Of a stretch of 64,000 bases of DNA, positions 1-64,000 are shown piece after piece. Source of the DNA: Bacillota bacterium (GTDB lineage Bacteria > Bacillota > Clostridia > Peptostreptococcales > Anaerovoracaceae); contig JAFSUI010000012.1 in NCBI GenBank assembly GCA_017445315.1, positions 18,690 to 82,689 of the forward strand, in the 5' to 3' direction. Position numbers and translations under genes: made by a program. Every line of letters starts with the position of its first letter. The stretch's first letter is position 1. Below the pieces are notes generated by a model that made no database searches, was not told the origin of the DNA, and was given only the letters and a program-made list of their open reading frames with translations.

Positions 1-1123
1 GAACCTGCGGGAAGAGTTCAATCTCGCTCGCAAGTTCGGACGCCTTCTTTCCGGAGTTTAGCATTGCCTTTACAAACTGGAGCGATGAAAGAGTGCCATC
101 GCCTGTCGTGGTATATTCAGCAAAGATAATATGTCCCGACTGCTCTCCTCCAACCATGCTTCCCGTCTCGCGCATGGATTCTATTACATATCTATCACCA
201 ACCTGAGTGACATCAACATTGCATCCTATCACTTCCTTGCAATACTTATGGAAGCCGATATTGCTCATCACAGTGGTTGTAACTCTGTTTCCTTCAAGTT
301 TTCCTTGATCCTTTAGCATCTTGGCACAGATACAAATTGTCTGATCTCCGTCGATTACATTACCGTTTTCATCAACAACTATCAGTCTATCCGCATCGCC
401 GTCATAAGCCATGCCTACATCGGCACCCACCTCTTTAACGAGCTTTTGAAGTTTCTCAGGATGAGTTGAACCAATGTCTCTATTAATATTTACACCATCG
501 GGTTCATTACCTATAACATGAACATTTGCGCCAAGTGCTCTATACACCTTTGGTGCTGTCTGGAATGCCGCACCATTTGCGCAGTCAAGCGCAACCGTCA
601 TTCCGTCCAGTCTCTCGTCTATTGTCGTAAGAAGATAATCGCAGTAAAGATCTGTCGCACTTGCTTCTTCTCTTAAACACTGACCAATACCATCTCCCGT
701 GATATTACTTGCCACATTGATACTACGAGCAATAATATCTTCAATTTTTTCTTCAATGAGATCGTCAAGCTTATATCCGTCGCCGTTGAAGAATTTAATG
801 CCATTGTATTCAAATGGGTTATGCGAAGCAGAGATGACAACTCCTGCATCCGCTCCATAATACCTGGTTAGATACGCAACTGCAGGCGTAGGAAGAACGC
901 CTACCTTTATTACATTTCCACCGACCGAGAGTATCCCTGCACAGAGTGCATTATCAAGCATATCACCGGATTTTCTCGTATCCTTTCCTACGATAAAAAG
1001 CGTATGCTTATTGTTCTTGGAAAGAACGGTTGCACCCGCCCTACCCAGTTCAAAAGCGAGTTCCGGAGTCAATTCATAGTTGGCAATTCCTCTTACTCCG
1101 TCGGTTCCAAATAAAGTCCCCAT
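1..1123 (-). CDS. glmM: Phosphoglucosamine mutase GlmM (3' end cut by window edge)
   Basis: Interconverts glucosamine-6-phosphate and glucosamine-1-phosphate, on the way to UDP-GlcNAc and peptidoglycan. The frame is open from an ATG at 1123 (AGGAGAA 6 nt upstream) to base 1, giving the first 374 residues of a family usually near 450. It begins MGTLFGTDGVRG. It carries the phosphoserine loop ISASHNP near residue 100, the metal loop YDGDADR near 240 and the sugar-binding GGEQSGH near 325. It is the last gene of the cdaA-cdaR-glmM operon; in Bacillota, GlmM and CdaR are known to modulate the cyclase CdaA. A 12-bp hairpin separates it from cdaR. Identity is secure; only the C-terminal domain is missing because of the window edge. 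Confidence 0.96.
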   Translation of the reverse strand, partial: MGTLFGTDGVRGIANYELTPELAFELGRAGATVLSKNNKHTLFIVGKDTRKSGDMLDNALCAGILSVGGNVIKVGVLPTPAVAYLTRYYGADAGVVISASHNPFEYNGIKFFNGDGYKLDDLIEEKIEDIIARSINVASNITGDGIGQCLREEASATDLYCDYLLTTIDERLDGMTVALDCANGAAFQTAPKVYRALGANVHVIGNEPDGVNINRDIGSTHPEKLQKLVKEVGADVGMAYDGDADRLIVVDENGNVIDGDQTICICAKMLKDQGKLEGNRVTTTVMSNIGFHKYCKEVIGCNVDVTQVGDRYVIESMRETGSMVGGEQSGHIIFAEYTTTGDGTLSSLQFVKAMLNSGKKASELASEIELFPQV

Positions 1124-1149
1124 ATACTTCTCCTATACGCACAAAATCC

Positions 1150-1178
1150 GGACAAAGGTGCATAACGCACCTTTGTCC
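1150..1178 (-). terminator. Intercistronic hairpin between cdaR and glmM
   Basis: GGACAAAGGTGC and GCACCTTTGTCC form a perfect 12-bp stem with a 5-nt loop. On the minus strand it is followed only by GGATTTTGTG, so it is a weak terminator at best. It more likely attenuates glmM relative to cdaA/cdaR or protects a processed end. Confidence 0.6.
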
Positions 1179-1194
1179 AGACTCCTAATAAAAA

Positions 1195-2436
1195 TCAGTT
1201 TCCGCTATTTTCTTCGCTTGCGCCTTCGCCGGAATTTTCTCCGTTATCTGCCGTAATCTCAACAAGCAAGCTCTTAGGTTCAATTTCCATGCCGTAAAGC
1301 TCTCTTGAACAATCCACCAGAATCTCTGCCTGACCGGAATTTCCCATCTTGCTTACATCTACGGAAAGCTTGAAATTATTCTTCACCAGTAGATCCAGAA
1401 CGTTCTTCTTGTCCGAAGCCTTAATTGTTATTACTGCGTCCTGCGGCAAGGTATAGACAGAACCATTTGCAATACCTTCTATGGTAACTTCGCTTGCATC
1501 AAAGGTGAATTCTTTGTCCTCAACCGGAGCAACCGTAATTGTTGCTATGGGTTCTTCTCCTTCTGCAAGAGCTATACCATCAGGGAATGTGAATTTGAGA
1601 TTGGCTTCTGTGTCAGCCTTATAGGATGAGAGATCTATCTCCTGAGCAACAAGCTTTTCAATGCCGTCCAATACATCCACATTTCCGAATATCCTTACGT
1701 TCTCCGGTGCTGTAGCCTCTCTTATAAATCTATCCTCCGTATTGTCCTTAAAGGAAACCTCAAGAGGAACAGTCTTTGTTCTTGCGAGTATAGATGATAC
1801 GGAGATGCTCTTCTGCGCAAGTCTTATACCCTGAACTTCTCTTCCTTCGGAATCAAGCGGTACAAGCTGGCATGTAGTAGCCGAAAGCGTTTCTCCGACG
1901 CTCGCTGCATCTACAACACCCTGAACCATCGCCACACGTTCCACAAGAGATTCAGCACCGCTTACGAGCACATGAGATGAACTCATACTTACCGTGCTTC
2001 CTTGCTCTCCGAGGCCAAATGTTCCTGAATACGAAATAGTTATACCTACAGGTTTCTGAGCAAGACCTTCTACCGTAACTATGGTCCTGGACACGCTTTG
2101 TTTGTTTACGGTTATTCCACTCGGAACCTTTATGGTGATGCTCATCTCATTATCTCCTCTTTGCGCGGATGCCACATTTACTGTGGCTGAGATGTCATTT
2201 GGAGTGATATAACCCAAGATTGCCCTTGCGCCTGATACCTCAAGGCTTATAAACTCTTCCTCAGCACCCGCAATCGCAAGTCCTCTCTCGTTAAGAGTTT
2301 CCTCGTACGTATAGGTTATCGGGATATTTCTTATCGTCTTTGTCTTTGATGGATTAACCTCACCGATTACATATCCCCAAATAAGCACGGCCGCGAGGAG
2401 CGAGATGATCAATCTTACTGTTTTACTGTTTAGCAT
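1195..2436 (-). CDS. cdaR: CdaA regulatory protein CdaR (YbbR-domain protein)
   Basis: Membrane-anchored extracytoplasmic protein that regulates the diadenylate cyclase CdaA. It has one N-terminal membrane helix (about residues 6-22, ending GYVIGEV). A long exported part made of successive YbbR-type beta domains follows, then an acidic Ser/Gly/Glu-rich tail. The reading frame is open to a GTG at 2460, but GGGAGGTGATC sits 8 nt before the ATG at 2436 (MLNSKTVRL), which fits the family start. With this start the gene overlaps the end of cdaA by 14 nt, indicating translational coupling. The order cdaA-cdaR-glmM is the classic Bacillota arrangement. About 413 aa, in the family range. Confidence 0.93.
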   Translation of the reverse strand: MLNSKTVRLIISLLAAVLIWGYVIGEVNPSKTKTIRNIPITYTYEETLNERGLAIAGAEEEFISLEVSGARAILGYITPNDISATVNVASAQRGDNEMSITIKVPSGITVNKQSVSRTIVTVEGLAQKPVGITISYSGTFGLGEQGSTVSMSSSHVLVSGAESLVERVAMVQGVVDAASVGETLSATTCQLVPLDSEGREVQGIRLAQKSISVSSILARTKTVPLEVSFKDNTEDRFIREATAPENVRIFGNVDVLDGIEKLVAQEIDLSSYKADTEANLKFTFPDGIALAEGEEPIATITVAPVEDKEFTFDASEVTIEGIANGSVYTLPQDAVITIKASDKKNVLDLLVKNNFKLSVDVSKMGNSGQAEILVDCSRELYGMEIEPKSLLVEITADNGENSGEGASEENSGN

Positions 2437-3274
2437 TCTGATCACCTCCCAAGAGAACACTCTTTATTCTGGAAAGGAAACCGGCACTCTCTTCTTGCTC
2501 AGCCAGATACAGGTTAAGAAGAATCTTCTCAAGTTCCTTTGCGTCAAGGAATCGATTTAACTTGCCTTCCTTGGCCATGGATATAACACCGTTTTCCTCA
2601 CTTACTATCAAAGCGATGGCATCGGAGTTTTCCGTAATACCAATTGCGGCTCTATGTCTTGTTCCTAGTTCTTTGTTTAAATCCAATCTTCCGGACAAAG
2701 GAAGTACGCAGCCTGCGGCATAAAGCTTGTCGTTTCTGATTATTGCAGCGCCGTCATGCATCGGTGATCCTTTGTAGAAGATGTTTCCCAGAAGCTCCGC
2801 CGTAATATCGGCATTTACAATGGTTCCACTCTCAGCGATATCTCCGAGAGATACCTGGTTTTCTATAACTATAAGCGCACCTGTACGGGTTGCCGAAAAA
2901 CTATCTACGGCTTCTACGATTGCGTCAATCAATTCTTTGGCTTTGTTCTTGTCGAGTTTGGCTAGTCGTCCGTAAATCATGGATCCACGGCCCATGTATT
3001 CAAGGGCCCTTCTAAGTTCCGGCTGGAAGATGATGATTATGGCAATCAATCCAAATGTTGTTGCTCCCTTTAGAATCCAGTTAAGAGCGTTAAGCTCCAG
3101 GAAATCCGACAACAAGAAAAGCGCAGCAAGCATTATAAGGCCTCTTACGAGCTGCTGCGCTCTTGTTTCTTTTATGAATCCCAGTACCAGATAGATAATG
3201 AAGGCAACAACAAGTACGTCCAAGACGTCAGCAATGCCTATATCACTTATTATGTTGGCAAAAAAGTCCTTCAT
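2423..3274 (-). CDS. cdaA: Diadenylate cyclase CdaA (c-di-AMP synthase)
   Basis: Makes c-di-AMP from two ATP; this messenger controls potassium and osmolyte uptake and wall homeostasis in Bacillota. Three N-terminal membrane helices span roughly residues 10-85 and end in the FQPELRRALE linker. The DisA_N catalytic domain follows, with the DGA motif (MHDGAAII, about residue 175) and the RHR motif (GTRHRAAIG, about 205). The length of 283 aa is typical. The start has a modest AAGGG site upstream. It is the first gene of the cdaA-cdaR-glmM operon and follows hpf with a 77-bp gap in which no clear promoter is seen. Confidence 0.95.
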   Translation of the reverse strand: MKDFFANIISDIGIADVLDVLVVAFIIYLVLGFIKETRAQQLVRGLIMLAALFLLSDFLELNALNWILKGATTFGLIAIIIIFQPELRRALEYMGRGSMIYGRLAKLDKNKAKELIDAIVEAVDSFSATRTGALIVIENQVSLGDIAESGTIVNADITAELLGNIFYKGSPMHDGAAIIRNDKLYAAGCVLPLSGRLDLNKELGTRHRAAIGITENSDAIALIVSEENGVISMAKEGKLNRFLDAKELEKILLNLYLAEQEESAGFLSRIKSVLLGGDQNAKQ

Positions 3275-3351
3275 CTGTACCCTTATGATTTCTACTTCCC
3301 CTAGTTATAACTAAATATCTTATGGCCTCCCCTTGCCATCAACTCGCCTGA

Positions 3352-3873
3352 TTATTCGGCAGTTGTCAAAAGACCGTAGTCTTCGTCGTTTCTCTTATAT
3401 ACAACGCTTACTGAATGTGTATCCACGTCCTCAAATACGTAGAAGTCGTGTCCGATCATTTCCATCTCTAGAGTTGCTTCTTCTACGCTCATCGGTTGCA
3501 AGAACAGTCTCTTTGTCTTTACAACCCTTGCTTCTTCCTCTTCTATCGCAGGAATCTCCTCAAATCTTACGGACTGGTTGTCCTGATACTTTTTCTGGAG
3601 CTTGCCCTTGAATTTTGACATCTGGCGAGAAAGCTTATCTATGGCCTTGTCGAGGCCTTCATAAATATCGTCAGCCACCTGCTCTGTTCTAAACTGCGCA
3701 CCCTTGGCATTGATATTGATTTCGATTTTTTCTTTGTTCTTTTCCTGGGATAAAACTACTTTTGCATCGATGTCATCAGAAAAATACTTCTCAAGCTTTT
3801 CCAATTTCTTGTCAATGGTATCTTCCAAATGCTGATATGTGTTGAAATTTTTACCGGTAATTTTGATGTTCAT
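3352..3873 (-). CDS. hpf: Long-form ribosome hibernation promoting factor
   Basis: Binds the 30S decoding centre and pairs ribosomes into inactive 100S dimers in slow growth. The N-terminal beta-alpha-beta domain (MNIKITGKNF, about residues 1-100) is followed by a charged linker and the C-terminal dimerisation domain (about 118-173, with MSVEEATLEMEMIGHDFYVF). At 173 aa it is the long form, which dimerises ribosomes without RMF. AAAGGAGG lies 8 nt before the ATG. A probable promoter with an extended -10 (TGATAGAAT, minus strand, 3920-3928) lies upstream. The mRNA leader carries a small hairpin near 3890-3905. Confidence 0.95.
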   Translation of the reverse strand: MNIKITGKNFNTYQHLEDTIDKKLEKLEKYFSDDIDAKVVLSQEKNKEKIEININAKGAQFRTEQVADDIYEGLDKAIDKLSRQMSKFKGKLQKKYQDNQSVRFEEIPAIEEEEARVVKTKRLFLQPMSVEEATLEMEMIGHDFYVFEDVDTHSVSVVYKRNDEDYGLLTTAE

Positions 3874-3919
3874 CCGATACCTCCTTTACTTTGCTCCTGA
3901 TGGAGCGACACTTTTTTCT

Positions 3920-3947
3920 ATTCTATCATATATTTAATAAAAACAAA
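3920..3947 (-). promoter_or_regulatory. Putative hpf promoter
   Basis: On the minus strand TAGAAT (3920-3925), preceded by a TG dinucleotide, lies 16 nt downstream of TTTGTT (3942-3947). The -35 match is weak but the extended -10 is good and it is correctly placed for hpf. Confidence 0.45.
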
Positions 3948-4015
3948 AGACGCGACCCCTAGAAAATCGCGACTTTTCAACAAAAAAACATGTTTCTTCA
4001 AGATTTCTTCACATA

Positions 4016-4201
4016 GAGCCCTTTGGGACTGCCTGCCTGACCTGGTCTTTGCCCCCACACTTGCCTTGATCGGGTTTCCCGAGGACTTACTTCTAAACTA
4101 TGCCATGATCACTACAGCCTCTCGCCGTAGCTTACGTGGATCCCTTTGCCCATAGCTGGCTTGGATTTTCAACCACAGACACAGGCAGTCCCAAGGAGCT
4201 C
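4016..4201 (-). ncRNA. Structured RNA with long closing helix, candidate 6S RNA
   Basis: This fills most of the 358-bp gap between comFC and hpf, where no gene is present. The two ends are complementary: 4023-4035 and 4182-4194 form 13 perfect pairs, extended outward to about 19 of 20. Inside are a 7-bp hairpin at 4112-4130 (CTACGGC / GCTGTAG) and a 5-bp hairpin at 4070-4082. A rod of about 186 nt with a long terminal stem and internal loops is the architecture of 6S RNA, which sequesters the vegetative RNA polymerase. The minus strand is preferred because it is purine-rich, has TATAGA just before its 5' end, and runs into a GC hairpin followed by T-rich sequence near 3935-3970. I cannot align it to a family by eye; the 6S name is a hypothesis. 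Confidence 0.5.
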
Positions 4202-4231
4202 TATAAAAAGACTTTTCTTGATATATTTTCT

Positions 4232-5032
4232 TCAGATGACTTCTTCAGATAGCTTAATCGCTTCGCGCCACTCTCTTCCCGCAAAGGCGATAAGGCTAAC
4301 GCTCTTTGGCTTTCCCTTTTCAATGGCACGCCTACACTCTCTCGCGGTGCTTCCCGTGGTGAAAAAATCATCTACGAGCATTATATCCTTATCTTGGACC
4401 AAATCAATACTGGCCTTAATAAGTTCCATGCTCCCGGCTATGGTTTCTGCTCTTTCCGCAGCACCTAGTCCCCTCAGCGCCTTGGTCTCATGGACTCTTA
4501 AAAGAACATCCGAAAGCTTTAGGTCCATTTCCTTTGCAAGATACTTTCCAATTAGCTTGGATTGATTGAAGCCTCTTACCAAGTATTTGTTCTCGTGTAG
4601 AGGAACCGGAACAATAAGCATATTCTCGTCGGAACTTTTAAAACCTTCTATCCGCAGTCTATCCGCCATTATGCGTGCAATATCTCTTGCGATATATTTA
4701 TGACCGTCGTATTTGAAGGCAAAGATTATGCTTCGCTCGTAGATACCGTAATCCGCACAGCGCATTACCCTCATGCCATCAATATTTCTCGGCTCATCCA
4801 CATTCCATCTAATATGCTCCATGCAGTGGTCGCATAAGGAATAGCTCCTAGTTGAATCGATAATATTGCCGCAGCAGATACAATATAGCTGATGCGGAAA
4901 AACTACCTCTGAAATCACGCTAGCGATTTTTTCTACGCCATGAAATAGTCTTTCTGCAATTTCATCTGAACTACCCTGCATAATATCCTGCGCCGAGGTT
5001 AAAAAACTGTTTTCTTGTTTGTCGGCTTTCAC
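4232..5032 (-). CDS. ComFC-like phosphoribosyltransferase
   Basis: Belongs to the ComF family, required for DNA uptake in competent bacteria though widely kept in non-competent ones. A zinc-ribbon-like segment (CICCGN about residue 51, CDHC about residue 72) precedes a PRTase fold with the PRPP loop VDDFFTTGSTARE near residue 222. The listed GTG start (5032) has only a weak ribosome site. An in-frame ATG at 4981 preceded by AGGA is an alternative, and the family core is unaffected. No comFA helicase gene is adjacent, so the role in competence is unproven. The gene stops 30 bp before the structured RNA at 4016-4201. Confidence 0.85.
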   Translation of the reverse strand: MKADKQENSFLTSAQDIMQGSSDEIAERLFHGVEKIASVISEVVFPHQLYCICCGNIIDSTRSYSLCDHCMEHIRWNVDEPRNIDGMRVMRCADYGIYERSIIFAFKYDGHKYIARDIARIMADRLRIEGFKSSDENMLIVPVPLHENKYLVRGFNQSKLIGKYLAKEMDLKLSDVLLRVHETKALRGLGAAERAETIAGSMELIKASIDLVQDKDIMLVDDFFTTGSTARECRRAIEKGKPKSVSLIAFAGREWREAIKLSEEVI

Positions 5033-5075
5033 TCTTAAAGTGTAGCCGAAAAATGTGTGGATTCTGTGTCAAATA

Positions 5076-5098
5076 TTGTATGAGATTTTCCCATACAA
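5076..5098. promoter_or_regulatory. Inverted repeat upstream of comFC
   Basis: TTGTATG and CATACAA are perfect 7-bp arms separated by 9 bp, in the 80-bp gap between larC and comFC. There is no T-run on either side, so an operator is more likely than a terminator. A TTGACA lies next to it on the minus strand, but no well-spaced -10 was found. Confidence 0.35.
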
Positions 5099-5112
5099 AT
5101 GCCTATTATTAT

Positions 5113-5976
5113 CTACTCTTCATCCGAGTTAATTATCATTGCTCTCAAAATTCCCGGCGGGTCATAATCGCGCTTTCCAGCTCCCATTCCAACGCGCTCT
5201 ATCGTGAATGATCCAGGTAATTCATTTTTTGTCATGGTTGCCGCAAGAAAAGCCGCTCCTGTCGGAGTTACAAACTCACCTTCTCTATCGACTATCTTGA
5301 GAGGAAGCTTGTGCGCCGCAGCAATATTGGTAACCGCAGGTACAGGAACAGGGATTACGCCATGCTGACACCTCACGCTACCCGTGCCTTCACTTATTGA
5401 TTTTACAATAACCTCGTCAACCGCAAGATTATCAAGGCATACCGCCGCAGCAATTACATCAACTATAGAGTCTATTGCGCCGACCTCATGAAAATGAACG
5501 TCATCAATAGATGTGCCATGCGCCTTTGCCTCTGCTTCAGCAAGAATATCAAAGACCTTGCACGCGATATGCTTGGCATTATCCGTGATATTCAAATCAT
5601 TTATTATATTTTTTATGTCATCTGGGTTTCTATGTTCATGATGATGATGGCGATGATAGTCGTGTTGATGATGGTGATGCTCATCATGATCGTGATGGTG
5701 ATGCTCATGGTCATGGTGTTGGTGCTCATGACCATATAGATAATCCATATCGTGATCGTGGTTCTCGTGATCCACATCAAGCACGACATCAAAATCGCAG
5801 CAGTCTAGCCCCGATTTTTTAACGCGGCTTATTTTAACCTCAAAACTACTATCGTCTATCCCTTCAAGCGCATTCATAAGAACTGCTTCCGATGCACCTG
5901 CATCGAGAAGTGCCGCAACGGTCATATCGCCGCTTATTCCGGTATTGCATTCAAAATACAAACTTCTCTTTGACAC
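5113..5976 (-). CDS. larC: LarC1-type nickel insertion protein, lacking LarC2 domain
   Basis: LarC is the CTP-dependent nickel insertase that finishes the nickel-pincer nucleotide cofactor of lactate racemase and relatives. Family start signature SLYFECNTGISGDM, then a long His/Asp/Glu-rich metal-binding segment (about residues 75-115), then VHFHEVGAIDSIVDV and GEFVTPTGAA. The frame is open to an ATG at 6000, but AAGGAG sits 6 nt before a GTG at 5976, giving 287 aa. Full LarC is about 400 aa; in Lactiplantibacillus it is made from larC1 plus larC2 by programmed frameshifting. Here the stop is followed by 80 bp and then comFC, so no LarC2 part exists in any frame. larB and larE are not in the window. 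Confidence 0.85.
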   Translation of the reverse strand: MSKRSLYFECNTGISGDMTVAALLDAGASEAVLMNALEGIDDSSFEVKISRVKKSGLDCCDFDVVLDVDHENHDHDMDYLYGHEHQHHDHEHHHHDHDEHHHHQHDYHRHHHHEHRNPDDIKNIINDLNITDNAKHIACKVFDILAEAEAKAHGTSIDDVHFHEVGAIDSIVDVIAAAVCLDNLAVDEVIVKSISEGTGSVRCQHGVIPVPVPAVTNIAAAHKLPLKIVDREGEFVTPTGAAFLAATMTKNELPGSFTIERVGMGAGKRDYDPPGILRAMIINSDEE

Positions 5977-6044
5977 TTCGTACTCCTTCCATTTCAACAT
6001 ACGCTAACATATTATTCTATTCTATTCAGTATCTCTATATTTTT

Positions 6045-8267
6045 TTAGATACTCTTTTCTCCGCTAAGAACCTGAGCAAGCCTTACGCGTAGTCCGGAGT
6101 ATCTTTCTTTGATTCTATTGTTATCAACCATTGCCTGAAGACGTCTGAACGAACCGCAGAGAACCACCGCTTCTTTTCCCCTCGTGACCGCGGTATAGAG
6201 GAGATTTCTCGTTGCGAGCATCGGAGGAACATTTGCAATCGGCATGACCACAATTGGAAACTCACTTCCCTGGCTCTTATGAACGGTTAGCGCATAAGCG
6301 AGTTCAAGTTCTTCCAGTCCCGCGGCATCGTACTCTACATATCTATCTTCATCAAAGATTACAGTGACCTTTCCATATTCATTATCGATATTGCTGATAT
6401 ATCCCATGTCGCCGTTAAATATGCCCTCACCCTCGGATAAATCGCGACGCCTGCGCCAGCCTATCTGATAATTGTTTCTTATCTGCATTACCTTGTCGCC
6501 TTTACGGAAGATTCTGTCGCCGGATTTCTTTTCGGGTTTATCTGGTGCAGGTGGATTTAATTTTGCTTGTAGAAGTTTATTTAGAGAAACGGTACCGAGT
6601 TCTCCCTTTCTCGTCGGCGTCAAAACCTGAATGTCCTTCTTTGGATCTGCCTCTTTGAAAAATGCAGGAAGCCTCGTTTCAACCAGGCTCACGACCAAAT
6701 CCGAAATGGCACTTTCACCTGCCATTTCCATAAAGAAGAAATCTTTTCCCTTCTCGTTGACAGAAGGATACTCGCCTTTATTTATTCTATGAGCATTTAC
6801 TACGATTAGACTTTCCTCTGCCTGCCTAAAAATCTCCGTGAGCCTCGTAACTCCTACAAACTCGCTATCTATAACATCAAGAAGAACGCTTCCCGCGCCA
6901 ACAGACGGGAGCTGGTCGCTATCTCCGATTAATATAAGTCGCGTTCCGGTTTTTATCGCATCCGTAAGTCCTGCCATGAGCATCACATCTATCATTGATG
7001 TTTCGTCTATAAGAATCACATCGTAGTCAAGTTGATCCTCAGAGTTCTTCTTAAAACGCATGTCGTCGATTTCTTCAGAGTAATAATACTCAAGCAAACG
7101 ATGGATGGTCTGCGCAAATCTTCCGCTGGTTTCTGTTATTCTCTTTGCTGCTCTTCCTGTTGGTGCTGCGATTGCGGTCTTAAGTCCGCTCTTTTCAAAG
7201 ATATTAATTATCGCGTTTATTATCGTCGTCTTACCTGTACCGGGACCACCCGTTATTACGGAAACACCATCCGCAACCGACGCAGTAACCGCACGTTTTT
7301 GTTTTACGGAGAGTTCAATTCTGTTTTCAACCTCTGCCTGTCGTATCATATTGTCCAGATTTGTTGCGATAGGCTTTAGACTTCCATTACTTAATCTTAT
7401 TAGATTTGACACTACTCGTAGTTCTGCGGCATAGTAATAAAAAAGATAGCAGACTTCTTCACCGTCAAGATTATCTACTTTGATGTCACCGTTAAATGCG
7501 ACCTCAACTATTCCATCGTCAACTCGCTCGCCCGAAACATCGAGAAGCTCCGACACCATATTCTTTAATTGCTCGCGAGGAAGATAGGTGTTCCCCTCTC
7601 CTGCAGCAAACTGAAGCGCATATTTTATTCCGCTGTTTATTCTGAACGGACTATCTTCTTCTACACCCATGATGCGTCCGATATTATCTGCCTTCTTAAA
7701 ACCAAACCCCGGAACTTCGTCAATTAACCTATAAGGATTTTCTTCTATGATTGCGAGTGCATCCTTTCCGTAGGCCTTATAAAGCCTCATGGCCTGCGCC
7801 GCAGAGAGTCCATACTCTTGGAACGCCAGACTTATTTTTGAAAACTCTCGCTTCTCAGCAAAGGACTCTATTATTGTTTCAGCAGTCTTCGCGCCGATTC
7901 CTTTGACCTTTAAAAGTCGCTCGGGTTCCTCGTCTATTACGCGCAATGTATCTTCTCCGAATGCCGCAATCAAATTTGCTGCAGTTGACGGTCCGACGCC
8001 TTTGATCATTCCCGAGCTCAAGAAATCAAAGATGGCATCTATTCCGGTAGGTAACACTTCTTCAAACTCGGTAAATACAAACTGTTCGCCGTATGTGGAA
8101 TGATTCTTAAATGAACCTCTCAGTTTAAAATGCGCACCCTTATGGCAATCCGGAAGATTTCCGACAACAGTAAAATACTCCGTATCCGTTTCCATAACAG
8201 CTACGGTGTATCCATTTTCTTCATTCCTAAAGATTATTTCTACTATGCTGCCGACTCTTTCTTCCAT
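6045..8267 (-). CDS. recD2: RecD2-type SF1B DNA helicase
   Basis: 5'-3' helicase of the RecD-like family found without RecBC, involved in replication fork and mismatch repair processes. It has an N-terminal OB-like and helix-hairpin-helix region (GMIKGVGPSTA, VKGIGAKTA). Walker A is ITGGPGTGKTT, Walker B ILIDETSMID, motif III LILIGDSDQLPSVG, and a C-terminal motif ALTVHKSQGSEFP. The longest frame begins at 8306 inside the hairpin that follows yhaM. I prefer the ATG at 8267 (MEERVGSIVEI), which matches family N-termini, although its ribosome site is weak; 8279 is another possibility. Last gene of a regulator-yhaM-recD2 unit. Confidence 0.92.
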   Translation of the reverse strand: MEERVGSIVEIIFRNEENGYTVAVMETDTEYFTVVGNLPDCHKGAHFKLRGSFKNHSTYGEQFVFTEFEEVLPTGIDAIFDFLSSGMIKGVGPSTAANLIAAFGEDTLRVIDEEPERLLKVKGIGAKTAETIIESFAEKREFSKISLAFQEYGLSAAQAMRLYKAYGKDALAIIEENPYRLIDEVPGFGFKKADNIGRIMGVEEDSPFRINSGIKYALQFAAGEGNTYLPREQLKNMVSELLDVSGERVDDGIVEVAFNGDIKVDNLDGEEVCYLFYYYAAELRVVSNLIRLSNGSLKPIATNLDNMIRQAEVENRIELSVKQKRAVTASVADGVSVITGGPGTGKTTIINAIINIFEKSGLKTAIAAPTGRAAKRITETSGRFAQTIHRLLEYYYSEEIDDMRFKKNSEDQLDYDVILIDETSMIDVMLMAGLTDAIKTGTRLILIGDSDQLPSVGAGSVLLDVIDSEFVGVTRLTEIFRQAEESLIVVNAHRINKGEYPSVNEKGKDFFFMEMAGESAISDLVVSLVETRLPAFFKEADPKKDIQVLTPTRKGELGTVSLNKLLQAKLNPPAPDKPEKKSGDRIFRKGDKVMQIRNNYQIGWRRRRDLSEGEGIFNGDMGYISNIDNEYGKVTVIFDEDRYVEYDAAGLEELELAYALTVHKSQGSEFPIVVMPIANVPPMLATRNLLYTAVTRGKEAVVLCGSFRRLQAMVDNNRIKERYSGLRVRLAQVLSGEKSI

Positions 8268-8290
8268 AAGCCAATCCATCAATAAAATTT

Positions 8291-8311
8291 GCCCGATGTC
8301 ATGCATCGGGC
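8291..8311 (-). terminator. Hairpin between yhaM and recD2
   Basis: GCCCGATG and CATCGGGC form a perfect 8-bp stem with a 5-nt loop, followed on the minus strand by AAATTTTATT. It may partially terminate transcription before recD2. The spurious upstream recD2 ATG lies inside it. Confidence 0.55.
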
Positions 8312-8319
8312 TCTTCTCT

Positions 8320-9315
8320 CTATTCTTCTTCGGACTCTCTCTCCGGATAGAAAGGCATAAACGACGGTCTATAAATCCTTCTGTTATCCAGAGTTCTCAT
8401 TCTTTCCGAGAATGCACCGGGCGCGAGATTGCTTATCGCCTCTTCCATATCATACATACGTGCATCCATTATATCCAAGTAATGAAGAAGCTCAGCCTCC
8501 GGGAACATCGGTTTCTTTGGGCTTCCAAAGTCAGGCTCATAATGATGCGACAAAACCATATGCTCAAGCACAATAGCCTTCTCTTCAGAAATGCCAAGTT
8601 CCTTACAAATTTCATCCACCAAGGTTACGCCCTGGGTGATATGACCAAGGAGCTGACCCTTCATAGAATAGCCGGTGCTTACACCGTTTTCATTGGCGTC
8701 TATTTCGTTAAGCTTTTCTATATCGTGAATGATTACTCCCGTTACAACGAGATCCTTACTCAAAAAACCATAGATATCCGAAAGCACAATTCCACTCATC
8801 AGCATGCGCTTGAGATGCCAAAGAAGCCCACCGTACTCCGCGTGATGATTCTTTGCCGCCGCAGGATAATACATGAGCCTATCCTTGTTCTTCTCCAGGA
8901 GATGAGTTGTAAGTTTTCTAAAATCCTCATCCTGGATTTCCTCTGCGCGAGCAAAGATGTATGCGTACATATCCTCGGAATCCTCCGGCGCAGCCTTGAT
9001 AAAGTCTTCCATGTTGAGATTGTCCGTCTCGTTGGATTTTCTGACCTTTAAAACTCTTAGCTGAGTCTGGTTGTTCCACTCAGAAACCTGGGCCTTTACC
9101 TTTACGATATCGCCTTCTTTGATGGCAGAAAGTGCAGGAAGCTCCGCCTCTGCAAGATCCCACTTCTTGGCGTTCACCTCTCCTGTAGAATCGGCAAGAT
9201 TCATGTCCAGATATTGCTTTTTATTTGTACCTACTCTAACGTCAATAGATTTCACCATGAAAAAGCTGATGAACTCCATATTGCTTTTTAAATCTATAAC
9301 AAAATATTCTTTCAT
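8320..9315 (-). CDS. yhaM: YhaM-like 3'-5' exoribonuclease (OB + HD domains)
   Basis: YhaM removes nucleotides from the 3' end of RNA and single-stranded DNA. An N-terminal OB-fold (about residues 20-95, VKAQVSEWNNQTQLRV) is followed by an HD hydrolase domain with HHAEYGGLLWHLKRM (about 165) and the HD pair in VIIHDIEKLNEI (about 198), then HMVLSHHYEPDFGSPKKP. The length of 331 aa fits the family. Its ATG overlaps the stop codon of the response regulator gene (ATGA), so the two are translationally coupled. Confidence 0.9.
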   Translation of the reverse strand: MKEYFVIDLKSNMEFISFFMVKSIDVRVGTNKKQYLDMNLADSTGEVNAKKWDLAEAELPALSAIKEGDIVKVKAQVSEWNNQTQLRVLKVRKSNETDNLNMEDFIKAAPEDSEDMYAYIFARAEEIQDEDFRKLTTHLLEKNKDRLMYYPAAAKNHHAEYGGLLWHLKRMLMSGIVLSDIYGFLSKDLVVTGVIIHDIEKLNEIDANENGVSTGYSMKGQLLGHITQGVTLVDEICKELGISEEKAIVLEHMVLSHHYEPDFGSPKKPMFPEAELLHYLDIMDARMYDMEEAISNLAPGAFSERMRTLDNRRIYRPSFMPFYPERESEEE

Positions 9316-10004
9316 AGTTTCTCTACCTTATAACCTATTCCCCAAACAACCTTGAGGTATTTGGGATTCTTTGGATTAATCTCTATCTTCTCTCTGATTC
9401 TTCTTATGTGAACCGCAACAGTGTTTTCCGGATTGAACGCAGGCTCGTTCCAGACGTTTTCATAAATCTGCTCTATTGAAAAAACCTTTCCGGCATTCTT
9501 GGTGAGAAGTTTAAGAATACCGAACTCAGTCGGCGTAACCGTAACCTGCTCTCCGTCAACTATTACAGTCTTTTCGTTATCGTTTATAACCAGACCTCCA
9601 CTTTGATATATTCCCTCTCCGTCCTCCGTCTCAAGACTTCCGAGATTTGTATATCTTCTGAGCTGCGATTTTACTCTCGCAACAAGTTCAAGCGGGTTAA
9701 ATGGCTTTGTTATATAATCATCGGCACCCACGTTGAGACCGGTAATTTTGTCATAATCCTCCGTCTTTGCGGAAAGCATAATGATCGGAATATTATTTTC
9801 TTCTCTGATTTTCATAGTCGCCTGTATGCCGTCCATATTTGGCATCATTACATCCATGATAATCAGGTGGATTTCGTTCTTTTTAAGCGCCTCCAGAGCC
9901 TCTATTCCATCATAGGCTTTGAATACGTCATAACCTTCGTTTCTTAGATAGATTTCCACCGCTCCCGCGATTTCGCGGTCGTCGTCACAAACAAGTATAT
10001 TCAT
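9312..10004 (-). CDS. OmpR/PhoB-family response regulator (orphan)
   Basis: Two-component transcription regulator. The receiver domain (about residues 1-115) has the acidic pair VCDDDRE, the phosphoacceptor Asp in IIMDVMMPNMDG (about 52), the Thr/Ser switch in IIMLSA and Lys in YITKPF. The C-terminal winged helix (about 135-230) contains VTPTEFGILKLL and ENTVAVHIRRIREKI. At 230 aa it is full length. No histidine kinase gene is adjacent on either side; instead the gene overlaps yhaM by 4 nt. GAGGG lies upstream of the ATG, with a well-formed promoter at 10041-10069. The signal it senses cannot be deduced. Confidence 0.93.
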   Translation of the reverse strand: MNILVCDDDREIAGAVEIYLRNEGYDVFKAYDGIEALEALKKNEIHLIIMDVMMPNMDGIQATMKIREENNIPIIMLSAKTEDYDKITGLNVGADDYITKPFNPLELVARVKSQLRRYTNLGSLETEDGEGIYQSGGLVINDNEKTVIVDGEQVTVTPTEFGILKLLTKNAGKVFSIEQIYENVWNEPAFNPENTVAVHIRRIREKIEINPKNPKYLKVVWGIGYKVEKL

Positions 10005-10040
10005 ATTACCCTCACAAATTCTAGCGTTTTTACAGGGATT

Positions 10041-10069
10041 ATTATATCATTCTTAACAATTGGTGTAAA
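10041..10069 (-). promoter_or_regulatory. Promoter of response regulator operon
   Basis: Minus strand TTTACA (10064-10069), 17-bp spacer, TATAAT (10041-10046). Its -35 overlaps the -35 of the divergent promoter at 10060-10087. Confidence 0.75.
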
Positions 10070-10087
10070 TGTGAGCTGTGATATAAT
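10060..10087 (+). promoter_or_regulatory. Promoter of rsmJ-like gene
   Basis: Plus strand TTGGTG (10060-10065), 16-bp spacer, TATAAT (10082-10087), about 38 bp before the GTG start. It shares bases with the opposing promoter, so the two probably compete for polymerase. Confidence 0.65.
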
Positions 10088-10125
10088 GATACTATAAACT
10101 CACAACGATTATAGGTAGAGATGCT

Positions 10126-10917
10126 GTGAAATCAAAGTTTTCAGAGAAAAGAACAAAAGAAATAGTAGGCGAGAGAAGCCCGGTGTCGGCATTGAGTGGC
10201 GAAGATTCCGCTAGGGCTATTTCGCGTGATGAAAAGCCCTTTCTTGCCATGCGCGAGGATGTCCTCTCGCTTATATGGAAGGACATGGTTTTACGTGGCG
10301 ATTTTACCGAAATGATCCCAAGAATACGCTCCGTAAATCTTCCCAAGGAGCTTATCGTGAAAGCTGCGAAGATAAATCAAAATATTCAACTGCCACTAGA
10401 AGAATCCCCGCCCCCTCTTGCTATTGACGCAACCGCTGGCCTCGGTGAAGATGCCCTTCTCCTTGCTGCAGCAGGATTTAGGGTTAAGCTTTATGAGCGC
10501 GATGAAATAATTTTCTCTCTTCTTGAGGATGCGGTTAGACGTGCGATTGAACTTCCCGATGAGGAAGAATATGCCGTACTTAGGCAAGCCGTCTCTCGCA
10601 TGGAGATATCAAACGAAGACAGCATAGCTGCCATGAACAATCTTAAAAAGACTTCAGACCTAAGGCCTGATGTTATTCTCCTTGATCCGATGTTCCCCGA
10701 GCGCAAGAAAAGTTCTCTTGTTGGGAAAAAGCTTCAAATCTTGCAACAGCTAGAGAGTCCCTGCGATGACGAAGAAGAACTTCTTGGCGCAGCATTATCC
10801 TTAAACCCAAGAAGATTAATAATAAAAAGGCCCCCGAAGGGACCTTATCTCGCAGGCATAAAACCTACCTTTTCTTATTCAGGAAAATCTGTCAGAATAG
10901 ACTGCATCGCCAGATAA
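10126..10917 (+). CDS. RsmJ-like class I SAM-dependent methyltransferase
   Basis: Resembles RsmJ, the enzyme that makes m2G1516 in the 16S rRNA of E. coli. The SAM-binding motif is IDATAGLGEDALLLAAAG (about residue 98), a motif II acid lies in KLYERDE, and the catalytic-type motif LLDPMFPER (about residue 185) has the D-P-M-F-P shape of RsmJ. The start is a GTG; GGTAGAG lies 8-10 nt upstream, and a three-codon ATG-CTG-TGA frame overlaps it out of frame. The first 60 residues are charged and not recognised. The gene is convergent with the SDR gene (29 bp gap, no terminator seen). Confidence 0.78.
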   Translation: MKSKFSEKRTKEIVGERSPVSALSGEDSARAISRDEKPFLAMREDVLSLIWKDMVLRGDFTEMIPRIRSVNLPKELIVKAAKINQNIQLPLEESPPPLAIDATAGLGEDALLLAAAGFRVKLYERDEIIFSLLEDAVRRAIELPDEEEYAVLRQAVSRMEISNEDSIAAMNNLKKTSDLRPDVILLDPMFPERKKSSLVGKKLQILQQLESPCDDEEELLGAALSLNPRRLIIKRPPKGPYLAGIKPTFSYSGKSVRIDCIAR

Positions 10918-10946
10918 ACTTCGATGATTTAGATTAGTTGCACCAG

Positions 10947-11708
10947 TTACATCAGTTTTCCGCCGTCAACTACTAGGTTTGCTCCTGTCACATAGCATGC
11001 ATCATCAGACGCTGCAAAAGCTACAACCTTTGCAACCTCCCAAGGCGCTGCTGCATGCGGAATCGGGCCAGATGTAAGCGTTGCTTCAGGATTATCCGCA
11101 CCAAAGTCATTTCTGTATGAATCAAGCGTGTACCAAAGCATTTCGGTCTCAGCAATTCCCGGAGATACCGCATTAACTCTTATTCCGTCGCGTCCGTATT
11201 CTTTGGCCGCAACCTTTGTCATTCCGATAATCGCCCATTTGCTTCCGCCATACGCAACCTCGTATTTATATCCGGTCATTCCTGAGATTGAGGCAAAGTT
11301 AATGATTGCACCCTTCTGTTGATCACGCATAACAGGAATCGTATGTTTCATCATTAGGAATGTTCCATCAACATTTACCGCAAATATGTTTTTAAAATTA
11401 TCAAAGTCCATATCAGCGGTCATCTGATATCTTCCGCAGATTCCAGCGGCATTAACAAGTATGTCAATCCTTCCGAATTTTTCTTTTACCGCATTTACTA
11501 TTTTAATCGCATTTTCTTCTTCGGTAATAGAGTCTGTCAGACAGATGAATCTATCTTCAGAAAGCCCAAGCTCAAAAGCTGCTTCTTCTGCTCCTTTAAT
11601 ATCCACCAGTGCAACATTTGCACCCTTATCGTAGAATTCTTTAACTACAGCCTTTCCTATTCCGCCACCGGCACCTGTAACAATCGCAACCTGATTTGTA
11701 AAGTCCAT
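10947..11708 (-). CDS. Short-chain dehydrogenase/reductase
   Basis: NAD(P)-dependent oxidoreductase of the classical SDR family. It has the Rossmann motif TGAGGGIGKAV (about residue 12), NAAG (about 87), the catalytic Ser in INFASISG (about 140) and YGGSKWA (Tyr/Lys, about 153). The C-terminus GANLVVDGGKLM is typical of FabG-like members. The acidic residue after the second strand (VDIKG) suggests NAD rather than NADP; this is an inference. GGAGG lies 7 nt before the ATG at 11708; the GTG at 11714 is too close to the ribosome site. Substrate unknown. It has its own promoter at 11780-11809. Confidence 0.88.
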   Translation of the reverse strand: MDFTNQVAIVTGAGGGIGKAVVKEFYDKGANVALVDIKGAEEAAFELGLSEDRFICLTDSITEEENAIKIVNAVKEKFGRIDILVNAAGICGRYQMTADMDFDNFKNIFAVNVDGTFLMMKHTIPVMRDQQKGAIINFASISGMTGYKYEVAYGGSKWAIIGMTKVAAKEYGRDGIRVNAVSPGIAETEMLWYTLDSYRNDFGADNPEATLTSGPIPHAAAPWEVAKVVAFAASDDACYVTGANLVVDGGKLM

Positions 11709-11762
11709 ATTCACACCTCCGCATTATTAAAAAGAAAACTACCCTGTTTATTACAGAAAATT

Positions 11763-11798
11763 CAGTTTATTCTAATAAAAATATAATCTGTTAAACTG
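11763..11798. promoter_or_regulatory. Possible operator of the SDR gene
   Basis: Inverted repeat CAGTTTA (11763-11769) and TAAACTG (11792-11798), perfect 7-bp arms that bracket the -10 of the SDR promoter. The position suits a repressor site; there is no T-run that would make it a terminator. Confidence 0.35.
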
Positions 11799-11809
11799 TA
11801 TATTGTCAA
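11780..11809 (-). promoter_or_regulatory. Promoter of the SDR gene
   Basis: Minus strand TTGACA (11804-11809) with TATATT (11780-11785, 18-bp spacer) or TTATAT (17-bp spacer). A good vegetative promoter, leaving a leader of about 65 nt. Confidence 0.7.
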
Positions 11810-11866
11810 TCATTCAGGCTTACTAAGTGCTGCGTTTTTTAGCAATTTGATATAGCATCCTTATGG

Positions 11867-11896
11867 TTGACAAAGACTATAATTACATTGTATAAT
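11867..11896 (+). promoter_or_regulatory. Promoter of the tRNA cluster
   Basis: Consensus TTGACA (11867-11872), 18-bp spacer, consensus TATAAT (11891-11896), ending 31 bp before tRNA-Asn. Confidence 0.85.
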
Positions 11897-11927
11897 AACC
11901 CTTGCCGTTTTTAATGGCAAAAGGCAT

Positions 11928-12002
11928 TCCGAGGTAGCTCAATGGTGGAGCAACCGGCTGTTAACCGGTAGGCTGTGGGTTCGAGCCCCACCCTCGGAGC
12001 CA
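11928..12002 (+). tRNA. tRNA-Asn (GTT)
   Basis: 75-nt cloverleaf with acceptor TCCGAGG paired to CCTCGGA, anticodon GTT in the loop CTGTTAA, the T-loop sequence GGGTTCGAGCCCC, and encoded CCA. First gene of a three-tRNA transcript. Confidence 0.97.
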
Positions 12003-12021
12003 TTTAATTTCTGCCTGATGT

Positions 12022-12110
12022 GCCGGTGTGGCGGAATTGGCAGACGCACGGGACTTAAAATCCCGCGATCCTCACCGATCGTACCGGTTCGACCCCGGTC
12101 ACCGGCACCA
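12022..12110 (+). tRNA. tRNA-Leu (TAA)
   Basis: 89-nt class II tRNA. The acceptor GCCGGTG pairs with CACCGGC. The anticodon TAA lies between GGGA and TCCC stems. It has a long variable arm and encoded CCA. Confidence 0.97.
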
Positions 12111-12138
12111 ACTCGGTAGATCGCAAAACTTCATACGA

Positions 12139-12214
<76 letters not shown>

Positions 12215-12258
12215 AAAAGCCTTGAAATTCAATGATTTCAAGGCTTTTACTTTTCTTC
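12215..12258 (+). terminator. Terminator of the tRNA cluster
   Basis: AAAAGCCTTGAAAT and ATTTCAAGGCTTTT arms with a short loop, then ACTTTTC. A strong intrinsic terminator right after tRNA-fMet. Confidence 0.85.
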
Positions 12259-12339
12259 AGGAAAAACCGAATTGTAATATTTTTTTCATATACGTTCAAG
12301 GCATTTTTGATTCCGCTTATTAGACTATAAAAATTTCAA

Positions 12340-12395
12340 GACTCCATGCAACCTTTTCCCTATGCGGATTGTATAATTAGCGAAGGACCTTCAAT
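12340..12395 (+). promoter_or_regulatory. Putative promoter of the ECF sigma operon
   Basis: TATAAT in GGATTGTATAATTAGC lies 17 bp after CAACCT, which sits in TGCAACCTTTT. The AAC core of the latter is also typical of ECF -35 elements, so vegetative or autoregulated use are both possible. Confidence 0.4.
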
Positions 12396-12415
12396 TTTAT
12401 TTTTCAGGAGATTAA

Positions 12416-12898
12416 ATGAGACTATCTACAGAGGACATTATTAATAAATATCAGGATCGGCTGTTTGCGACTTCTTTTTCGATATGCCGATGCGCCGAGG
12501 ATGCCGAGGATATTGTCCAGGATACTATCATAAAATATCATCAGTCCAATAAGGATTTTGAAAGCGAAGAGCATATTCGTGCATGGCTGATAAGAGTTTG
12601 CATCAACCTTTCCAAAAACTTGGTTTTGTCATTTTGGAACAGGAACCGGATGCCATGGGAAGAATACATGGAGAATCTGCACTTTACTGAAGAATCCGAT
12701 AAACACCTTTTTGAAGCGGTGATGGCCCTTCCTGAAAAATACCGCATTGTAATACATTTGTTTTACTACGAGGGGTATTCTGTGCAAGAAATAGCAAGAA
12801 TCCTTCATAGGCGAGAAGGAACTGTGAAGAGTCAACTTACCCGGGGAAGAAGAATATTAAAAGAAGAATTACAGGAGGAATGGAGAGATGACGAATAA
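12416..12898 (+). CDS. ECF-family RNA polymerase sigma factor
   Basis: Sigma-70 family factor of the extracytoplasmic-function type, 160 aa. Region 2 is visible at about residues 8-75 (YQDRLFATSFSICRCAEDAEDIVQDT, then HIRAWLIRVCINLSKN). Region 4 is at about 100-155 (ALPEKYRIVIHLFYYEGYSVQEIA, then REGTVKSQLTRGR). AGGAG lies before the ATG. It overlaps the following membrane-protein gene by 11 nt, the usual arrangement for a sigma factor and its anti-sigma partner. The target regulon is not visible. Confidence 0.93.
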   Translation: MRLSTEDIINKYQDRLFATSFSICRCAEDAEDIVQDTIIKYHQSNKDFESEEHIRAWLIRVCINLSKNLVLSFWNRNRMPWEEYMENLHFTEESDKHLFEAVMALPEKYRIVIHLFYYEGYSVQEIARILHRREGTVKSQLTRGRRILKEELQEEWRDDE

Positions 12899-13481
12899 GG
12901 AAAATTATCAGAGGACGTTTTCAGCACTGCATGCCTCCGAAAAATTAACATTGGAGGACAGAATAATGAGCAAGAAGAAAAGAACATATATCCCACGCGT
13001 TGCTATCGTGCTCGTGGCATTGGTTGTAGTTTTGGGAAGCGGCTCTGCAGCCTACGCTAATAATCTCGGAGGAATCCAAAGGTCTTTACAGGTGTTCTTC
13101 CGCGGAGATCAGACCACTGTAACCTTTGACCTTGATAAAGGAACATACTCAGGAACATATCAAACTCCTGATGGCAAAACCGAAGAGTTCAGCGGTGGTG
13201 GCGTTGCGACCAATCCGGATGGAACAGTGCGTCCTGTAACCGAAGAAGAAATGATTGCGCATTTAAATCAACCGGATGTAGATTATCTTGATGATGGCTC
13301 TGTTTGGCTATACTACCATAATCAAGCCATCGAAATCACAGATATGTTCAATGAGGACGGAGTATGCTTCATCCAGGTGCATTATGGCGATGAAACCAGA
13401 TATGTGACAGTAAAATACGGAAAAGGCCATTCATCCAGCCCTTATTCATATGTGCAACCGCATGAATTTAACAACTATTAA
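12888..13481 (+). CDS. Probable membrane anti-sigma partner of the ECF sigma
   Basis: 197 aa, not identified by a named family. A short cytoplasmic N-terminus (NYQRTFSALHASEKLTLEDRI) has the amphipathic look of the sigma-binding segment of clostridial anti-sigma proteins but lacks the zinc-binding HxxxCxxC motif. One membrane helix (about residues 38-58, VAIVLVALVVVLGSG) is followed by an exported domain rich in Asp, Thr and Tyr. Overlap with the sigma gene and a shared terminator show that they form one operon. The role as anti-sigma or sensor is inferred from context. Confidence 0.75.
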   Translation: MTNKENYQRTFSALHASEKLTLEDRIMSKKKRTYIPRVAIVLVALVVVLGSGSAAYANNLGGIQRSLQVFFRGDQTTVTFDLDKGTYSGTYQTPDGKTEEFSGGGVATNPDGTVRPVTEEEMIAHLNQPDVDYLDDGSVWLYYHNQAIEITDMFNEDGVCFIQVHYGDETRYVTVKYGKGHSSSPYSYVQPHEFNNY

Positions 13482-13493
13482 TTAATCCCTACC

Positions 13494-13523
13494 AAAAAGC
13501 CTGCAGCACGCTGCAGGCTTTTT
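13494..13523. terminator. Bidirectional terminator, ECF operon / PstS-like gene
   Basis: AAAAAGCCTGCAG and CTGCAGGCTTTTT form a 13-bp stem with a CACG loop. It has A and T tracts on both sides and lies between convergent genes. Confidence 0.9.
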
Positions 13524-13530
13524 CTTTACT

Positions 13531-15072
13531 CTACGGTACCGTAACGAATGTGTCTCCTTTTTGAGGAAGCTTTCCGTAATCGATATCCGCTTCCGTATAA
13601 CCAAGTGGAATACCTTCTTCGTCTCTGATATGCTCTGGCCAAACATTTATATCCAGTATAATAATCTTATCTTGTCCATCTTCGCTATCAATCCTAAAGT
13701 CTATAGATTCAATGCCATTTTCTCTAATACGCTCACCTATTGGATAGAATCGATATCCTTGATTTTCGTAGTTTTGACTGTATGTGCCTCTTGTGAATAT
13801 ATCACCGTAAGTAAGTTCAAATGCATGTTCCGTCAAAACAATCTCAGCCCTAACGGAATCTTTCACAAGCATGAACTTTCTGCCTTCTTCTATTTCATTT
13901 TCAATTATAGGCTCGGATTGCACTTTTCCTTCGCTGTCTCTCGGAAGTGGTCCGTAGCCGGTTTCTTCTATAATCTTCTGTCCGTCATCCGAAAGCAAGA
14001 AGTCCAAAACCTGCTGAACATATGGGCTGTCGTTAGACGCAAGTCCTGCGCAGACCAAGCTCGCAAGCACAGGATATGCCCCTGTCTTTATATTCTCCAC
14101 AGATGGATAAACACCATCCACAGAGAGCATCTTTACACCCTTCTCCTGGTTGAGACCCTCCAAGAAATATCTGAACGTATATCCTATCGCACCGGCCTCA
14201 TTATGGTATTGCTTGACGTTCTCTATTACACCACCCATGGCATTAACCATTGTAATGGTGTCAGGCTCCATCAAAGGAACTTCTCCCATGAAATATTTCA
14301 TCATAACCTGGGAACCCGAGTCCTCAGGTCTCTGGAACGCTATAATCTTCTGATTCTTTCCGCCAACTTCTTTCCAGTTGGTTATCTCGCCGCTATAGAT
14401 TTTGCGAACCTCCTCAGAGGTCAAGTTTTCTACAGGATTATCCTCTTCAACAAAGAATACAAATGCTTCTCTACCAATCGGCTGTGATATTATCTGCTCA
14501 TTATATATGGTCGCCATTTCCTTTTGATTGGCGGACGGTCTTGCCCCAAAGAAAAGATCCACGTCATGCTCTATCAAGGCTCCGTATCCCTCAACCGAAT
14601 TGGTGAACCGAACAACCCTACCATTGTTATACTTCCATGAAAAGATGTGGTCGTATTCTAGACCCCATTCCTTTTTCTCAGCTTCTTTAATTAGATCAAA
14701 TACTTCAGATTCTATTATATCTATGTCCTTGTATATGGCCTTTGCTACTGCAGTGTAAATTGGATAGCAGGCCTCGGCCCCGTCTAGCACAGGCATATTT
14801 TTTATACCTTCTATTGTCAGGCTCGCAGGATGGTCAAGCTCTACAAGCTTTTCTCCATCATAAACATGATAGCCAGTGAAGTCCGTTGACGAAAAGCCAT
14901 ACATATATCTGAAGCCATGACCATTATACTTATCAAACTCCGCATGCTTATGGTGATCCCACAGGAGAAATCCGCCAACTATAAGCGCGATTATTAGAAT
15001 GATTACCAGCACTGTAATCGCTATAGCTATGAGTCCCCTCGCAAGCCATCCACGTTTACCCCTTTCTTTCAT
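13531..15072 (-). CDS. PstS-like substrate-binding protein, membrane-anchored
   Basis: Type 2 periplasmic-binding fold like the phosphate-binding PstS family. An N-terminal membrane helix (about residues 13-34) is followed by the PBP core: DLFFGARPSANQ, LTSEEVRKIYSGEITNW (about 215), FQRPEDSGSQVMM (about 247) and GAIGYTFRYFL. The PstS anion-binding pattern of Ser/Asp/Gly in EDSGSQ is kept. At 513 aa it is longer than usual, with an extra C-terminal domain of about 130 residues. No pstC/A/B genes are adjacent, so a sensor or scavenging role is as likely as transport. GGAGGGG lies before the ATG. Confidence 0.82.
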   Translation of the reverse strand: MKERGKRGWLARGLIAIAITVLVIILIIALIVGGFLLWDHHKHAEFDKYNGHGFRYMYGFSSTDFTGYHVYDGEKLVELDHPASLTIEGIKNMPVLDGAEACYPIYTAVAKAIYKDIDIIESEVFDLIKEAEKKEWGLEYDHIFSWKYNNGRVVRFTNSVEGYGALIEHDVDLFFGARPSANQKEMATIYNEQIISQPIGREAFVFFVEEDNPVENLTSEEVRKIYSGEITNWKEVGGKNQKIIAFQRPEDSGSQVMMKYFMGEVPLMEPDTITMVNAMGGVIENVKQYHNEAGAIGYTFRYFLEGLNQEKGVKMLSVDGVYPSVENIKTGAYPVLASLVCAGLASNDSPYVQQVLDFLLSDDGQKIIEETGYGPLPRDSEGKVQSEPIIENEIEEGRKFMLVKDSVRAEIVLTEHAFELTYGDIFTRGTYSQNYENQGYRFYPIGERIRENGIESIDFRIDSEDGQDKIIILDINVWPEHIRDEEGIPLGYTEADIDYGKLPQKGDTFVTVP

Positions 15073-15116
15073 AAGCCCCTCCTTCCGGTCGATAAATAGA
15101 ATTCTGTCAATGGTAA

Positions 15117-16340
15117 TTATGCTAGTTTCTCAAATGGCACTCTAACCGCGAGCTTACCCTCTCTCACCATGAGCTTACCCATAGCAAATACAGTATTGAT
15201 GTTTAATTCATCATCTAAAATCACAAGATCCGCATCAAAGCCTTCGGCTATCTTACCTTTTCTATCTCCAAGGTTAAGTGCCTTTGCTACATTCTCTGTT
15301 ACAGGCTTTATCGCCTTTTCAAGCGGACAACCGAGCTTTTCTACCATATACTTTATAGTCTCGTGAAGAGAACTAATCTTTCCTGCCTCGATGCCAATCA
15401 TCTCTTTCTTTTCGTTCCATATAGGCATGCTGCCGTTGCTGTCTGTGCTGAATGTAACAAGTCCCTCAGGTGCCTCATCTAGCGCCTTTACAACAGTGCT
15501 CGCAAGCCAGTCCATGTCTGGATCGCAGGTAAAATCTATATATCCACCCATCTTGGCAAATTTAATGGCTTCATCATATTTGTTTTCTAGATGAGTAGGT
15601 CTGAATACAGAAATCGGTATGTCGGTCTTTTCTAGCACATCAAATATAATCTTGAGTTTTTCTTTTCCGCTTCCGGTATGAAGATGGACTTCTCCTACTT
15701 TTCCGGAAAGGAGCCCCGCGACTCTTGCATCAGATGCAAGTTTTGTTAAATCCTCTACGCTCATATTGCTGCTTCTATGGTCACAGATGGCAATCTTTAC
15801 GCCTATTATCTCTTCAACAAAAACTATATCGTCTGCAACGTTTCCTGTTAATGTCGGCGATGGATACATATAGTTTCCCGTGAGACAAAACGCAGTTAAG
15901 CCAAATTCTTTTAGCGCCTTGGTTTTGGCGACAAGATTCTTTACACTCCTCGTTGTTCCATCTGTTCCAAGAACTCCGACAATGGTGGTTACGCCTGCAA
16001 GCGGAGGATCGCTAAGCTTAAGCGGTGGCACCTGGGTGATAAAACTACCCTCTCCGCCTCCTCCGAGAACATGGACATGTTGGTCGATATATCCCGGAAT
16101 AATTCTCATTCCGGCACCGTCTATTTCTTCAACTAGTTTGCTTTCTGTTAATACATTTGCTTCCCCGCTTGCTGTTTCATCACCTACTGTTTGCATACCT
16201 GAAGTCTCTCTCCCCGCAGCATCTATAGTGACATTTATGCTATCTGCGACAAGAGCAATTTTGTTACCTTCTATCAGGATATCCGTCTTCTTCCATGCAC
16301 CATCTCTATATGCAAGAACATTTCTTATAACCTTACTCAT
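15117..16340 (-). CDS. iadA: Isoaspartyl dipeptidase (beta-aspartyl peptidase)
   Basis: Zinc amidohydrolase that cleaves isoaspartyl dipeptides, clearing or feeding on damaged-protein peptides. The metal site HVH in PGYIDQHVHVLGGGGEG (about residue 88) is followed by GVLGTDGTTRS, GEVHLHTGSGKEKL and the catalytic Asp in TFSTDSNGSMP (about 300). At 407 aa it is slightly longer than the family norm of about 390, with an extra polar stretch near residues 40-65. GAGGTGG lies before the ATG. It follows the threonine aldolase gene by 32 bp, so the two are probably co-transcribed. Confidence 0.92.
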   Translation of the reverse strand: MSKVIRNVLAYRDGAWKKTDILIEGNKIALVADSINVTIDAAGRETSGMQTVGDETASGEANVLTESKLVEEIDGAGMRIIPGYIDQHVHVLGGGGEGSFITQVPPLKLSDPPLAGVTTIVGVLGTDGTTRSVKNLVAKTKALKEFGLTAFCLTGNYMYPSPTLTGNVADDIVFVEEIIGVKIAICDHRSSNMSVEDLTKLASDARVAGLLSGKVGEVHLHTGSGKEKLKIIFDVLEKTDIPISVFRPTHLENKYDEAIKFAKMGGYIDFTCDPDMDWLASTVVKALDEAPEGLVTFSTDSNGSMPIWNEKKEMIGIEAGKISSLHETIKYMVEKLGCPLEKAIKPVTENVAKALNLGDRKGKIAEGFDADLVILDDELNINTVFAMGKLMVREGKLAVRVPFEKLA

Positions 16341-16372
16341 CTAACCACCTCACGCGGAGCATCTAATAACTA

Positions 16373-17404
16373 TTAAAACTTCTTTACTGCGTCTAGAAGC
16401 GCATCAACGTCTTCAGCAGTTGTCCCCCAGCCGACAACAAATCTCACCGGAATTTTTCCGTTTTCTTCTGGCGCCCATCTATAGAAGAAGAATTCTTCTT
16501 CTAATTTTTCTACTACAGGTGCCGCAAACATCGGAAAAATTTGATTGGTCTGGGACTCACTGTAGAACTCCACACCGAGTTCTTCTAAACCGGTTTTCAG
16601 TTTATCTGCAAGTTCATTTGACTTACGAGCGAGCTCGTAATACAAGCTTTCTTCTCCACCTTCGAGAAGTGCTTCAAACTGAACGCCTATTAGTCTTCCC
16701 TTTGCAAGCATTCCGTTTTGACGCTTAATCATCCATCTAAAATGATCGTCGATTGCGGGATTGTTTATTACAAGTGCTTCTCCAAAGAGTGCGCCATTCT
16801 TTGTTCCTCCGATGTAGAAGGCATCACATAATCCGGCGAGCTCCTGAATTGACAGATTATTATATTTACTTGTAAGCGCGGCTCCGAGCCTTGCCCCGTC
16901 AATATATAGATAGAGTCCACGCTCGTCACATTTATTTTTGATCGCTGTGATTTCTTCCTTTGAATAAATAGAGCCTATTTCCGTAGGCTGAGAAATATAG
17001 ACCATTTTGGGAACCACTGTATGCTCATCCTCGTATTCGTCAAAGGCCTTATCTATCATAGATGGATTGAGTTTTCCGTTTATTCCATCTACGGTGATTA
17101 CTCTATGCCCGGTTCCCTCAACGGCTCCCGTCTCATGAAAATATGCATGGCCCGATCTCGGTGCAATTACGCCTTCATAAGGTCTAAGTGCCGCGGCTAT
17201 AACCGTTACATTGCAGGGCGTTCCTCCAACCATCATATGAACGCTCGCATCGGGTTTTCCAATAAGGCTTTTCACCATCTCGGCAGCATTAAAACAATGA
17301 TCATCAAGACCATATCCGTCATGATGCTCCATATTTGTTTTTGCTAAGGCGTCCATTACCTTTGGGTGCGCTCCTTGGCTATAATCCGATCTAAAATAAA
17401 TCAT
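16373..17404 (-). CDS. Threonine aldolase family PLP enzyme
   Basis: Fold-type I PLP enzyme of the low-specificity L-threonine aldolase group, splitting threonine or beta-hydroxy amino acids to glycine plus aldehyde. It begins MIYFRSDYSQGAHPKVMDAL, with HDGYGLDDH, the PLP-stacking His in RSGHAYFHETGA (about residue 87), Asp in LYIDGARLGAA (about 172) and the Schiff-base Lys in YIGGTKNGALFGE (about 202). The ATG at 17404 has AGGTGAG upstream; the frame also opens at GTG 17413, which is too close to that site. It follows its own extended -10 promoter and precedes iadA. Confidence 0.88.
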   Translation of the reverse strand: MIYFRSDYSQGAHPKVMDALAKTNMEHHDGYGLDDHCFNAAEMVKSLIGKPDASVHMMVGGTPCNVTVIAAALRPYEGVIAPRSGHAYFHETGAVEGTGHRVITVDGINGKLNPSMIDKAFDEYEDEHTVVPKMVYISQPTEIGSIYSKEEITAIKNKCDERGLYLYIDGARLGAALTSKYNNLSIQELAGLCDAFYIGGTKNGALFGEALVINNPAIDDHFRWMIKRQNGMLAKGRLIGVQFEALLEGGEESLYYELARKSNELADKLKTGLEELGVEFYSESQTNQIFPMFAAPVVEKLEEEFFFYRWAPEENGKIPVRFVVGWGTTAEDVDALLDAVKKF

Positions 17405-17479
17405 ACTACTCACCTACTTCTTAAACAGAAAAAACATTTATAAAAGATTTTTTAGTTCACTGATAAAGTCGAATTTTAC

Positions 17480-17519
17480 GGCTGAGACAATCAGCCAAAC
17501 TGCTAAAACTATTATAACA
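17480..17519 (-). promoter_or_regulatory. Promoter and leader hairpin of the aldolase-iadA operon
   Basis: Minus strand extended -10 TGTTATAAT (17511-17519) with no good -35. A 6-bp hairpin (GGCTGA / TCAGCC, 17480-17496) lies in the transcribed leader. Confidence 0.5.
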
Positions 17520-17551
17520 TATATATCCCATAAACCACCTAAGTATAAACA

Positions 17552-17581
17552 AAAGACCGATAGGAAATCCTATCGGTCTTT
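17552..17581. terminator. Terminator after the YfcC-family gene
   Basis: AAAGACCGATAGGA and TCCTATCGGTCTTT form a 14-bp stem with a 2-nt gap, followed on the minus strand by a T-rich tract. Confidence 0.85.
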
Positions 17582-17614
17582 GATACTACAAAGTTATTCT
17601 TTGTAAGGATCTCT

Positions 17615-19015
17615 TTAGAATGGTCCAAGCTGAATTGCCTGAGCGACAATTACAAATACGAGACCAACAAGATACTGTACAAGTATGAACTTGATAGCGA
17701 ACTTAGCCCATTTGCTCCATGGAATCTTAGCGAGACCAAGCATAGCCATGAGAGGTCCGGATGTTGGTGTGATAGCATTGGAGATACCGTCACCAAGCTG
17801 GAACGCAATAACTGCTGTCTGACGTGTAACGCCTGTAAGATCTGCAAGAGGTGCAAGAATCGGCATTGTTACACCAGCCTGTCCGGAACCGGATGGAATG
17901 AGGTAGTTCATCAAGCACTGGAAGATGTACATACCAACTGCTGTTACCTGTGAAGGAAGCTTGGTGAGTACGCTTGCAGCTGCGTGGAGGATGGAGTCAA
18001 GGATGTTACCCTGTGTCAGGATCCAAAGAATACCTGTTGCAACACCGACTACCAAAGCGCCTGTAGCGATATCCTGCATGCCGCTTGCCATAGCTTTTCC
18101 GTATCCGTCAAATCCCATCTTGTTGATGATAGCGATTACTACGGACATGATTAGGAAGATAGCTGAGATCTCATGGAAGTACCAACCATACTTGATAACG
18201 CCGAAGATCATTACGCCAACAGTTACGAGGAATGCAAGCATTGAAAGCTTCTTCTTTGTGTCGAATTCCGGAGCATTGGAAGCATCTACAGCTTCTCTGA
18301 GCTTATCCTCTTCATACATTGTTGAGAGTTCCGGATTCTTCTTAATCTTGCTCGCATAACGCATGAGCATGAAGAGCGTAACTGCAAGGTAAACAACCGC
18401 CATAACGAGACGGAAGCCAGATCCTGAGAAAGCAGGAAGCTGTGCGATACCCTGAGCAACACCTACGTTGAACGGGTTAAGAATTGAACAAGCAAATCCG
18501 CCTGCGCAAGCCAAGCTTACCATAGCCTGACCAACCAGTGAGTCAAATCCGCAAGCCAGCGACAGTGCGATGAAGAACGGAATCAGCGGAATCATTTCCT
18601 CTGTTGTACCGATTACAACAGCCATGATAAAGATGATGGTTGTCATAACTGGAATTACAAGGATTTCTTTACCCTTCAGTGCACGAGCGAGAGCCATGAT
18701 TCCGGCTTCCATTGCGCCACTTGCAGAAAGTGTCGCAATTGATGCACCTACTACGAAGATAAAGAAGATAATTCCTGCAGCCTGTTCCATACCACCGTTT
18801 AGCGCTGCAAACAGTGTCATGAGACTTACCGGTGTTCTTTCCACTTCGTGGAATGAGTTAGGATCTACTACCATTCTTCCTGTGCCTGGATCTTCTACAC
18901 GATCATAAACTCCAGGTGGAACAATGTAGGAGAGGATTGCGCATACTAAAATGATTAGCATGAGCAGTGTGAAAACGTGAGGAACTTTAAAACCTCTCTT
19001 TTTCTCTTCTGCCAT
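17615..19015 (-). CDS. YfcC-family carboxylate/amino-acid transporter
   Basis: Integral membrane carrier of the YfcC/DcuC-like group, 466 aa with about 12 predicted helices. It begins with a charged N-terminus (KKRGFKVPHVFTLLM). It has the family-typical IPPGVYDRV near residue 31, a GTTEEMIPLIPFF re-entrant-like segment (about 137) and LIPSGSGQAGVTMPILAPL (about 367), the mirrored tip-loop pattern of ion-coupled carriers. Lies upstream of the threonine aldolase-iadA block, which suggests peptide or amino-acid-derived substrates, but that is an inference. Strong TAGGAGG site and a leader hairpin at 19037-19066. Confidence 0.85.
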   Translation of the reverse strand: MAEEKKRGFKVPHVFTLLMLIILVCAILSYIVPPGVYDRVEDPGTGRMVVDPNSFHEVERTPVSLMTLFAALNGGMEQAAGIIFFIFVVGASIATLSASGAMEAGIMALARALKGKEILVIPVMTTIIFIMAVVIGTTEEMIPLIPFFIALSLACGFDSLVGQAMVSLACAGGFACSILNPFNVGVAQGIAQLPAFSGSGFRLVMAVVYLAVTLFMLMRYASKIKKNPELSTMYEEDKLREAVDASNAPEFDTKKKLSMLAFLVTVGVMIFGVIKYGWYFHEISAIFLIMSVVIAIINKMGFDGYGKAMASGMQDIATGALVVGVATGILWILTQGNILDSILHAAASVLTKLPSQVTAVGMYIFQCLMNYLIPSGSGQAGVTMPILAPLADLTGVTRQTAVIAFQLGDGISNAITPTSGPLMAMLGLAKIPWSKWAKFAIKFILVQYLVGLVFVIVAQAIQLGPF

Positions 19016-19036
19016 TTATCTTTCCTCCTAAAATAG

Positions 19037-19066
19037 AAAATAGAGATAATAACTTATCTCTATTTT
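19037..19066 (-). promoter_or_regulatory. Leader hairpin of the YfcC-family gene
   Basis: AAAATAGAGATAA and TTATCTCTATTTT are perfect 13-bp arms around a 4-nt loop, just upstream of the ribosome site. On the minus strand it ends in T-rich sequence, so it could attenuate or stabilise the mRNA. It overlaps the -10 of the likely promoter. Confidence 0.5.
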
Positions 19067-19090
19067 ATATAAGCAATTCTTTATTTACAA
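19062..19090 (-). promoter_or_regulatory. Putative promoter of the YfcC-family gene
   Basis: Minus strand TTGTAA (19085-19090), 17-bp spacer, TAAAAT (19062-19067). Confidence 0.45.
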
Positions 19091-19207
19091 GGTTTTGCCA
19101 AGCCTTGATTTACTTTATTTTATTAAATCATTAAAATGAACCGATTTGTGTTCACGCTATATATCGCGATTATACTGCGCATCAGCTCAATATGATGGCA
19201 GTTAAGC

Positions 19208-20593
19208 CTATCCTATTATGTCCCTGGCGACATAGATACCGCTTGCTGACGCATGGGAAAGCGAGTGAGTAACCCCACTTCCGTCCCCTATTACATAGAG
19301 TCCGGGATATCGTGTCTCAAGCCTCTCGTTTAGGCTAACCTCCATATTGTAGAACTTAACCTCAACACCATAGAGCAGCGTATCGTCATTTGCTGTTCCC
19401 GGAGCTATTTTATCGAGTGCATAAATCATCTCAATTATGCCGTCCAATATTCTCTTTGGAAGGACAAGGGAGAGATCTCCCGGGGTTGCAGCTAGCGTCG
19501 GTCTTACGGAGCATTCATTGATTTTCTTCTCGGTACTTCTATGTCCCCTCTCAAGATCGCCAAATCTCTGAACCAAGACTCCTCCTCCCAGCATATTTGA
19601 AAGCCTTGCTATACTTTCACCATATCCGTTGCTGTCTTTAAACGGAAGAGAAAAATGCTTTGCAACTAGAAGCGCAAAATTGGTATTCTGCGTCTTCTTT
19701 TCCGCATCCTCAAAGCTATGGCCGTTTACCGTAACGATGCCGTTGGTGTTTTCATTTACAACTATACCATTTGGATTCATGCAGAACGTACGAACCTTGT
19801 CTTCATATTTCTTTGTTCTATAAACGATTTTGCTCTCATAGAGCTCATCGGTTATGTGTGAAAAGATTTCTGCGGGAAGTTCCACCCTAACACCGATATC
19901 CACGCGGTTGCTCTTTGTTTCTATATCGAGTTCTTCGCAGATCTGCTCCATCCATTTGCTTCCGCTTCTTCCAACGGATACTATGCATTTTTCTGAAGAT
20001 GAACTTCCAGGGCCATCAGGTCCTTCGTAATCTATGCTAAAGCCACCTTCCTCTACATTTATTTTGTTTACGTTCGTCTTAAAATAGAAATCAATCTTAT
20101 CCTTCATCTCCGCATAGAGATTTCCGAGAACTACATAATTGATATCTGTACCGAGATGTCTAACGGATGCGTCAAGAAGATTAAGACCGTTCTGCATACA
20201 GAGGCGCTTAAAACTGCTTCCTGCCGTAGAGAAAAGCTTTGTTCCCTCCCCTCCATGAGCCATATTGATTTTATCTACGTAATTCATGAGTTCTATGGCC
20301 TTGTCGCGACCGATATACTCATAGAGCGTTCCGCCAAAATCGTTTGTTATATTGTATTTACCGTCCGAGAATGCTCCCGCGCCACCGAAACCGCGCATGA
20401 TCGCGCAGGTCTTGCAATGAATGCACTCTTTTACCTTGTCGCCATCTATCGGACAAATTCTGTCCTCAAGAAAGGTTCCCGCTTCATAGACTGCAACCTT
20501 AAGGTTCGGTGCTTTGGTCATAAGCTCATACGCAGAGAATATTCCGCCTGGGCCTGCACCGATAATTATTACATCGTAATCCATCTTTTTCAT
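19208..20593 (-). CDS. FAD-dependent oxidoreductase (COG2509-like)
   Basis: Flavoprotein of the uncharacterised FAD-dependent dehydrogenase group. The dinucleotide-binding GAGPGG is at residues 12-17, then VYEAG. A conserved Cys-rich segment follows, CPIDGDKVKECIHCKTC (about 47-63), with GFGGAGAFSDGKYN, which marks this family. The C-terminal FAD motif is YVIGDGSGVTHSLSHASASG (about 435). 461 aa. Substrate unknown; the Cys cluster could be redox-active or bind a metal. It starts 3 bp after the upstream small membrane protein, so both are on one mRNA. Confidence 0.85.
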   Translation of the reverse strand: MKKMDYDVIIIGAGPGGIFSAYELMTKAPNLKVAVYEAGTFLEDRICPIDGDKVKECIHCKTCAIMRGFGGAGAFSDGKYNITNDFGGTLYEYIGRDKAIELMNYVDKINMAHGGEGTKLFSTAGSSFKRLCMQNGLNLLDASVRHLGTDINYVVLGNLYAEMKDKIDFYFKTNVNKINVEEGGFSIDYEGPDGPGSSSSEKCIVSVGRSGSKWMEQICEELDIETKSNRVDIGVRVELPAEIFSHITDELYESKIVYRTKKYEDKVRTFCMNPNGIVVNENTNGIVTVNGHSFEDAEKKTQNTNFALLVAKHFSLPFKDSNGYGESIARLSNMLGGGVLVQRFGDLERGHRSTEKKINECSVRPTLAATPGDLSLVLPKRILDGIIEMIYALDKIAPGTANDDTLLYGVEVKFYNMEVSLNERLETRYPGLYVIGDGSGVTHSLSHASASGIYVARDIIG

Positions 20594-20596
20594 TTC

Positions 20597-20827
20597 TTAT
20601 TTCTCTTCCTTCTTTATATTCGGGTCCGTATTTTTATTGGGTCCGGATTCTCCATACTGTCTTCTGTTAATTGCAACTTGCGCAACTACATAGATGGCAC
20701 AAATCACAAAACCGAGAGCCACCCTGATCCACGGCGAAACTCCATGCGTTAGGGTGAACATTCCATAGAGCGCACCCCAAAGAAGAAGCATCATTCCGAT
20801 TTTCACCAATATTCTTTTTAGCGACAT
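20597..20827 (-). CDS. Small two-helix membrane protein
   Basis: 76 aa, not recognised. Two predicted membrane helices (about residues 7-26 and 31-53) with a charged, polar C-terminal tail. GGAGG 6 nt before the ATG and tight spacing (3 bp) to the FAD oxidoreductase gene support it as real. It may anchor or serve that enzyme; this is only suggested by position. Confidence 0.75.
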   Translation of the reverse strand: MSLKRILVKIGMMLLLWGALYGMFTLTHGVSPWIRVALGFVICAIYVVAQVAINRRQYGESGPNKNTDPNIKKEEK

Positions 20828-20873
20828 TTTATCCTCCTTCTACCTGTACCCTCTCTAAACACTCAAATTATAT

Positions 20874-21755
20874 TTATAAAAGCCTAAAGCGCTCGTCCTT
20901 TAGCACTCCACTGTTTTCTCTTGCATACCTTAGCTGCTCGAGCATCCTTCCACGATCCTTCGGAAGATCGCCCTTCAGCGAAAAATAATTGGAAGCGTGA
21001 TTACTTCTAAAAACCGTTTCCGCATCCAGTTGCCACGGCTCCGTGCTCTCAAGCAAGAGTATGGTCTCCTCTATTATATCCTCTGCGGAAAGAAGTTTAA
21101 ATTCTCCGTTTCTTATCTCCTCATAAATCGGAGCCGCTCCATCAATCATCAAAGTGAGTAGCGAAGCATATGATGCACCCATTTCTGAAATCAGTTTTCC
21201 GGTTTCAATAGCATGCTCGCGCCAAAGATCGCTTCCGCCCATTCCCGAGATAAATGTAACCGAGGTTCTTAATCCCGCGCGCTCGCTCTTAAGCACGGAC
21301 TCCTTGATTTCTTCTCTGGTCACACCTTTTTTGATTCTCTTAAGGACCTCGTCTGATCCCGACTCCGCACCTATATAGACGATGCCGAGCCCGTGAGACA
21401 CTAACTTTTTCAGTTCTTCATCGGTCTTTCTCAGTATATCGCTGGACCGCCCATAGACTCCGACCCTCTCACATTCAGGAAAGAGCTCTTTGATCTTATC
21501 CAGAATTACTATGAGCTTATCGGTGCTTAGGCAAAGTGCATCTCCGTCACAGAGGAAGATTCTCTCCACCCTGCTATATGTACGCCTTGCAAGTTCAAGG
21601 TCATCAATCACCTCTTCTATCGGTCTTACCCTGAAGCGCTTGGCCTTATACATGCTGCAAAACGTGCATTTGTTATGAGCACACCCAATCGTCACCTGTA
21701 CGAGATAGCTATATGCCTCGCTGGGTGGTCTATATATATCTCCTTCGTAACGCAT
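20874..21755 (-). CDS. Radical SAM protein of unknown function
   Basis: 293 aa. The 4Fe-4S cluster cysteines lie in CAHNKCTFCSMY (residues about 25-36), a CxxxxCxxC spacing slightly wider than the canonical CxxxCxxC. The radical SAM beta/alpha barrel shows GAESGSDEVLKRIKKG (about 134), the Elp3/MiaB-like motif, and TSVTFISGMGG. There is no TRAM or B12-binding domain. GAGGATG before the ATG. It precedes the small membrane protein and FAD oxidoreductase with a 46-bp gap, so a shared redox role is possible but unproven. Confidence 0.85.
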   Translation of the reverse strand: MRYEGDIYRPPSEAYSYLVQVTIGCAHNKCTFCSMYKAKRFRVRPIEEVIDDLELARRTYSRVERIFLCDGDALCLSTDKLIVILDKIKELFPECERVGVYGRSSDILRKTDEELKKLVSHGLGIVYIGAESGSDEVLKRIKKGVTREEIKESVLKSERAGLRTSVTFISGMGGSDLWREHAIETGKLISEMGASYASLLTLMIDGAAPIYEEIRNGEFKLLSAEDIIEETILLLESTEPWQLDAETVFRSNHASNYFSLKGDLPKDRGRMLEQLRYARENSGVLKDERFRLL

Positions 21756-21850
21756 TAAACATCCTCATACAAAAGAAAAAACCGCCTTTCATTGTATCAA
21801 AAAAACCTTCTCTTTCAAAGCATTTTTTGCTCAGGCTTTTCCCAAAACTA

Positions 21851-21879
21851 TTGACATGTCAACGTTCTTGGCATAAACT
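21851..21879 (+). promoter_or_regulatory. Promoter of M-box-mgtE
   Basis: TTGACA (21851-21856), 17-bp spacer, TAAACT (21874-21879). The -35 is inside the palindrome TTGACATGTCAA. Confidence 0.7.
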
Positions 21880-21894
21880 ACCTATTGGCAATTC

Positions 21895-22113
21895 AATAGT
21901 TTATCCGGTAGGTAAGGCCACCGCCGGGGATAAGGGCTGCTGCCGCGAAGTAGTGGAGACACTACGAGTTGGTTTGAGCAGGTGATATCGAACTCAAGGT
22001 ATTATCTAATGCAGTTTCATCGCCCCGCGACGCTAAAGCTTGTACGGTAGATATAGCAAAGTTTTGGCTTTGATTTTTCTGCCGCGACACCTACCCGGAT
22101 GTCGCGGTTTTTA
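21895..22113 (+). promoter_or_regulatory. M-box magnesium riboswitch with terminator
   Basis: Mg2+-sensing leader of mgtE. M-box hallmarks are seen in order: GGTAGGTAAGGC, GGGCTGCTGCC, a GTGGAGACAC hairpin, the GGTGATA segment, AATGCAG and the closing GCTTGTACGG. The expression platform is a terminator at 22082-22113 (CCGCGACA / TGTCGCGG plus T-run). Bases 21904-21913 at the 5' side of the aptamer are nearly complementary to the terminator loop and 3' arm start (22089-22100), giving a visible antiterminator. High Mg2+ should free the terminator and shut mgtE off. Confidence 0.92.
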
Positions 22114-22154
22114 TATATTAAGTTATTCCCGTTGAATCTGAAAGGAGGAGGAAA

Positions 22155-23528
22155 ATGGCAGACGTAGTTGTAACCATCGAAAATATGCTTAAAGCACTTA
22201 TCGAAGGGAAAAAATACCGAACTTTAAAAGACGTTCTCATAACAATGAACCCTGCGGATATCGCCCTCGTCCTTGAGGAATTTGACGAGGAAAGCGTCAC
22301 CCTGATATTTAGACTTCTACCGAAGGATCAGGCCGCCGAGACCTTTGTTGAAATGGAATCCGATATGCAGGAAACCCTTATCAAAGGCTTCTCCGACCAC
22401 GAACTCCGAGAAGTTCTTGAAGAGATCTATGTTGACGACGCGGTTGACCTTATTGAAGAGATGCCCGCAAACGTAGTTAAGAGAATTCTCGCCCAGGCAG
22501 ACCCCCAAATGCGCAAGGAGATCAACGAATTGCTCCGCTACCCTGAGGACTCCGCCGGCTCCATAATGACAACCGAGTATATCTCTCTCAGACCTGATAT
22601 GACCGTATCTGAAGCTATAACAAAGATCAGAAAAACGGCTGTAAACAGAGAGACAATATATACCTGCTATGTTACGGACCACAGAAAGCTCCTCGGCTCA
22701 ATTTCACTTAAGGATTTGCTCCTTGTATCAAATGACGACACCCTTATCGAGGAAATCATGGAACCGAACGTCATTTCGGTTAATACCCTCGATGACAGCG
22801 AAGAAGTATCCCAGAAGCTTGCAAGATACAACTTCCTCGCCCTCCCTGTTGTGGACCAGGAAGATAGAATGGTAGGTATCGTAACCTTCGACGACGCACT
22901 CGATGTTATCCAAGAAGGAGCTACCGAGGATATCGAAATCATGGGTGGTATGACGCCATCAGAAAAAAGCTATATCAGATCAAATTCCTTTGATCTGTTT
23001 AAGCAGCGTATCCCCTGGCTCATGCTCCTCATGGTATCCGCTACATTTACGGGCATGATTATCAACGGATTTGAAAGTGCTCTAGCCGCTCAGGTTGTAC
23101 TTACTGCTTTTATCCCAATGCTCATGGATACAGGCGGTAACTCCGGATCCCAGTCCTCGGTAACCGTAATCCGCGCCATCTCGCTTGGTGAACTGGATTT
23201 TTCTGATTTACCGACAGTAATTTGGAAAGAAATCAAAACTGCGGTTATGTGCGGCGTTGTTCTGGCATGTGCCTGCTTTGTAAAAATACTTCTTGTGGAT
23301 AGACTATTGCTCGGAAATGACAGCGTAACCATCATGGTCGCAGCCGTTGTATGCGCAACCCTTGCACTCACAGTCCTTATGGCAAAGGTTGTAGGCTGCA
23401 CCCTTCCGATGTGCGCCAAGAAGCTAGGATTTGACCCCGCGGTAATGGCTAGTCCGTTCATCACAACAATGGTTGATGCGATGTCTCTTCTGGTTTTCTT
23501 CGGAATTTCAAGCGCACTGTTGTTCTAA
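22155..23528 (+). CDS. mgtE: Magnesium transporter MgtE
   Basis: Mg2+ channel/transporter, 457 aa. The N-terminal superhelical domain (about residues 20-125) contains the repeated ADIALVLEEF / AVDLIEEMP pattern. Two CBS domains (about 130-255) act as the Mg2+ gate, with EYISLRPDMTVSEA and EPNVISVNTLDDSEEV. A membrane domain of five helices starts near residue 285 (RIPWLMLLM) and contains TGGNSGSQSSV, the selectivity region. AGGAGGA precedes the ATG. It is controlled by the M-box upstream. A weak hairpin (23543-23570) follows. Confidence 0.96.
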   Translation: MADVVVTIENMLKALIEGKKYRTLKDVLITMNPADIALVLEEFDEESVTLIFRLLPKDQAAETFVEMESDMQETLIKGFSDHELREVLEEIYVDDAVDLIEEMPANVVKRILAQADPQMRKEINELLRYPEDSAGSIMTTEYISLRPDMTVSEAITKIRKTAVNRETIYTCYVTDHRKLLGSISLKDLLLVSNDDTLIEEIMEPNVISVNTLDDSEEVSQKLARYNFLALPVVDQEDRMVGIVTFDDALDVIQEGATEDIEIMGGMTPSEKSYIRSNSFDLFKQRIPWLMLLMVSATFTGMIINGFESALAAQVVLTAFIPMLMDTGGNSGSQSSVTVIRAISLGELDFSDLPTVIWKEIKTAVMCGVVLACACFVKILLVDRLLLGNDSVTIMVAAVVCATLALTVLMAKVVGCTLPMCAKKLGFDPAVMASPFITTMVDAMSLLVFFGISSALLF

Positions 23529-23542
23529 AAACGGTTTTGTGG

Positions 23543-23570
23543 GATTTTTATAAAAATTGTGAAAAATCCA
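23543..23570 (+). terminator. Weak hairpin after mgtE
   Basis: GGATTTTT and AAAAATCC arms (8 bp) with a 12-nt loop. AT-rich and without a clean T-run, so only a possible terminator. Confidence 0.35.
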
Positions 23571-23597
23571 ATATTTTGGGCCCCAGTAAGCAGCCCT

Positions 23598-23626
23598 TTG
23601 CTATATATGGTAAAAGGGTGTATAAT
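23598..23626 (+). promoter_or_regulatory. Promoter of the yerB-like gene
   Basis: TTGCTA (23598-23603), 17-bp spacer, TATAAT (23621-23626). Confidence 0.65.
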
Positions 23627-23699
23627 TATCTCAAATAGATTACCCTATGCCTCGCCGCAGAGGGTAAAATAATTACAAAGGATAAATGGGACTATTATT

Positions 23700-24812
23700 A
23701 TGAAAAAAAGAAACATCCAAAGAATTATTGCGCTACTAGTCATACTCGCTATGGCATTCTCACTCTTTGCCCTCACTGGCTGTAAAAAGAAAGAGGAGCC
23801 CGTAGTAGCTGAAGAGCCAGAACCCGAACCGGAACCCAAACCGGAACCAGAGCCTGAGTCGGAACCCGAACCCGAACAAAAGATCATGAACCCCCTCACC
23901 GGCCTTGATATAAAAGAAGAAGCCTCAGGCAAGAGAATCGTTGCAATCGTTGTAGAGAACTCTCCCGACGCTCGCCCACAGTGGGGAATGGATGACGAAG
24001 AATTCTCTCCGGACATAATCCTAGAGGGCGAAGTGGAATATGGAATCACAAGAACGCTTTGGTTCTATGCCGACTATACATCTCTTCCTGAGACTATAGG
24101 ACCAACCAGAAGCGCGCGTCCTCCATTTGTAAGATTCTCTGAGCTCTTTGACAGTATCTTTATTCACTGGGGACAGAGTGGCACAACTAGTGACTACCAG
24201 GGTGCCGACAGCGTAATCAGCCAGGACGGCGTAAACAATATCAACCAGATGGCCTTCCGCGCAAGTACAGAACTATTTGGCCGTTCGAGCGAGAGAAATG
24301 TAGCTTTAGAACATACCGGGATTCTCTTCGGAGCAAACCTTCCTGCAGTTATCGCCGAATACGGTTATCGAGATGAAATAGATCCGGAAAAATGCAGTGT
24401 CCTTGAGTTCAACGAGGAGCCAACTCCGCTAAGCGAAACACCTTGCAATACGTTGCAGATGCTGATTTCCGGTAACAGCTGGCTTAAGACATGGACATAT
24501 TCAGAAGAGGATAAGCTCTATCACACCGACGATTTTAACAACAATCTCACAAGAGACAACCTCCTCGTACTCTTTGATACTACAGAATATATCCATAAGT
24601 CATCAGGTAATGTAACCTACTGCAACTACACCTTCTCCGGCGGCGAAGGAAAGCTAGCAAGCCTTGGAACAGTTATCGACATCAAATGGTCGATAGAAGA
24701 TGGAAAGCTCGTTCTTAAGACTATGGATGATGAAATCGTCAAGCTGAACCCAGGAAAGACCTGGATTGGCTGGGGATCGTCAAACTACAACGGACAGGTT
24801 ACGATAGAATAG
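23700..24812 (+). CDS. YerB-like DUF3048 lipoprotein
   Basis: Exported lipoprotein of unknown biochemical role. Signal peptide with lipobox LTGC (Cys about residue 28), then a Pro/Glu repeat stalk of about 25 residues. The DUF3048 domain follows (MNPLTGLDI, VVENSPDARPQWGM, and GPTRSARPPFVRFSELFD about residue 140), ending in the smaller C-terminal DUF3048_C part with NNLTRDNLLVLF. 370 aa, in family range. The ribosome site is poor for the ATG used (AAAGGA is 17 nt away). The Pro/Glu stalk probably spans part of the wall. Confidence 0.87.
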   Translation: MKKRNIQRIIALLVILAMAFSLFALTGCKKKEEPVVAEEPEPEPEPKPEPEPESEPEPEQKIMNPLTGLDIKEEASGKRIVAIVVENSPDARPQWGMDDEEFSPDIILEGEVEYGITRTLWFYADYTSLPETIGPTRSARPPFVRFSELFDSIFIHWGQSGTTSDYQGADSVISQDGVNNINQMAFRASTELFGRSSERNVALEHTGILFGANLPAVIAEYGYRDEIDPEKCSVLEFNEEPTPLSETPCNTLQMLISGNSWLKTWTYSEEDKLYHTDDFNNNLTRDNLLVLFDTTEYIHKSSGNVTYCNYTFSGGEGKLASLGTVIDIKWSIEDGKLVLKTMDDEIVKLNPGKTWIGWGSSNYNGQVTIE

Positions 24813-24815
24813 TAC

Positions 24816-24850
24816 AAAAAAACACCATGGCGACATGGTGTTTTTCTTTT
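24816..24850. terminator. Bidirectional terminator, yerB-like / TPR gene
   Basis: AAAAACACCATG and CATGGTGTTTTT, a 12-bp stem with a GCGA loop, between convergent genes. Confidence 0.9.
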
Positions 24851-24863
24851 GTTATTTAATTTT

Positions 24864-25970
24864 TTAATTATAATCTTTGTTCTTGGAGGCTCTGTCCTCT
24901 TCTCTGTTTCTCTCGACAACCTTGATCTTTTCTTCGTATTTTGCCGCGAGCTCATCGTCACCCTTTTCCTTGGCAATTCTTATCATGCCATCCATTGCAT
25001 CTATATTGCTCGGCGAAAGTTCAAGCACTTTACGATATGCCCATTCGGCTCTCTCGGTTTTACCGATCGATTCATACGAGATCCCAAGATAATAATAGAG
25101 TGGCCACCATTTGTTATAGGCCTCGTCATCTATATAAGGTTCCAGGAGTTCAATCCCCTGTTCATATCTTCCGGCAAGAACCTCGTTATATGCCCTTTCT
25201 ATCTTGACGGGTTCATCGAGCTTTCCTAGCCACTCCGAGACCTCTTTTCTTAGGTTGTCCCACTCCTCCTTGATGGCGGCGGACGTTACGGAAGAACCCT
25301 CCGGAATTCTCTTTGCCGCCTCTTCAAGATGCGCATCATCCGTCAAGCTCATAAATGTATCAAAGGTCAGCTTTGCCTTTAGATATAGCCCAAGATTAAG
25401 GTAAGCATAGCCGAGATAATAATATCCCATCTCAAAGTCGGGAGCCATCATGGTTAGTCGCTCAAAAGACTCTAGCGACTCAGCCTTGAATCTTCCAACA
25501 TACTCCTCGCCTTCTCCCGTTTCATAGCAGTCCCTACACGCCCTTGCATAGCAATATAGAGCATCGCTACTTTCCGGGGCAATATTCACTGCAGCCCTAA
25601 AGAGAAGACACGCTCTCTTAAACTCACCCTTTTCAGCAAGGTCAAGGCCCTCACCAATCAGCGGCTTCACAAACTCTCCCCTAAACGCGCGGTCTATAAA
25701 TTCTTTATACGCAGTGGCATGTTCAAACTCGGGATCGCAGCCTATGACAGCCGCCATACTCCTTGCAAGATTGATTCCCGTAAGATTGGCAAGCTCGGTC
25801 TTTTTAAAAGGAACCGGAACACCGCTTAATATATCCTTCATCTCAATCTTATCCAGATAATCATCCGTAAGCTGATCAAAAAGGTATTCATCCATGAACG
25901 GAAGAAGATAGTCCTTGATGCGGTTTGTTGTTACGGCCTTCATTTCGTTTTTGTTTAGTTTCTTGTCCAT
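24864..25970 (-). CDS. TPR-repeat protein
   Basis: 368 aa, soluble, no signal peptide. An N-terminal helical region with a XRE-like or SAM-like feel (LTGINLARSMAAVIG) is not assignable. Tetratricopeptide-type helix pairs follow at about residues 115-150 (GEFKRACLLFRAAVNIAPES), 180-215 (YYLGYAYLNLGLYLKAKLTF) and 265-335 (YEQGIELLEPYI, YYLGISYESIGKTERAEWAYRKVLELSP). It should act as a protein-binding scaffold. It lies 18 bp after argS on the same strand, so it is probably a downstream member of the mutS2-argS unit. Confidence 0.75.
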   Translation of the reverse strand: MDKKLNKNEMKAVTTNRIKDYLLPFMDEYLFDQLTDDYLDKIEMKDILSGVPVPFKKTELANLTGINLARSMAAVIGCDPEFEHATAYKEFIDRAFRGEFVKPLIGEGLDLAEKGEFKRACLLFRAAVNIAPESSDALYCYARACRDCYETGEGEEYVGRFKAESLESFERLTMMAPDFEMGYYYLGYAYLNLGLYLKAKLTFDTFMSLTDDAHLEEAAKRIPEGSSVTSAAIKEEWDNLRKEVSEWLGKLDEPVKIERAYNEVLAGRYEQGIELLEPYIDDEAYNKWWPLYYYLGISYESIGKTERAEWAYRKVLELSPSNIDAMDGMIRIAKEKGDDELAAKYEEKIKVVERNREEDRASKNKDYN

Positions 25971-25988
25971 ACCTTAACTTTTTTATAA

Positions 25989-27707
25989 CTACATGCGTTC
26001 AGGAGCTTCTATTCCAAGAAGCGCAAGGCCATTTTTGATTACTGTCTTTGTTGCAAGAGTAAGGGCAATCTTGGCAATCTTCTCATCTTCGTTTTCTGTG
26101 ATGATATGCTCATCGTGATAGAATCTGTTAAAGCCCTGAGCGATATCTATAATATGTCTTGTAACAACGGATGGCTCATACTTTTCTCCTGCAAGTTCCA
26201 CATAACTTGGATATGCATAAATGAGCTTGATGAGCTCATGCGCATTCTCAGAGGAGATATAATCAAAATTGATAGCCATATCCTTTGCCTTTGATACAAT
26301 ATCCTCACCTGCGCGTCTCAAGAGGCTTGCGCAACGAGCGTGCGTATATTGAACATAAGGACCTGTCTCGCCATCAAAATTGAGAACGGTATCCCATTTA
26401 AACGTATAGTCCTTGATTCTATTGTTTGAAAGTTCGTTAAATATAACTGCACCTATACCTACCTGAGAAGCTATTTCATCTACATTGTCCGCATCCGGAT
26501 TCTTCTCTGCGATTATCTCTCTCGTCTTATCTACGGCGCTGTTTAGAACGTCTTCTAAGAATACGACTCTTCCCTGTCTCGTGGACATTGTTCCCTCCTC
26601 AAGACTTACAAGACCAAAAGGTACATGAATCGATCCAGACGAGGCTTCGGTATAACCCATTAGTTCCAAAATCTTAAAGAGCTGCTGGAAGTGAAGCGTC
26701 TGCTGTGATGCAACCACATAGATATTCTTGTAGAAATCGTATGTCTCCTTACGATAAACGGCAGCCGCTATATCACGAGTGATGTATAGAGAGCTTCCGT
26801 CACTCTTTTTGATAAGAGCTGTGCCGAGTCCATACTCCTCAAGATCCACAACCTGTGCGCCTCTTGACTCAACCATGAGACCCTTCTCTTCCAATTCATT
26901 TTCTATTCTCGGCATCTTGTCGGAATAAAAGCTTTCGCCGTTATATGAGTCGTACTCTATACCGAGCATTCCATAAACGCGATTGAATTCCTTAAGGCTC
27001 TCGTCTCTGAACCACTGCCAAAGTTCAACTTCTTCCTTCTCACCGTGTTCAAGCTTTGCAAAAATCTGTCTTGCTTCTTCTTCAAGTGAAGGATCCTTCT
27101 CTGCTTCCTCGTGGAATTTTGTATAGTAACCGAGAAGCGTCTTTATAGGAGCTTTTTCTACATCCTCTTTGTTTCCCCAGCGTCTATATGCGGAAATCAT
27201 TTTTCCAAACTGCGTACCATAGTCACCGAGGTGGTTTATCCTGATCATGTCATAGCCAAGTGCTTTATAGATTTTATAGATTGAATTTCCTATGACGGTA
27301 GATCTGATATGTCCTATATGAAAAGGCTTTGCTATGTTTGGCGAACTGTACTCAACAATAACTGTTTTTCCTGCGCCCTTATCCGTAGTTCCAAACGCAT
27401 CGCCCTTATCAAGAACTGTTTTTAATGTTTCGGCTGCGATTTCCGCCTTCGGCAAAAAGATATTTACATAGGCGTTGACTGCTTCTACCTTATCAAAGAT
27501 ACCGCTTGATTCTACAGATTCCGCAACCTCCTGAGCGATAAGTGGCGGCGCCTTTCTCATCACCTTAGCTAGCTTAAAGCAGGGAAATGCAAAGTCTCCC
27601 ATCTTTGAATCCTGTGGGATTTCAATCATTTCTTTTACTTCATCAAATGAGAGTTCACTCACCTTTTCGGAAATGATTTTGGCAATTTCAGATTTAAAAT
27701 CCTTCAT
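25989..27707 (-). CDS. argS: Arginyl-tRNA synthetase
   Basis: Class I aminoacyl-tRNA synthetase charging tRNA-Arg. It has the N-terminal Arg_S_N domain (about 1-95), VEYSSPNIAKPFHIGHIRST with the HIGH motif (about 120-138), and EEGTMSTRQGRVVFL as the KMSKS-equivalent region (about 370). The C-terminal DALR anticodon-binding domain has HARCASLLRRA (about 470). 572 aa, family typical. AGAGG precedes the ATG, 13 bp after mutS2 stops. No T-box was seen upstream. Confidence 0.96.
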   Translation of the reverse strand: MKDFKSEIAKIISEKVSELSFDEVKEMIEIPQDSKMGDFAFPCFKLAKVMRKAPPLIAQEVAESVESSGIFDKVEAVNAYVNIFLPKAEIAAETLKTVLDKGDAFGTTDKGAGKTVIVEYSSPNIAKPFHIGHIRSTVIGNSIYKIYKALGYDMIRINHLGDYGTQFGKMISAYRRWGNKEDVEKAPIKTLLGYYTKFHEEAEKDPSLEEEARQIFAKLEHGEKEEVELWQWFRDESLKEFNRVYGMLGIEYDSYNGESFYSDKMPRIENELEEKGLMVESRGAQVVDLEEYGLGTALIKKSDGSSLYITRDIAAAVYRKETYDFYKNIYVVASQQTLHFQQLFKILELMGYTEASSGSIHVPFGLVSLEEGTMSTRQGRVVFLEDVLNSAVDKTREIIAEKNPDADNVDEIASQVGIGAVIFNELSNNRIKDYTFKWDTVLNFDGETGPYVQYTHARCASLLRRAGEDIVSKAKDMAINFDYISSENAHELIKLIYAYPSYVELAGEKYEPSVVTRHIIDIAQGFNRFYHDEHIITENEDEKIAKIALTLATKTVIKNGLALLGIEAPERM

Positions 27708-27720
27708 AACAAACCTCTTA

Positions 27721-30096
27721 CTAATTCTTTTTCATCGTCACGATAGTGACGCCTTCTCCGCCTTCATTATATGCTCCGGCCTGGTACGACTTTACGAGCT
27801 TATTATGCTTAAGCATATCACGTATTCCATTCTTTAGGATTCCCTCTCCTCTTCCGTGAATGATTGTCGCTTTTTCCAGTCCGGCAATATATACATCATC
27901 TATATATTTTTCTACATCCGCAAGCGCTTCCTCAAGATTCTTTCCGACCACATTGATGCTTGCGGAAACAGTACGCGACTTAGACGCCATCTTTACGACG
28001 GCCTTCTTTGCGGGCGCCTTTCTTTCTTTGCCTTCGTTTATGAGCATGAGATCGCCCACATTAGCAGAAAGCTTAAGTGCACCGATAAGCACCATTACAT
28101 CGCCTTTGTCATCCGGAAGACTTATTATCTCGCCGTTCTGATCCAGAGTTATATGCTTTACCCTATCTCCAACTTTGAGATCCTTGGCATCTACCGGAGC
28201 GCTATTTATCTGTTTTACTACATGAGTGCTGAATCTTGACTCCGCATCCTTAAGACGCCTTCTGGATTCCTCCAGCCTTGCCTGAGCACCCTCCGTGAGT
28301 CCTGTTTTCTGGAGTTCTTTTATTTGCTTTTGGAGTTCCTTTGTTGTTTCCTTTGCTTCTCTCAAGATGTCGCGCGCTTCTTCCTTGGCTTTATCGATTA
28401 TCTCTTGGCGCTTTGCCTCAATCTTTCGTTCTTTGGATTCTACGCTTTCCTTTATGGCTCTCGCTTCCTCAGCGAGCCTTGCGGCTTCCATTCTATCCTG
28501 ATCAGCGGCCTTTCTATCGTCGGCAATTGAGCTTATGACATCTTCAAACTCCATATCGCCGCCTTCTATAAGATTCTCTGCATACTCTATTATCTCCGGC
28601 TTTAATCCTAGTTTCTTTGATATTTCAAAGGCATTGGACTTGCCCGGGATTCCTATTAGGAGCCTATATGTCGGCGAAAGTGTCTCTACATCAAATTCCA
28701 TAGACGCATTTTTTACTCCGTCCGTGGAAAGAGCATATTTTTTTAGCTCCGTATAATGTGTAGTTGCAAATACGCTCGCACCCATTCTCTTAAGCTTGTC
28801 AAGTATTGAAATTGCAAGCGCTGCGCCCTCTGTCGGATCCGTTCCCGCACCAAGCTCATCAAGTAGAACGAGCGAGTCAATCCATGCATCGTCAATTATC
28901 TCTACGATATTTTTCATATGCGATGAGAAAGTAGATAGACTCTGCTCTATGCTCTGCTCATCTCCTATATCCGCAAAAACCTCTGAGTAAATCGGAAGCA
29001 TACTTTCCGAGGATGCCGGAATATGAAGTCCGCTCATTGCCATAAGAGAAAGAAGTCCAACTGTCTTTAGACTAACGGTCTTTCCTCCTGTATTTGGTCC
29101 CGTTATTATGAGCGTGCTATAGCCGTTTCCAATTTCAATATTTATCGGAACGACTTTGTCGGGATCTATCAAAGGATGTCTGGCCTGCACAAGTTTTAGG
29201 TGCTTTCCTTCGTTCATCTTTGGTTCCTCGCCATCCATTCTTCTGGACAACTTGGACTTTGCCATTATGAAATCAAGTTCCTCGACGAGGCCCTGATTGT
29301 TCCTTATCGCGTGATGATTCTCTCCAACCTCAGCGGAAAGCTCTGCCAAAATGCGAGCAATCTCCGCCTGTTCTTCTACAGCAAGCTCGCGAAGCTTATT
29401 ATTCATTTCCACGATGGCCTGTGGCTCAATAAAAAGCGTCTGTCCGCCTTTTGATTGATCGTGAACCATACCGGGGAATTTTTGTCTATACTCCTGCTTT
29501 ACAGGGATTACGTATCTACCGTCCCTCATTGTAACAAGCGAGTCCTGTAGATATGTTTTGTTTTCCGAGGATGCGATTATGCGACTGAGCCTATTCTTAA
29601 GTTCCTCACCCTTTAGCCGGATACTTCTTCTGATATCTCTTAGCTTTGGCGATGCGGCATCCGCCATTTCATCTTCTGAAATAATGCACCTATCGATTTC
29701 TTCTTCCAAACTCGGAAGCGCCACCAAAAGATCAGTCATCGCCTTTATCAAAGGAAGGTCCGGCAATTCCTCGCTCTTCATAAAGCTGATAATCTGACGA
29801 ACAACCGAGAGGTTATAATGCACCTCCAGAAGTTGTTTCATGCTAAGAGTGCCACCCTTTCCCGCAAAGGATAAACTGTTTCTTATATCGTAAAACCCGC
29901 CGATTGGCAGCGGGCCTTTACGCACTATCAGAGAAACCCCTTCCGAGGTTCTCTTTAGCTCTTCCGCGATATCCTGGATTGCAGTATAAGGCTTAAGGTT
30001 TTTTGCCTTTTCCTTTCCACCAAGCGTGGCTGCAAAGTCTGATAACTCGTCGATTATTTTGTGATACTCAAGTACTTTTAGTGACTTTTCTTTCAC
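27721..30096 (-). CDS. mutS2: MutS2 ATPase, degenerate Smr nuclease motif
   Basis: MutS-family ATPase acting on stalled/collided ribosomes or recombination intermediates in Bacillota. It has an N-terminal clamp/lever region, Walker A in ITGPNTGGKTVSLKTVG (about residue 335), Walker B in DSLVLLDELGAGTDP, a long coiled coil (about 520-630) and a KOW-like segment. A C-terminal Smr domain (about 715-791) contains the HGRGEG loop. The usual LDLRG motif of Smr nucleases is replaced by INVVGK. GTG start overlapping the zapA stop by 4 nt (GTGA). 791 aa. Confidence 0.94.
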   Translation of the reverse strand: MKEKSLKVLEYHKIIDELSDFAATLGGKEKAKNLKPYTAIQDIAEELKRTSEGVSLIVRKGPLPIGGFYDIRNSLSFAGKGGTLSMKQLLEVHYNLSVVRQIISFMKSEELPDLPLIKAMTDLLVALPSLEEEIDRCIISEDEMADAASPKLRDIRRSIRLKGEELKNRLSRIIASSENKTYLQDSLVTMRDGRYVIPVKQEYRQKFPGMVHDQSKGGQTLFIEPQAIVEMNNKLRELAVEEQAEIARILAELSAEVGENHHAIRNNQGLVEELDFIMAKSKLSRRMDGEEPKMNEGKHLKLVQARHPLIDPDKVVPINIEIGNGYSTLIITGPNTGGKTVSLKTVGLLSLMAMSGLHIPASSESMLPIYSEVFADIGDEQSIEQSLSTFSSHMKNIVEIIDDAWIDSLVLLDELGAGTDPTEGAALAISILDKLKRMGASVFATTHYTELKKYALSTDGVKNASMEFDVETLSPTYRLLIGIPGKSNAFEISKKLGLKPEIIEYAENLIEGGDMEFEDVISSIADDRKAADQDRMEAARLAEEARAIKESVESKERKIEAKRQEIIDKAKEEARDILREAKETTKELQKQIKELQKTGLTEGAQARLEESRRRLKDAESRFSTHVVKQINSAPVDAKDLKVGDRVKHITLDQNGEIISLPDDKGDVMVLIGALKLSANVGDLMLINEGKERKAPAKKAVVKMASKSRTVSASINVVGKNLEEALADVEKYIDDVYIAGLEKATIIHGRGEGILKNGIRDMLKHNKLVKSYQAGAYNEGGEGVTIVTMKKN

Positions 30097-30554
30097 TGTT
30101 CACCCTTCAGTCTGTCTATCTCGTTCTTAAGCTTAACGTTAGCCATCTGGAGATCAAAGATGCTGTTCTCGTATTCTTTGCACTTCTCGCTAGCCTGTCT
30201 CAGCATTTCTTCGTATTCCTTGACCTTCTGCTCCTGCTCACCTGCGGACTCCTTTGTCTGCTTGGTGTTCTTTTTTGCCTTGTCCAGCATATTCATATAA
30301 TAGCTGGCATTTGCAGCAATCTTTTCTTTTTCGTTATTAAGCTTTCTAACTTCCTTCTCAGCGTCAAGAAGCGCCTCGCTGATGTTGATGGCGGAGAGCA
30401 CGGCAATATTGCTGGTTCCGCTATAGGAACTGGCCTTACTGATTGCCTTCATCTGCTGATCTACTCTGTCCGCAATTTTTCTGATTTCCGACTCACTGCG
30501 GCTTCCTGTTATGGTGTAATCCTGCCCATAAATCTGTACCGTAACCTTGTTCAT
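30093..30554 (-). CDS. zapA: Cell division protein ZapA, extended coiled coil
   Basis: Crosslinks FtsZ filaments at the Z ring. The N-terminal ZapA domain (KVTVQIYGQDYTITGS, then EIRKIADRVDQQM) is followed by a long coiled coil (about residues 60-153). At 153 aa it is longer than the roughly 85-110 aa common in the family; the extra length is coiled coil and a Lys/Glu-rich linker. It sits between pheT and mutS2 in one minus-strand run, the order zapA-mutS2 being common in Bacillota. Confidence 0.9.
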   Translation of the reverse strand: MNKVTVQIYGQDYTITGSRSESEIRKIADRVDQQMKAISKASSYSGTSNIAVLSAINISEALLDAEKEVRKLNNEKEKIAANASYYMNMLDKAKKNTKQTKESAGEQEQKVKEYEEMLRQASEKCKEYENSIFDLQMANVKLKNEIDRLKGEQ

Positions 30555-30585
30555 CCTGACCTCCGTCTCTAAACCACTTATATAA

Positions 30586-33042
30586 CTAATTATCTCTTAT
30601 AACTGCACCGATTTTATCCTTGAGTGCGCGGAGTACATCATTATGCATCTTCTCCGTTTCCTCATCCGTCAAGGTTCTGTCATCATGTCTATAGGTGAGA
30701 CTGAACGCAACACTCTTCTTGCCTTCCCCTACCTGCTCACCTCTATATACGTCAAAGAGTTTAATCTGCCTGAGAAGAGAAGATCCTGCCTCTTTGATGA
30801 CATCTTCTATCTTGGCAACAGTCTCGTCCTCATCCACTATCATGGCAATATCTCTTACCATTGCAGGATATCTCGGAGGACGTGTATAATGCACTTCTCT
30901 ATCCGTATATCCGATTAGCTTATCAAAGAACAATTCTGCCGCATAAGCCCTGACATCGATATCAAAATTCTCCGCCACATCAGGATGTATCTCACCTATG
31001 ATGCCAAGTTCTATATCGTCGCCTTCAGCGGTCTTATACAAAATGCGTGCGCATCTTCCCGGATGATAAACTCCGTATTCGCTTTCGGCAACATATGAAA
31101 TGCGATCGATTCCCATCTTCTCAAACAATGTCTCCAGCATGCCCTTAAGCGTGAAGAAGGTTTCCCCTTCTCCATAGAGTCCAATAGAGAGATCCAGGCT
31201 CTCATCCGGAAGTCCGTTTGGATCTATATAATTCTTTGCAAATACTGTTCCGATTTCGTATGCTCTTACGGCTTCTATTCCGCGTGCATAATTGCGTCCG
31301 AGAACCTCTAGCATGCCCGGCATAAGAATCGTTCTTACGGCAGATGTATCTTCTCCCATAGGATTTATCACCTTAACGGTATCTCTCTCCCAAGAATCTT
31401 CATCTATGCCAAGTGCATCAAATTCTTTTTCGCTGATGAATGAGAATGTCTGTATTTCATTTGCTCCCATTCCCGAAAGTATGTTGCGAGCAAACTTTCT
31501 CATTTCCCAACTCTTGCTGTTTTCTACCTTTGTTGTAAGTGCAGGAAGAGTATTTGGTAGATTGTCGTAGCCGTAGATTCTTGCAACCTCTTCGACATAA
31601 TCAACTTCTTCAAGAAGGTCCTGTCTTACTGAATGTGGTGTGACAACCATATTGTCGCCTTCGCCCTCCACCTTCATTTCTAGGCTTGAGAGAATCTTAA
31701 CCATATCATCTCTCGATAAATCCGTTCCGAGAACTTTGTTGATTCTGCTTACTCTTGCGGTTACTGTAGGTGCAGATTCAGGAACCTTATAAACATCTAC
31801 GGAACCCTCCAGAATCTTTCCGCATCCCAGCATTTCTACCAGTTTGCAAACTCTGTCTGCAGCAGCCTCGCAGAGATTCGGATCTATCCCCTTTTCATAT
31901 CTTCCGGAAGCCTCGGTTCTTAAAACGAGTTTCTTTGATGTCTGTCTTACGGATGAACCGAGGAAGTTTGCGGATTCTATAACTACGGTATTGGTGTCCT
32001 CAAGGATTTCAGAATTAAGTCCACCCATTACACCTGCGAGCGCAATATGCTTTTCTGCATCGTTAATCATGAGCATTGTCTCGTCCAGTTCTCGCTCAAC
32101 TCCGTCAAGCGTAGTGAACTTGTCTCCCTTGGCTGCGACATCGACAACGATTTTATTTCCGGCGAGCGCTCTTATGTCAAATGCATGGAGCGGCTGACCG
32201 TATTCCATCATTACAAAATTTGTAATATCTACGATATTGTTGATCGGACGCATGCCTGCACCCATGAGCCTCTTCTGAAGCCACCATGGCGATTGCTCAA
32301 TTCTTACGTCCTTTATAACCCTTGCGGTATAACGCTTACAGAGATCGGACTTAACTTCTACCGCAATATAGTCAGAAGCTTTTTCGTCTGTCTTTTCGCA
32401 TTCGGTTTCAGGATATTTCATACTTGTTCCAAATGTCGCAGCAGCCTCTCTTGCCATTCCTAACATAGATAGGCAGTCCGGTCTATTTGGTGTAATTTCA
32501 AAATCGATTACAACATCAGAAAGTTCTGTGGCTTCAACAAAGTCCATTCCCAGCTTGTCATCCCAGTTTCCCGGAAGTAGCCAGATTCCGTCCTTTGATG
32601 CCATCGGAACAATCTTATCGCTTAGTCCCAGTTCTTCTGCCGAGCAAATCATTCCTTCTGACTTAACTCCGCGAAGTTCGCCTGCGTGGATATCAACGCC
32701 CTCCGGAACCTTTGGTTGTCCGTGGAGCGGTCCGGGTATATGCGCACCATCTATAGCAACAGGCACATAAGCTCCTTCATAAACATTTGGAGCACCGGTT
32801 ACAATCTGTTTTACATTGTCGCCGAGGTTAACCTGACAAACAACAAGCTTGTCTGCCTCAGGATGCTTTTCTATTTTTTCTATTCGGCCCAGTTTTACAT
32901 TTTTTATTCCGCTACCGATTGCCTCTGTGGTTTCAATGTTGGAACCGCTCATAATCATTCTGTCGCAGAATGATTTTGCCATCGGTTCATTCATCTCCGG
33001 AACATCTATATAATCCTTCAGCCAATTGATGGATACTAACAT
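30586..33042 (-). CDS. pheT: Phenylalanyl-tRNA synthetase beta subunit
   Basis: Non-catalytic subunit of the alpha2-beta2 enzyme, which carries editing. The N-terminal tRNA-binding (EMAP-like) domain is at about residues 40-155. The B3/B4 editing region contains ITPNRPDCLSMLGMAREAA, B5 follows, and the C-terminal ferredoxin-fold anticodon-binding domain has PPRYPAMVRDIAMIVDE (about 725) and SLTYRHDDRTLTDEE. 818 aa, normal. AGGAGAG before the ATG; follows pheS by 9 bp. Confidence 0.96.
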   Translation of the reverse strand: MLVSINWLKDYIDVPEMNEPMAKSFCDRMIMSGSNIETTEAIGSGIKNVKLGRIEKIEKHPEADKLVVCQVNLGDNVKQIVTGAPNVYEGAYVPVAIDGAHIPGPLHGQPKVPEGVDIHAGELRGVKSEGMICSAEELGLSDKIVPMASKDGIWLLPGNWDDKLGMDFVEATELSDVVIDFEITPNRPDCLSMLGMAREAAATFGTSMKYPETECEKTDEKASDYIAVEVKSDLCKRYTARVIKDVRIEQSPWWLQKRLMGAGMRPINNIVDITNFVMMEYGQPLHAFDIRALAGNKIVVDVAAKGDKFTTLDGVERELDETMLMINDAEKHIALAGVMGGLNSEILEDTNTVVIESANFLGSSVRQTSKKLVLRTEASGRYEKGIDPNLCEAAADRVCKLVEMLGCGKILEGSVDVYKVPESAPTVTARVSRINKVLGTDLSRDDMVKILSSLEMKVEGEGDNMVVTPHSVRQDLLEEVDYVEEVARIYGYDNLPNTLPALTTKVENSKSWEMRKFARNILSGMGANEIQTFSFISEKEFDALGIDEDSWERDTVKVINPMGEDTSAVRTILMPGMLEVLGRNYARGIEAVRAYEIGTVFAKNYIDPNGLPDESLDLSIGLYGEGETFFTLKGMLETLFEKMGIDRISYVAESEYGVYHPGRCARILYKTAEGDDIELGIIGEIHPDVAENFDIDVRAYAAELFFDKLIGYTDREVHYTRPPRYPAMVRDIAMIVDEDETVAKIEDVIKEAGSSLLRQIKLFDVYRGEQVGEGKKSVAFSLTYRHDDRTLTDEETEKMHNDVLRALKDKIGAVIRDN

Positions 33043-33051
33043 TTCTCTCTC

Positions 33052-34074
33052 CTATTTGAACTGCTCTATAAATCTCATATCGTTTTCGTAGAGCAGACGA
33101 ATATCATCTATACCGTATTTGAGCATCGCTATTCTCTCTACGCCCATGCCTACTGCAAAGCCGGTGTATTTATCCGTATCGATTCCGCCCGCTCTGTGAA
33201 CATGAGGATGCGTCATGCCGCAACCGAGTATCTCTATCCAACCCGAACCCTTGCAGACATTGCATCCTTTGCCGCCGCATTTGAAGCAGCTTACGTCCAT
33301 CTCAGCCGAAGGCTCTGTGAACGGGAAGTGGTGAGGACGGAATTTTGTTCTTGTCTCCGGACCAAAGAGTTTCTTTGCGAGCATGTCTAGCGTACCCTTA
33401 AGATCCGCCATGGTAATTCCCTCACCTATTACCATCATTTCTACCTGATGGAATGTATGTGAATGTGTTGCATCAGGAGTATCACATCTATAGCAACGTC
33501 CAGGAATTACAATCTTGTATGGAACAGGAAGCCCCTGCTCCGCTCTTATCTCTGCAGAAGAAGTATGCGGTCTCAAAACTATATCAGGTGTGACATAGAA
33601 TGTATCCGTCAAATCTCTTGCAGGATGCGTCGGCGGAGAATTGAGTCCATCAAAGGTATTAAATACCGTATCGATATCCGGCCCCTCATAAACCGAATAA
33701 CCCAAGGTCTCAAAGAATTCCGTAATCTCTTCTATAACTTGAGTTACAGGATGCTTGGTTCCGATCTTGACCTTCACTCCAGGCTCTGTTACGTCGATTT
33801 TTTCTGTTTTAAATCGACCTTGCTTTGCCTTTTCCTTCAGTTCTGAAGCCTTCTTTGCGATTGCTTCAGCAATCTCTTCTTTTACCTTGTTGGCCGCCTG
33901 ACCAAGTTCTTTCTTTTCTTCAGGTGAGAGGTTTCCCATCGACTTAAGAATCTCTGTTACCTCCCCCTTCTTTCCCAAAAAGCGAATTCTAATGTCCTCT
34001 GTATCTTTTTCTAACAGAGCTTCATCAATCTTCTTTTTCGCTTCCTCCAAGATTTGATTTAATCTTTCTTGCAT
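33052..34074 (-). CDS. pheS: Phenylalanyl-tRNA synthetase alpha subunit
   Basis: Class II catalytic subunit, 340 aa. An N-terminal coiled coil (about 1-90) is followed by HPVTQVIEEITEFFETLGY (motif 1), the motif 2 region YRCDTPDATHSHTFHQVE, and the motif 3 region GFAVGMGVERIAMLKYGIDDIR. A CxxC-CxxC segment (CFKCGGKGCNVC, about 270) resembles the zinc-like Cys set found in some bacterial PheS. It overlaps the end of the upstream methyltransferase gene by 16 nt. No T-box leader is present, so regulation comes from the upstream gene. Confidence 0.96.
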   Translation of the reverse strand: MQERLNQILEEAKKKIDEALLEKDTEDIRIRFLGKKGEVTEILKSMGNLSPEEKKELGQAANKVKEEIAEAIAKKASELKEKAKQGRFKTEKIDVTEPGVKVKIGTKHPVTQVIEEITEFFETLGYSVYEGPDIDTVFNTFDGLNSPPTHPARDLTDTFYVTPDIVLRPHTSSAEIRAEQGLPVPYKIVIPGRCYRCDTPDATHSHTFHQVEMMVIGEGITMADLKGTLDMLAKKLFGPETRTKFRPHHFPFTEPSAEMDVSCFKCGGKGCNVCKGSGWIEILGCGMTHPHVHRAGGIDTDKYTGFAVGMGVERIAMLKYGIDDIRLLYENDMRFIEQFK

Positions 34075-34889
34075 CTTCTTCTCACTCTTTCGTATATTAC
34101 TATCCCAAGTGCCATTGCGGCGTTTAGGGACTCTATTCCTTCTCTCATCGGAATCATAAGATTCATTTCCGATATCTCAAGTATTTCTTTGCTTATTCCT
34201 CCGCCCTCGTTTCCGACGATAATCGCAAGCCTTTCATCGGGTGGCATGTCATAGAACATTTTGCCTCCTCGTGGGTCTATGGATATCGGCTTTATACCGA
34301 GTTTCTTAAGTACATCCACGAGTTCTTTTGCGTCTTCTACTTCAGCAATCGGAACCCTAAAGACCGAGCCTGCTGCTGCGCGAACGACCTTTGGAGAAAA
34401 GACATCCACCGTTCCTTTGATTGCTATTATTCCGGAAACCCCGGCAGCGTCTGACGTTCTTATTATCGTTCCGACATTTCCGGGATCCTGAAGTCTATCG
34501 AGTACGACAAGGTCTCCATGTTTGAAGGACTCCATACCGCATCTCGGAATAGAAAAAACACCGATGATACTTCTTCCGTTCTCTGTGCTTGCTATCTTAT
34601 CAAAGAGGTTGTCACTAAGTTCGTAAAAAGAGATATTCTCAATCGACGGATTGTCTGCCAAAACGATATCGTTTAAGAAATCGGTATAGTCAAAGCCGCT
34701 ACGAATAATAATTTCTTTTAGATTCGCACTACTAGAAACAGCATCCTTAATAAGCAGCTCGCCTTCCACCAAAAAACTGCCCTCCCTCTCTCTGTACTTG
34801 CGAGAGAGGAGCTTCTGCCAGGTTTTATATTTTCCGTTTTCTGCGGAAGTTATTTTCTTGAGAGTAGGAAATCTATCTTTCATACACAT
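34059..34889 (-). CDS. TrmH/SpoU-family RNA 2'-O-methyltransferase
   Basis: SPOUT-fold methyltransferase on rRNA or tRNA. An N-terminal substrate-binding domain (about residues 1-110) contains KYRERE GSFLVEGELL. The knot domain has motif 1 LDRLQDPGNVGTIIRTSDAAG (about 128), motif 2 AIIVGNEGGGIS (about 220) and motif 3 SLNAAMALGIVIYE (about 253). 276 aa. The start is uncertain between 34889 and 34883; neither has a strong ribosome site. Lies directly after the ftsZ terminator and overlaps pheS, so phe synthetase expression depends on read-through or on a promoter within this gene. Confidence 0.9.
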   Translation of the reverse strand: MCMKDRFPTLKKITSAENGKYKTWQKLLSRKYREREGSFLVEGELLIKDAVSSSANLKEIIIRSGFDYTDFLNDIVLADNPSIENISFYELSDNLFDKIASTENGRSIIGVFSIPRCGMESFKHGDLVVLDRLQDPGNVGTIIRTSDAAGVSGIIAIKGTVDVFSPKVVRAAAGSVFRVPIAEVEDAKELVDVLKKLGIKPISIDPRGGKMFYDMPPDERLAIIVGNEGGGISKEILEISEMNLMIPMREGIESLNAAMALGIVIYERVRRRCKKD

Positions 34890-34898
34890 CCATTATGC

Positions 34899-34923
34899 GA
34901 AAAAAGCCGGAACGAGTCCGGCT
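34899..34923 (-). terminator. Terminator after ftsZ
   Basis: AGCCGGA and TCCGGCT with a 5-nt loop, followed on the minus strand by a six-T run. It closes ftsZ transcription immediately before the methyltransferase-pheS-pheT unit. Confidence 0.85.
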
Positions 34924-34937
34924 TATACGCTGGATTC

Positions 34938-36074
34938 TTATTTCTTGAGGAACTTCGGAATGCCGAATATGGAATCCTCTTCTTCTACCTCTGGTTCTTC
35001 GCCTGATTCTTCAAAGAGTTCGCCCAGGGTTACTTCCCTTGCGGTAAGTCCTTCTTCAGTGATAATCTCTGTGTTTACCGTTGCTTCCTCTTTGCGGCTT
35101 GGCTGAAAGGTTCTTCTTGTACCGTCTTCAAATCCGGTAGCAATTACAGTAATGGAGAGGCTGTCCTTTGCGTTTTCGTCAATGGCAGCACCAAAGATGA
35201 GGATTGCATCGTCATCGGCCTTTTCTTCAACCATGCGTGCAACTTCGTTAACTTCGAGCATTCCCATATCGTATCCGCCGGAGATGTAAAGCAGTATTGC
35301 CTTTGCTCCGTTGATGGATGTCTCAAGCAGCGGGCTCTCTGTAGCCTGAACAACTGCGTCGCGCGCTCTTGTCTCGCCCTTTCCTGTACCAACTCCCATG
35401 TGAGCTATACCGCGATCCGTCATTACAGACTTGACATCTGCGAAGTCCACGTTGATGAGCGCGTAGTCGGAAATGAGATCCGTAATACCCTGAACACCCT
35501 GTCTCAATACATCGTCAGCCATATTGAATGCCTCTAGCATTGTTGTATGCTCTGTGCTGGATTCAATCAGCTTGTCGTTAGGAACAACTACGAGAGAATC
35601 AACATACATCTTGAGGAAGTCGAGGACAAGCTCTGCCTGTTTCATTCTCTTTCTGCCCTCACAGGTAAACGGCTTGGTTACAACAGCAACTGTAAGGATT
35701 CCCATATCCTTAGAAAGCTTTGCGATAATCGGAGCTGCTCCTGTACCTGTACCACCACCCATGCCTGCGGTGATGAATACCATGTCGGCACCCTCAAGTA
35801 CATCCGTGATGATGTCGATTGTCTCTTCAGCGGAGCGCTGTCCAATGTCAGGGTTTCCGCCTGCACCAAGTCCTCTGGTGAGTTTTTCACCGATTTGGAT
35901 TTTGGTGTCGGCATTGCATTTGTTAAGTGCCTGTCTGTCCGTGTTTACAGCGATGAACTGTACACCCTTTAGGCCGGCATCGATCATGCGGTTAACGGCG
36001 TTACAGCCACCGCCGCCTACGCCAATTACTTTTATAACCGCCGAGTTATCTCTTTCGGATTCAAATTGCAGCAT
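34938..36074 (-). CDS. ftsZ: Cell division GTPase FtsZ
   Basis: Tubulin-like protein that forms the Z ring. The GTP-binding loop has [13 protein letters not shown], the signature [10 protein letters not shown] (about residue 105), and the T7 catalytic loop in [11 protein letters not shown] (about 206). The C-terminal conserved peptide is FGIPKFLKK. The frame opens at 36095, but AGGAGG lies 6 nt before the ATG at 36074 (MLQFESERD), which fits family N-termini, giving 378 aa. It has its own transcription unit, separated from ftsQ by a strong terminator. Confidence 0.97.
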
Positions 36075-36222
36075 ATTATGCCTCCTATATTCCATTCACA
36101 AATATACCTAATTATACTATATAGAAATTTTAAATGCACCACTTTTTTGTGTATTTTTTGGGGTTTTTCGCCATTTTTTTGAGGATGTTCCACCGATTTG
36201 GTTTGCAATAAAACATATTATG

Positions 36223-36272
36223 ATAACAAAAATGCCTTGAGCCTAAATCGGTCTTCAAGGCATTTTTGTTAT
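36223..36272. terminator. Terminator between ftsQ and ftsZ
   Basis: 18-bp perfect arms (ATAACAAAAATGCCTTGA / TCAAGGCATTTTTGTTAT) around a 14-nt loop, in the 227-bp gap. On the minus strand the T tract ends the mraZ-ftsQ run. The rest of the gap (36075-36222) is AT-rich and should contain the ftsZ promoter, but no convincing -35/-10 pair was identified. Confidence 0.88.
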
Positions 36273-36301
36273 AAGAAAGCATTTACGAATTTGTCTTTGT
36301 A

Positions 36302-37090
36302 TCAATCTCCGTCTTCTATGTCCGGAGTAAATATTACATTTCCACTTCCGCCCATCTTGATTGTTCCCCTGCTCACGCCTTTTTCAAAAAGATCGCTTAC
36401 AACAAGTTGAACTTCTCCTGCCTCTATAGCAGAAAATACTTCCGAAGCTGTTCCCTTTACTATTAACGTGTCATAGATATATGCCTTTATTACCGCCTTG
36501 GATGCATCAATCTTCTTGAAGTAAAGATCACCGTCCTGCATGGTCTTTAGCATTCTTAATACCATGGAGAGGTTTTCTTTTTCCTCTGCCTCAAGTGGTT
36601 CTCCCACATCCATTTTGCTTATCGTAAGGCCCGTGAGGAGTGTAACCTTTGGCTCAACCTCTGTCATCCTAAGAATCACGCCCTCATCGTCCATTACTAT
36701 GTATTTATCGCCGAACTGGATGGCCGCCATCTGCTGTCTCTCTTCAACGCGGATAACTATCGTTGAAGGGAGTTTACGCTTTATCTCAATAATCTTGAAG
36801 AACGGATTCTTTTCTAGATTCTCCTCCATCTGCTTTATCTCTGCATCAAAGATAATATTGTTTCCGGTCTTGGCATCCGCAAGGCTTATAATCCCGTTTT
36901 TCGTATAATAGGTGTTCCCCTCAACTTCTATATTCTTGATGAGGAAATAATCCGACTTAACGAAGAGAAACGCCGCACCCAAAAGCAGAAGAATAATCAG
37001 CGAATTCCTTAGGAAATGGGATTTGCGTTTTTTCTTCTTTACGACGGGTTCATCGTGTATTTCAAAATTTGCATTCTTCTTACTTCTCAT
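36302..37090 (-). CDS. ftsQ: Cell division protein FtsQ/DivIB
   Basis: Bitopic divisome protein. It has a basic cytoplasmic N-terminus (KKKKRKSHFLR), one membrane helix (about residues 30-45), the POTRA domain (YFLIKNIEVEGNTYYTKNGI, about 47-115) and a beta domain with KYIVMDDEGVILRM. 262 aa. It overlaps murG by 11 nt and closes the dcw run. Confidence 0.92.
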   Translation of the reverse strand: MRSKKNANFEIHDEPVVKKKKRKSHFLRNSLIILLLLGAAFLFVKSDYFLIKNIEVEGNTYYTKNGIISLADAKTGNNIIFDAEIKQMEENLEKNPFFKIIEIKRKLPSTIVIRVEERQQMAAIQFGDKYIVMDDEGVILRMTEVEPKVTLLTGLTISKMDVGEPLEAEEKENLSMVLRMLKTMQDGDLYFKKIDASKAVIKAYIYDTLIVKGTASEVFSAIEAGEVQLVVSDLFEKGVSRGTIKMGGSGNVIFTPDIEDGD

Positions 37091-38201
37091 AGTCAGCCAT
37101 TATTTCTTCATAAATCCTGGATGCAACCTTTGATGGTGCGATTCTGAGATTTGCCTCACTCATCAGGTTAAGCTTCTCCGGATTGTTCTTTAATTCCTCT
37201 ATCTTTTCGCAAACGACTGAAGGATCCGCATCTTTTTGCTCATATAGAATCGCACCGCCTGCGTCTCTAATCGTCTTTGCATTAAAATACTGATGGTTCC
37301 CTACGGAATCCGGAATAGGAACTATTATCATTGGCCTACCTGCAACGAGTACTTCCGCAAGCGTCATTGCCCCTGCCCTACAGATGACCAAATCTGCGGC
37401 GCCTATGCAGTCCTTGATATTGCTTATAAAGCTTTCAAACCTTATATGTCCTCCAAGCTCTATTCCGGCAAAGCCTGCCTTATCGCTATACTCCTCAAAA
37501 TATTGCTTACCTGTTCCGCAGATTAATGTGCAGCCTTCGTCGTTATTGATTCTCTTTGCGTATTCCAATGCTATATCGTTAAGAACCATTGCGCCGAGAC
37601 TTCCTCCTACCGAGAAAACAACAAAATTGTCTTCAGGGATTCCCATTTTCCTTCGCGATTCTTTTTTGTCAAGATTTCTAAACTCGTCTCTAACGGGGTT
37701 TCCGACATAAAGTGTTTTCTCCGGATAGCCGAGAGCATCCTCTGTGCCGGGAAATCCTATGAAAATCTTTCTGGCCTTCTTTGCCAAGAGTTTATTCCCT
37801 CTTCCCGGAGACGCATTCTGTTCGTGTATATAGCATTTGATTCCGAGCCTTTCGGCAGCGGTTATTACCGGAAAAGATACAAATCCTCCCGTTCCTATCA
37901 CAAAGTCGGGCCTAAACCTTTTTAAGATGTAAAGCGACTTTGTTATTCCCGCAAGCATTGAAGTTGATGACTTAAATACCTCGCGTAAATCCCAAAAGAA
38001 TCCGCCACCAAGCTGAAGCCATCTTGACGGTACAGACTTAAACGGTATTCCGTGCGCTGGCGCTTCTCTCGTCTCTATCGCATCATGATGACCGATATAG
38101 AGAAACTCCGCTTCCGGATTATTCTTCATAAATTCTTCTGCTATGGCAAGCGCCGGAAAGAAGTGTCCACCGGATCCGCCGCCTGTGAACACTACTCTCA
38201 T
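37080..38201 (-). CDS. murG: UDP-GlcNAc transferase MurG
   Basis: Adds GlcNAc to lipid I to make lipid II on the inner membrane face. The GT-B fold has the G-loops GGGSGGHFFPALAIA (residues 6-20) and SVGGSLGAMVLND (about 188), and the UDP-binding AADLVICRAGAMTLAEVLVAGRPMI region (about 275). 373 aa. It overlaps ftsW by 4 nt. Confidence 0.96.
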   Translation of the reverse strand: MRVVFTGGGSGGHFFPALAIAEEFMKNNPEAEFLYIGHHDAIETREAPAHGIPFKSVPSRWLQLGGGFFWDLREVFKSSTSMLAGITKSLYILKRFRPDFVIGTGGFVSFPVITAAERLGIKCYIHEQNASPGRGNKLLAKKARKIFIGFPGTEDALGYPEKTLYVGNPVRDEFRNLDKKESRRKMGIPEDNFVVFSVGGSLGAMVLNDIALEYAKRINNDEGCTLICGTGKQYFEEYSDKAGFAGIELGGHIRFESFISNIKDCIGAADLVICRAGAMTLAEVLVAGRPMIIVPIPDSVGNHQYFNAKTIRDAGGAILYEQKDADPSVVCEKIEELKNNPEKLNLMSEANLRIAPSKVASRIYEEIMADYEK

Positions 38202-39379
38202 ACCTCATCCTCTTCGTCAATATTTCTGTATCTTGATACGTTTAACACAATGCCAATCAGAAACATGAATATCCATAGTGAGTTTCCGCCGTAGCTTACA
38301 AACGGAAGTGCAATACCTGTCGGCGGCATAGATGATGTTACTACCGCAACATTCAGTATTACCTGTGAAGCTACCATTATGGCAACACCTGCAGATAGAA
38401 GCATTCCAAAATTATCTTTGCTTCTAATGCAGATATAGAATAATCTCCATACGAGAAGAGCATATACGGCCATAAGTCCAAGTATCCCGATGAAACCCAG
38501 CTCCTCGCCTACTATCGCGAGTATAAAATCGTTCTGCGGTTCAGGAAGATATAGATTTTTCTGAACGCTCTGTCCAAGTCCTTTGCCGTAAAGGCCACCG
38601 GAACCTAGGGCAAGAAGCCCCTGCACAACCTGATATCCACTTCCAAGCGCATCCTGGAACGGATCCATAAAACTCGTAACACGCTCATGCCAGTATCCGT
38701 CATCAATGAACATGAGATAGTATCCCCCTGCTACGGCACCACCTGCCATGAGCACAAGATATCTCCAATGCATACCCGCAACAAAGGCTATCCCCACAGA
38801 TATTATAACAACAGTGATTGCAGTTGATAGGTTCGGCTGCTTGATAATAAGTGCGCCAACAATCGCCGTATAAAGAAATACACCAAGGATTCCTCTAAGA
38901 CTTCTTCCTCTACTCATATCGGTCGCAAAATATGTTGAACAAGCGATGATCAAAAAGAGCTTTGCGAGTTCTCCCGGCATGATTGTAAAACCAACATTAC
39001 CTACTCCTATATAAAGCCATCTTGTTGCTCCGTTAAACGTCCTACCCATTGGTGTAAAAAGAAGCACCAACATTATTACACCGATGATTCCCATCGGATA
39101 TGCAAAAGCCTTCCAGACGTTATAGTTCATATTGGATACGATATACATAATAACGAATCCGCTGAATACAAAGAATGCCTGCTTCCAGAGATAAGAGTAT
39201 GGTGTTCCGTTATCATTTATGGCATTGTAATAGCTTGCACTAAAAACCATGACCATTCCAAAAACGGAAAGAATCGTAGTTAGAATAATCAAGACAGAAT
39301 CTGCGTTTCCTCTTACTATTCCTTTTTTCACAGGATTCAATTTAATTGTTCCGTCTTGTCTAGCTGTAGCCTTGGTCAT
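38198..39379 (-). CDS. ftsW: Septal peptidoglycan polymerase FtsW
   Basis: SEDS glycosyltransferase polymerising lipid II at the septum. About ten membrane helices; family motifs include GATRWLYIGVGNVGFTIMPGELAKLFLII (split here by reading: about residues 120-145), the catalytic-Asp neighbourhood MDPFQDALGSGYQVVQG and the C-terminal PFVSYGGNSLW. 393 aa. It sits between murD and murG as in other Bacillota dcw clusters. Confidence 0.94.
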   Translation of the reverse strand: MTKATARQDGTIKLNPVKKGIVRGNADSVLIILTTILSVFGMVMVFSASYYNAINDNGTPYSYLWKQAFFVFSGFVIMYIVSNMNYNVWKAFAYPMGIIGVIMLVLLFTPMGRTFNGATRWLYIGVGNVGFTIMPGELAKLFLIIACSTYFATDMSRGRSLRGILGVFLYTAIVGALIIKQPNLSTAITVVIISVGIAFVAGMHWRYLVLMAGGAVAGGYYLMFIDDGYWHERVTSFMDPFQDALGSGYQVVQGLLALGSGGLYGKGLGQSVQKNLYLPEPQNDFILAIVGEELGFIGILGLMAVYALLVWRLFYICIRSKDNFGMLLSAGVAIMVASQVILNVAVVTSSMPPTGIALPFVSYGGNSLWIFMFLIGIVLNVSRYRNIDEEDEV

Positions 39380-39380
39380 C

Positions 39381-40754
39381 CTATCTCCTCAGTGCTTCAA
39401 CGCAGTCCTTAAAGTGATCTCCACGCTGTTCAAAATTATCGTACATATCCCAGCTCGCACACGCCGGTGAAAGAAGGACCGTATCACCGGGCTCTGCAAG
39501 TTCAGCTGCCTTTCTAACGCATTCAGGCATATCTTTACAGAAAACATAGTCCGTAAAACCGTTCTTCTCCGCAGCGTCCGCTATTATCTGAGCATCCCTA
39601 CCTAAAAGAACCATTTTTTTAACCGCTCCGTTAAAGGACTTGATAAACGGATCAAAGTCCTGAGCCTTTCCGTCTCCTCCTGCAATCAGGATAATATTCT
39701 CTTTTATCGCCTTAATGGCTGTTATCGCGGCGTCAACGTTGGTGCCTTTAGAGTCGTTATAATACATTATATCGTCAACCATTCCGACATACTCAATTCT
39801 GTGCTCTACGCCTGCAAATACTATTATTGCCCTACCTATAACATCAGGCTCAATTCCTGCAAAATAAGCGATTGCGGAAGCCGCGAGTATATTTTCAACA
39901 TTGTGATCGCCGATTATTTTAACGTCATCCAGGTTGCAGATTTCTACTTCTTTTTCGTCGTCTTTTATATATACTTTGCCGTTCCTTACAAATGCACCAT
40001 AGTCAAGCTCTTCCTTTCTGCTGAACGGCACTATTCTGGCCTTGCAGTTCTCACAAAGTGCATAGCAATTCTTATCGTCATAGTTGATTATTAAAAAATT
40101 TGATTCTGTCTGATTTTCAAAAATCTTAGCCTTTGCTGCCCCATAGGCCTCCATTGTATGATGCCTGTTAAGATGGTCCGGCGTAAGATTTAATATCGCC
40201 GATATCTGTGGCTTAAAATACTTGGTTGTTTCTAACTGGAAGCTACTTACCTCCGTGATAAGCCAATCCTGCTCGTCTGCCTTTGCTGCATCTGCAATTG
40301 CAGCTGTTCCTATATTTCCAACAACATGAGTCTTTCTTCCGGATGCTCTAAAAATCTCTCCGACTAGAGTGGTGGTTGTGGTCTTTCCGTTTGTTCCCGT
40401 GATTCCCACAATATGTCCCCTGGTGACTCTGTATGCGAGTTCGATTTCTCCGGTTATCTCCACGCCCTTTGCTGCGGCGTCCTGGATAAATCCAAGTTCC
40501 GGCGTTACGCCCGGGCTCAGGATGAGCATGTCAAACTGTGACATATCTTCGGGAATGTGCTCAAAATAGCATTCTACATTCCTGCCCTTTAGAAAGGTTA
40601 TTAGATTTTTGTCAAATGTGCTCTCTGCCTTTGCGTCATGCACACTTACTATTGCCCCCATATCAAGAAGCGTCTGGCACACAGCGATTCCTGTGCGCGC
40701 AAGACCAACAATCAATACTTTCTTCCCCTGTAAATTATCCAAATTTGTACGCAT
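39381..40754 (-). CDS. murD: UDP-MurNAc-Ala-D-Glu ligase MurD
   Basis: Adds D-Glu to UDP-MurNAc-L-Ala. The N-terminal Rossmann-like domain has LIVGLARTGIAV. The ATP loop is GITGTNGKTTTTTLVG (about 115). NLTPDHLNRHHTMEAY and YYNDSKGTNVDA (about 335) are Mur-ligase signatures. 457 aa. The gap to ftsW is 1 bp. Confidence 0.96.
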   Translation of the reverse strand: MRTNLDNLQGKKVLIVGLARTGIAVCQTLLDMGAIVSVHDAKAESTFDKNLITFLKGRNVECYFEHIPEDMSQFDMLILSPGVTPELGFIQDAAAKGVEITGEIELAYRVTRGHIVGITGTNGKTTTTTLVGEIFRASGRKTHVVGNIGTAAIADAAKADEQDWLITEVSSFQLETTKYFKPQISAILNLTPDHLNRHHTMEAYGAAKAKIFENQTESNFLIINYDDKNCYALCENCKARIVPFSRKEELDYGAFVRNGKVYIKDDEKEVEICNLDDVKIIGDHNVENILAASAIAYFAGIEPDVIGRAIIVFAGVEHRIEYVGMVDDIMYYNDSKGTNVDAAITAIKAIKENIILIAGGDGKAQDFDPFIKSFNGAVKKMVLLGRDAQIIADAAEKNGFTDYVFCKDMPECVRKAAELAEPGDTVLLSPACASWDMYDNFEQRGDHFKDCVEALRR

Positions 40755-40774
40755 GACCTACTCCAATCCTCTCG

Positions 40775-41743
40775 CTATGCCCTAAGTAAGAATATGGCGT
40801 ATGCGAGCAACGAACAAACAAGTGTAACTCCCCAGAACATAAAAACAACATTCTTTTCGCTCATGCCGCCGAGTTCAAAATGATGATGAATCGGTGACAT
40901 GCGGAATATTCTCTTTCCCCTGGTCTGGAAACTGATTACCTGAATGATTACCGATAGTGATTCCATAACATAGATGAAGCCCGCTATCAATAGGAAGAAT
41001 TCCATCTTCATTACTATGGTTATTACTGCAACCGCAGAGCCGAGCGCCATTGAGCCTGTATCTCCCATGAAGAGCTTTGCAGGATTCTTATTGAATACAA
41101 GAAATCCTAGGCAAACTCCGCAGAGCGCTGCGCTGAAGCTCGTCGGCGATGCCTGGCCGAGCTTTAGTCCCATGAGTGCAAAGAAGAATGCAACTATCGC
41201 AGTTACTCCGGAGCAAAGTCCATCAAGTCCATCTGTAAGATTTACGCTGTTAGCCATCGCAACAAGAACAAATGCAACAAACGGTATATATAATGCTCCA
41301 AAGTTAACCTGTTTTCCATAGAACGGAATATATACGGCGGTTCCAAGATCCGTAAAGAATCTGATATAAACGCCTAGTGCGATTCCAAGAAGAAGCTGAA
41401 GTGCAAGTTTCTGTTTTGCCGTAAGTCCAAGATTATGCTTTGCCGCAACCTTGATATAATCATCCATAAATCCGATTCCACCAAGGAGTAAAGTAACTAC
41501 AAGCATAAGAATTGATATCTTGGAAATACCAACCATTGCGAATGTTACAATTACAAGTGCAGCAATCATAGCAAGTCCGCCCATGGTCGGCGTACCTGCC
41601 TTCTTCTGATGCGACGACGGTCCGTCCTCGCGAATATACTGTTTGAACTGATGATTCTTTAAGAATGGGATCTCAAGAAAAGTTAATAATCCCGAAACAA
41701 CTGCCCCCAAAAGAACTACCAATACTACGCGCAAAAAATCCAT
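40775..41743 (-). CDS. mraY: Phospho-MurNAc-pentapeptide translocase MraY
   Basis: Makes lipid I from UDP-MurNAc-pentapeptide and undecaprenyl phosphate. Ten membrane helices. Catalytic DDYIKVAAKHNLGL (about residue 93), NLTDGLDGLCSG (about 168), FMGDTGSMALG (about 225) and the PIHHHFELGG loop (about 283). 322 aa, typical. Confidence 0.96.
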   Translation of the reverse strand: MDFLRVVLVVLLGAVVSGLLTFLEIPFLKNHQFKQYIREDGPSSHQKKAGTPTMGGLAMIAALVIVTFAMVGISKISILMLVVTLLLGGIGFMDDYIKVAAKHNLGLTAKQKLALQLLLGIALGVYIRFFTDLGTAVYIPFYGKQVNFGALYIPFVAFVLVAMANSVNLTDGLDGLCSGVTAIVAFFFALMGLKLGQASPTSFSAALCGVCLGFLVFNKNPAKLFMGDTGSMALGSAVAVITIVMKMEFFLLIAGFIYVMESLSVIIQVISFQTRGKRIFRMSPIHHHFELGGMSEKNVVFMFWGVTLVCSLLAYAIFLLRA

Positions 41744-41755
41744 CTCTCTACCCTA

Positions 41756-43156
41756 CTAGTTTTTATACTCTTCCTCAATTCTCGCCACAAGTTCATCAAG
41801 CGCCATGCCGCGCGATGCTTTTACGAGAACCAAATCCCCTGCTTTAATAATCCCCTTTATTGCTTGGAACGCATCGTCCAGATTGTTACAACGAATGACC
41901 TTTGTTGATGCGCTGTTTACTGACTCTGCACCTTCCGCAATCGCCTTCGCTTTTTCTCCGACTGTTATGATATATTCCGGATTCTTTTCTGCCGCGAAAG
42001 CTCCAACGCCAAAATGCATCTTCTCGCTCTCTTCTCCGAGCTCATTCATATCTCCGAGCACGGCAATCTTTCTCTCCCCGTCTCCACGCATCAATGTTGA
42101 TACGGCAGACTTCATTGATTCAGGTGCGGCATTGTATGAATCGTCTATGATTTCAAAACCGCCGACCTTTATAAGTTTCAGTCTGCTTCCGGTGGTCGTC
42201 ATATTCTTCATGCCACCGATTGCATCTTCTATAGATACTCCTATGGCGTTTGCTCCCGCTATCGCAAGTGCGGCGTTTATCGCATTATGTTCGCCCGGAA
42301 TCGGAAGTTCAACATCGTAGGTCTTTCCATCATGTGAAAGTGTAAAGATAAGTCCCTCTAGACTTTTTTCTCTAACATCGGAAACCATATAATCAACTTC
42401 GCATAGAGCTTTTTCACTTCCGACAAAGACTACATCGTACGGCAGATTCTCTTTCTTTAGCGAAGAGAGCTTATCGTCATCTGCGTTTACTACCAATGTA
42501 TTTCCTTCAGAGAAATACTTGGCTATTCCCATCTTTGCTTCAAAGATTCTTTCTCTCGTCTTGAAAAACTCTATATGCGAGACGCCGATATTTGTTATGA
42601 CGGCAACATTCGGTCTAACTATATCTGCAAGTCGCGAAATCTCATCCATTCCGCGGTCCGTTCCCATCTCAGTAATCCCCGCTTCCATCTTATGATCAAA
42701 ACTAAGAACTGTGAGCGGAAGTCCTGTTTCAGAATTATAATTCTTTTCGTTCTTTCCGGAGACAAATGTGCTGCTTACTGCAGCAAAGAGAAGATCTCTT
42801 GTCGTAGTTTTCCCGACGCTTCCCGTCACTGCAATTTTCTTCATGTCCAAATGCGAGGACATATACCAGCGGCTCAGTTCCTGAAGACCATATACGGATT
42901 CCTCAACGAGAACGCATGCCATGCCATCAGGAACTTCTACTTCTCTTGATACAAGCGCGCATGATGCACCCTTCTCGCGAGCAGACTCTAAAAAATTATG
43001 TCCGTCCGTACGCTCTCCGGGTATGGCAACAAAAAGCGAATTCTCACCTACAATTCTGGAGTCCATACAAACGCTGTCTATCGCAGCATTTGGATCTCCG
43101 CATATTAGTTTTCCGCCTGTGGCAACTACTACATCGCCTACATAAAATCTATCCAT
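41756..43156 (-). CDS. murF: UDP-MurNAc-tripeptide-D-Ala-D-Ala ligase MurF
   Basis: Adds D-Ala-D-Ala to complete the pentapeptide. N-terminal MurF domain with SLFVAIPGERTDGHNF, the ATP loop VTGSVGKTTTRDLL (about 110), ITNIGVSHIEFFKTRERIFEAK (about 190), and DDSYNAAPESMKSA (about 318). 466 aa. Lies between the PASTA-PBP and mraY genes. Confidence 0.95.
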   Translation of the reverse strand: MDRFYVGDVVVATGGKLICGDPNAAIDSVCMDSRIVGENSLFVAIPGERTDGHNFLESAREKGASCALVSREVEVPDGMACVLVEESVYGLQELSRWYMSSHLDMKKIAVTGSVGKTTTRDLLFAAVSSTFVSGKNEKNYNSETGLPLTVLSFDHKMEAGITEMGTDRGMDEISRLADIVRPNVAVITNIGVSHIEFFKTRERIFEAKMGIAKYFSEGNTLVVNADDDKLSSLKKENLPYDVVFVGSEKALCEVDYMVSDVREKSLEGLIFTLSHDGKTYDVELPIPGEHNAINAALAIAGANAIGVSIEDAIGGMKNMTTTGSRLKLIKVGGFEIIDDSYNAAPESMKSAVSTLMRGDGERKIAVLGDMNELGEESEKMHFGVGAFAAEKNPEYIITVGEKAKAIAEGAESVNSASTKVIRCNNLDDAFQAIKGIIKAGDLVLVKASRGMALDELVARIEEEYKN

Positions 43157-43165
43157 GCGCCTTCT

Positions 43166-45178
43166 CTATTCTCTGTAAATATATACTATATCCTCTATCG
43201 ATATTCTCTCGCCGGCCTTTGGATACTGATCTACAACTACAAAGTCCATATCGTCATCAACTTCGTCCTCTGATGACTCCGGTCTTACTGCATATTTGAG
43301 TCCATAAGCTGTAAGCATTTCAACCGCTTCTTTATATGTCATTCCGGTTATGTCAGGAACATAGCTATATGCAATCTCTTCATATTCCTGCGCCTCGGCA
43401 TCGGTACGCTCTACGTTCATATACGGAAGTGCTTTGACCAAGAAATCCTTTACTACCGGAATAGCAGATCCGAATCTTCCTTCCTTTGGTGCGTAGCATA
43501 CTACCAAAACCGCAAGCTGCGGGTTATCTATCGGAACCAGAGAAACAAAGGACGTATTGTAATAGAGTTCGTCGTATCCAGTTTCACTATTGGCTACGAC
43601 ACGTTCTGCGGTTCCCGTCTTTCCACCCATTCTGTATCCGGGAATCTTTGCACTTGTTCCGCCGTAGAACTCTACCTGCTGTTCCATGATGCTTAGCATC
43701 TCATGTGCTGTTGCGGCAGATATAACTTTTCTAACTTCCTCTGTTCTATATTCAAGTACAGTCTCGCCCTTGTCATTCATCAGTCTTCTGACAAGATGCG
43801 GCTGCACGAGCATTCCGTCATTTCCGATTGCACTTATCGCTGTTATAAGCTGTATAGGTGTTATGGCGATTCCCTGTCCAAACCCTGTGGTTGCAAGTTC
43901 TACAGGACCATAATCTTCTTTGTCGTAAACGATGGAGCTTACCTCACCCGGAAAATCAATTCCGGTCTTACTTGTGAATCCATATAGATCAAGATATTTA
44001 TAGAATCTTTCCAATCCCAGATTCTGCGCCATCTGTACGTGGATGATATTGCAGGAGTTACCTACTGCCTGCGTCAAAGTCTGCACTCCATGAACCGCAT
44101 CAAGTGCGTCGTGTATCTCTGCGTCGTAAACCTCTATTGAACCTCCGCAGTAGTATTCTGTATTTGGATTTGCAAGTGCGGATTCAAGCGTTGCAGAAGA
44201 CGTAATCAGCTTGAAGGTTGAGCCCGGTTCATATACGTCATTTACAATCGGGTTTCTCCAAAGATCAAAGATTACATTGAGCTGCTCCTCTTCTGTCATC
44301 TTGTCGAACTCTTCCTTTAACTGTGGGTCCGCGGGAACAGTCGCCTGGTTCGGATTAAATGTCGGGAAAACCGACATCGCGAGAATCTCTCCCGTTCTGG
44401 GATCCATTGCGATTCCGCATATCTTATCCGCCTTACTTGTTTCTATTCCTACCGAAATCGCATCGTCAAGATAATGCTGAAGAACTTCGTCTATTGTAAG
44501 CTCTATATTTAATCCGTCCTGTGCGTCGTAGGTTTTTGTTTCACCGAAGGCCAAAAGATTCCCAACAAGGTCCTGACCATGCACTGTTCTTCCGGCAACT
44601 CCGCTGAGGTATTCGTTGTACTGGTATTCTATTCCGGATCTACCGATGCCATCTACGCTTACGCTACCCAATAAATTTGCGGCAGTTGTTCCGAGCGGAT
44701 AAAGTCTATTGGTATATGCCGCAAGTTCAAGACCATAAATCTCGTGAGCCTTTATCTTATCTGCAACTTCCTTTGTTAGTGCGTTTGTTACTTTTATAAG
44801 AGCGTCTTCCGAGGTAAGCTTTTCAAGAATTACCTTTGCATCCATGGAAAGATCCATCGCAAGGAGACTTGAAATTTCAACCAATCTCTCCTTGTTATAG
44901 TTTTCCTTTAGTTGCGCAGGTCTTGCCCAGAGATTATAAGATGTTGTACTCGATGCAAGTATCTCTCCGTTTCTGTCATAGATTGTACCGCGCTTTGCAT
45001 TAATCGGGATATCGCTCGTCTGCTGCTCTATTGCTATTTCTTTATACTCCTCGCCTTTTACGATTTGTATCCAAGCAGTCCTAAAGCAAAGAAGCACCAT
45101 CAAAAAAAGAAGTATCGCAAACACAAAAAGAACCCTCTTTTTCCCTCTGACGCTGACCTTGTTCTTTTCTTTTAACAT
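43166..45178 (-). CDS. Class B penicillin-binding protein with PASTA domain (FtsI/SpoVD type)
   Basis: Septal transpeptidase. N-terminal membrane helix (about residues 15-35), pedestal domain beginning ITIDRNGEILASS-like sequence (GTIYDRNGEILAS, about 59), then the transpeptidase with SxxK in EPGSTFKLI (about 320), SxN in GNSCNIIH (about 372) and KTG in GGKTGTAERV (about 515). One C-terminal PASTA domain (about 605-670). 670 aa. Whether it serves vegetative division (PbpB/FtsI) or spore cortex (SpoVD) cannot be decided; no second class B PBP is in the cluster. A hairpin separates it from ftsL. Confidence 0.92.
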   Translation of the reverse strand: MLKEKNKVSVRGKKRVLFVFAILLFLMVLLCFRTAWIQIVKGEEYKEIAIEQQTSDIPINAKRGTIYDRNGEILASSTTSYNLWARPAQLKENYNKERLVEISSLLAMDLSMDAKVILEKLTSEDALIKVTNALTKEVADKIKAHEIYGLELAAYTNRLYPLGTTAANLLGSVSVDGIGRSGIEYQYNEYLSGVAGRTVHGQDLVGNLLAFGETKTYDAQDGLNIELTIDEVLQHYLDDAISVGIETSKADKICGIAMDPRTGEILAMSVFPTFNPNQATVPADPQLKEEFDKMTEEEQLNVIFDLWRNPIVNDVYEPGSTFKLITSSATLESALANPNTEYYCGGSIEVYDAEIHDALDAVHGVQTLTQAVGNSCNIIHVQMAQNLGLERFYKYLDLYGFTSKTGIDFPGEVSSIVYDKEDYGPVELATTGFGQGIAITPIQLITAISAIGNDGMLVQPHLVRRLMNDKGETVLEYRTEEVRKVISAATAHEMLSIMEQQVEFYGGTSAKIPGYRMGGKTGTAERVVANSETGYDELYYNTSFVSLVPIDNPQLAVLVVCYAPKEGRFGSAIPVVKDFLVKALPYMNVERTDAEAQEYEEIAYSYVPDITGMTYKEAVEMLTAYGLKYAVRPESSEDEVDDDMDFVVVDQYPKAGERISIEDIVYIYRE

Positions 45179-45189
45179 GTCTGCATTAT

Positions 45190-45245
45190 CTCCTTTATGA
45201 AAAAAAGCCGGGAAGCATGCTTTCGGCTGTCCGGCTGAAGTCTCT
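45190..45245 (-). terminator. Hairpin between ftsL and the PASTA-PBP gene
   Basis: Minus strand AGCCGG ... CCGGCT with an inner GAAAGCATGCTTC stem, followed by a seven-T run just before the PBP ribosome site. It looks like an intrinsic (possibly partial) terminator inside the dcw cluster. Confidence 0.65.
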
Positions 45246-45257
45246 TAAAAAACGGAT

Positions 45258-45605
45258 TTAGTTGTAAGCCTTCTCCTTAATCCGGAGGGCTAGATCACCG
45301 AGCGGAACATCCTTGTCCGTTATATAGACATATTGACCCGCCTCGGGATATACCATCCCCAGTTGGTTCTTGGCTATGTTCTCAATATTTTCAATATTGT
45401 TAGCAACCTTAATTCTTACGTTTAAAGTGTCAATCTCACCCTGAAGTGTATTATTGCTGCTAATCAGTTTGTTATTGTCAACTCTAAGCTCGGCTGCATA
45501 TGCCGTTAGTACTACCATAACAAGACACATAAAACCGATAAATAGAATTGTTGCGATTATGCTTTTCTGTCCCCTGACTTGCATTACACTTTCTCCGTTC
45601 CCCAA
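45258..45605 (-). CDS. ftsL: Cell division protein FtsL
   Basis: 115 aa bitopic protein. One membrane helix (about residues 12-36, ATILFIGFMCLVMVVLTAY) is followed by a coiled coil (NNKLISSNNTLQGEIDTLNVRI) and a short C-terminus with AKNQLGMVYPE, the signature of FtsL/DivIC-type proteins. Position between rsmH and the PBP gene supports FtsL rather than DivIC. Confidence 0.88.
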   Translation of the reverse strand: MGNGESVMQVRGQKSIIATILFIGFMCLVMVVLTAYAAELRVDNNKLISSNNTLQGEIDTLNVRIKVANNIENIENIAKNQLGMVYPEAGQYVYITDKDVPLGDLALRIKEKAYN

Positions 45606-45617
45606 TCAAGGCATTAT

Positions 45618-46553
45618 TTACAGTTTCTCGCAGATTCTCAGCTTTGCGCTCCTTGCACGCGGATTATCTGCTTCTTCCACTTCGGACGGAAGAATCGGTT
45701 TCTTGTTCACCTTCTTCACATCCGGTTTCTTACCGCATACACATACCGGAATATTCTTCGGACATGTGCACGGATTTTCTCTCCTATTAAATATTTCTTT
45801 TACGATCCTATCTTCCAGAGAGTGAAAAGATATGATACAAAGTCTGCCACCCGGTCCAAGTACGTCGCAGAAATCCTCTACGGCTCTTTTTAGACCCCCA
45901 AGCTCATCGTTTACTTCTATTCGGATTGCTTGGAATGTTCTCTTTGCCGGATGCGGGCCATCTCGCCTTGCGGCAGCCGGGATGGCGTTCTTGATGATTG
46001 AAACCAACTCCCCTGTTGTCTCAATCTCTTTTTCCTTGCGTGCCTCATCTATAAAGGAGGCAATTCGGGTAGCGAATTTTTCCTCGCCGTATTCCCTTAT
46101 GATTCTCGCAAGATCTTCTTTTGAATAGCCGTTTACAACGTCTTTTGCGCCGCCGGATTCTTCACGATCCATCCGCATGTCAAGCGGCGCGTCACTCATG
46201 TATGAAAAACCCCTCTGCGGATCATCCAGTTGGTACGAAGAAACTCCCAAATCCAGAAGTGCTCCGTCAATCTTATCAATCCCCAATTCAGATAAGATTT
46301 CTTTGATATCCGCATAATTGCCTTTTACTATCTCGACTCGGCATTTTGCGCTTGCGAGCCTTGGACCCGATGCCTTTATCGCATCATCATCTCTATCTAT
46401 GCAGATTAGAGTCCCCTTTGGTCCTAGGCTATTTGCAATCCCCTGCGCATGGCCGGCGCCCCCCAGCGTACCGTCCACATATATGCCATCAGGCTTGATA
46501 GCAAGGCCATCAATACATTCTTTAAAGAGTACAGGTTTATGGCTAAATTCCAT
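45618..46553 (-). CDS. rsmH: 16S rRNA m4C1402 methyltransferase RsmH
   Basis: SAM-dependent N4-methyltransferase of C1402 in 16S rRNA. It has [15 protein letters not shown], the SAM loop [12 protein letters not shown] (about residue 28), [22 protein letters not shown] (about 98) and the C-terminal [23 protein letters not shown] with a Cys set. The frame opens at a TTG (46568), but the ATG at 46553 matches family N-termini, giving 311 aa. Second gene of the dcw cluster. Confidence 0.95.
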
Positions 46554-46574
46554 ATCGCCAAAATCCAACTTTTT

Positions 46575-47009
46575 TTAGAAACCGTAGCGGAGAAGCGCTT
46601 CAGCTCCCGCCTTGGCATCAATTGCGCCGTTGTTTTCCGGAGAGTTTAGAACTTCCTTTGACCAAATCTCTATCTTGGTCAATACGCCAATTGTCACCAA
46701 CTCTTTCTTAATACCGGCATGTGCCTTCAGTTGCTCCGGAATGACGATTCTCCCCTGTGAATCTAGATCACACTCCTGAGCTTGTCCGAATACCGCTCTG
46801 ATAGAAGCTCTAGCCTCTGGGTCGGCTTCCGGAATTCCCATGAATTTCTGGACCAGTCTCTCCCAATCCTCCATGGAATAAATGCAAAGGCAGCTGTCCA
46901 AGCCTACGGTAATTACGCATTTATCGCCCTTTAGCTGACTCCTCAACTTTGCAGGAACAATCATGCGATTCTTGGCATCTATTGAATTGTTATATGTTCC
47001 CATGAACAT
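46575..47009 (-). CDS. mraZ: Transcriptional regulator MraZ
   Basis: DNA-binding AbrB-like ring protein that represses the dcw promoter. Two MraZ repeats: MFMGTYNNSIDAKNRMIVPAKLR (1-23) and ECDLDSQGRIVIPEQLKAHAGI (about 78-99). 144 aa. GGAGG lies 9 nt before the ATG. Candidate binding repeats lie in its own promoter at 47061-47079. Confidence 0.96.
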   Translation of the reverse strand: MFMGTYNNSIDAKNRMIVPAKLRSQLKGDKCVITVGLDSCLCIYSMEDWERLVQKFMGIPEADPEARASIRAVFGQAQECDLDSQGRIVIPEQLKAHAGIKKELVTIGVLTKIEIWSKEVLNSPENNGAIDAKAGAEALLRYGF

Positions 47010-47054
47010 AAACCCATGCCTCCATAGACACTTAGCCGATAATAAGTTACCGTA

Positions 47055-47083
47055 AGTTTACACCACTTCCCTCCACCCAACAA
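47055..47083 (-). promoter_or_regulatory. mraZ/dcw promoter with G-rich MraZ-box-like repeats
   Basis: Minus strand TTGTTG (47078-47083), 17-bp spacer, TAAACT (47055-47060). The spacer is the G-rich run GGTGGAGGGAAGTGGTG, in which GTGG recurs 10 bp apart. That is one helical turn, as expected for tandem MraZ sites. Autoregulation by MraZ is inferred from the family. Confidence 0.6.
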
Positions 47084-47149
47084 CACTTTTTGGGGTTTTT
47101 TGTGTCAAAATCGACAAATTTTGGGCAATTCAAGCCACTTTCTCAGGGC

Positions 47150-47184
47150 AAATTAAAAGCGACACACAATATATTGTATGTCGC
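47150..47184 (-). terminator. Terminator after the acyl-ACP thioesterase gene
   Basis: Minus strand 12-bp hairpin GCGACATACAAT / ATTGTGTGTCGC (one G-U pair) followed by TTTTAATTT. It isolates the dcw cluster from upstream genes. Confidence 0.75.
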
Positions 47185-47229
47185 CCATATATATACCCAA
47201 TATAGAGTTTTATGCTTTTTTTATGCATT

Positions 47230-47997
47230 TTAGGCCATGTTTGGCCCATCCACCTCAGTATATCTTTCCGTTTCTTCACAGCGTACCAAGGCCGCCGTAT
47301 TGGCTTTTCCACCCACTATCGTCTTGAAATAGTACCCCTCGTCGTATTCTGCAGCCTTTGCCCTATAGATTTCTATGGTAGAACCCATAGGAGCCTCCGC
47401 CATATACCTTAAGCTGAATGCCGTTAGCTTCTTATGCTCAACATCAGGCACAAAATCCCAAATCATATTCTGATAGATGGTATTATTCATATGCCCATTC
47501 ATATCGGTATCGGTATATTCTACGACATGCTCGCCACATTTCTCAAACTCAAGGTTGCTCGGAAAATGAAACTTAACAGGTGTATCAAGCTCATGGATAT
47601 CATCAACTTCATAATTTGAAAGATCTATTTCATCCCTATGACAGAGCTTGCCTGTGTTTAGATTAACAACAGTCCACTCGCTATATGCTCTTACTACTTC
47701 TACGCCGTCTCGCTCAATAGAATAGCAGCGAAAAAATGTCGCGCCCTTCCCCTCTGCAGTCCAAGTATATACATCTACTTCATCATAAGGGTGGAGCTGC
47801 TCCTTTATTTCAAAGGCCATCCTCACCGCTATAAAACTCAGCCCTTTAAAAAATAGTTCATAATAAGTCGGACGTCTATCCTTCATATGAAGGTTTGCCG
47901 TCTCGTTCAAGAGCTTTGCGATTATGGTTGGCTTTGCGTTGTTGTTTGCATCCACATCATAGGACATGACCGTGAAATGCCTTTTATACTTTGACAT
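47230..47997 (-). CDS. Acyl-ACP thioesterase
   Basis: Double hotdog-fold thioesterase of the plant FatA/FatB-like bacterial group, releasing fatty acids from ACP. The first hotdog (about residues 1-125) contains DRRPTYYELFFKGLSFIAVRM and YTWTAEGKGATFFRCYSIER. The second (about 145-255) has VVEYTDTDMNGHMNNTIYQNMIWD with the Asp/Asn/His catalytic set of the family. The ATG at 47997 (MSKYKRH) has GGTGGAAAG upstream; the frame also opens at GTG 48009. Ends in its own terminator. Its link to the two metallochaperones upstream is only positional. Confidence 0.85.
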   Translation of the reverse strand: MSKYKRHFTVMSYDVDANNNAKPTIIAKLLNETANLHMKDRRPTYYELFFKGLSFIAVRMAFEIKEQLHPYDEVDVYTWTAEGKGATFFRCYSIERDGVEVVRAYSEWTVVNLNTGKLCHRDEIDLSNYEVDDIHELDTPVKFHFPSNLEFEKCGEHVVEYTDTDMNGHMNNTIYQNMIWDFVPDVEHKKLTAFSLRYMAEAPMGSTIEIYRAKAAEYDEGYYFKTIVGGKANTAALVRCEETERYTEVDGPNMA

Positions 47998-48009
47998 CTT
48001 TCCACCCAC

Positions 48010-48960
48010 TTAGAACGTAGCGACCTCAGGCTCGCAAGGAATTGTCGCCTTTGCCGATTTGCAATATAGCACAGGTCCTGCCTCGCCATAGACAGGAGTG
48101 TTTTCTATTTTTATCTCTGCAGTTATCTCTACCCAGCCGCCATGCTTGAGTCTCTTTACATCAGGCCACATGGCAAGAAGACCCGCAAATTGAATATCCT
48201 CAACACAGCATGTCATAACATGCCTACCAAAGACAAAGCCTCCCTCGGGAATCCCTGCACCCATGGCGCATCTGCCTTTTATTTTGACAGTTTTACCGTC
48301 GTATTTTTCGGCCTCGTCATTTACATCACGATACCATTCAGCAAAGGCATCGTCCGGAACTTCTATGACGTCCGCTTCAATATCAAACGGAAGCGGATCT
48401 ACTATTGTATCCGGGATTGCATTATCCGGACCGTATTCATATACAATCTGGTTCTTTCTGTTTGCTACTCTTACGATTTTGTGGAACTCCTGCTTTGCAT
48501 CTTCCGTGAAGTCAGGATTGTCGCAACGATTAAACACAACAAGATCTGCAGTCTTGAGTTTATCAAAGACGAGCTGACGCATATTCTGGTTATAACTTAA
48601 GAATCTTTCGGCATCAGCAAAGGTTGTTTCTTGATATATCACCCAGCCTTCAGGTAGCGATGAGAAAAGCTTATCCATCATCCACATACCATTATATTCT
48701 ATTACAACTCGTTCCACCTTATGTATGAGCTGAAGCTCTGCGAGATGCTCCGCATTTAAATCGGCCTCATCCTCTATACTTTCAATGAATACATTCTTCC
48801 CAAAGAATTCATCGGGATTGTACTCAACCTCGCCCTCCTCACACATAAGAAGCAGGGTGCGTTCTCCTGCGTTGAAGTCGCTCCCTGCCAAGGTTTCCTG
48901 AATAAAAGTTGTCTTACCGCTTTCTAAAAATCCCGTGAATAGATAAACAGGAATCTCCAT
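48010..48960 (-). CDS. COG0523/CobW-like GTPase fused to DUF1980-like domain
   Basis: G3E-family P-loop protein. Walker A GFLESGKTTFIQ (residues 10-21); the guanine-specificity-like motif is NRCDNPD, not NKxD. The GCxCC metal-binding motif of metallochaperone relatives is absent; LLMCEEGEVEYN lies where the switch region should be. From about residue 215 a second domain (GKTVKIKGRCAMGAG, FVFGRHVMTCC, WVEITAEI) resembles the OB-like C-terminal domain of DUF1980/TIGR03943 proteins, often linked to zinc permeases. 316 aa. It stops only 1 base before the longer thioesterase frame opens. Function is probably in metal or cofactor homeostasis; the substrate is unknown. Confidence 0.75.
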   Translation of the reverse strand: MEIPVYLFTGFLESGKTTFIQETLAGSDFNAGERTLLLMCEEGEVEYNPDEFFGKNVFIESIEDEADLNAEHLAELQLIHKVERVVIEYNGMWMMDKLFSSLPEGWVIYQETTFADAERFLSYNQNMRQLVFDKLKTADLVVFNRCDNPDFTEDAKQEFHKIVRVANRKNQIVYEYGPDNAIPDTIVDPLPFDIEADVIEVPDDAFAEWYRDVNDEAEKYDGKTVKIKGRCAMGAGIPEGGFVFGRHVMTCCVEDIQFAGLLAMWPDVKRLKHGGWVEITAEIKIENTPVYGEAGPVLYCKSAKATIPCEPEVATF

Positions 48961-48996
48961 AATTACTCCTTAAAAACAAAATGCATGTTTCAAAAA

Positions 48997-50133
48997 CTAA
49001 AGACCAAAGAGTTCTTTGATGGGCTCCTCTTCAATTCCCGCACCGATTACGCAGAGCATACCGGTAGTTGCGGCCGTACCCGTTCTCACGTCGGCCTCAC
49101 CCGGTACATAATCAAAGTGAATCCAGCTTCCATCCTCCGCCTCTACGATACCTTTTGCTCTAAGCACCTGTCCATACTGAGTAAAGTCAGAAAGTTCAGA
49201 GAGAACCTCTTCTATCTGCTCCTTTGTAAACTTATGACTCGTTTCTATGCCAACGCTCTGGAAAACTTCGTCAGCATGATGATGGTGATGATGGTCGTGA
49301 TCGTGGTGGTGATGCTCATGCTCGCAGTGTCCATGCTCATGGTCGCAGTGCTCGTGCTCATGTTCATGCTCATGCTCATGCTCGCAGTGTCCATGCTCAT
49401 GGTCGCAGTGCTCGTGGTCATGCTCATGCTCATGGTCGCAATGCTCGTGATCGTGGTCATGGTGGTGATGCTCGTGCTCACAGTGATCATGCTCGTGCTC
49501 CACCTGTTCAGCAAGACGAGCGAGCTCGCTAGCGATACCGCTCTTCTTCTCCATGGTTTCCAATATTTGTTTTCCTGTCAACTCATCCCACTCGGTTGTG
49601 ATAATCTCAGCGTCCTTATTATGCTCTCTTATGAGTTCGACGCATTGATCAAGCTTCTCCTGAGAAAGTCCCTTGGTATGGCTTAGAACTATTGCGCTTG
49701 CATTCTCAATCTGGTTATTAAAGAACTCGCCAAAGTTCTTCATATACATCTTGGCCTTCTTTGCATCCACAACTGTTGTGAATCCATTAAGCTGAATCTC
49801 GTCGTTATGCATATTCTCAACAGCCAGGATTACGTCGCTGAGCTTTCCTACTCCCGATGGTTCAATAAGAATCCTATCAGGCTTAAACTCTGATATTACC
49901 TTCTCCAGGGCTACCGCAAAATCACCTACGAGAGAGCAGCAGATGCAACCGGAATTCATCTCGTTTATCTGAACGCCCGACTCCTTAAGGAATCCGCCGT
50001 CTATTCCTATGTCGCCGAACTCGTTTTCAATCAAAACCAGCTGCTCGCCCGCATAGGCCTCTTCAATTAACTTCTTGATGAGCGTCGTCTTGCCTGCGCC
50101 CAAAAAACCCGAAAAAATATCTACTTTTGTCAT
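48997..50133 (-). CDS. COG0523 metallochaperone GTPase with long His-rich tract
   Basis: G3E GTPase expected to deliver a transition metal (Zn, Ni or Co). P-loop GFLGAGKTTLIKKL (residues 8-21), IENEFGDIGIDG, the metal motif SGCICCSLVGD (about 66-76), EPSGVGKLSDV, and a HTKGLS-type G4 region. A stretch of about 80 residues (about 210-290) is almost entirely His, Glu, Asp and Cys in EHEHDHCEHEH-like repeats. It is followed by the CobW C-terminal domain (FQSVGIETSHKFTKEQIEEVL, LRAKGIVEAEDGSWIHFDYVPGE). The ATG at 50133 has GGGAGATATGAT; the frame opens further up at 50178. Cys residues in the tract suggest metal storage as well as delivery. Confidence 0.88.
   Translation of the reverse strand: MTKVDIFSGFLGAGKTTLIKKLIEEAYAGEQLVLIENEFGDIGIDGGFLKESGVQINEMNSGCICCSLVGDFAVALEKVISEFKPDRILIEPSGVGKLSDVILAVENMHNDEIQLNGFTTVVDAKKAKMYMKNFGEFFNNQIENASAIVLSHTKGLSQEKLDQCVELIREHNKDAEIITTEWDELTGKQILETMEKKSGIASELARLAEQVEHEHDHCEHEHHHHDHDHEHCDHEHEHDHEHCDHEHGHCEHEHEHEHEHEHCDHEHGHCEHEHHHHDHDHHHHHHADEVFQSVGIETSHKFTKEQIEEVLSELSDFTQYGQVLRAKGIVEAEDGSWIHFDYVPGEADVRTGTAATTGMLCVIGAGIEEEPIKELFGL
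49321..49440. repeat. 60-bp direct repeat in the His-rich coding tract
   Basis: 49321-49380 and 49381-49440 are tandem copies; the first 36 bases of each are identical and the rest diverges slightly. The repeat is in frame (20 codons) and encodes the His/Glu/Asp/Cys tract, so tract length can change by slippage without frameshift. Confidence 0.85.
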
Positions 50134-50208
50134 ATCATATCTCCCATTTCTTATTTCTTCGTTCTTAATTATACCCATCTATCCCAGCAAATAACAATGC
50201 TATTTTGC

Positions 50209-52119
50209 TTATTTTACAACCGCAATCAATATCCAGATAAGAACAGCCGCAACACCTATTGCCGTCATAATCATCGCAAATGAGAAATTGTCCAGCATTG
50301 GATTAATTGCATATTCAACCTCTTTAAGCGCCGAATAAACGTGCCCGTGCTCGGGCCTTCCGTCAACCCTAGGCTTTTCCCTAAATATAGTCTTGCGAAG
50401 CAGTATCAAAACTCCATCCATACTCACCGAGAAGAATGTGGCTACGCCCTTTCCAACTTCAGTAATCCCCCTTGCAATAGGCGCGGTAATCGTATTATTC
50501 GCAAAGAATGCCGCAATCGTGCCACCTATTCCAGGAAGAACTTTTAATAGCACCGGTCTATAAAGCATATCCTCCAAATCAATTTTCTTTGGCCAGAGAT
50601 CCAGGTACTCGTTCTTTCTCATCAGCACCCTTCTCACTATGACCAAGTAAACAAATATGCCTATTCCAATTGAAATGAATGCACCCTTAAGATTAACCAA
50701 TGAGAATGCATGGAAGTGATGGAATACATGTTCACCCGTCATAAACTCTGCAAGTTTTCCGACAATTGCAGGCTGTCCGAGCAAAGGAAGCACGACCGCA
50801 GACAACATAAGAACTACCGAAGAAAGCTTTGTCATCGTATGTGGCTCGTTGTCGTATTCGCTTTGCTTTTCCGGATGCTCCTCTATAAAGATGCAGAAGA
50901 AAAGCTTTAGCATATATGCAACTGTTAGACCACCGGAGAACAGGAACAGCCACTCAATTATCGTGAGCCCAACAGGAAGAAAACCATTAAATGAATTACC
51001 CATAAGCTCCATGTTTAACTCATAGGCCTCGCGCGCAATAACTAGACCTTCATGAAGAAGCGTCTTGCTTATATATCCATTAAAGAAAGGAATACCACCT
51101 ATTCCGACTGCACCGATTAGGAATGGAACGAGCAATAGCGGTTTCTTTCTTCCATATCCGCGAATGTCGTTTAGATTTAGCTTATGTATATTCATAACAA
51201 AGACGCCCGCAGCCATAAATAGCACAAGCTTTATAAGCGAGTGGTTAACCATATGTAGCGCTACGCCGTTATGCGCAAGCTCCATCGCTTCTTCTACGAG
51301 ATGCTCTACCTCATGAGGAAGTCCCTCCGCCTCAAGGAAAGAAATCATAGTCATTGTTCCTATGCCTACAAGAATAAATCCAATCTGCGACATAGATGAA
51401 CACGCAAGAGTCCTCTTTAGATTCACGGAGAAGATCGCGAGCACTGCGCCAAGAGTCATCGTAATGGTGCCCGCAATAAGCACAATCATACCAAAGTCAA
51501 AGGATAATTCCCCTCTTCCCAAGAATCCGGGAACCGCCGTCATAAGAACACCAAAGATTCCGACCTTCGTCAGAATTCCCGAGAGCAAAGCCGACGCCGG
51601 AGACGGAGCAACCGGGTGAGACTTTGGGAGCCATATATGCACAGGGAACATACCCGCCTTGGCACCAAAGCCAATAAGAATGCAGATTCCTGCAGCAAGT
51701 ATCACTCCGCGGTTTGGCGCTGCCATAATCGCATCGTGGAGCTTATCGTATTCAAGAGTTCCAATCTCATGTGACAGAAGCGCAAGTCCCATAAAGAGGA
51801 CAAGACCTCCTATAATCGCTATAAAGAAATACGTCTTCGCGGCGCGTATTGCTTCCTTTGTTTCTTCATGAATTACCCAGACAAAAGAAGTAAGTGAAAG
51901 TATTTCAAAGAATAGGAATGTGGTCATGAGATCTCCTGAGAACATCACACCCTCTGTCGCCAGGAACGTAAGAATCGTAAATGCTCCGTAGCGTTTTAAG
52001 TGCTCCGGCTCATGACGGAAATACTCAAAGGAGAAAAGCGTGGTAAGCGCCCACATCCATATCGCTATCATTCCGTACGTTATGCGGAATCCATCAATTG
52101 TGAAATGTATTCCACTCAT
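50209..52119 (-). CDS. Mrp/Nuo-type antiporter core subunit, fourth copy (636 aa)
   Basis: Proton-conducting transporter of the MrpA/MrpD/NuoL family. Conserved Glu in the TM5 region (FLFFEILSLTSFVWVIHE, about residue 72) and Lys in GFGAKAGMFPVHIWLPKSHPVAPSPASALLSG (split; about 153), with further buried Lys/His in VNHSLIKLVLF (about 290). Compared with the other copies it lacks the first helices and has a long C-terminal extension ending in one more helix (about 605-632) after a hydrophilic loop. Overlaps the previous copy by 4 nt. Last gene of the operon. Confidence 0.85.
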   Translation of the reverse strand: MSGIHFTIDGFRITYGMIAIWMWALTTLFSFEYFRHEPEHLKRYGAFTILTFLATEGVMFSGDLMTTFLFFEILSLTSFVWVIHEETKEAIRAAKTYFFIAIIGGLVLFMGLALLSHEIGTLEYDKLHDAIMAAPNRGVILAAGICILIGFGAKAGMFPVHIWLPKSHPVAPSPASALLSGILTKVGIFGVLMTAVPGFLGRGELSFDFGMIVLIAGTITMTLGAVLAIFSVNLKRTLACSSMSQIGFILVGIGTMTMISFLEAEGLPHEVEHLVEEAMELAHNGVALHMVNHSLIKLVLFMAAGVFVMNIHKLNLNDIRGYGRKKPLLLVPFLIGAVGIGGIPFFNGYISKTLLHEGLVIAREAYELNMELMGNSFNGFLPVGLTIIEWLFLFSGGLTVAYMLKLFFCIFIEEHPEKQSEYDNEPHTMTKLSSVVLMLSAVVLPLLGQPAIVGKLAEFMTGEHVFHHFHAFSLVNLKGAFISIGIGIFVYLVIVRRVLMRKNEYLDLWPKKIDLEDMLYRPVLLKVLPGIGGTIAAFFANNTITAPIARGITEVGKGVATFFSVSMDGVLILLRKTIFREKPRVDGRPEHGHVYSALKEVEYAINPMLDNFSFAMIMTAIGVAAVLIWILIAVVK

Positions 52120-53582
52120 ATCAGGCCCTCCGCAATTTTAGAAATAGCAATAAGTATCGGAGTCGGAAAGAGACCGAGAATAATCTGGCACGCAGTAAAT
52201 GCATGAATTGGAATGAGCATGCGCCATCCACCTTCGTTGCTTTCTTCGAGCCCTTCATAATTATCCGTTCCGACTGAAGGAAAGAACGCTCTAATGCTCA
52301 CGGAGAGCGAATATATTGCACATAGGAACGCAGACAAAATGAGAGCTCCTATTCCTATATACGCAGCAGTACTCGCCTCTTCTATTCCCGCCATGATAAG
52401 TCTCCATTTGGATACAAAGCAGCAAAGAAGCGGAATGCCAACGAGCGAAAGTGCCGATATCGTATAGCAAATGAATGTATGCGGCATATATTTTCCTACG
52501 CCGTTTATATCTGACATATATGCTTTTCCCGTATGCTCCATAAACGACCCGATGCACATAAACAAAGTAATCTTTGTTATGCTGTGGAAAACAAGATGCG
52601 TTGTGCCTGCAATCATCCCTTCCGGAGTCAAAAGCAAAATTCCAAAAAGCATATATGATAAATTACTAACCGTTGAATAAGCAAGTCTTCTTTTTACGTG
52701 TCTCTCTTTAACCGCAATAATCGATGTATAGACCAGCGTGAATGAAGAAAGAACAAGGCAGAAAACTTGCACCCAGCTTCCTTTTATAACATCTGTACCA
52801 AAGCTATAATACGTAATCCTGATTACAGCGAACACACCCGTATTAACAACTGCTACTGCATGAAGAAGCGCGGTAACCGGAGTCGGTGCGCAGGATGCAG
52901 CAGGAAGCCATGCATGGAACGGGAATATAGCAGCCTTGATGCCAAAGCCGAGGAATGCGAGTAAGTAGAACACCTTCCATCCAGGTCCGATTGCGCTTAC
53001 TAGATCTCCTCCGAGCTTAAACTCCCCTGTCGCACCATTTAGAGAAACCATTACAACTGCCGCAAATCCAAGCGCTGCTCCACCAAAGAGATAGGCAGCA
53101 TATTTTCTTGCGGAGAATAGACTCTCGTGATTTTGATAATGTGCCACAAGAGGAAGCGTAGAAATACTAAGCATCTCAAAGAATACAAAAAGTGTAAGCG
53201 GACTTCCGGAGAAACAAACTCCAAGAGTTGCACCGTATGTGAGTATATAGAATCCAAAGAAGGATCTCTGTCTATTGTCGTGCTCCATATACGAGAAGGA
53301 GTATAGAAGCACAATGGGCCACATAAGAGCGACCAAAACAGCATAGAGTTTTCCGAGTCCGTCAAATCCCAGCACAAATTTAAATCCGGGAGCAAAGGTC
53401 ATAAGCGTAACCCAGCTACCCTTTGATATTATTGCAAGCAACAAAACAACTGCGGTAGTTATAAGCGCTACCGTTTCTATGTATATGTGAAGACTCTTGC
53501 TACTCTTGAACGGAATTCTTAAAGCGGCAAGGCCTCCAAACGTCGGTATTAAGATTGCTATTATCAATAGCACTGACGTCAT
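52116..53582 (-). CDS. Mrp/Nuo-type antiporter core subunit, third copy (488 aa)
   Basis: MnhD-like antiporter subunit with about 14 helices. Keeps Glu in FVFFEMLSISTLPLVAHY (about 135), Lys in GFGIKAAIFPFHAWLPAA (about 217) and Lys in HLVFHSITKITLFMC (about 335), the residues that form the proton channel in the family. Overlaps its neighbours by 4 nt on both sides. Confidence 0.85.
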   Translation of the reverse strand: MTSVLLIIAILIPTFGGLAALRIPFKSSKSLHIYIETVALITTAVVLLLAIISKGSWVTLMTFAPGFKFVLGFDGLGKLYAVLVALMWPIVLLYSFSYMEHDNRQRSFFGFYILTYGATLGVCFSGSPLTLFVFFEMLSISTLPLVAHYQNHESLFSARKYAAYLFGGAALGFAAVVMVSLNGATGEFKLGGDLVSAIGPGWKVFYLLAFLGFGIKAAIFPFHAWLPAASCAPTPVTALLHAVAVVNTGVFAVIRITYYSFGTDVIKGSWVQVFCLVLSSFTLVYTSIIAVKERHVKRRLAYSTVSNLSYMLFGILLLTPEGMIAGTTHLVFHSITKITLFMCIGSFMEHTGKAYMSDINGVGKYMPHTFICYTISALSLVGIPLLCCFVSKWRLIMAGIEEASTAAYIGIGALILSAFLCAIYSLSVSIRAFFPSVGTDNYEGLEESNEGGWRMLIPIHAFTACQIILGLFPTPILIAISKIAEGLI

Positions 53583-55078
53583 ACAATTCCTCCAAAGAGT
53601 CCTGCAAGCGAGTTACCAAACAATCCAACGAAAAGTGAAATCATAATCAATCCTATTAACGGAATCCACATCATCGCAGGTGCAAGTTCAAATGGCTTAT
53701 TGCCATCACGCTCTGCTTCTTCGTGATGTTCAGGTTGTTCATATATATGTCCATGACCGAGAGCTCCGCCCGGAAAGAAACCATCTATCACTATCGGGAA
53801 TAAGTATCCCGCAGTGAGAAGCGCTGATATAAGAAGAACTATCGGAGCGACGATTGAGAGGAATCCAACATTCGCACCGAGCGCAGCCTGCGCAAGATGC
53901 CATTTTGATGTGAAACCACCCATCGGCGGAATTCCGACTAGCGACATCGCAGCAAAGAATAAGCACCAAAGAATAATCGGAGATGTCTTTCCTATTCCTC
54001 TTAGTTCTCCAACCCTTCTCTTTTCATATAGATAAATGAATGCGCCGGCACATAGGAAGAGACAGGCTTTTGCTGATGCGTGCTGCATTACCTGAAGAAG
54101 ACTTCCCACGAGACCTTCCTGTGTTAAAAACGCCATGCCGAGCATAACGTATGAGATTTGTGAAATCGTAGAGTAAGCCAATCTTTTCTTTAGGACCTCT
54201 TCTTTAAATGCCATCATTGATCCCATAAAGATTGTTAATAGTGCAATTCCTATCCATGCATACTGCACCCATGTTCCTCTAAGAAAATCTGCTCCTACCG
54301 AATAAAAAACAAATCTAAGGATAACAAGTACTCCGGATTTTGCTATTATTCCGGAGAGAAGCGCAGATGCAGGAGCCGGAGCTATCGGGTGTGCAGTAGG
54401 AAGCCATCCATGCATCGGATACATACCTGCTTTGGTGCCGTAACCGATGATTGCGATAAAGAATGCAAAAAGAAGGACGCTCTGGTTTCCGGATGCTTTG
54501 GCAGCATCTAGAACGCCGCCCTTTACAAATTCCACTTCATCTCCGGCATATCCGTAAACAAAGAATACGCCAAGGAGTCCGAGAAGCGCACCGCCTATTG
54601 AATAGAATAAATATTTTAGACCTGCCGCAACGGATTTATTTGTCTGTTCGTGAAGAACCAGCGGAACCGTGCTAAGAGTCGTAAGTTCAAACGCAAAGTA
54701 AATCGTAACAAGATTTGCAGACGAGCAAACTGCTATTAACGCGCCGAGCGAGATAAAATAGAATGTCATGAACGTCTGTATATGCTCCTCTATTCGCATA
54801 TATATAAATGCGTAGAACAGAGTAAATGTATAGAGAAGAAGAACCGTCGCGAGGAACCACCGTCCCACTATATCCATCCCAAACGCAAAGTTCACCTTTG
54901 GCGACAGCGCAAAGAGGGTAATCGGTTTGGAATAAAACATTGCGAGCAAGGCAAGTATATCCGTAATCACAATGCCTATGATATAAGGCAGTGTCGGCAC
55001 CCTCTCTTTTTTTCGGTACTGGATATATAACCCGGTACCGCAGATTATTGGAAACATAACGGCAATCAGATTTAGCAT
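53579..55078 (-). CDS. Mrp/Nuo-type antiporter core subunit, second copy (499 aa)
   Basis: MnhD-like subunit. Glu in YFAFELTTLSTVPLVLHE (about 131) and Lys in GYGTKAGMYPMHGWLPTAHP (about 214) are kept. The third channel position reads MQHASAKACLFLC (about 327), where Lys is also present. A His/Glu-rich loop (GHGHIYEQPEHHEEAE) lies near residue 450. AGGG precedes the ATG and there is a 29-bp gap to the upstream copy, the only untranslated gap in the operon. Confidence 0.85.
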   Translation of the reverse strand: MLNLIAVMFPIICGTGLYIQYRKKERVPTLPYIIGIVITDILALLAMFYSKPITLFALSPKVNFAFGMDIVGRWFLATVLLLYTFTLFYAFIYMRIEEHIQTFMTFYFISLGALIAVCSSANLVTIYFAFELTTLSTVPLVLHEQTNKSVAAGLKYLFYSIGGALLGLLGVFFVYGYAGDEVEFVKGGVLDAAKASGNQSVLLFAFFIAIIGYGTKAGMYPMHGWLPTAHPIAPAPASALLSGIIAKSGVLVILRFVFYSVGADFLRGTWVQYAWIGIALLTIFMGSMMAFKEEVLKKRLAYSTISQISYVMLGMAFLTQEGLVGSLLQVMQHASAKACLFLCAGAFIYLYEKRRVGELRGIGKTSPIILWCLFFAAMSLVGIPPMGGFTSKWHLAQAALGANVGFLSIVAPIVLLISALLTAGYLFPIVIDGFFPGGALGHGHIYEQPEHHEEAERDGNKPFELAPAMMWIPLIGLIMISLFVGLFGNSLAGLFGGIV

Positions 55079-55107
55079 ATACGCCCTCCCGTTGCTATTC
55101 TAATAAT

Positions 55108-56598
55108 TCACCGGAGCTGAAGTATGCCCAGTGTAATAAGCTCAAAAACTATCATTGGCGCAACGCCGAGTAAGACGTTGGAGCCCAAAAGTCCAATCGA
55201 TGAAACAGCATAATCAAGTTCTGATTTCACCGTGGTTATTTCAGCATCCCCTTCGGGGCGCGAGAAAATCCTAATAACGGTACGCACAAAATAAAGCGAA
55301 TTTAGAACCGCACTTATTGCAAGCGCACAGACGACAACATAGAATACTATTTTTGAATTTGCGTCCGACGCCGCTACTGTTATAAATAGCTTTGATGAGA
55401 ATCCCGCAAAAATCGGAATGCCCACCATTGAAAAAGCACAAGCCGTAAATACAATTCCTTCAAGTGGTCTTTTTAATCCGCTTCCCTGTAAGTCATGGAA
55501 TACCAAACTTCCATTTGATACCTCCGCAAGTCTTGGCGTTGTGAGGAACAGAAGCGACTTTGTTACAGAATGCGCTATGAGATGGAAGATTGCCGCAGCA
55601 TAAGCGGAATCAAATCCCATTCCAAGAGCCATGAATATATATCCGATTTGAGCAGCGGAAGAAAGCGCAACCATCCTGTTTATATTGTTCTCCCTTATTG
55701 CCGCAAGCGATCCAATAATCATGGCGCAAATGCCCAGCACAAGAAGTATCGTCTGTATCGGAAGCTCAACCAAAAGTTCTGGACCAACGACTCTATAATA
55801 AATCTTGATGAGGAGGAATATATACGCCTTTGATATTACCGAGCTCATAATTGAAGCTGTAGTAGGTGTTGACCATCCATACGTATCCGGCATCCAGAAG
55901 CAGAACGGAAACAGTCCGCTCTTGATTGCAAGACCGAGAGTCATAACGCCAAGCGAAAAAGCAAGCGATAGTTTCATCTCAGGATTCTGCGCTAAGAGAC
56001 TGAGCGCTTCCGAAAGCGGAACCATAAGAAGATGCCCCGTCATACTGTAAAGCAAGATTACTCCGAGCAGGAAGAATCCTGACCCAAAGAGATTGATTAC
56101 CATATATCTTATTGCGGCAAGAGTAGTTTTTCCAACCTCTCTTACAATCATTAGACCGCAGCTCGCCATTGTCAGTATCTCTAGGAATACATATCCTGAG
56201 AATATATCGTTTGTGAATACGAGCGCACATACCGCAGCAACCAATAAATCAAGAAGAACAAAGTATAGATTCTCCTTGCTGTCCTCTATCTCGTCTTTGA
56301 TATAGCGTCTTCCGCCGATAAGCGAGAATAATATAACTATCAGGAATGCAAGAAGCACCAAACATTCAAGCGCGCCTGCTCTTATTTCATTTCCCCATGG
56401 CGCGGGAAACTCTCCCATGGAATATGTGAAGCTTCCGTTTAACGCCGTATGGCGAATCAGCATTATATCCATCAGAATTAAAACGCCAATCCAAGCCTCG
56501 CTAATAATCAACGCGTTCTTCTTAAGTAGTACCGTAAGCGCCGCAAGGAAGAGGCTCCCTATTATCATGAAAAGTGGAAGGTTCCAGACAAAACTCAT
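55108..56598 (-). CDS. Mrp/Nuo-type antiporter core subunit, first copy (496 aa)
   Basis: MnhD-like subunit. Glu in FLEILTMASCGLMIVRE (about 133), Lys in LAIKSGLFPFCFWMPDTYG (about 225) and Lys in HLIAHSVTKSLLFL (about 345) are conserved. The most divergent of the four copies around WMPDTYGWSTPTTAS, where PTPVTAL-type sequence is usual. Overlaps mnhC by 4 nt. Confidence 0.85.
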   Translation of the reverse strand: MSFVWNLPLFMIIGSLFLAALTVLLKKNALIISEAWIGVLILMDIMLIRHTALNGSFTYSMGEFPAPWGNEIRAGALECLVLLAFLIVILFSLIGGRRYIKDEIEDSKENLYFVLLDLLVAAVCALVFTNDIFSGYVFLEILTMASCGLMIVREVGKTTLAAIRYMVINLFGSGFFLLGVILLYSMTGHLLMVPLSEALSLLAQNPEMKLSLAFSLGVMTLGLAIKSGLFPFCFWMPDTYGWSTPTTASIMSSVISKAYIFLLIKIYYRVVGPELLVELPIQTILLVLGICAMIIGSLAAIRENNINRMVALSSAAQIGYIFMALGMGFDSAYAAAIFHLIAHSVTKSLLFLTTPRLAEVSNGSLVFHDLQGSGLKRPLEGIVFTACAFSMVGIPIFAGFSSKLFITVAASDANSKIVFYVVVCALAISAVLNSLYFVRTVIRIFSRPEGDAEITTVKSELDYAVSSIGLLGSNVLLGVAPMIVFELITLGILQLR

Positions 56599-56978
56599 AT
56601 TCTGTCCTCCTTCTCTTTTTGGATAAGCCTATAGACCTCGTCCATGTCCAGGGTGTGATATTTTTTATACAGTCTAATCGAAAGCGAAAGCATAACCGCA
56701 GTAACCGAAACAGATACTACGATTCCCGTGAGAACAAGTCCTGCAGGTATTGGATTGACATATTGAGATGCATCCGTTACCCCGTCAACTATTATCGGAG
56801 CCTTTCTTCCCTCAACGTAACCTAAAGACGTCAGGAATAAGAATAGACCTGTATCCATTATGTTAAGGCCGATAATCTTACGGATTAAATTTCTTTGGAA
56901 GATTAGCGTCGCAAATCCTATCGCAAAGAGGATTATTGCTATTGCCTCCTGATAATTGTTGAGAAGCATATCAAGCAT
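56595..56978 (-). CDS. mnhC: MnhC/MrpC subunit (NuoK-like)
   Basis: 127 aa, three membrane helices with the NuoK-type pattern: FATLIFQRNLIRKIIGLNIMDTGLFLFL (split; about residues 20-48), then DALPPALVLTGIV-like VNPIPAGLVLTGIVVSVSVTAV (about 75-97). It overlaps mnhB by 8 nt and the first antiporter core gene by 4 nt. In Mrp complexes MrpC packs against MrpD. Confidence 0.85.
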   Translation of the reverse strand: MLDMLLNNYQEAIAIILFAIGFATLIFQRNLIRKIIGLNIMDTGLFLFLTSLGYVEGRKAPIIVDGVTDASQYVNPIPAGLVLTGIVVSVSVTAVMLSLSIRLYKKYHTLDMDEVYRLIQKEKEDRI

Positions 56979-57882
56979 TTCCTATCCCTCCTCTCCTGAA
57001 AAGAGAATAGAAGCCGTACATGGTGCATGCAACCACAAGACCAACAGCGATGTTCAGCGGAAGTATAAGCCCCGCAGAGAGAATCGCTCCCGGTATTCCC
57101 TTTGGAATAGGATTGTGAATTCCATTAGCACCCATAAGGAATACAAAGCATTTGGATATGCTATAGAACCCAAGCGCAAAGAAAGAAATCAAATTCATTC
57201 TCTTATATGTCAGAATCGTATCCGCCTTGGAAAAGCCCTGCGAAGACGAAAGAATAATCAGTCCCGCACCTATTATTGCGCCTCCCGAGAAGCCGCCGCC
57301 CGGAGATATATGTCCGTTAAGAACAACGTATATTCCAAATACCATTATGCATGGAACCAGGATAAGACCAACGGATCTTAGGATAGAATCTCCCGAAGTA
57401 TCAAAATATAAATCCGTCTCTTTTTTCTTATCCTGACGAAGAAGAACCGTTGAACATATCAGAGCCGTGAAGAGCACAAATGATTCACCCAGCGTATCAA
57501 ATGCACGGTAGTCAAGAATCATTCCCGCAACAACATTTACCGCACCTGTTTCCTCAATCGTCTTTTCTATATATCTATTTGCGACCTCGTCATAAGCAGG
57601 ATTTGCCTTTCCAAATTCCGGGAGGTGCGCAACCACATAGAGCATCACAAGAGCAAAGATAATGCAGCTAACAACAGCAAGAACGCGATAGAGAACGATA
57701 AACTCATTACGCTTCTTCTCTACCTTGACTTCTGTATCTGGGTTTTCCTCAAGTGAATGCTCCCAAACCTTTTCATTTTCTTTTACTTCTTCCCTTGTGG
57801 CATCGGGAGCCTTTTCCGTTTCAAGAAAATCTTCCATGCCCGAGAGTTCATCAGAAAACCATTTACGGAGAATCTCTTTCAT
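56971..57882 (-). CDS. mnhB: MnhB with fused MbhE-like N-terminal part
   Basis: 303 aa. A charged N-terminus of about 60 residues is followed by a helix (YRVLAVVSCIIFALVMLYVVA). An MbhE-like segment (VVAGMILDYRAFDTLGESFVLFTALICSTVLL, read in two parts, about 115-145) is usually found at the C-terminus of MrpA. The MnhB domain follows (SVGLILVPCIMVFGIYVVLNGHISPGGGFSGG, about 170-202, with the family PGGGFSGG). So the end of MrpA has moved into MrpB here. Overlaps the neighbouring frames by 4 and 8 nt. Confidence 0.82.
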   Translation of the reverse strand: MKEILRKWFSDELSGMEDFLETEKAPDATREEVKENEKVWEHSLEENPDTEVKVEKKRNEFIVLYRVLAVVSCIIFALVMLYVVAHLPEFGKANPAYDEVANRYIEKTIEETGAVNVVAGMILDYRAFDTLGESFVLFTALICSTVLLRQDKKKETDLYFDTSGDSILRSVGLILVPCIMVFGIYVVLNGHISPGGGFSGGAIIGAGLIILSSSQGFSKADTILTYKRMNLISFFALGFYSISKCFVFLMGANGIHNPIPKGIPGAILSAGLILPLNIAVGLVVACTMYGFYSLFRRGGIGNA

Positions 57883-58148
57883 CCTTGATCCTCCTCGTCA
57901 TCTTTGTCTAGCTTTCTGAATCTTCTCAGGGTCAGGAAGAATAATATGCTTGTTACTCCTGCGCCGACCGCTGCCTCTGTCACAGCAAGATCCGGCGCCT
58001 GCATGAGCGCCCATATTATCGCCATGATAATGCTGTAAGACATAAAGATAATAACCGCAGGAAGAAGCTTCCTACTTAGGTTAACACTGACCGCACATAC
58101 CAAAAGGAGAAGAAGTAGAATAAGTTTAAAGATTTCAATCGTTGTCAT
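57879..58148 (-). CDS. MbhD-like DUF4040 subunit
   Basis: 89 aa, three helices, with APDLAVTEAAVGAGVTSILFFL (split; about residues 50-72), the DUF4040/MbhD signature that normally lies inside the C-terminal part of MrpA. It ends in a charged KLDKDDEEDQ tail. Overlaps mnhG by 14 nt and mnhB by 4 nt. Confidence 0.82.
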   Translation of the reverse strand: MTTIEIFKLILLLLLLVCAVSVNLSRKLLPAVIIFMSYSIIMAIIWALMQAPDLAVTEAAVGAGVTSILFFLTLRRFRKLDKDDEEDQG

Positions 58149-58467
58149 CTACATCCTCCCTTCTCATATGTTCATCAAGTGAGTCGTCCATATAGTATTC
58201 AATCTGCCCGATAAAATGAGTGGCAACGGGAGATGTGCACCACATAAAAACAAGAACGAGTATAATCTTTAGAATAACCAAAGGCTGACCCATGCCAATT
58301 ATTATGGCAAGCGCAGCCAAAAATACGCCAAGCGTATCACCGATACCCGCTGAATGTATCCTGTTCATTATAAAATCAAATCTATAGTTTCCGAGAACGG
58401 CAGACGCTATAGCAGCAAGAGAACCTATTAAAAGCAAAGCCGTAAGCCAGAATCTAACCCACTCCAT
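58135..58467 (-). CDS. mnhG: MnhG/MrpG subunit
   Basis: 110 aa, three helices. Family motif YRFDFIMNRIHSAGIGDTLGVFLAALAIII (about residues 28-57) and CTSPVATHFIG (about 78). Acidic C-terminal tail. Shares one base with mnhF. Confidence 0.87.
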   Translation of the reverse strand: MEWVRFWLTALLLIGSLAAIASAVLGNYRFDFIMNRIHSAGIGDTLGVFLAALAIIIGMGQPLVILKIILVLVFMWCTSPVATHFIGQIEYYMDDSLDEHMRREDVDDND

Positions 58468-58751
58468 CAGCGATCCCCCTTCTTTCTAATATAGACAGAA
58501 GCAAAGATCAGCGTGGATACAAAGCTGATTAATGCATAGATGATTGCAACATCCGTGAGATATGCTTCATCAAGAAGCGCACCGAGAATCAAAAATGCAA
58601 CCACAACCATGGTGTTTATCATATTGACAGAAAGAATTCTATCAGTGATTTGCGGTCCTTTGATTGACCGATAAATCATAATCGCTATCAGAATCGAAAT
58701 AACGAGAAGTGCTAAAGAGTATAAGGCCTGATATGCTTGTTCTACACTCAT
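58467..58751 (-). CDS. mnhF: MnhF/MrpF subunit
   Basis: 94 aa, three helices, with RSIKGPQITDRILSVNMINTMVV (read in parts, about residues 28-50) matching the GPTxxDRxLAxD pattern of MrpF, then ALLDEAYLTDVAIIYALISFVST. Overlaps mnhE by 4 nt. Confidence 0.87.
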   Translation of the reverse strand: MSVEQAYQALYSLALLVISILIAIMIYRSIKGPQITDRILSVNMINTMVVVAFLILGALLDEAYLTDVAIIYALISFVSTLIFASVYIRKKGDR

Positions 58752-59206
58752 CCCTTGACCCTCCTTAAGAGCTGAATAAAAGATGACTCTTCTATCCCCT
58801 CTGCATATTCCGGTCTTAGGCAGTGAACCACAAGCCTATCGCCCTCCTGATGTACAGTAAACGTCCCCGGCGTAAGTGTAATCGAGTTGGCAAGAAGCAC
58901 ATTTGAAAATTCACCCTCAAGTCCCGAGTGGAATTCAACCATAACAGGATCAGGCTTCTCCTCTTTGGACCACACCAATTTGATGACCTGAAAGGCAGCC
59001 TTGAAGATTTCCAATATCAAATTACCCGCATACATTAAAAGCAAGGGAAAATTACGAATGATTTTTTTGTCGGTTGTTGCCGGATATCCGAGGGCTTTAT
59101 AAATCAGCATCGATATACCCACGCTGATAAGACAGCCTATTATCAAAATCTCCGGCGTGATTCTCCCATTGAAAATCACCCAAATCAGCAAAAAAAATAT
59201 AAACAT
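58748..59206 (-). CDS. mnhE: MnhE/MrpE subunit, likely leaderless start
   Basis: 152 aa from the ATG at 59206 (MFIFFLLIWVIFNGRIT). Family features: two N-terminal helices, ILEIFKAAFQVIKLVW (about 85) and the soluble MrpE end LANSITLTPGTFTVHQEGDRLVVHCL (read in parts, about 110-135). The longer frame runs back to 59308 into the hsp20 terminator and is rejected. There is no ribosome site before 59206. Instead the -10 TATAAT ends 6 nt upstream, so transcription should begin at or next to the A of ATG. First gene of the operon. Confidence 0.85.
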   Translation of the reverse strand: MFIFFLLIWVIFNGRITPEILIIGCLISVGISMLIYKALGYPATTDKKIIRNFPLLLMYAGNLILEIFKAAFQVIKLVWSKEEKPDPVMVEFHSGLEGEFSNVLLANSITLTPGTFTVHQEGDRLVVHCLRPEYAEGIEESSFIQLLRRVKG

Positions 59207-59212
59207 AGGGCA

Positions 59213-59221
59213 ATTATACCA
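59213..59221 (-). promoter_or_regulatory. Promoter of the Mrp-like operon (extended -10)
   Basis: Minus strand TGGTATAAT, an extended -10 (TATAAT at 59213-59218). A weak TTATTA lies 17 bp further upstream. The ATG of mnhE begins 7 nt after the -10, at the expected transcription start. Confidence 0.6.
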
Positions 59222-59278
59222 TAAATTCGGCCATATAATAAAGAAATAATCTATCACATTAAAGCAAGAAAATAAAAA

Positions 59279-59300
59279 TGAGGTGGCATCATGCCACCTC
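59279..59300 (-). terminator. Terminator after hsp20
   Basis: Minus strand GAGGTGGCATGATGCCACCTC palindrome followed by ATTTTTATTTTC. Confidence 0.88.
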
Positions 59301-59325
59301 ACTCTCATTACGATTACTTTCTGAA

Positions 59326-59754
59326 TTATTCAATCGCTATATACTTATTCTCCTCAATCTGAGGCTTTGCCTCTTTCTTGGGAACATTTACAGACAGAAC
59401 GCCATCTGCAAATCTAGCCTTGATGTCCTCTTCCGTTAGGTTTTCCCCTACATAGAAGCTTCTTTCACAGGATCCCTGGAATCTCTCGCGGCGGATATAT
59501 TTTCCGTTAGCGTCCTTTTCCTCATTAACCGTCTTTGTGGTTGCAGATACCTTGAGAACCCCGTCCTTAAGCTGAAGCTTTACATCTTCCTTATTGAAGC
59601 CCGGAAGATCCATATCAAGCTCAAAATGGTCGCCCATATCCTTGACATCGCTCTTCATGAGGGCTCCCGTGCTCTTTCTTGTTACTGTCGGGAAATCCAT
59701 CAAATCGTTGAAATCATCGAAAAAATTGTTTCTGAATACACTTGGGAATAACAT
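59326..59754 (-). CDS. Small heat shock protein Hsp20
   Basis: Alpha-crystallin-type ATP-independent holdase, 142 aa. The N-terminal arm (MLFPSVFRNNFFDDFNDLMDF) is followed by the alpha-crystallin domain (about residues 35-130: HFELDMDLPGFNKEDVKLQLKDGVL, ERSFYVGENLTEEDIKARFADGVLSV, each read in parts). The C-terminal tail is KPQIEENKYIAIE. GGAGGTAGAAAG precedes the ATG. The leader carries a TTGCCGAA / TTCGGCAA hairpin near 59815-59835. Controlled by a CIRCE element. Confidence 0.95.
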   Translation of the reverse strand: MLFPSVFRNNFFDDFNDLMDFPTVTRKSTGALMKSDVKDMGDHFELDMDLPGFNKEDVKLQLKDGVLKVSATTKTVNEEKDANGKYIRRERFQGSCERSFYVGENLTEEDIKARFADGVLSVNVPKKEAKPQIEENKYIAIE

Positions 59755-59838
59755 CTTTCTACCTCCATATCCTGCGCTCCGCTTTCAAAGCATTGCGTTT
59801 CTCGTTATAATATTTGCCGAATTCCTTTCGGCAACTTT

Positions 59839-59880
59839 ATTATATCACTTTTGTTAGCACTGTCAAGAGGTGAGTGCTAA
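59839..59880 (-). promoter_or_regulatory. hsp20 promoter with CIRCE operator
   Basis: CIRCE at 59854-59880: TTAGCACTG-N9-GAGTGCTAA, one mismatch from the consensus TTAGCACTC-N9-GAGTGCTAA. It overlaps the minus-strand -35 TTGACA (59861-59866); TATAAT is at 59839-59844 with a 16-bp spacer. Repression by HrcA is expected. hrcA is not in the window. Confidence 0.9.
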
Positions 59881-59901
59881 TAATTTTAAAAAAATAATAA
59901 A

Positions 59902-59920
59902 GCGGGGATTTAATCCCCGC
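59902..59920 (-). terminator. Terminator after the TM2-domain gene
   Basis: Minus strand GCGGGGATTA / TAATCCCCGC-type stem with almost no loop, followed by TTTATTATTTTTTT. Confidence 0.88.
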
Positions 59921-59930
59921 CGTGCATCCT

Positions 59931-60557
59931 CTAGAACCAAGGTTTCTTGCCTACTTCATAGACTTCATAGAATGCCTGATCCGTCTGTGTTAGGTAAATA
60001 ATGCCTTCTATCAAAGAGATTATTCCTACAACTATCGGCCCAAGACCGCAGAGCAAGCTGCCTGCCAGTGTTCCAACAAGCATGATAATTCCCTGCTGGT
60101 TCATTCCCAAATAGAACTTGTGGATACCAAGAGCTCCGAGCAGAATTGCAAGTAGTCCTGCAACAAGTTTGTTTTTCTCGCCTACCGGGCCGTTCTGCGG
60201 ATATCCATAAGGCTGCTGACCGTAAGGCTGCTGACCATAAGGCTGTCCGTATGGCGACTGCTGTCCGTGCTGCGAATTGGGTCCACCATGCTGAGGTCCT
60301 CCGTACTGATATTGCTGCTGAGCATTGGCATTCCATCCCGGCGCTTCCTGACTGGTTTCAAATTTAGGATCCGCCTCAAAACTCATTTTCGGCTCCTCAG
60401 GAATAAACTCCTCTGCATTAGGCATTTCAAACTCAGGAACCTTCTCTGCAACCTCGTCTCCCCACTTAAGAGGATTGTCTTCGTCCAAAGTGAATTCGGG
60501 CGCTTGAGGTGCTTCCTCATCAAAGAGGTTCTCATTCATCACTTTTTCCTTGTCCAT
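59931..60557 (-). CDS. TM2-domain protein with Gln/Pro/Tyr/Gly-rich repeat
   Basis: 208 aa from the ATG at 60557 (GGAGGAAAAA upstream; the 60569 ATG is part of that ribosome site). An acidic N-terminal half is followed by low-complexity GQPYGQQPYG repeats (about residues 100-122). The TM2 domain (KNKLVAGLLAILLGALGIHKFYLG, then two helices to about 190) ends in a short tail. TM2 proteins are common small membrane proteins of unknown function. A promoter (60627-60655) and a GCGCAA / TTGCGC leader hairpin (60592-60608) precede it. Confidence 0.85.
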   Translation of the reverse strand: MDKEKVMNENLFDEEAPQAPEFTLDEDNPLKWGDEVAEKVPEFEMPNAEEFIPEEPKMSFEADPKFETSQEAPGWNANAQQQYQYGGPQHGGPNSQHGQQSPYGQPYGQQPYGQQPYGYPQNGPVGEKNKLVAGLLAILLGALGIHKFYLGMNQQGIIMLVGTLAGSLLCGLGPIVVGIISLIEGIIYLTQTDQAFYEVYEVGKKPWF

Positions 60558-60626
60558 TTTTTCCTCCATTATCTATAATCTAAAGCTTTTAAGCGCAAAC
60601 TGATTGCGCATCTATCCTATGTTTCA

Positions 60627-60655
60627 ATTATACATAATCCTATTGGGGCGCGCAA
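60627..60655 (-). promoter_or_regulatory. Promoter of the TM2-domain gene
   Basis: Minus strand TTGCGC (60650-60655), 17-bp spacer, TATAAT (60627-60632). Confidence 0.6.
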
Positions 60656-60682
60656 TATTTGGGGCCTCATCTTAATGAATTC

Positions 60683-61348
60683 TTAAATAACTCCGGCGAG
60701 TACAAGTCCCAGTAAAACAAAGGTCGCAAGCAGAACCATAGAAACTGCTATAACGCCCCATTTGGTTGTGCGCTTTCCCGAAGTTCCCTCATCAACTAGC
60801 TTTGCCTTTCTTAGTGCGCCCACTATCGGTTTATAGAGAAGCATCGCAAGAGTTGCGTTTATACCTCCCTTGACCAAGTTAAATGGTAAGAATACCGGAA
60901 TGAGCATGCCTTCAACGACCTCGCGCGGAACTCCCATATAGAGCGGCGTTATAAGCCAGTTCCAAAGAATCATAATCGCAGTCATTGCAAGGACTCCCGC
61001 GATAAGGCCTGTAACTGCGCCTCTCATTTTTCTGTTTCTATGGTATATGATGCTTGCAGTGCATGCGAACGCGCAGCTTGCGAGTACATTCATAATAAAC
61101 CCTATCGGTCCCGTGCTGCTTATCGTCACCATCTCAATAAATGAAACCACGACCGTGATAAGAACCGATGCTACAGGCCCCATCATGAATCCGCCGATTA
61201 CAATTATTACGTCCTTAAGATCAAAGGATAGAAACCCCGATACCATCGGGAAGACCGCAGAAATTAGTTTTGCAATAAAGGCTATTGCCGATAGCATACC
61301 GAGTGCCGCAAACGACTTGGTACTTAATTTGTTTTTTCTTTCTTGCAT
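60683..61348 (-). CDS. ribU: Riboflavin ECF transporter S component RibU
   Basis: Substrate-binding membrane subunit of an energy-coupling-factor vitamin importer; it uses a shared EcfA/A'/T module encoded elsewhere. 221 aa, about six helices: KSFAALGMLSAIAFIAKLIS, FLSFDLKDVIIVIGGFMMGP (about 40-60) and WNWLITPLYMGVPREVVEGMLIP (read in parts, about 128). The FDLKD and NxxxTP patterns are typical of RibU. Assignment is confirmed by the FMN riboswitch directly upstream. TAGGAGG lies 8 nt before the ATG. Confidence 0.93.
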   Translation of the reverse strand: MQERKNKLSTKSFAALGMLSAIAFIAKLISAVFPMVSGFLSFDLKDVIIVIGGFMMGPVASVLITVVVSFIEMVTISSTGPIGFIMNVLASCAFACTASIIYHRNRKMRGAVTGLIAGVLAMTAIMILWNWLITPLYMGVPREVVEGMLIPVFLPFNLVKGGINATLAMLLYKPIVGALRKAKLVDEGTSGKRTTKWGVIAVSMVLLATFVLLGLVLAGVI

Positions 61349-61350
61349 TA

Positions 61351-61560
61351 AAAATACCTCCTATTAACTGCGATGAACCACAATCATCGCCTAACAAGAG
61401 GTATCTGATTCCTTTGGTCCATCTTTTCCCATCCGGACTGACATCGCATTCTGCGATGAACACCGTCGGTTCCGGAATTTCACCGGATCGGCCTATGCGA
61501 GAGCCTCGCAAGGTTTGTGGACTTTCACCACCGGTCAGGAATTACACCTGCCTCAAAGAT
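61351..61560 (-). promoter_or_regulatory. FMN riboswitch (RFN element), translational type
   Basis: Minus strand 61560 to 61421 shows the RFN core: GCAGGTGTAATTCC, CCGGTGGTGAAAGTCC, GATCCGGTGAAATTCC, CCGACGGT and AGTCCGGATGGGA, closed by ATCTTT / AAAGAT. The platform has no T-run. Instead ATACCTC (61398-61404) is complementary to the GAGGTAT of the ribU ribosome site (61354-61360), with an inner GCGATGA / TCATCGC stem (61371-61391). FMN should therefore block translation of ribU. An extended -10 (TGATATAAT, 61574-61582) lies upstream. Confidence 0.94.
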
Positions 61561-61589
61561 AGTTTCTTGCTGTATTATATCATACCCTG

Positions 61590-62060
61590 TCAAACATTTT
61601 CCCAAACATCATATTCTTCTATCAGCAAGCCTTCATCTACAGTCTCCACTTCCTCCTTATGGGCCTCACCCGGATGAATCGTGAATTGAATTACTCCCGC
61701 AATTACTATTATTATATTAATCAAAATCGCTGCACCTATGACTATAAGAATAGTGCGAATAGTCTTACGTCTTCTCGCCGTTCTTTCCGCCAGCTGGTTA
61801 TTAAATATCGCCAGCTGTTTGGCTATTTCGTCCTCGCGCGATGCATTTTCTGCCGTAGTTTCCTCAATAGTACTGCCCAACAAAACGCTGACCGGCGTTT
61901 CCAATAATTCGGCTATCTCACGCAGCGTTTCAGCATCAGGTACCGAGTAACCTTTCTCCCACTTTGACACAGTTTGCCTTACGACATTAAGCTGCTGCGC
62001 AAACGTATCCTGCGAATATCCTTTTTGTTTTCTAAGATTTCTTATGTTTTCACCTAGCAT
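61590..62060 (-). CDS. XRE-family regulator with membrane anchor
   Basis: 156 aa. N-terminal HTH_3 domain (MLGENIRNLRKQKGYSQDTFAQQL, read in parts, about 1-60, with VVRQTVSKWEKGYSVPD), a charged linker, and one C-terminal membrane helix (about 105-130, TILIVIGAAILINIIIVIAGV). A short exported tail follows. Such HTH-plus-one-helix proteins are common in clostridia; the target is unknown. AGGAGG lies 8 nt before the ATG at 62060; the longer frame from 62123 is rejected. Confidence 0.85.
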   Translation of the reverse strand: MLGENIRNLRKQKGYSQDTFAQQLNVVRQTVSKWEKGYSVPDAETLREIAELLETPVSVLLGSTIEETTAENASREDEIAKQLAIFNNQLAERTARRRKTIRTILIVIGAAILINIIIVIAGVIQFTIHPGEAHKEEVETVDEGLLIEEYDVWENV

Positions 62061-62148
62061 ACATGCTACCTCCTTTGCTTGATGGCACAATTCTAGAAGC
62101 ATATACCCCGTTGCCACAAGCAATGCATGTTAACATTTGATCTGTTCC

Positions 62149-62691
62149 TTATTCTTCTATCCAGAAAACTCTTCCTTCTTTTCTGTCCGCAGGTTTAGGC
62201 AAATCACAGTTCATATATCCGACAGCGCAATGGCCGATTCCTTCCCACTCTCCTTCGATTCCCAGATCCTTAAGCAGCTGCTTGTATTCCGGCATCTCAA
62301 ACTCTTCCTTAGCTCGATTAATCCATATGCTGCCTAAACCGATAGCGTGAGCAGCCAGCATCATATTGCCCATTACAAGACTTCCATCGTAGATATATGT
62401 CGGAATGCTCTTGTCACCCAAGACGATTAGAATTACAGGCGCTCCATAGAACGGATCAAAGCCCTCATCCCAGCCACCGATTTGGCGGTTTATTTCAGCG
62501 AGTCTATCCCTCAGTTCTTTGTCTGTCACAGCAATTGTGATTGTGGCTTGCATTCCTTTGCCACTGGCTGCATATAAGCCTGCCTCAACAATCGTTTCGA
62601 GATGCTCTTTTTCCGGCATGTCAGCCTTGAACTTACGAATGCTCCTTCTGTCCTTCATTGCTTTTATGACATCGTTCTCCATAAAACTCAT
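62149..62691 (-). CDS. Nitroreductase-family flavoprotein
   Basis: 180 aa FMN-dependent NAD(P)H oxidoreductase. Begins DVIKAMKDRRSIRKFKAD with the Arg-Ser-x-Arg FMN-phosphate contact, then AASGKGMQ, DGSLVMGNMMLAAHAIGLGSIWI (read in parts, about 100-122) and the C-terminal VGYMNCDLPKPADRKEGRVFW. Substrate not predictable. GGAGGAG precedes the ATG. Confidence 0.9.
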   Translation of the reverse strand: MSFMENDVIKAMKDRRSIRKFKADMPEKEHLETIVEAGLYAASGKGMQATITIAVTDKELRDRLAEINRQIGGWDEGFDPFYGAPVILIVLGDKSIPTYIYDGSLVMGNMMLAAHAIGLGSIWINRAKEEFEMPEYKQLLKDLGIEGEWEGIGHCAVGYMNCDLPKPADRKEGRVFWIEE

Positions 62692-62749
62692 AGTTCTCCT
62701 CCTTTATTTCTAGGGCTACCGTTTAATATAATAGTTTTCATTTTTCGGC

Positions 62750-62959
62750 TTATTCCTCACCCTCATCGTCATCGTCATTATTATTTACAGCACTTCCTAC
62801 TGCAAGCCCAAGTGCCATTCCCGTAGAAAGTCCTATCGGCATATACAAACCTATGTTACCTGTCGCAGCACCTATGGCCGTTCCTATGCCGATGCCTATA
62901 GCCATGCCTAAGAGCATACCTGTCGAAGCATTGTTTCCGCCATCTCTTTTGTCTTTCAT
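62750..62959 (-). CDS. Small glycine-zipper membrane protein
   Basis: 69 aa, not recognised beyond a glycine-zipper pattern: GMAIGIGIGTAIGAATGNIG and GLSTGMALGLAVGSAV form two helices with small residues every four positions. An acidic NNNDDDDEGEE tail follows. AGAGGAAGG before the ATG supports translation. It may oligomerise in the membrane. Confidence 0.7.
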   Translation of the reverse strand: MKDKRDGGNNASTGMLLGMAIGIGIGTAIGAATGNIGLYMPIGLSTGMALGLAVGSAVNNNDDDDEGEE

Positions 62960-62990
62960 AATTATCCTTCCTCTATAACTTCTTATTCAT

Positions 62991-63455
62991 CACTTTTCCT
63001 AGGCAGAATTGCAATTTTGCTCGTTTATGCATGCATATTTTGCAAAAATGGCGTTTCTGCCAAGCAAATTGACGCATTTCGTCACTTTTCCTAGGCAGAA
63101 TTGCAATTTTGCTCGTTCATCCATGCATATTTTGCAAAAATGGCGTTTCTGCCAAGCAAATCGGCGCTTTTCATCACTTTTCCTAGGCAGAATTGCAATT
63201 TTGCTCGTTCGTGCATGCATATTTTGCAAAAATGGCGTTTCTGCCTAGCAAATCGGCGCTTTTACAGTTTTAATCAATCACTTTTGCGAGACAATTTGCA
63301 AGTTTTGCTCTGTCAGCCTCGCAAATTCGTGCAAAACGCATTTTAGACCACCAAATCGGCCAAATTCTTCACTTTTGCGAGACAATTTGCAAGTTTTGCT
63401 CTGTCAGCCTCGCAAATTGAAACAAAATACATTTTCAGACCATAATTTGGGTGGC
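62991..63455. repeat. Tandem array of five ~92-bp hairpin-forming repeats
   Basis: Units start with CACTTTT at 62991, 63083, 63175, 63279 and 63370 (spacings 92, 92, 104, 91). Three type-A units share CCTAGGCAGAATTGCAA and can fold by GGCAGAA / TTCTGCC arms around an ATGCATGCAT-like loop. Two type-B units share GCGAGACAATTTGCAAG and fold by TTTGCGAG / CTCGCAAA. Open frames through the array are repeat artefacts without ribosome sites. This accounts for the 527-bp gene-free stretch between 62960 and 63486. Confidence 0.9.
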
Positions 63456-63486
63456 GTAGGCTAGAAACACTGCGGCAAATCCCGAT

Positions 63487-63834
63487 TTATTCTAATATCT
63501 CTTCTAATTCGGAAAGCGACAACCCTTGAACTAATATATTGTTTTCATTTGAATCCAATTCGAACGCTTCAAGCTTTTCGAGGGCTTCAAAATAATCACA
63601 TTCACCAAGAATGCTGTCCTTTGTTGTGCTTACGAGCACAAGTTTATAATCCGATAATTCTTTTCCTTCAATAACATAGCGTGGTGCCTTTGGCAGAATA
63701 GTTTCAGTTCCTTCAGTAAGTGTAAACGCGCAAAAAGGACTTCCATCTTCTTTGGCATAGAATTGTGGATTTGCCTTATATGCATTATCCCAATCACTTG
63801 CATCTGTTTTCTTAAACTTATCAAATAGTCCCAT
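63487..63834 (-). CDS. Hypothetical protein, 115 aa
   Basis: Not recognised. Begins MGLFDKFKK, a common start of small soluble clostridial proteins; acidic overall, with no membrane helix or signal. AGAGGAGATGAATT before the ATG supports translation. It lies 28 bp after the 4Fe-4S protein gene on the same strand, so may be co-transcribed with it. Confidence 0.7.
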   Translation of the reverse strand: MGLFDKFKKTDASDWDNAYKANPQFYAKEDGSPFCAFTLTEGTETILPKAPRYVIEGKELSDYKLVLVSTTKDSILGECDYFEALEKLEAFELDSNENNILVQGLSLSELEEILE

Positions 63835-63862
63835 AATTCATCTCCTCTACAAATTTGAATTG

Positions 63863-64000
63863 TCATAATGCACTTTTCGGACAGTTCTTTACACATTCCA
63901 TGCATAAGATGCATTCCGTTCCGTTTTCACGTTTCCTTGAATTATCCGTCACATCCACATTCATCGGGCAAACACGTTTGCATTTTCCGCAGGAAATGCA
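63863..64000 (-). CDS. C-terminal end of a two-cluster 4Fe-4S protein (partial)
   Basis: The last 46 codons of a frame running in from beyond the right edge. They encode two ferredoxin-type motifs: CISCGKCKRVCP at the window edge and CILCMECVKNCP near the end, each binding one 4Fe-4S cluster, followed by KSAL and a stop. The spacing CxxCxxCxxxCP twice marks a bacterial 2[4Fe-4S] domain. The remainder, and so the parent family (polyferredoxin, membrane ferredoxin or maturase), is outside the window. Confidence 0.85.
   Translation of the reverse strand, partial: CISCGKCKRVCPMNVDVTDNSRKRENGTECILCMECVKNCPKSAL

Follow-up and report, generated by a model that had tools for sequence, protein, structure and literature searches.

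The window analyzed here, a stretch of 64,000 nucleotides from a relative of the gut Clostridia, carries a ten-gene operon (50209..59206, minus strand, all genes intact) that we class from its genes as a group 3 Mrp with predicted exchange activity and four antiporter-core subunits, D1 to D4 (Table 1). The group 3 type is already known, as is the combination of a free MbhD with a fused MbhE-B, which is found in the Pyrococcus MBS complex. What is new is a redox-free Mrp whose four modules are conserved, a state reached more than once. Judged from sequence, the arrangement represents a long-standing, conserved variation on a known type of antiporter. A description of the four-module form was not found in the literature searched, which omits most subscription papers.

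Table 1. Genes of the four-module operon, with family assignment and best match among solved structures.
Subunit	Position	Strand	Length (aa)	Pfam family	Top PDB match
MrpE/MbhA-like	58748..59206	-	152	PF01899 (MNHE), E 2e-28	
MrpF	58467..58751	-	94	PF04066 (MrpF_PhaF), E 1.1e-12	
MrpG	58135..58467	-	110	PF03334 (PhaG_MnhG_YufB), E 3e-16	
Free MbhD (C-terminal MrpA piece)	57879..58148	-	89	PF13244, E 5e-21	
MbhE-MnhB fusion, single frame	56971..57882	-	303	PF20501 + PF04039	6u8y_E (MBS complex)
MrpC/NuoK-like	56595..56978	-	127	PF00420 (Oxidored_q2), E 9e-23	6u8y_G
D1, antiporter-core	55108..56598	-	496	PF00361 (Proton_antipo_M), E 1.7e-44	6u8y_H
D2, antiporter-core, added module	53579..55078	-	499	PF00361, E 2.5e-56	6cfw_H
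D3, antiporter-core	52116..53582	-	488	PF00361, E 3.6e-48	6u8y_H
D4, antiporter-core, long C-terminal tail, shortened N-terminus	50209..52119	-	636	PF00361, E 1.6e-47	6cfw_H

Every subunit matches its expected Pfam family above the cut-off (10/10), confirming the gene content and positions proposed in the first-pass annotation, including four antiporter-core subunits, each with a Proton_antipo_M match. In the window's genome (77% complete), D1 to D4 are the only matches to that family. The genes had been described as tightly overlapping; their number stands, and neighbors overlap or nearly abut, but D1 and D2 are separated by a 29-base gap (55079-55107). For the MrpE gene, an in-frame upstream ATG at 59308 would give 34 additional residues. 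The operon's gene content also bears out the absence of any hydrogenase, NuoB/C/D/I or ferredoxin gene.

Group 3 Mrp systems are defined by the lack of mrpA and by mrpD "sometimes with multiple copies" (PMC8415708). The operon fits this definition, with mrpA absent, several mrpD-type genes, and E, F, G, B and C present. As an MbhE-MbhF(B) fusion is also known, under the name MbsE (PMC8415708), the earlier claim of a layout unlike any known scheme is not supported. Likewise, the description of redistributed MrpA pieces is misleading because separate MbhD and MbhE already occur in three-module relatives and in MBH. The stand-alone group 3 Mrp of Pyrococcus furiosus (mrpEFGBB'CD) shares with the operon the missing mrpA, the E-F-G-MbhD/E-B-C-D order and the lack of an energy-input module, but has one D and a fused MbhD-MbhE, whereas the operon has four D subunits and MbhE fused to B (PMC8415708). 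The membrane arm of Pyrococcus MBS (6u8y) has the same free MbhD and fused MbhE-F(B), and this complex is the top solved match for D1, D3, MbhD, the fusion and C; however, MBS and MBH (6cfw) combine a redox module with two and one antiporter subunits, respectively, in contrast to no redox module and four subunits here. Three-module group 3 operons of Clostridia, such as Peptoclostridium acidaminophilum EAL2_RS12435-RS12475, share E-F-G-MbhD-MbhE-B-C followed by counterparts of D1, D3 and D4, but are without D2 and keep MbhE and B separate.

Group 1/2 Mrp systems (6z16, 7qru, 7d3u) share B, C, E, F, G and the MrpD-type fold family with the operon. Their only antiporter subunits are MrpD and an MrpA with a fused C-terminal piece, whereas the operon has no MrpA, a free MbhD and MbhE fused to MnhB, and the MrpA clade is separate from its subunits. 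Haloarchaeal clusters with three annotated MrpD exist. Extra antiporter-type genes are present in the group 3 mrpCD1D2EFGAB of Aphanothece (PMC5703873), and two extra NuoM/NuoL-like genes in that of Ca. Nitrospira alkalitolerans (PMC7784846), although MrpA is listed for both and gene order and number differ. Added modules also occur in complex I, as in Nitrospira 2M and rhizobial green complex I (four) and in that of Manganitrophaceae (five), but these complexes are redox-driven, have NuoB-type subunits and in some cases contain a lateral-helix insert, which is not seen in the operon (PMC9040806).

The ancestry of the four modules was addressed with trees, as the first-pass annotation had proposed. 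None of D1 to D4 groups with MrpA, whose clade stands apart, and an AU test rejects the grouping of MrpA with D4 (p 1.4e-5) and with D2+D3 (p 3.5e-7); the test covered these two placements, and D1, outside it, is its own clade in the tree. Together with the lack of any MrpA frame, this upholds the statement that the operon has no intact MrpA and speaks against any copy being MrpA-N. D1 forms a clade with the three-module D1 (support 100/99), and the D2 and D4 clades are each supported at 100/99. D2 adjoins D3 (83/95), and D2, D3, the three-module D3 and the rhizobial complex I MrpD-like subunit (the first such subunit, from Pararhizobium) group together at 100/99. D2 and D3 go back to a single subunit of a three-module operon that was duplicated, and each is a supported clade spanning records from Lachnospiraceae, Oscillospiraceae and Butyricicoccaceae. 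A fourth module of different origin lies between D3 and D4 in two genomes of another family, and one congener (L007) has perhaps five modules. The trees placed the window, ten four-module loci, L007 and five further loci; the remaining loci were labeled D1 to D4 by best phmmer hit.

The survey of gene order in related Clostridia found D1-D2-D3-D4 in 61 of 80 public loci, a measure of conservation and not of prevalence because a D3 alignment gave 589 matches and these are the best 80. Of the 19 other loci, 18 touch a contig end. Some deviations are not accounted for by a contig end, namely a D3 in two frames (L060), a D4 in two frames (L073), no D4 within 10 kb past D3 (L087), no D2 in the 1.6 kb preceding D3 (L088), and no separate D3 with a 925-aa frame labeled D4 (L097). 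MbhD had no separate call in some loci, and a few likewise lacked a call for F, G or C. Four clustered antiporters are present in at least 8 of 291 genomes in a sample of the class, six of the window's type and two of the other. Many records from Lachnospiraceae and Oscillospiraceae contain the four-module form, several of them with gut or rumen titles, as does the isolate genome of Hungatella hathewayi WAL-18680 (L063).

Channel residues were located by alignment to E. coli NuoM/NuoL. Each of the four window subunits has the TM5 Glu, TM7 Lys and TM12 Lys, which are also found in 60/60 loci for each of D1 to D4. The claim that the channel Glu and Lys are retained in every one of the subunits therefore stands for these positions, but fails at TM8 of D3, where the window has Asn, as do 18/60 other D3 sequences; the TM8 Lys is kept in 60/60 D1, 59/60 D2, 42/60 D3 and 60/60 D4 loci. 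D3 retains a NuoL-type His in 60/60 loci, and D2 has Ser at that site. Relative to the nearest relative, dN/dS for D1 to D4 is 0.06-0.13 at high dS; values against a second relative (L006) were mostly saturated and were left out. The four copies are old and appear to be under constraint.

Residues along the putative cation path are also conserved. In MrpE, the path residue His128 is found in 57/57 sequences, and Pro113 of the same subunit is kept in 55/57; in MrpF, Asp37, the likely counterpart of the cation-path Asp, is found in 48/50. MbhD Glu58, paired with Glu69 of 6cfw_D by counting along the alignment, is kept in 54/54, and Asp42 of the C subunit, at the place of MbhG Asp37, in 58/58. 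The site of MbhG His41, a possible cation ligand (PMC7419157), is Phe here. Two of three ligand places in the C subunit follow MBH, as does the MbhD Glu (compared with PMC7419157).

D4 is short by about 68 N-terminal residues, or about two helices, with 8 residues before a reference Asp versus 76 in the three-module L018, and in 14 of the 80 aligned D4 rows this Asp is preceded by fewer than 45 residues. In complex I, extra modules are accompanied by a lateral-helix insert (PMC9040806). A longer lateral-helix tail in four-module than in three-module D4 was looked for from sequence and not seen, with medians of 121 residues (66 rows) and 123 residues (11 rows), respectively (p 0.60). The part preceding the tail has medians, compared as medians only, of 169 (four-module) and 157 (three-module) residues. 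In the two four-module loci of second origin, this part of D4 is 218 and 240 residues versus 174 in their three-module relative, two loci being too few for a comparison.

We consider it reasonably probable that the ten genes specify a stand-alone cation/proton antiporter of the group 3 Mrp type, built on an MBS/MBH-like core and with D1 to D4 in one row, that works as a secondary exchanger. We infer the single complex holding D1 to D4, as well as the module order, cation, direction and ratio. The cation, most likely Na+, would cross via E/F/G/B and MbhD/MbhE and would meet protons at the MbhD-C-D1 junction. D1, D2, D3 and D4 would form a row of proton channels, with D4 last and its tail carrying the lateral helix. 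With the redox partner absent, the complex would couple the proton and Na+ gradients by exchange. A cation path served by four channels would permit more H+ per Na+ than a two-channel Mrp does, and a weak proton gradient could therefore support a steep Na+ gradient. Four features count against this reading, namely the unlengthened D4 tail, the D3 without a TM8 Lys, the D4 without about two helices and the Phe at the MbhG His41 site.

A rather doubtful alternative is that two complexes, one with D1-D2-D4 and the other with D1-D3-D4, are built on a common E-C core and provide two gears or two ion preferences. D2 and D3 both correspond, as sister paralogues, to one three-module subunit, so each could occupy the same slot, and both the differing residue patterns of D2 and D3 at the TM8 Lys and His sites and the unlengthened D4 tail agree with this arrangement. 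Tight gene linkage and the fixed order in most loci argue against it, as does the second family's fourth module of different origin, which looks like an added link between D3 and D4 and not like an alternative.

It is unlikely that a four-module antiporter moves K+ or Ca2+ instead of Na+, given an ATPase rotor in 5/6 carriers with a pattern (TQxxYG plus Q and E) that we take to be Na+-type. Some Mrp antiporters do transport K+ or Ca2+ (PMC5703873), but MBH is followed at two of three ligand positions of the C subunit and at the Glu of MbhD (PMC7419157).

We disfavor as very unlikely a third reading, in which the operon supplies the membrane arm for a redox complex (a hydrogenase, Fd:NAD or sulfur reductase) and the genes for electron transfer are located elsewhere. 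The best solved matches, MBS 6u8y for D1, D3, MbhD, C and the MbhE-B fusion and MBH 6cfw_H for D2 and D4, and the incompleteness of the window's genome are in its favor. However, the search for such genes, carried out with NuoB and NuoH, found neither in the six genomes of the genus that carry the operon (0/6 each; five of the six less than 90% complete), indicating neither an MBH/MBS redox module nor a complex I of ordinary, 2M or green type. NuoB was also not found in any of 13 genomes of the genus (0/13) and is missing in 9/13 genomes of the order with annotated three-antiporter operons. Nor is any flanking gene widely common to the loci: around 60 four-module loci (446 frames, many flanks short), no family was common to more than five, and a linked redox or regulatory partner was dropped as a candidate. 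Sigma-54 activators lie upstream of both three-module loci tested (2/2). Finally, the idea of an ordinary Mrp whose duplicates are recent and decaying, to which the TM8 Lys gone from one subunit and the first helices from another might point, is refuted by the breadth of the D2 and D3 clades, the dN/dS values, the invariant TM5, TM7 and TM12 residues and the order kept across loci.

The preferred single-complex antiporter would belong to an anaerobe whose primary pumps include an Rnf/Nqr-type pump and a membrane pyrophosphatase (6/6 carriers). As a tentative possibility, a redox-free Mrp that gained channels at least twice, with five in one species, may act as a step-up exchanger, spending several protons per Na+ to feed the (possibly Na+-linked) ATPase and transporters of an anaerobe with a weak proton gradient. 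The four-channel layout could alter the number of protons exchanged per sodium ion. The coupling of H+ channels with one another and with the ion path is an open question for complex I and Mrp, and the abstract of PMC7419157 describes the coupling mechanism as unknown. Natural redox-free antiporters that range from one through three and four to perhaps five separate channel subunits form a series in which the exchange ratio could be measured directly against module number.

The Mrp-type operon comprises ten complete genes joined by short overlaps and a single 29-base gap, and no Proton_antipo_M matches were found in the window's genome beyond its four antiporter-core subunits (modules), D1-D4. 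Among NCBIfam models, D1, D2 and D3 score best with those for subunit D and D4 with that for hydrogenase 4 subunit B, all far under cut-off. In the window, the D4 start overlaps the D3 stop and approximately 68 N-terminal residues of D4 are gone, a shortening also present in 14 of 80 D4 rows.

Coordinates of the operon, its neighbours and related loci in other genomes
Feature	Sequence	Position	Strand	Remarks
Ten-gene operon (order by Pfam)	window	50209..59206	minus	MNHE, MrpF, MrpG, MbhD, MbhE+MnhB (one frame), Oxidored_q2 (MrpC/NuoK), D1-D4; runs 59206 to 50209
Proton_antipo_M proteins (Pfam)	window			D1 496 aa, D2 499 aa, D3 488 aa, D4 636 aa
CobW-type protein	window	48997-50178	minus	begins 30 bases past D4; long His/Asp/Glu/Cys-rich repeat
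Second CobW	window	48010-48960		next in line; DUF1980_C domain
Five antiporter-core genes in one operon	L007 (G003:C38)	9090-17359		fifth from D1 line
Fourth module between D3 and D4	L116	10060-11508		different origin
Fourth module between D3 and D4	L117	5755-7014		different origin
PAS-domain sigma-54 activator	L012	2452-4428		just upstream of three-module operon
PAS-domain sigma-54 activator	L018	3906-5906		just upstream of three-module operon
Ech-like hydrogenase cluster	L113	3319-8362		antiporter, NuoH, NuoB, NuoD-like

An alignment of D3 relatives, searched against named genome contigs, yielded 589 matches, and among the best 80 of these loci the order D1-D2-D3-D4 is present in 61. Eighteen of the 19 remaining loci reach a contig end, and four of these (L073, L087, L088 and L097) depart beyond the contig-end effect; the nineteenth, L060, has D3 split over two frames. 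The MbhE-MnhB fusion is likewise visible in 61 of the best 80, with that part not shown in 18 and B by itself, at a contig end, in L050. Record titles for the best 80 are mostly Lachnospiraceae, Oscillospiraceae or unplaced Clostridia, and the organisms named include Hungatella hathewayi WAL-18680 (L063) and Butyricicoccus pullicaecorum ET57 (L046). In a class-wide sample of 291 genomes, at least 8 have four clustered antiporters, and the window's type accounts for 6 of these. Within the genus (13 genomes), four modules are found in four genomes, five in one and none in six, three of which have a completeness of 96% or more and 1% contamination; the remaining two are cut by contig ends, leaving D1-D2 visible in one and D1-D2-D3 in the other. 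Together, the counts over loci, class sample and genus genomes indicate an operon that is patchy but stable in make-up.

The ancestry of the modules was addressed with two trees, one of 100 rows and a careful one of 56. D1, D2 and D4 each form one clade (100/99 or better), D3 from four-module operons is a single clade (100/98), and D2 adjoins D3 (83/95). A further clade (100/99) encloses D2, D3, the first MrpD-like subunit of Pararhizobium complex I and the sole D3 of three-module operons, which are group 3 Mrp relatives such as that of Peptoclostridium acidaminophilum, with separate MbhE and B. D4 groups with the three-module D4 (100/99), and MrpA and NuoL fall together (100/98), with MrpD apart. 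AU tests, which covered D4 and D2+D3, rejected a grouping of MrpA with D4 (p 1.4e-5) and with D2+D3 (p 3.5e-7). The most economical history starts from a group 3 Mrp with three modules, whose middle antiporter was duplicated and whose MbhE became fused to B, both before the copies in Lachnospiraceae and Oscillospiraceae diverged. L116 and L117, from two genomes of a different family within the class, carry a fourth module with its own long branch; MbhE and B are separate in L116, and MbhE was not called in L117. Combined with the D2/D3 duplication and the fifth module of L007, this implies that modules were gained at least twice, and the channel residues are kept in the added modules of L007 and of L116 and L117.

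Several further operons were observed among these relatives. In the three-module operon of L021 (G046), D1 is spread over two frames and two more D4-like pieces are present; one antiporter match there, with internal stop codons, is a decaying copy. Frames of similar size to the L012 and L018 activators occupy the same place in L015, L016, L021 and L022. Another Mrp-like type (L013, L014, L017, L019, L020 and L023) reads E-F-G-(MbhD)-MbhE-B-C-D1 followed by long subunits X1 and X2 (or D1b and X2), with a short tail of 44-45 residues past the YRP motif in 5 of 6 X rows measured.

Channel residues were counted over 60 loci (L006, L010, L011 and 57 of the 80). The Glu of transmembrane helix (TM) 5 and the Lys of TM7 and TM12 are present in 60/60 for each of D1-D4, and also in the window. 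The TM8 Lys is kept in D1 (60/60), D2 (59/60), D4 (60/60) and 42/60 of D3, the window's D3 having Asn. A His at the place of NuoL His254 is found in D3 at 60/60 loci, and in NuoL, according to PMC7419157, histidine alone is conserved, presumably in place of the TM8 Lys. Loss of this Lys from D3 therefore need not mean loss of function. Against the nearest relative, dN/dS is 0.13, 0.08, 0.07 and 0.06 for D1 to D4, values that are rough given a dS of 1.3-2.2.

From its sequence, the cation path looks largely intact and MBH-like. MbhD Glu58 (kept 54/54) aligns with Glu69 of chain D in the MBH structure (6cfw), which PMC7419157 equates with the essential MrpA Glu706. C Asn39 and Asp42 (the latter kept 58/58) align with MbhG Asn34 and Asp37, listed there with His41 among possible cation ligands; the His41 counterpart is Phe. 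Other kept residues are F Asp37 (48/50), E Pro113 (55/57) and E His128 (57/57).

As far as the genomes show, the operon is stand-alone. NuoB and NuoH were each found in 0/6 genus carriers of the operon, and NuoB in 0/13 genus genomes; it was also absent from 9 of 13 order genomes with annotated three-antiporter operons. Single absences are weak because most genus genomes are incomplete, but taken together they are not. No family was common to more than five loci among 446 flanking frames of the 60 loci, many flanks being short. Elsewhere in the family, 12 of 24 genomes do have NuoB, and in the only such genome checked (L113) it lies within the Ech-like cluster. All six carriers encode an RnfD/NqrB-type subunit, a membrane pyrophosphatase and an ATPase rotor gene, and three an OadB-like subunit. 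TQxxYG plus Q and E occur in 5/5 rotor proteins examined, from five of the six carriers, which we take to be a Na+-binding pattern.

We propose that the complex would act as a secondary antiporter coupling the proton gradient to the Na+ gradient. Its Na+ part would lie at one end and D1-D2-D3-D4 would line up as successive proton channels, gene order presumably reflecting the physical order of modules. A larger number of channels for each cation path would increase the H+:Na+ ratio. It is also possible that alternative complexes form, with D2 or D3 filling one slot. The D4 tail, the expected site of the lateral helix, is no longer than in three-module operons (median 121 for four-module versus 123, p 0.60), which disfavours a simple longer row.

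Precedents for extra modules exist: some relatives of complex I carry four or five pumps (PMC9040806), a Nitrospira Mrp cluster has two additional NuoM/NuoL-like genes (PMC7784846) and a cyanobacterial Mrp cluster contains two mrpD (PMC5703873). Our literature search, with most subscription papers beyond its reach, found no description of this four-module operon. As defined in PMC8415708, group 3 Mrp lacks mrpA and has mrpD in one or more copies; the same paper describes MbsE as an MbhE-MbhF fusion. The operon is real, conserved and old, and is a group 3 Mrp in a new form, not a new type of system.
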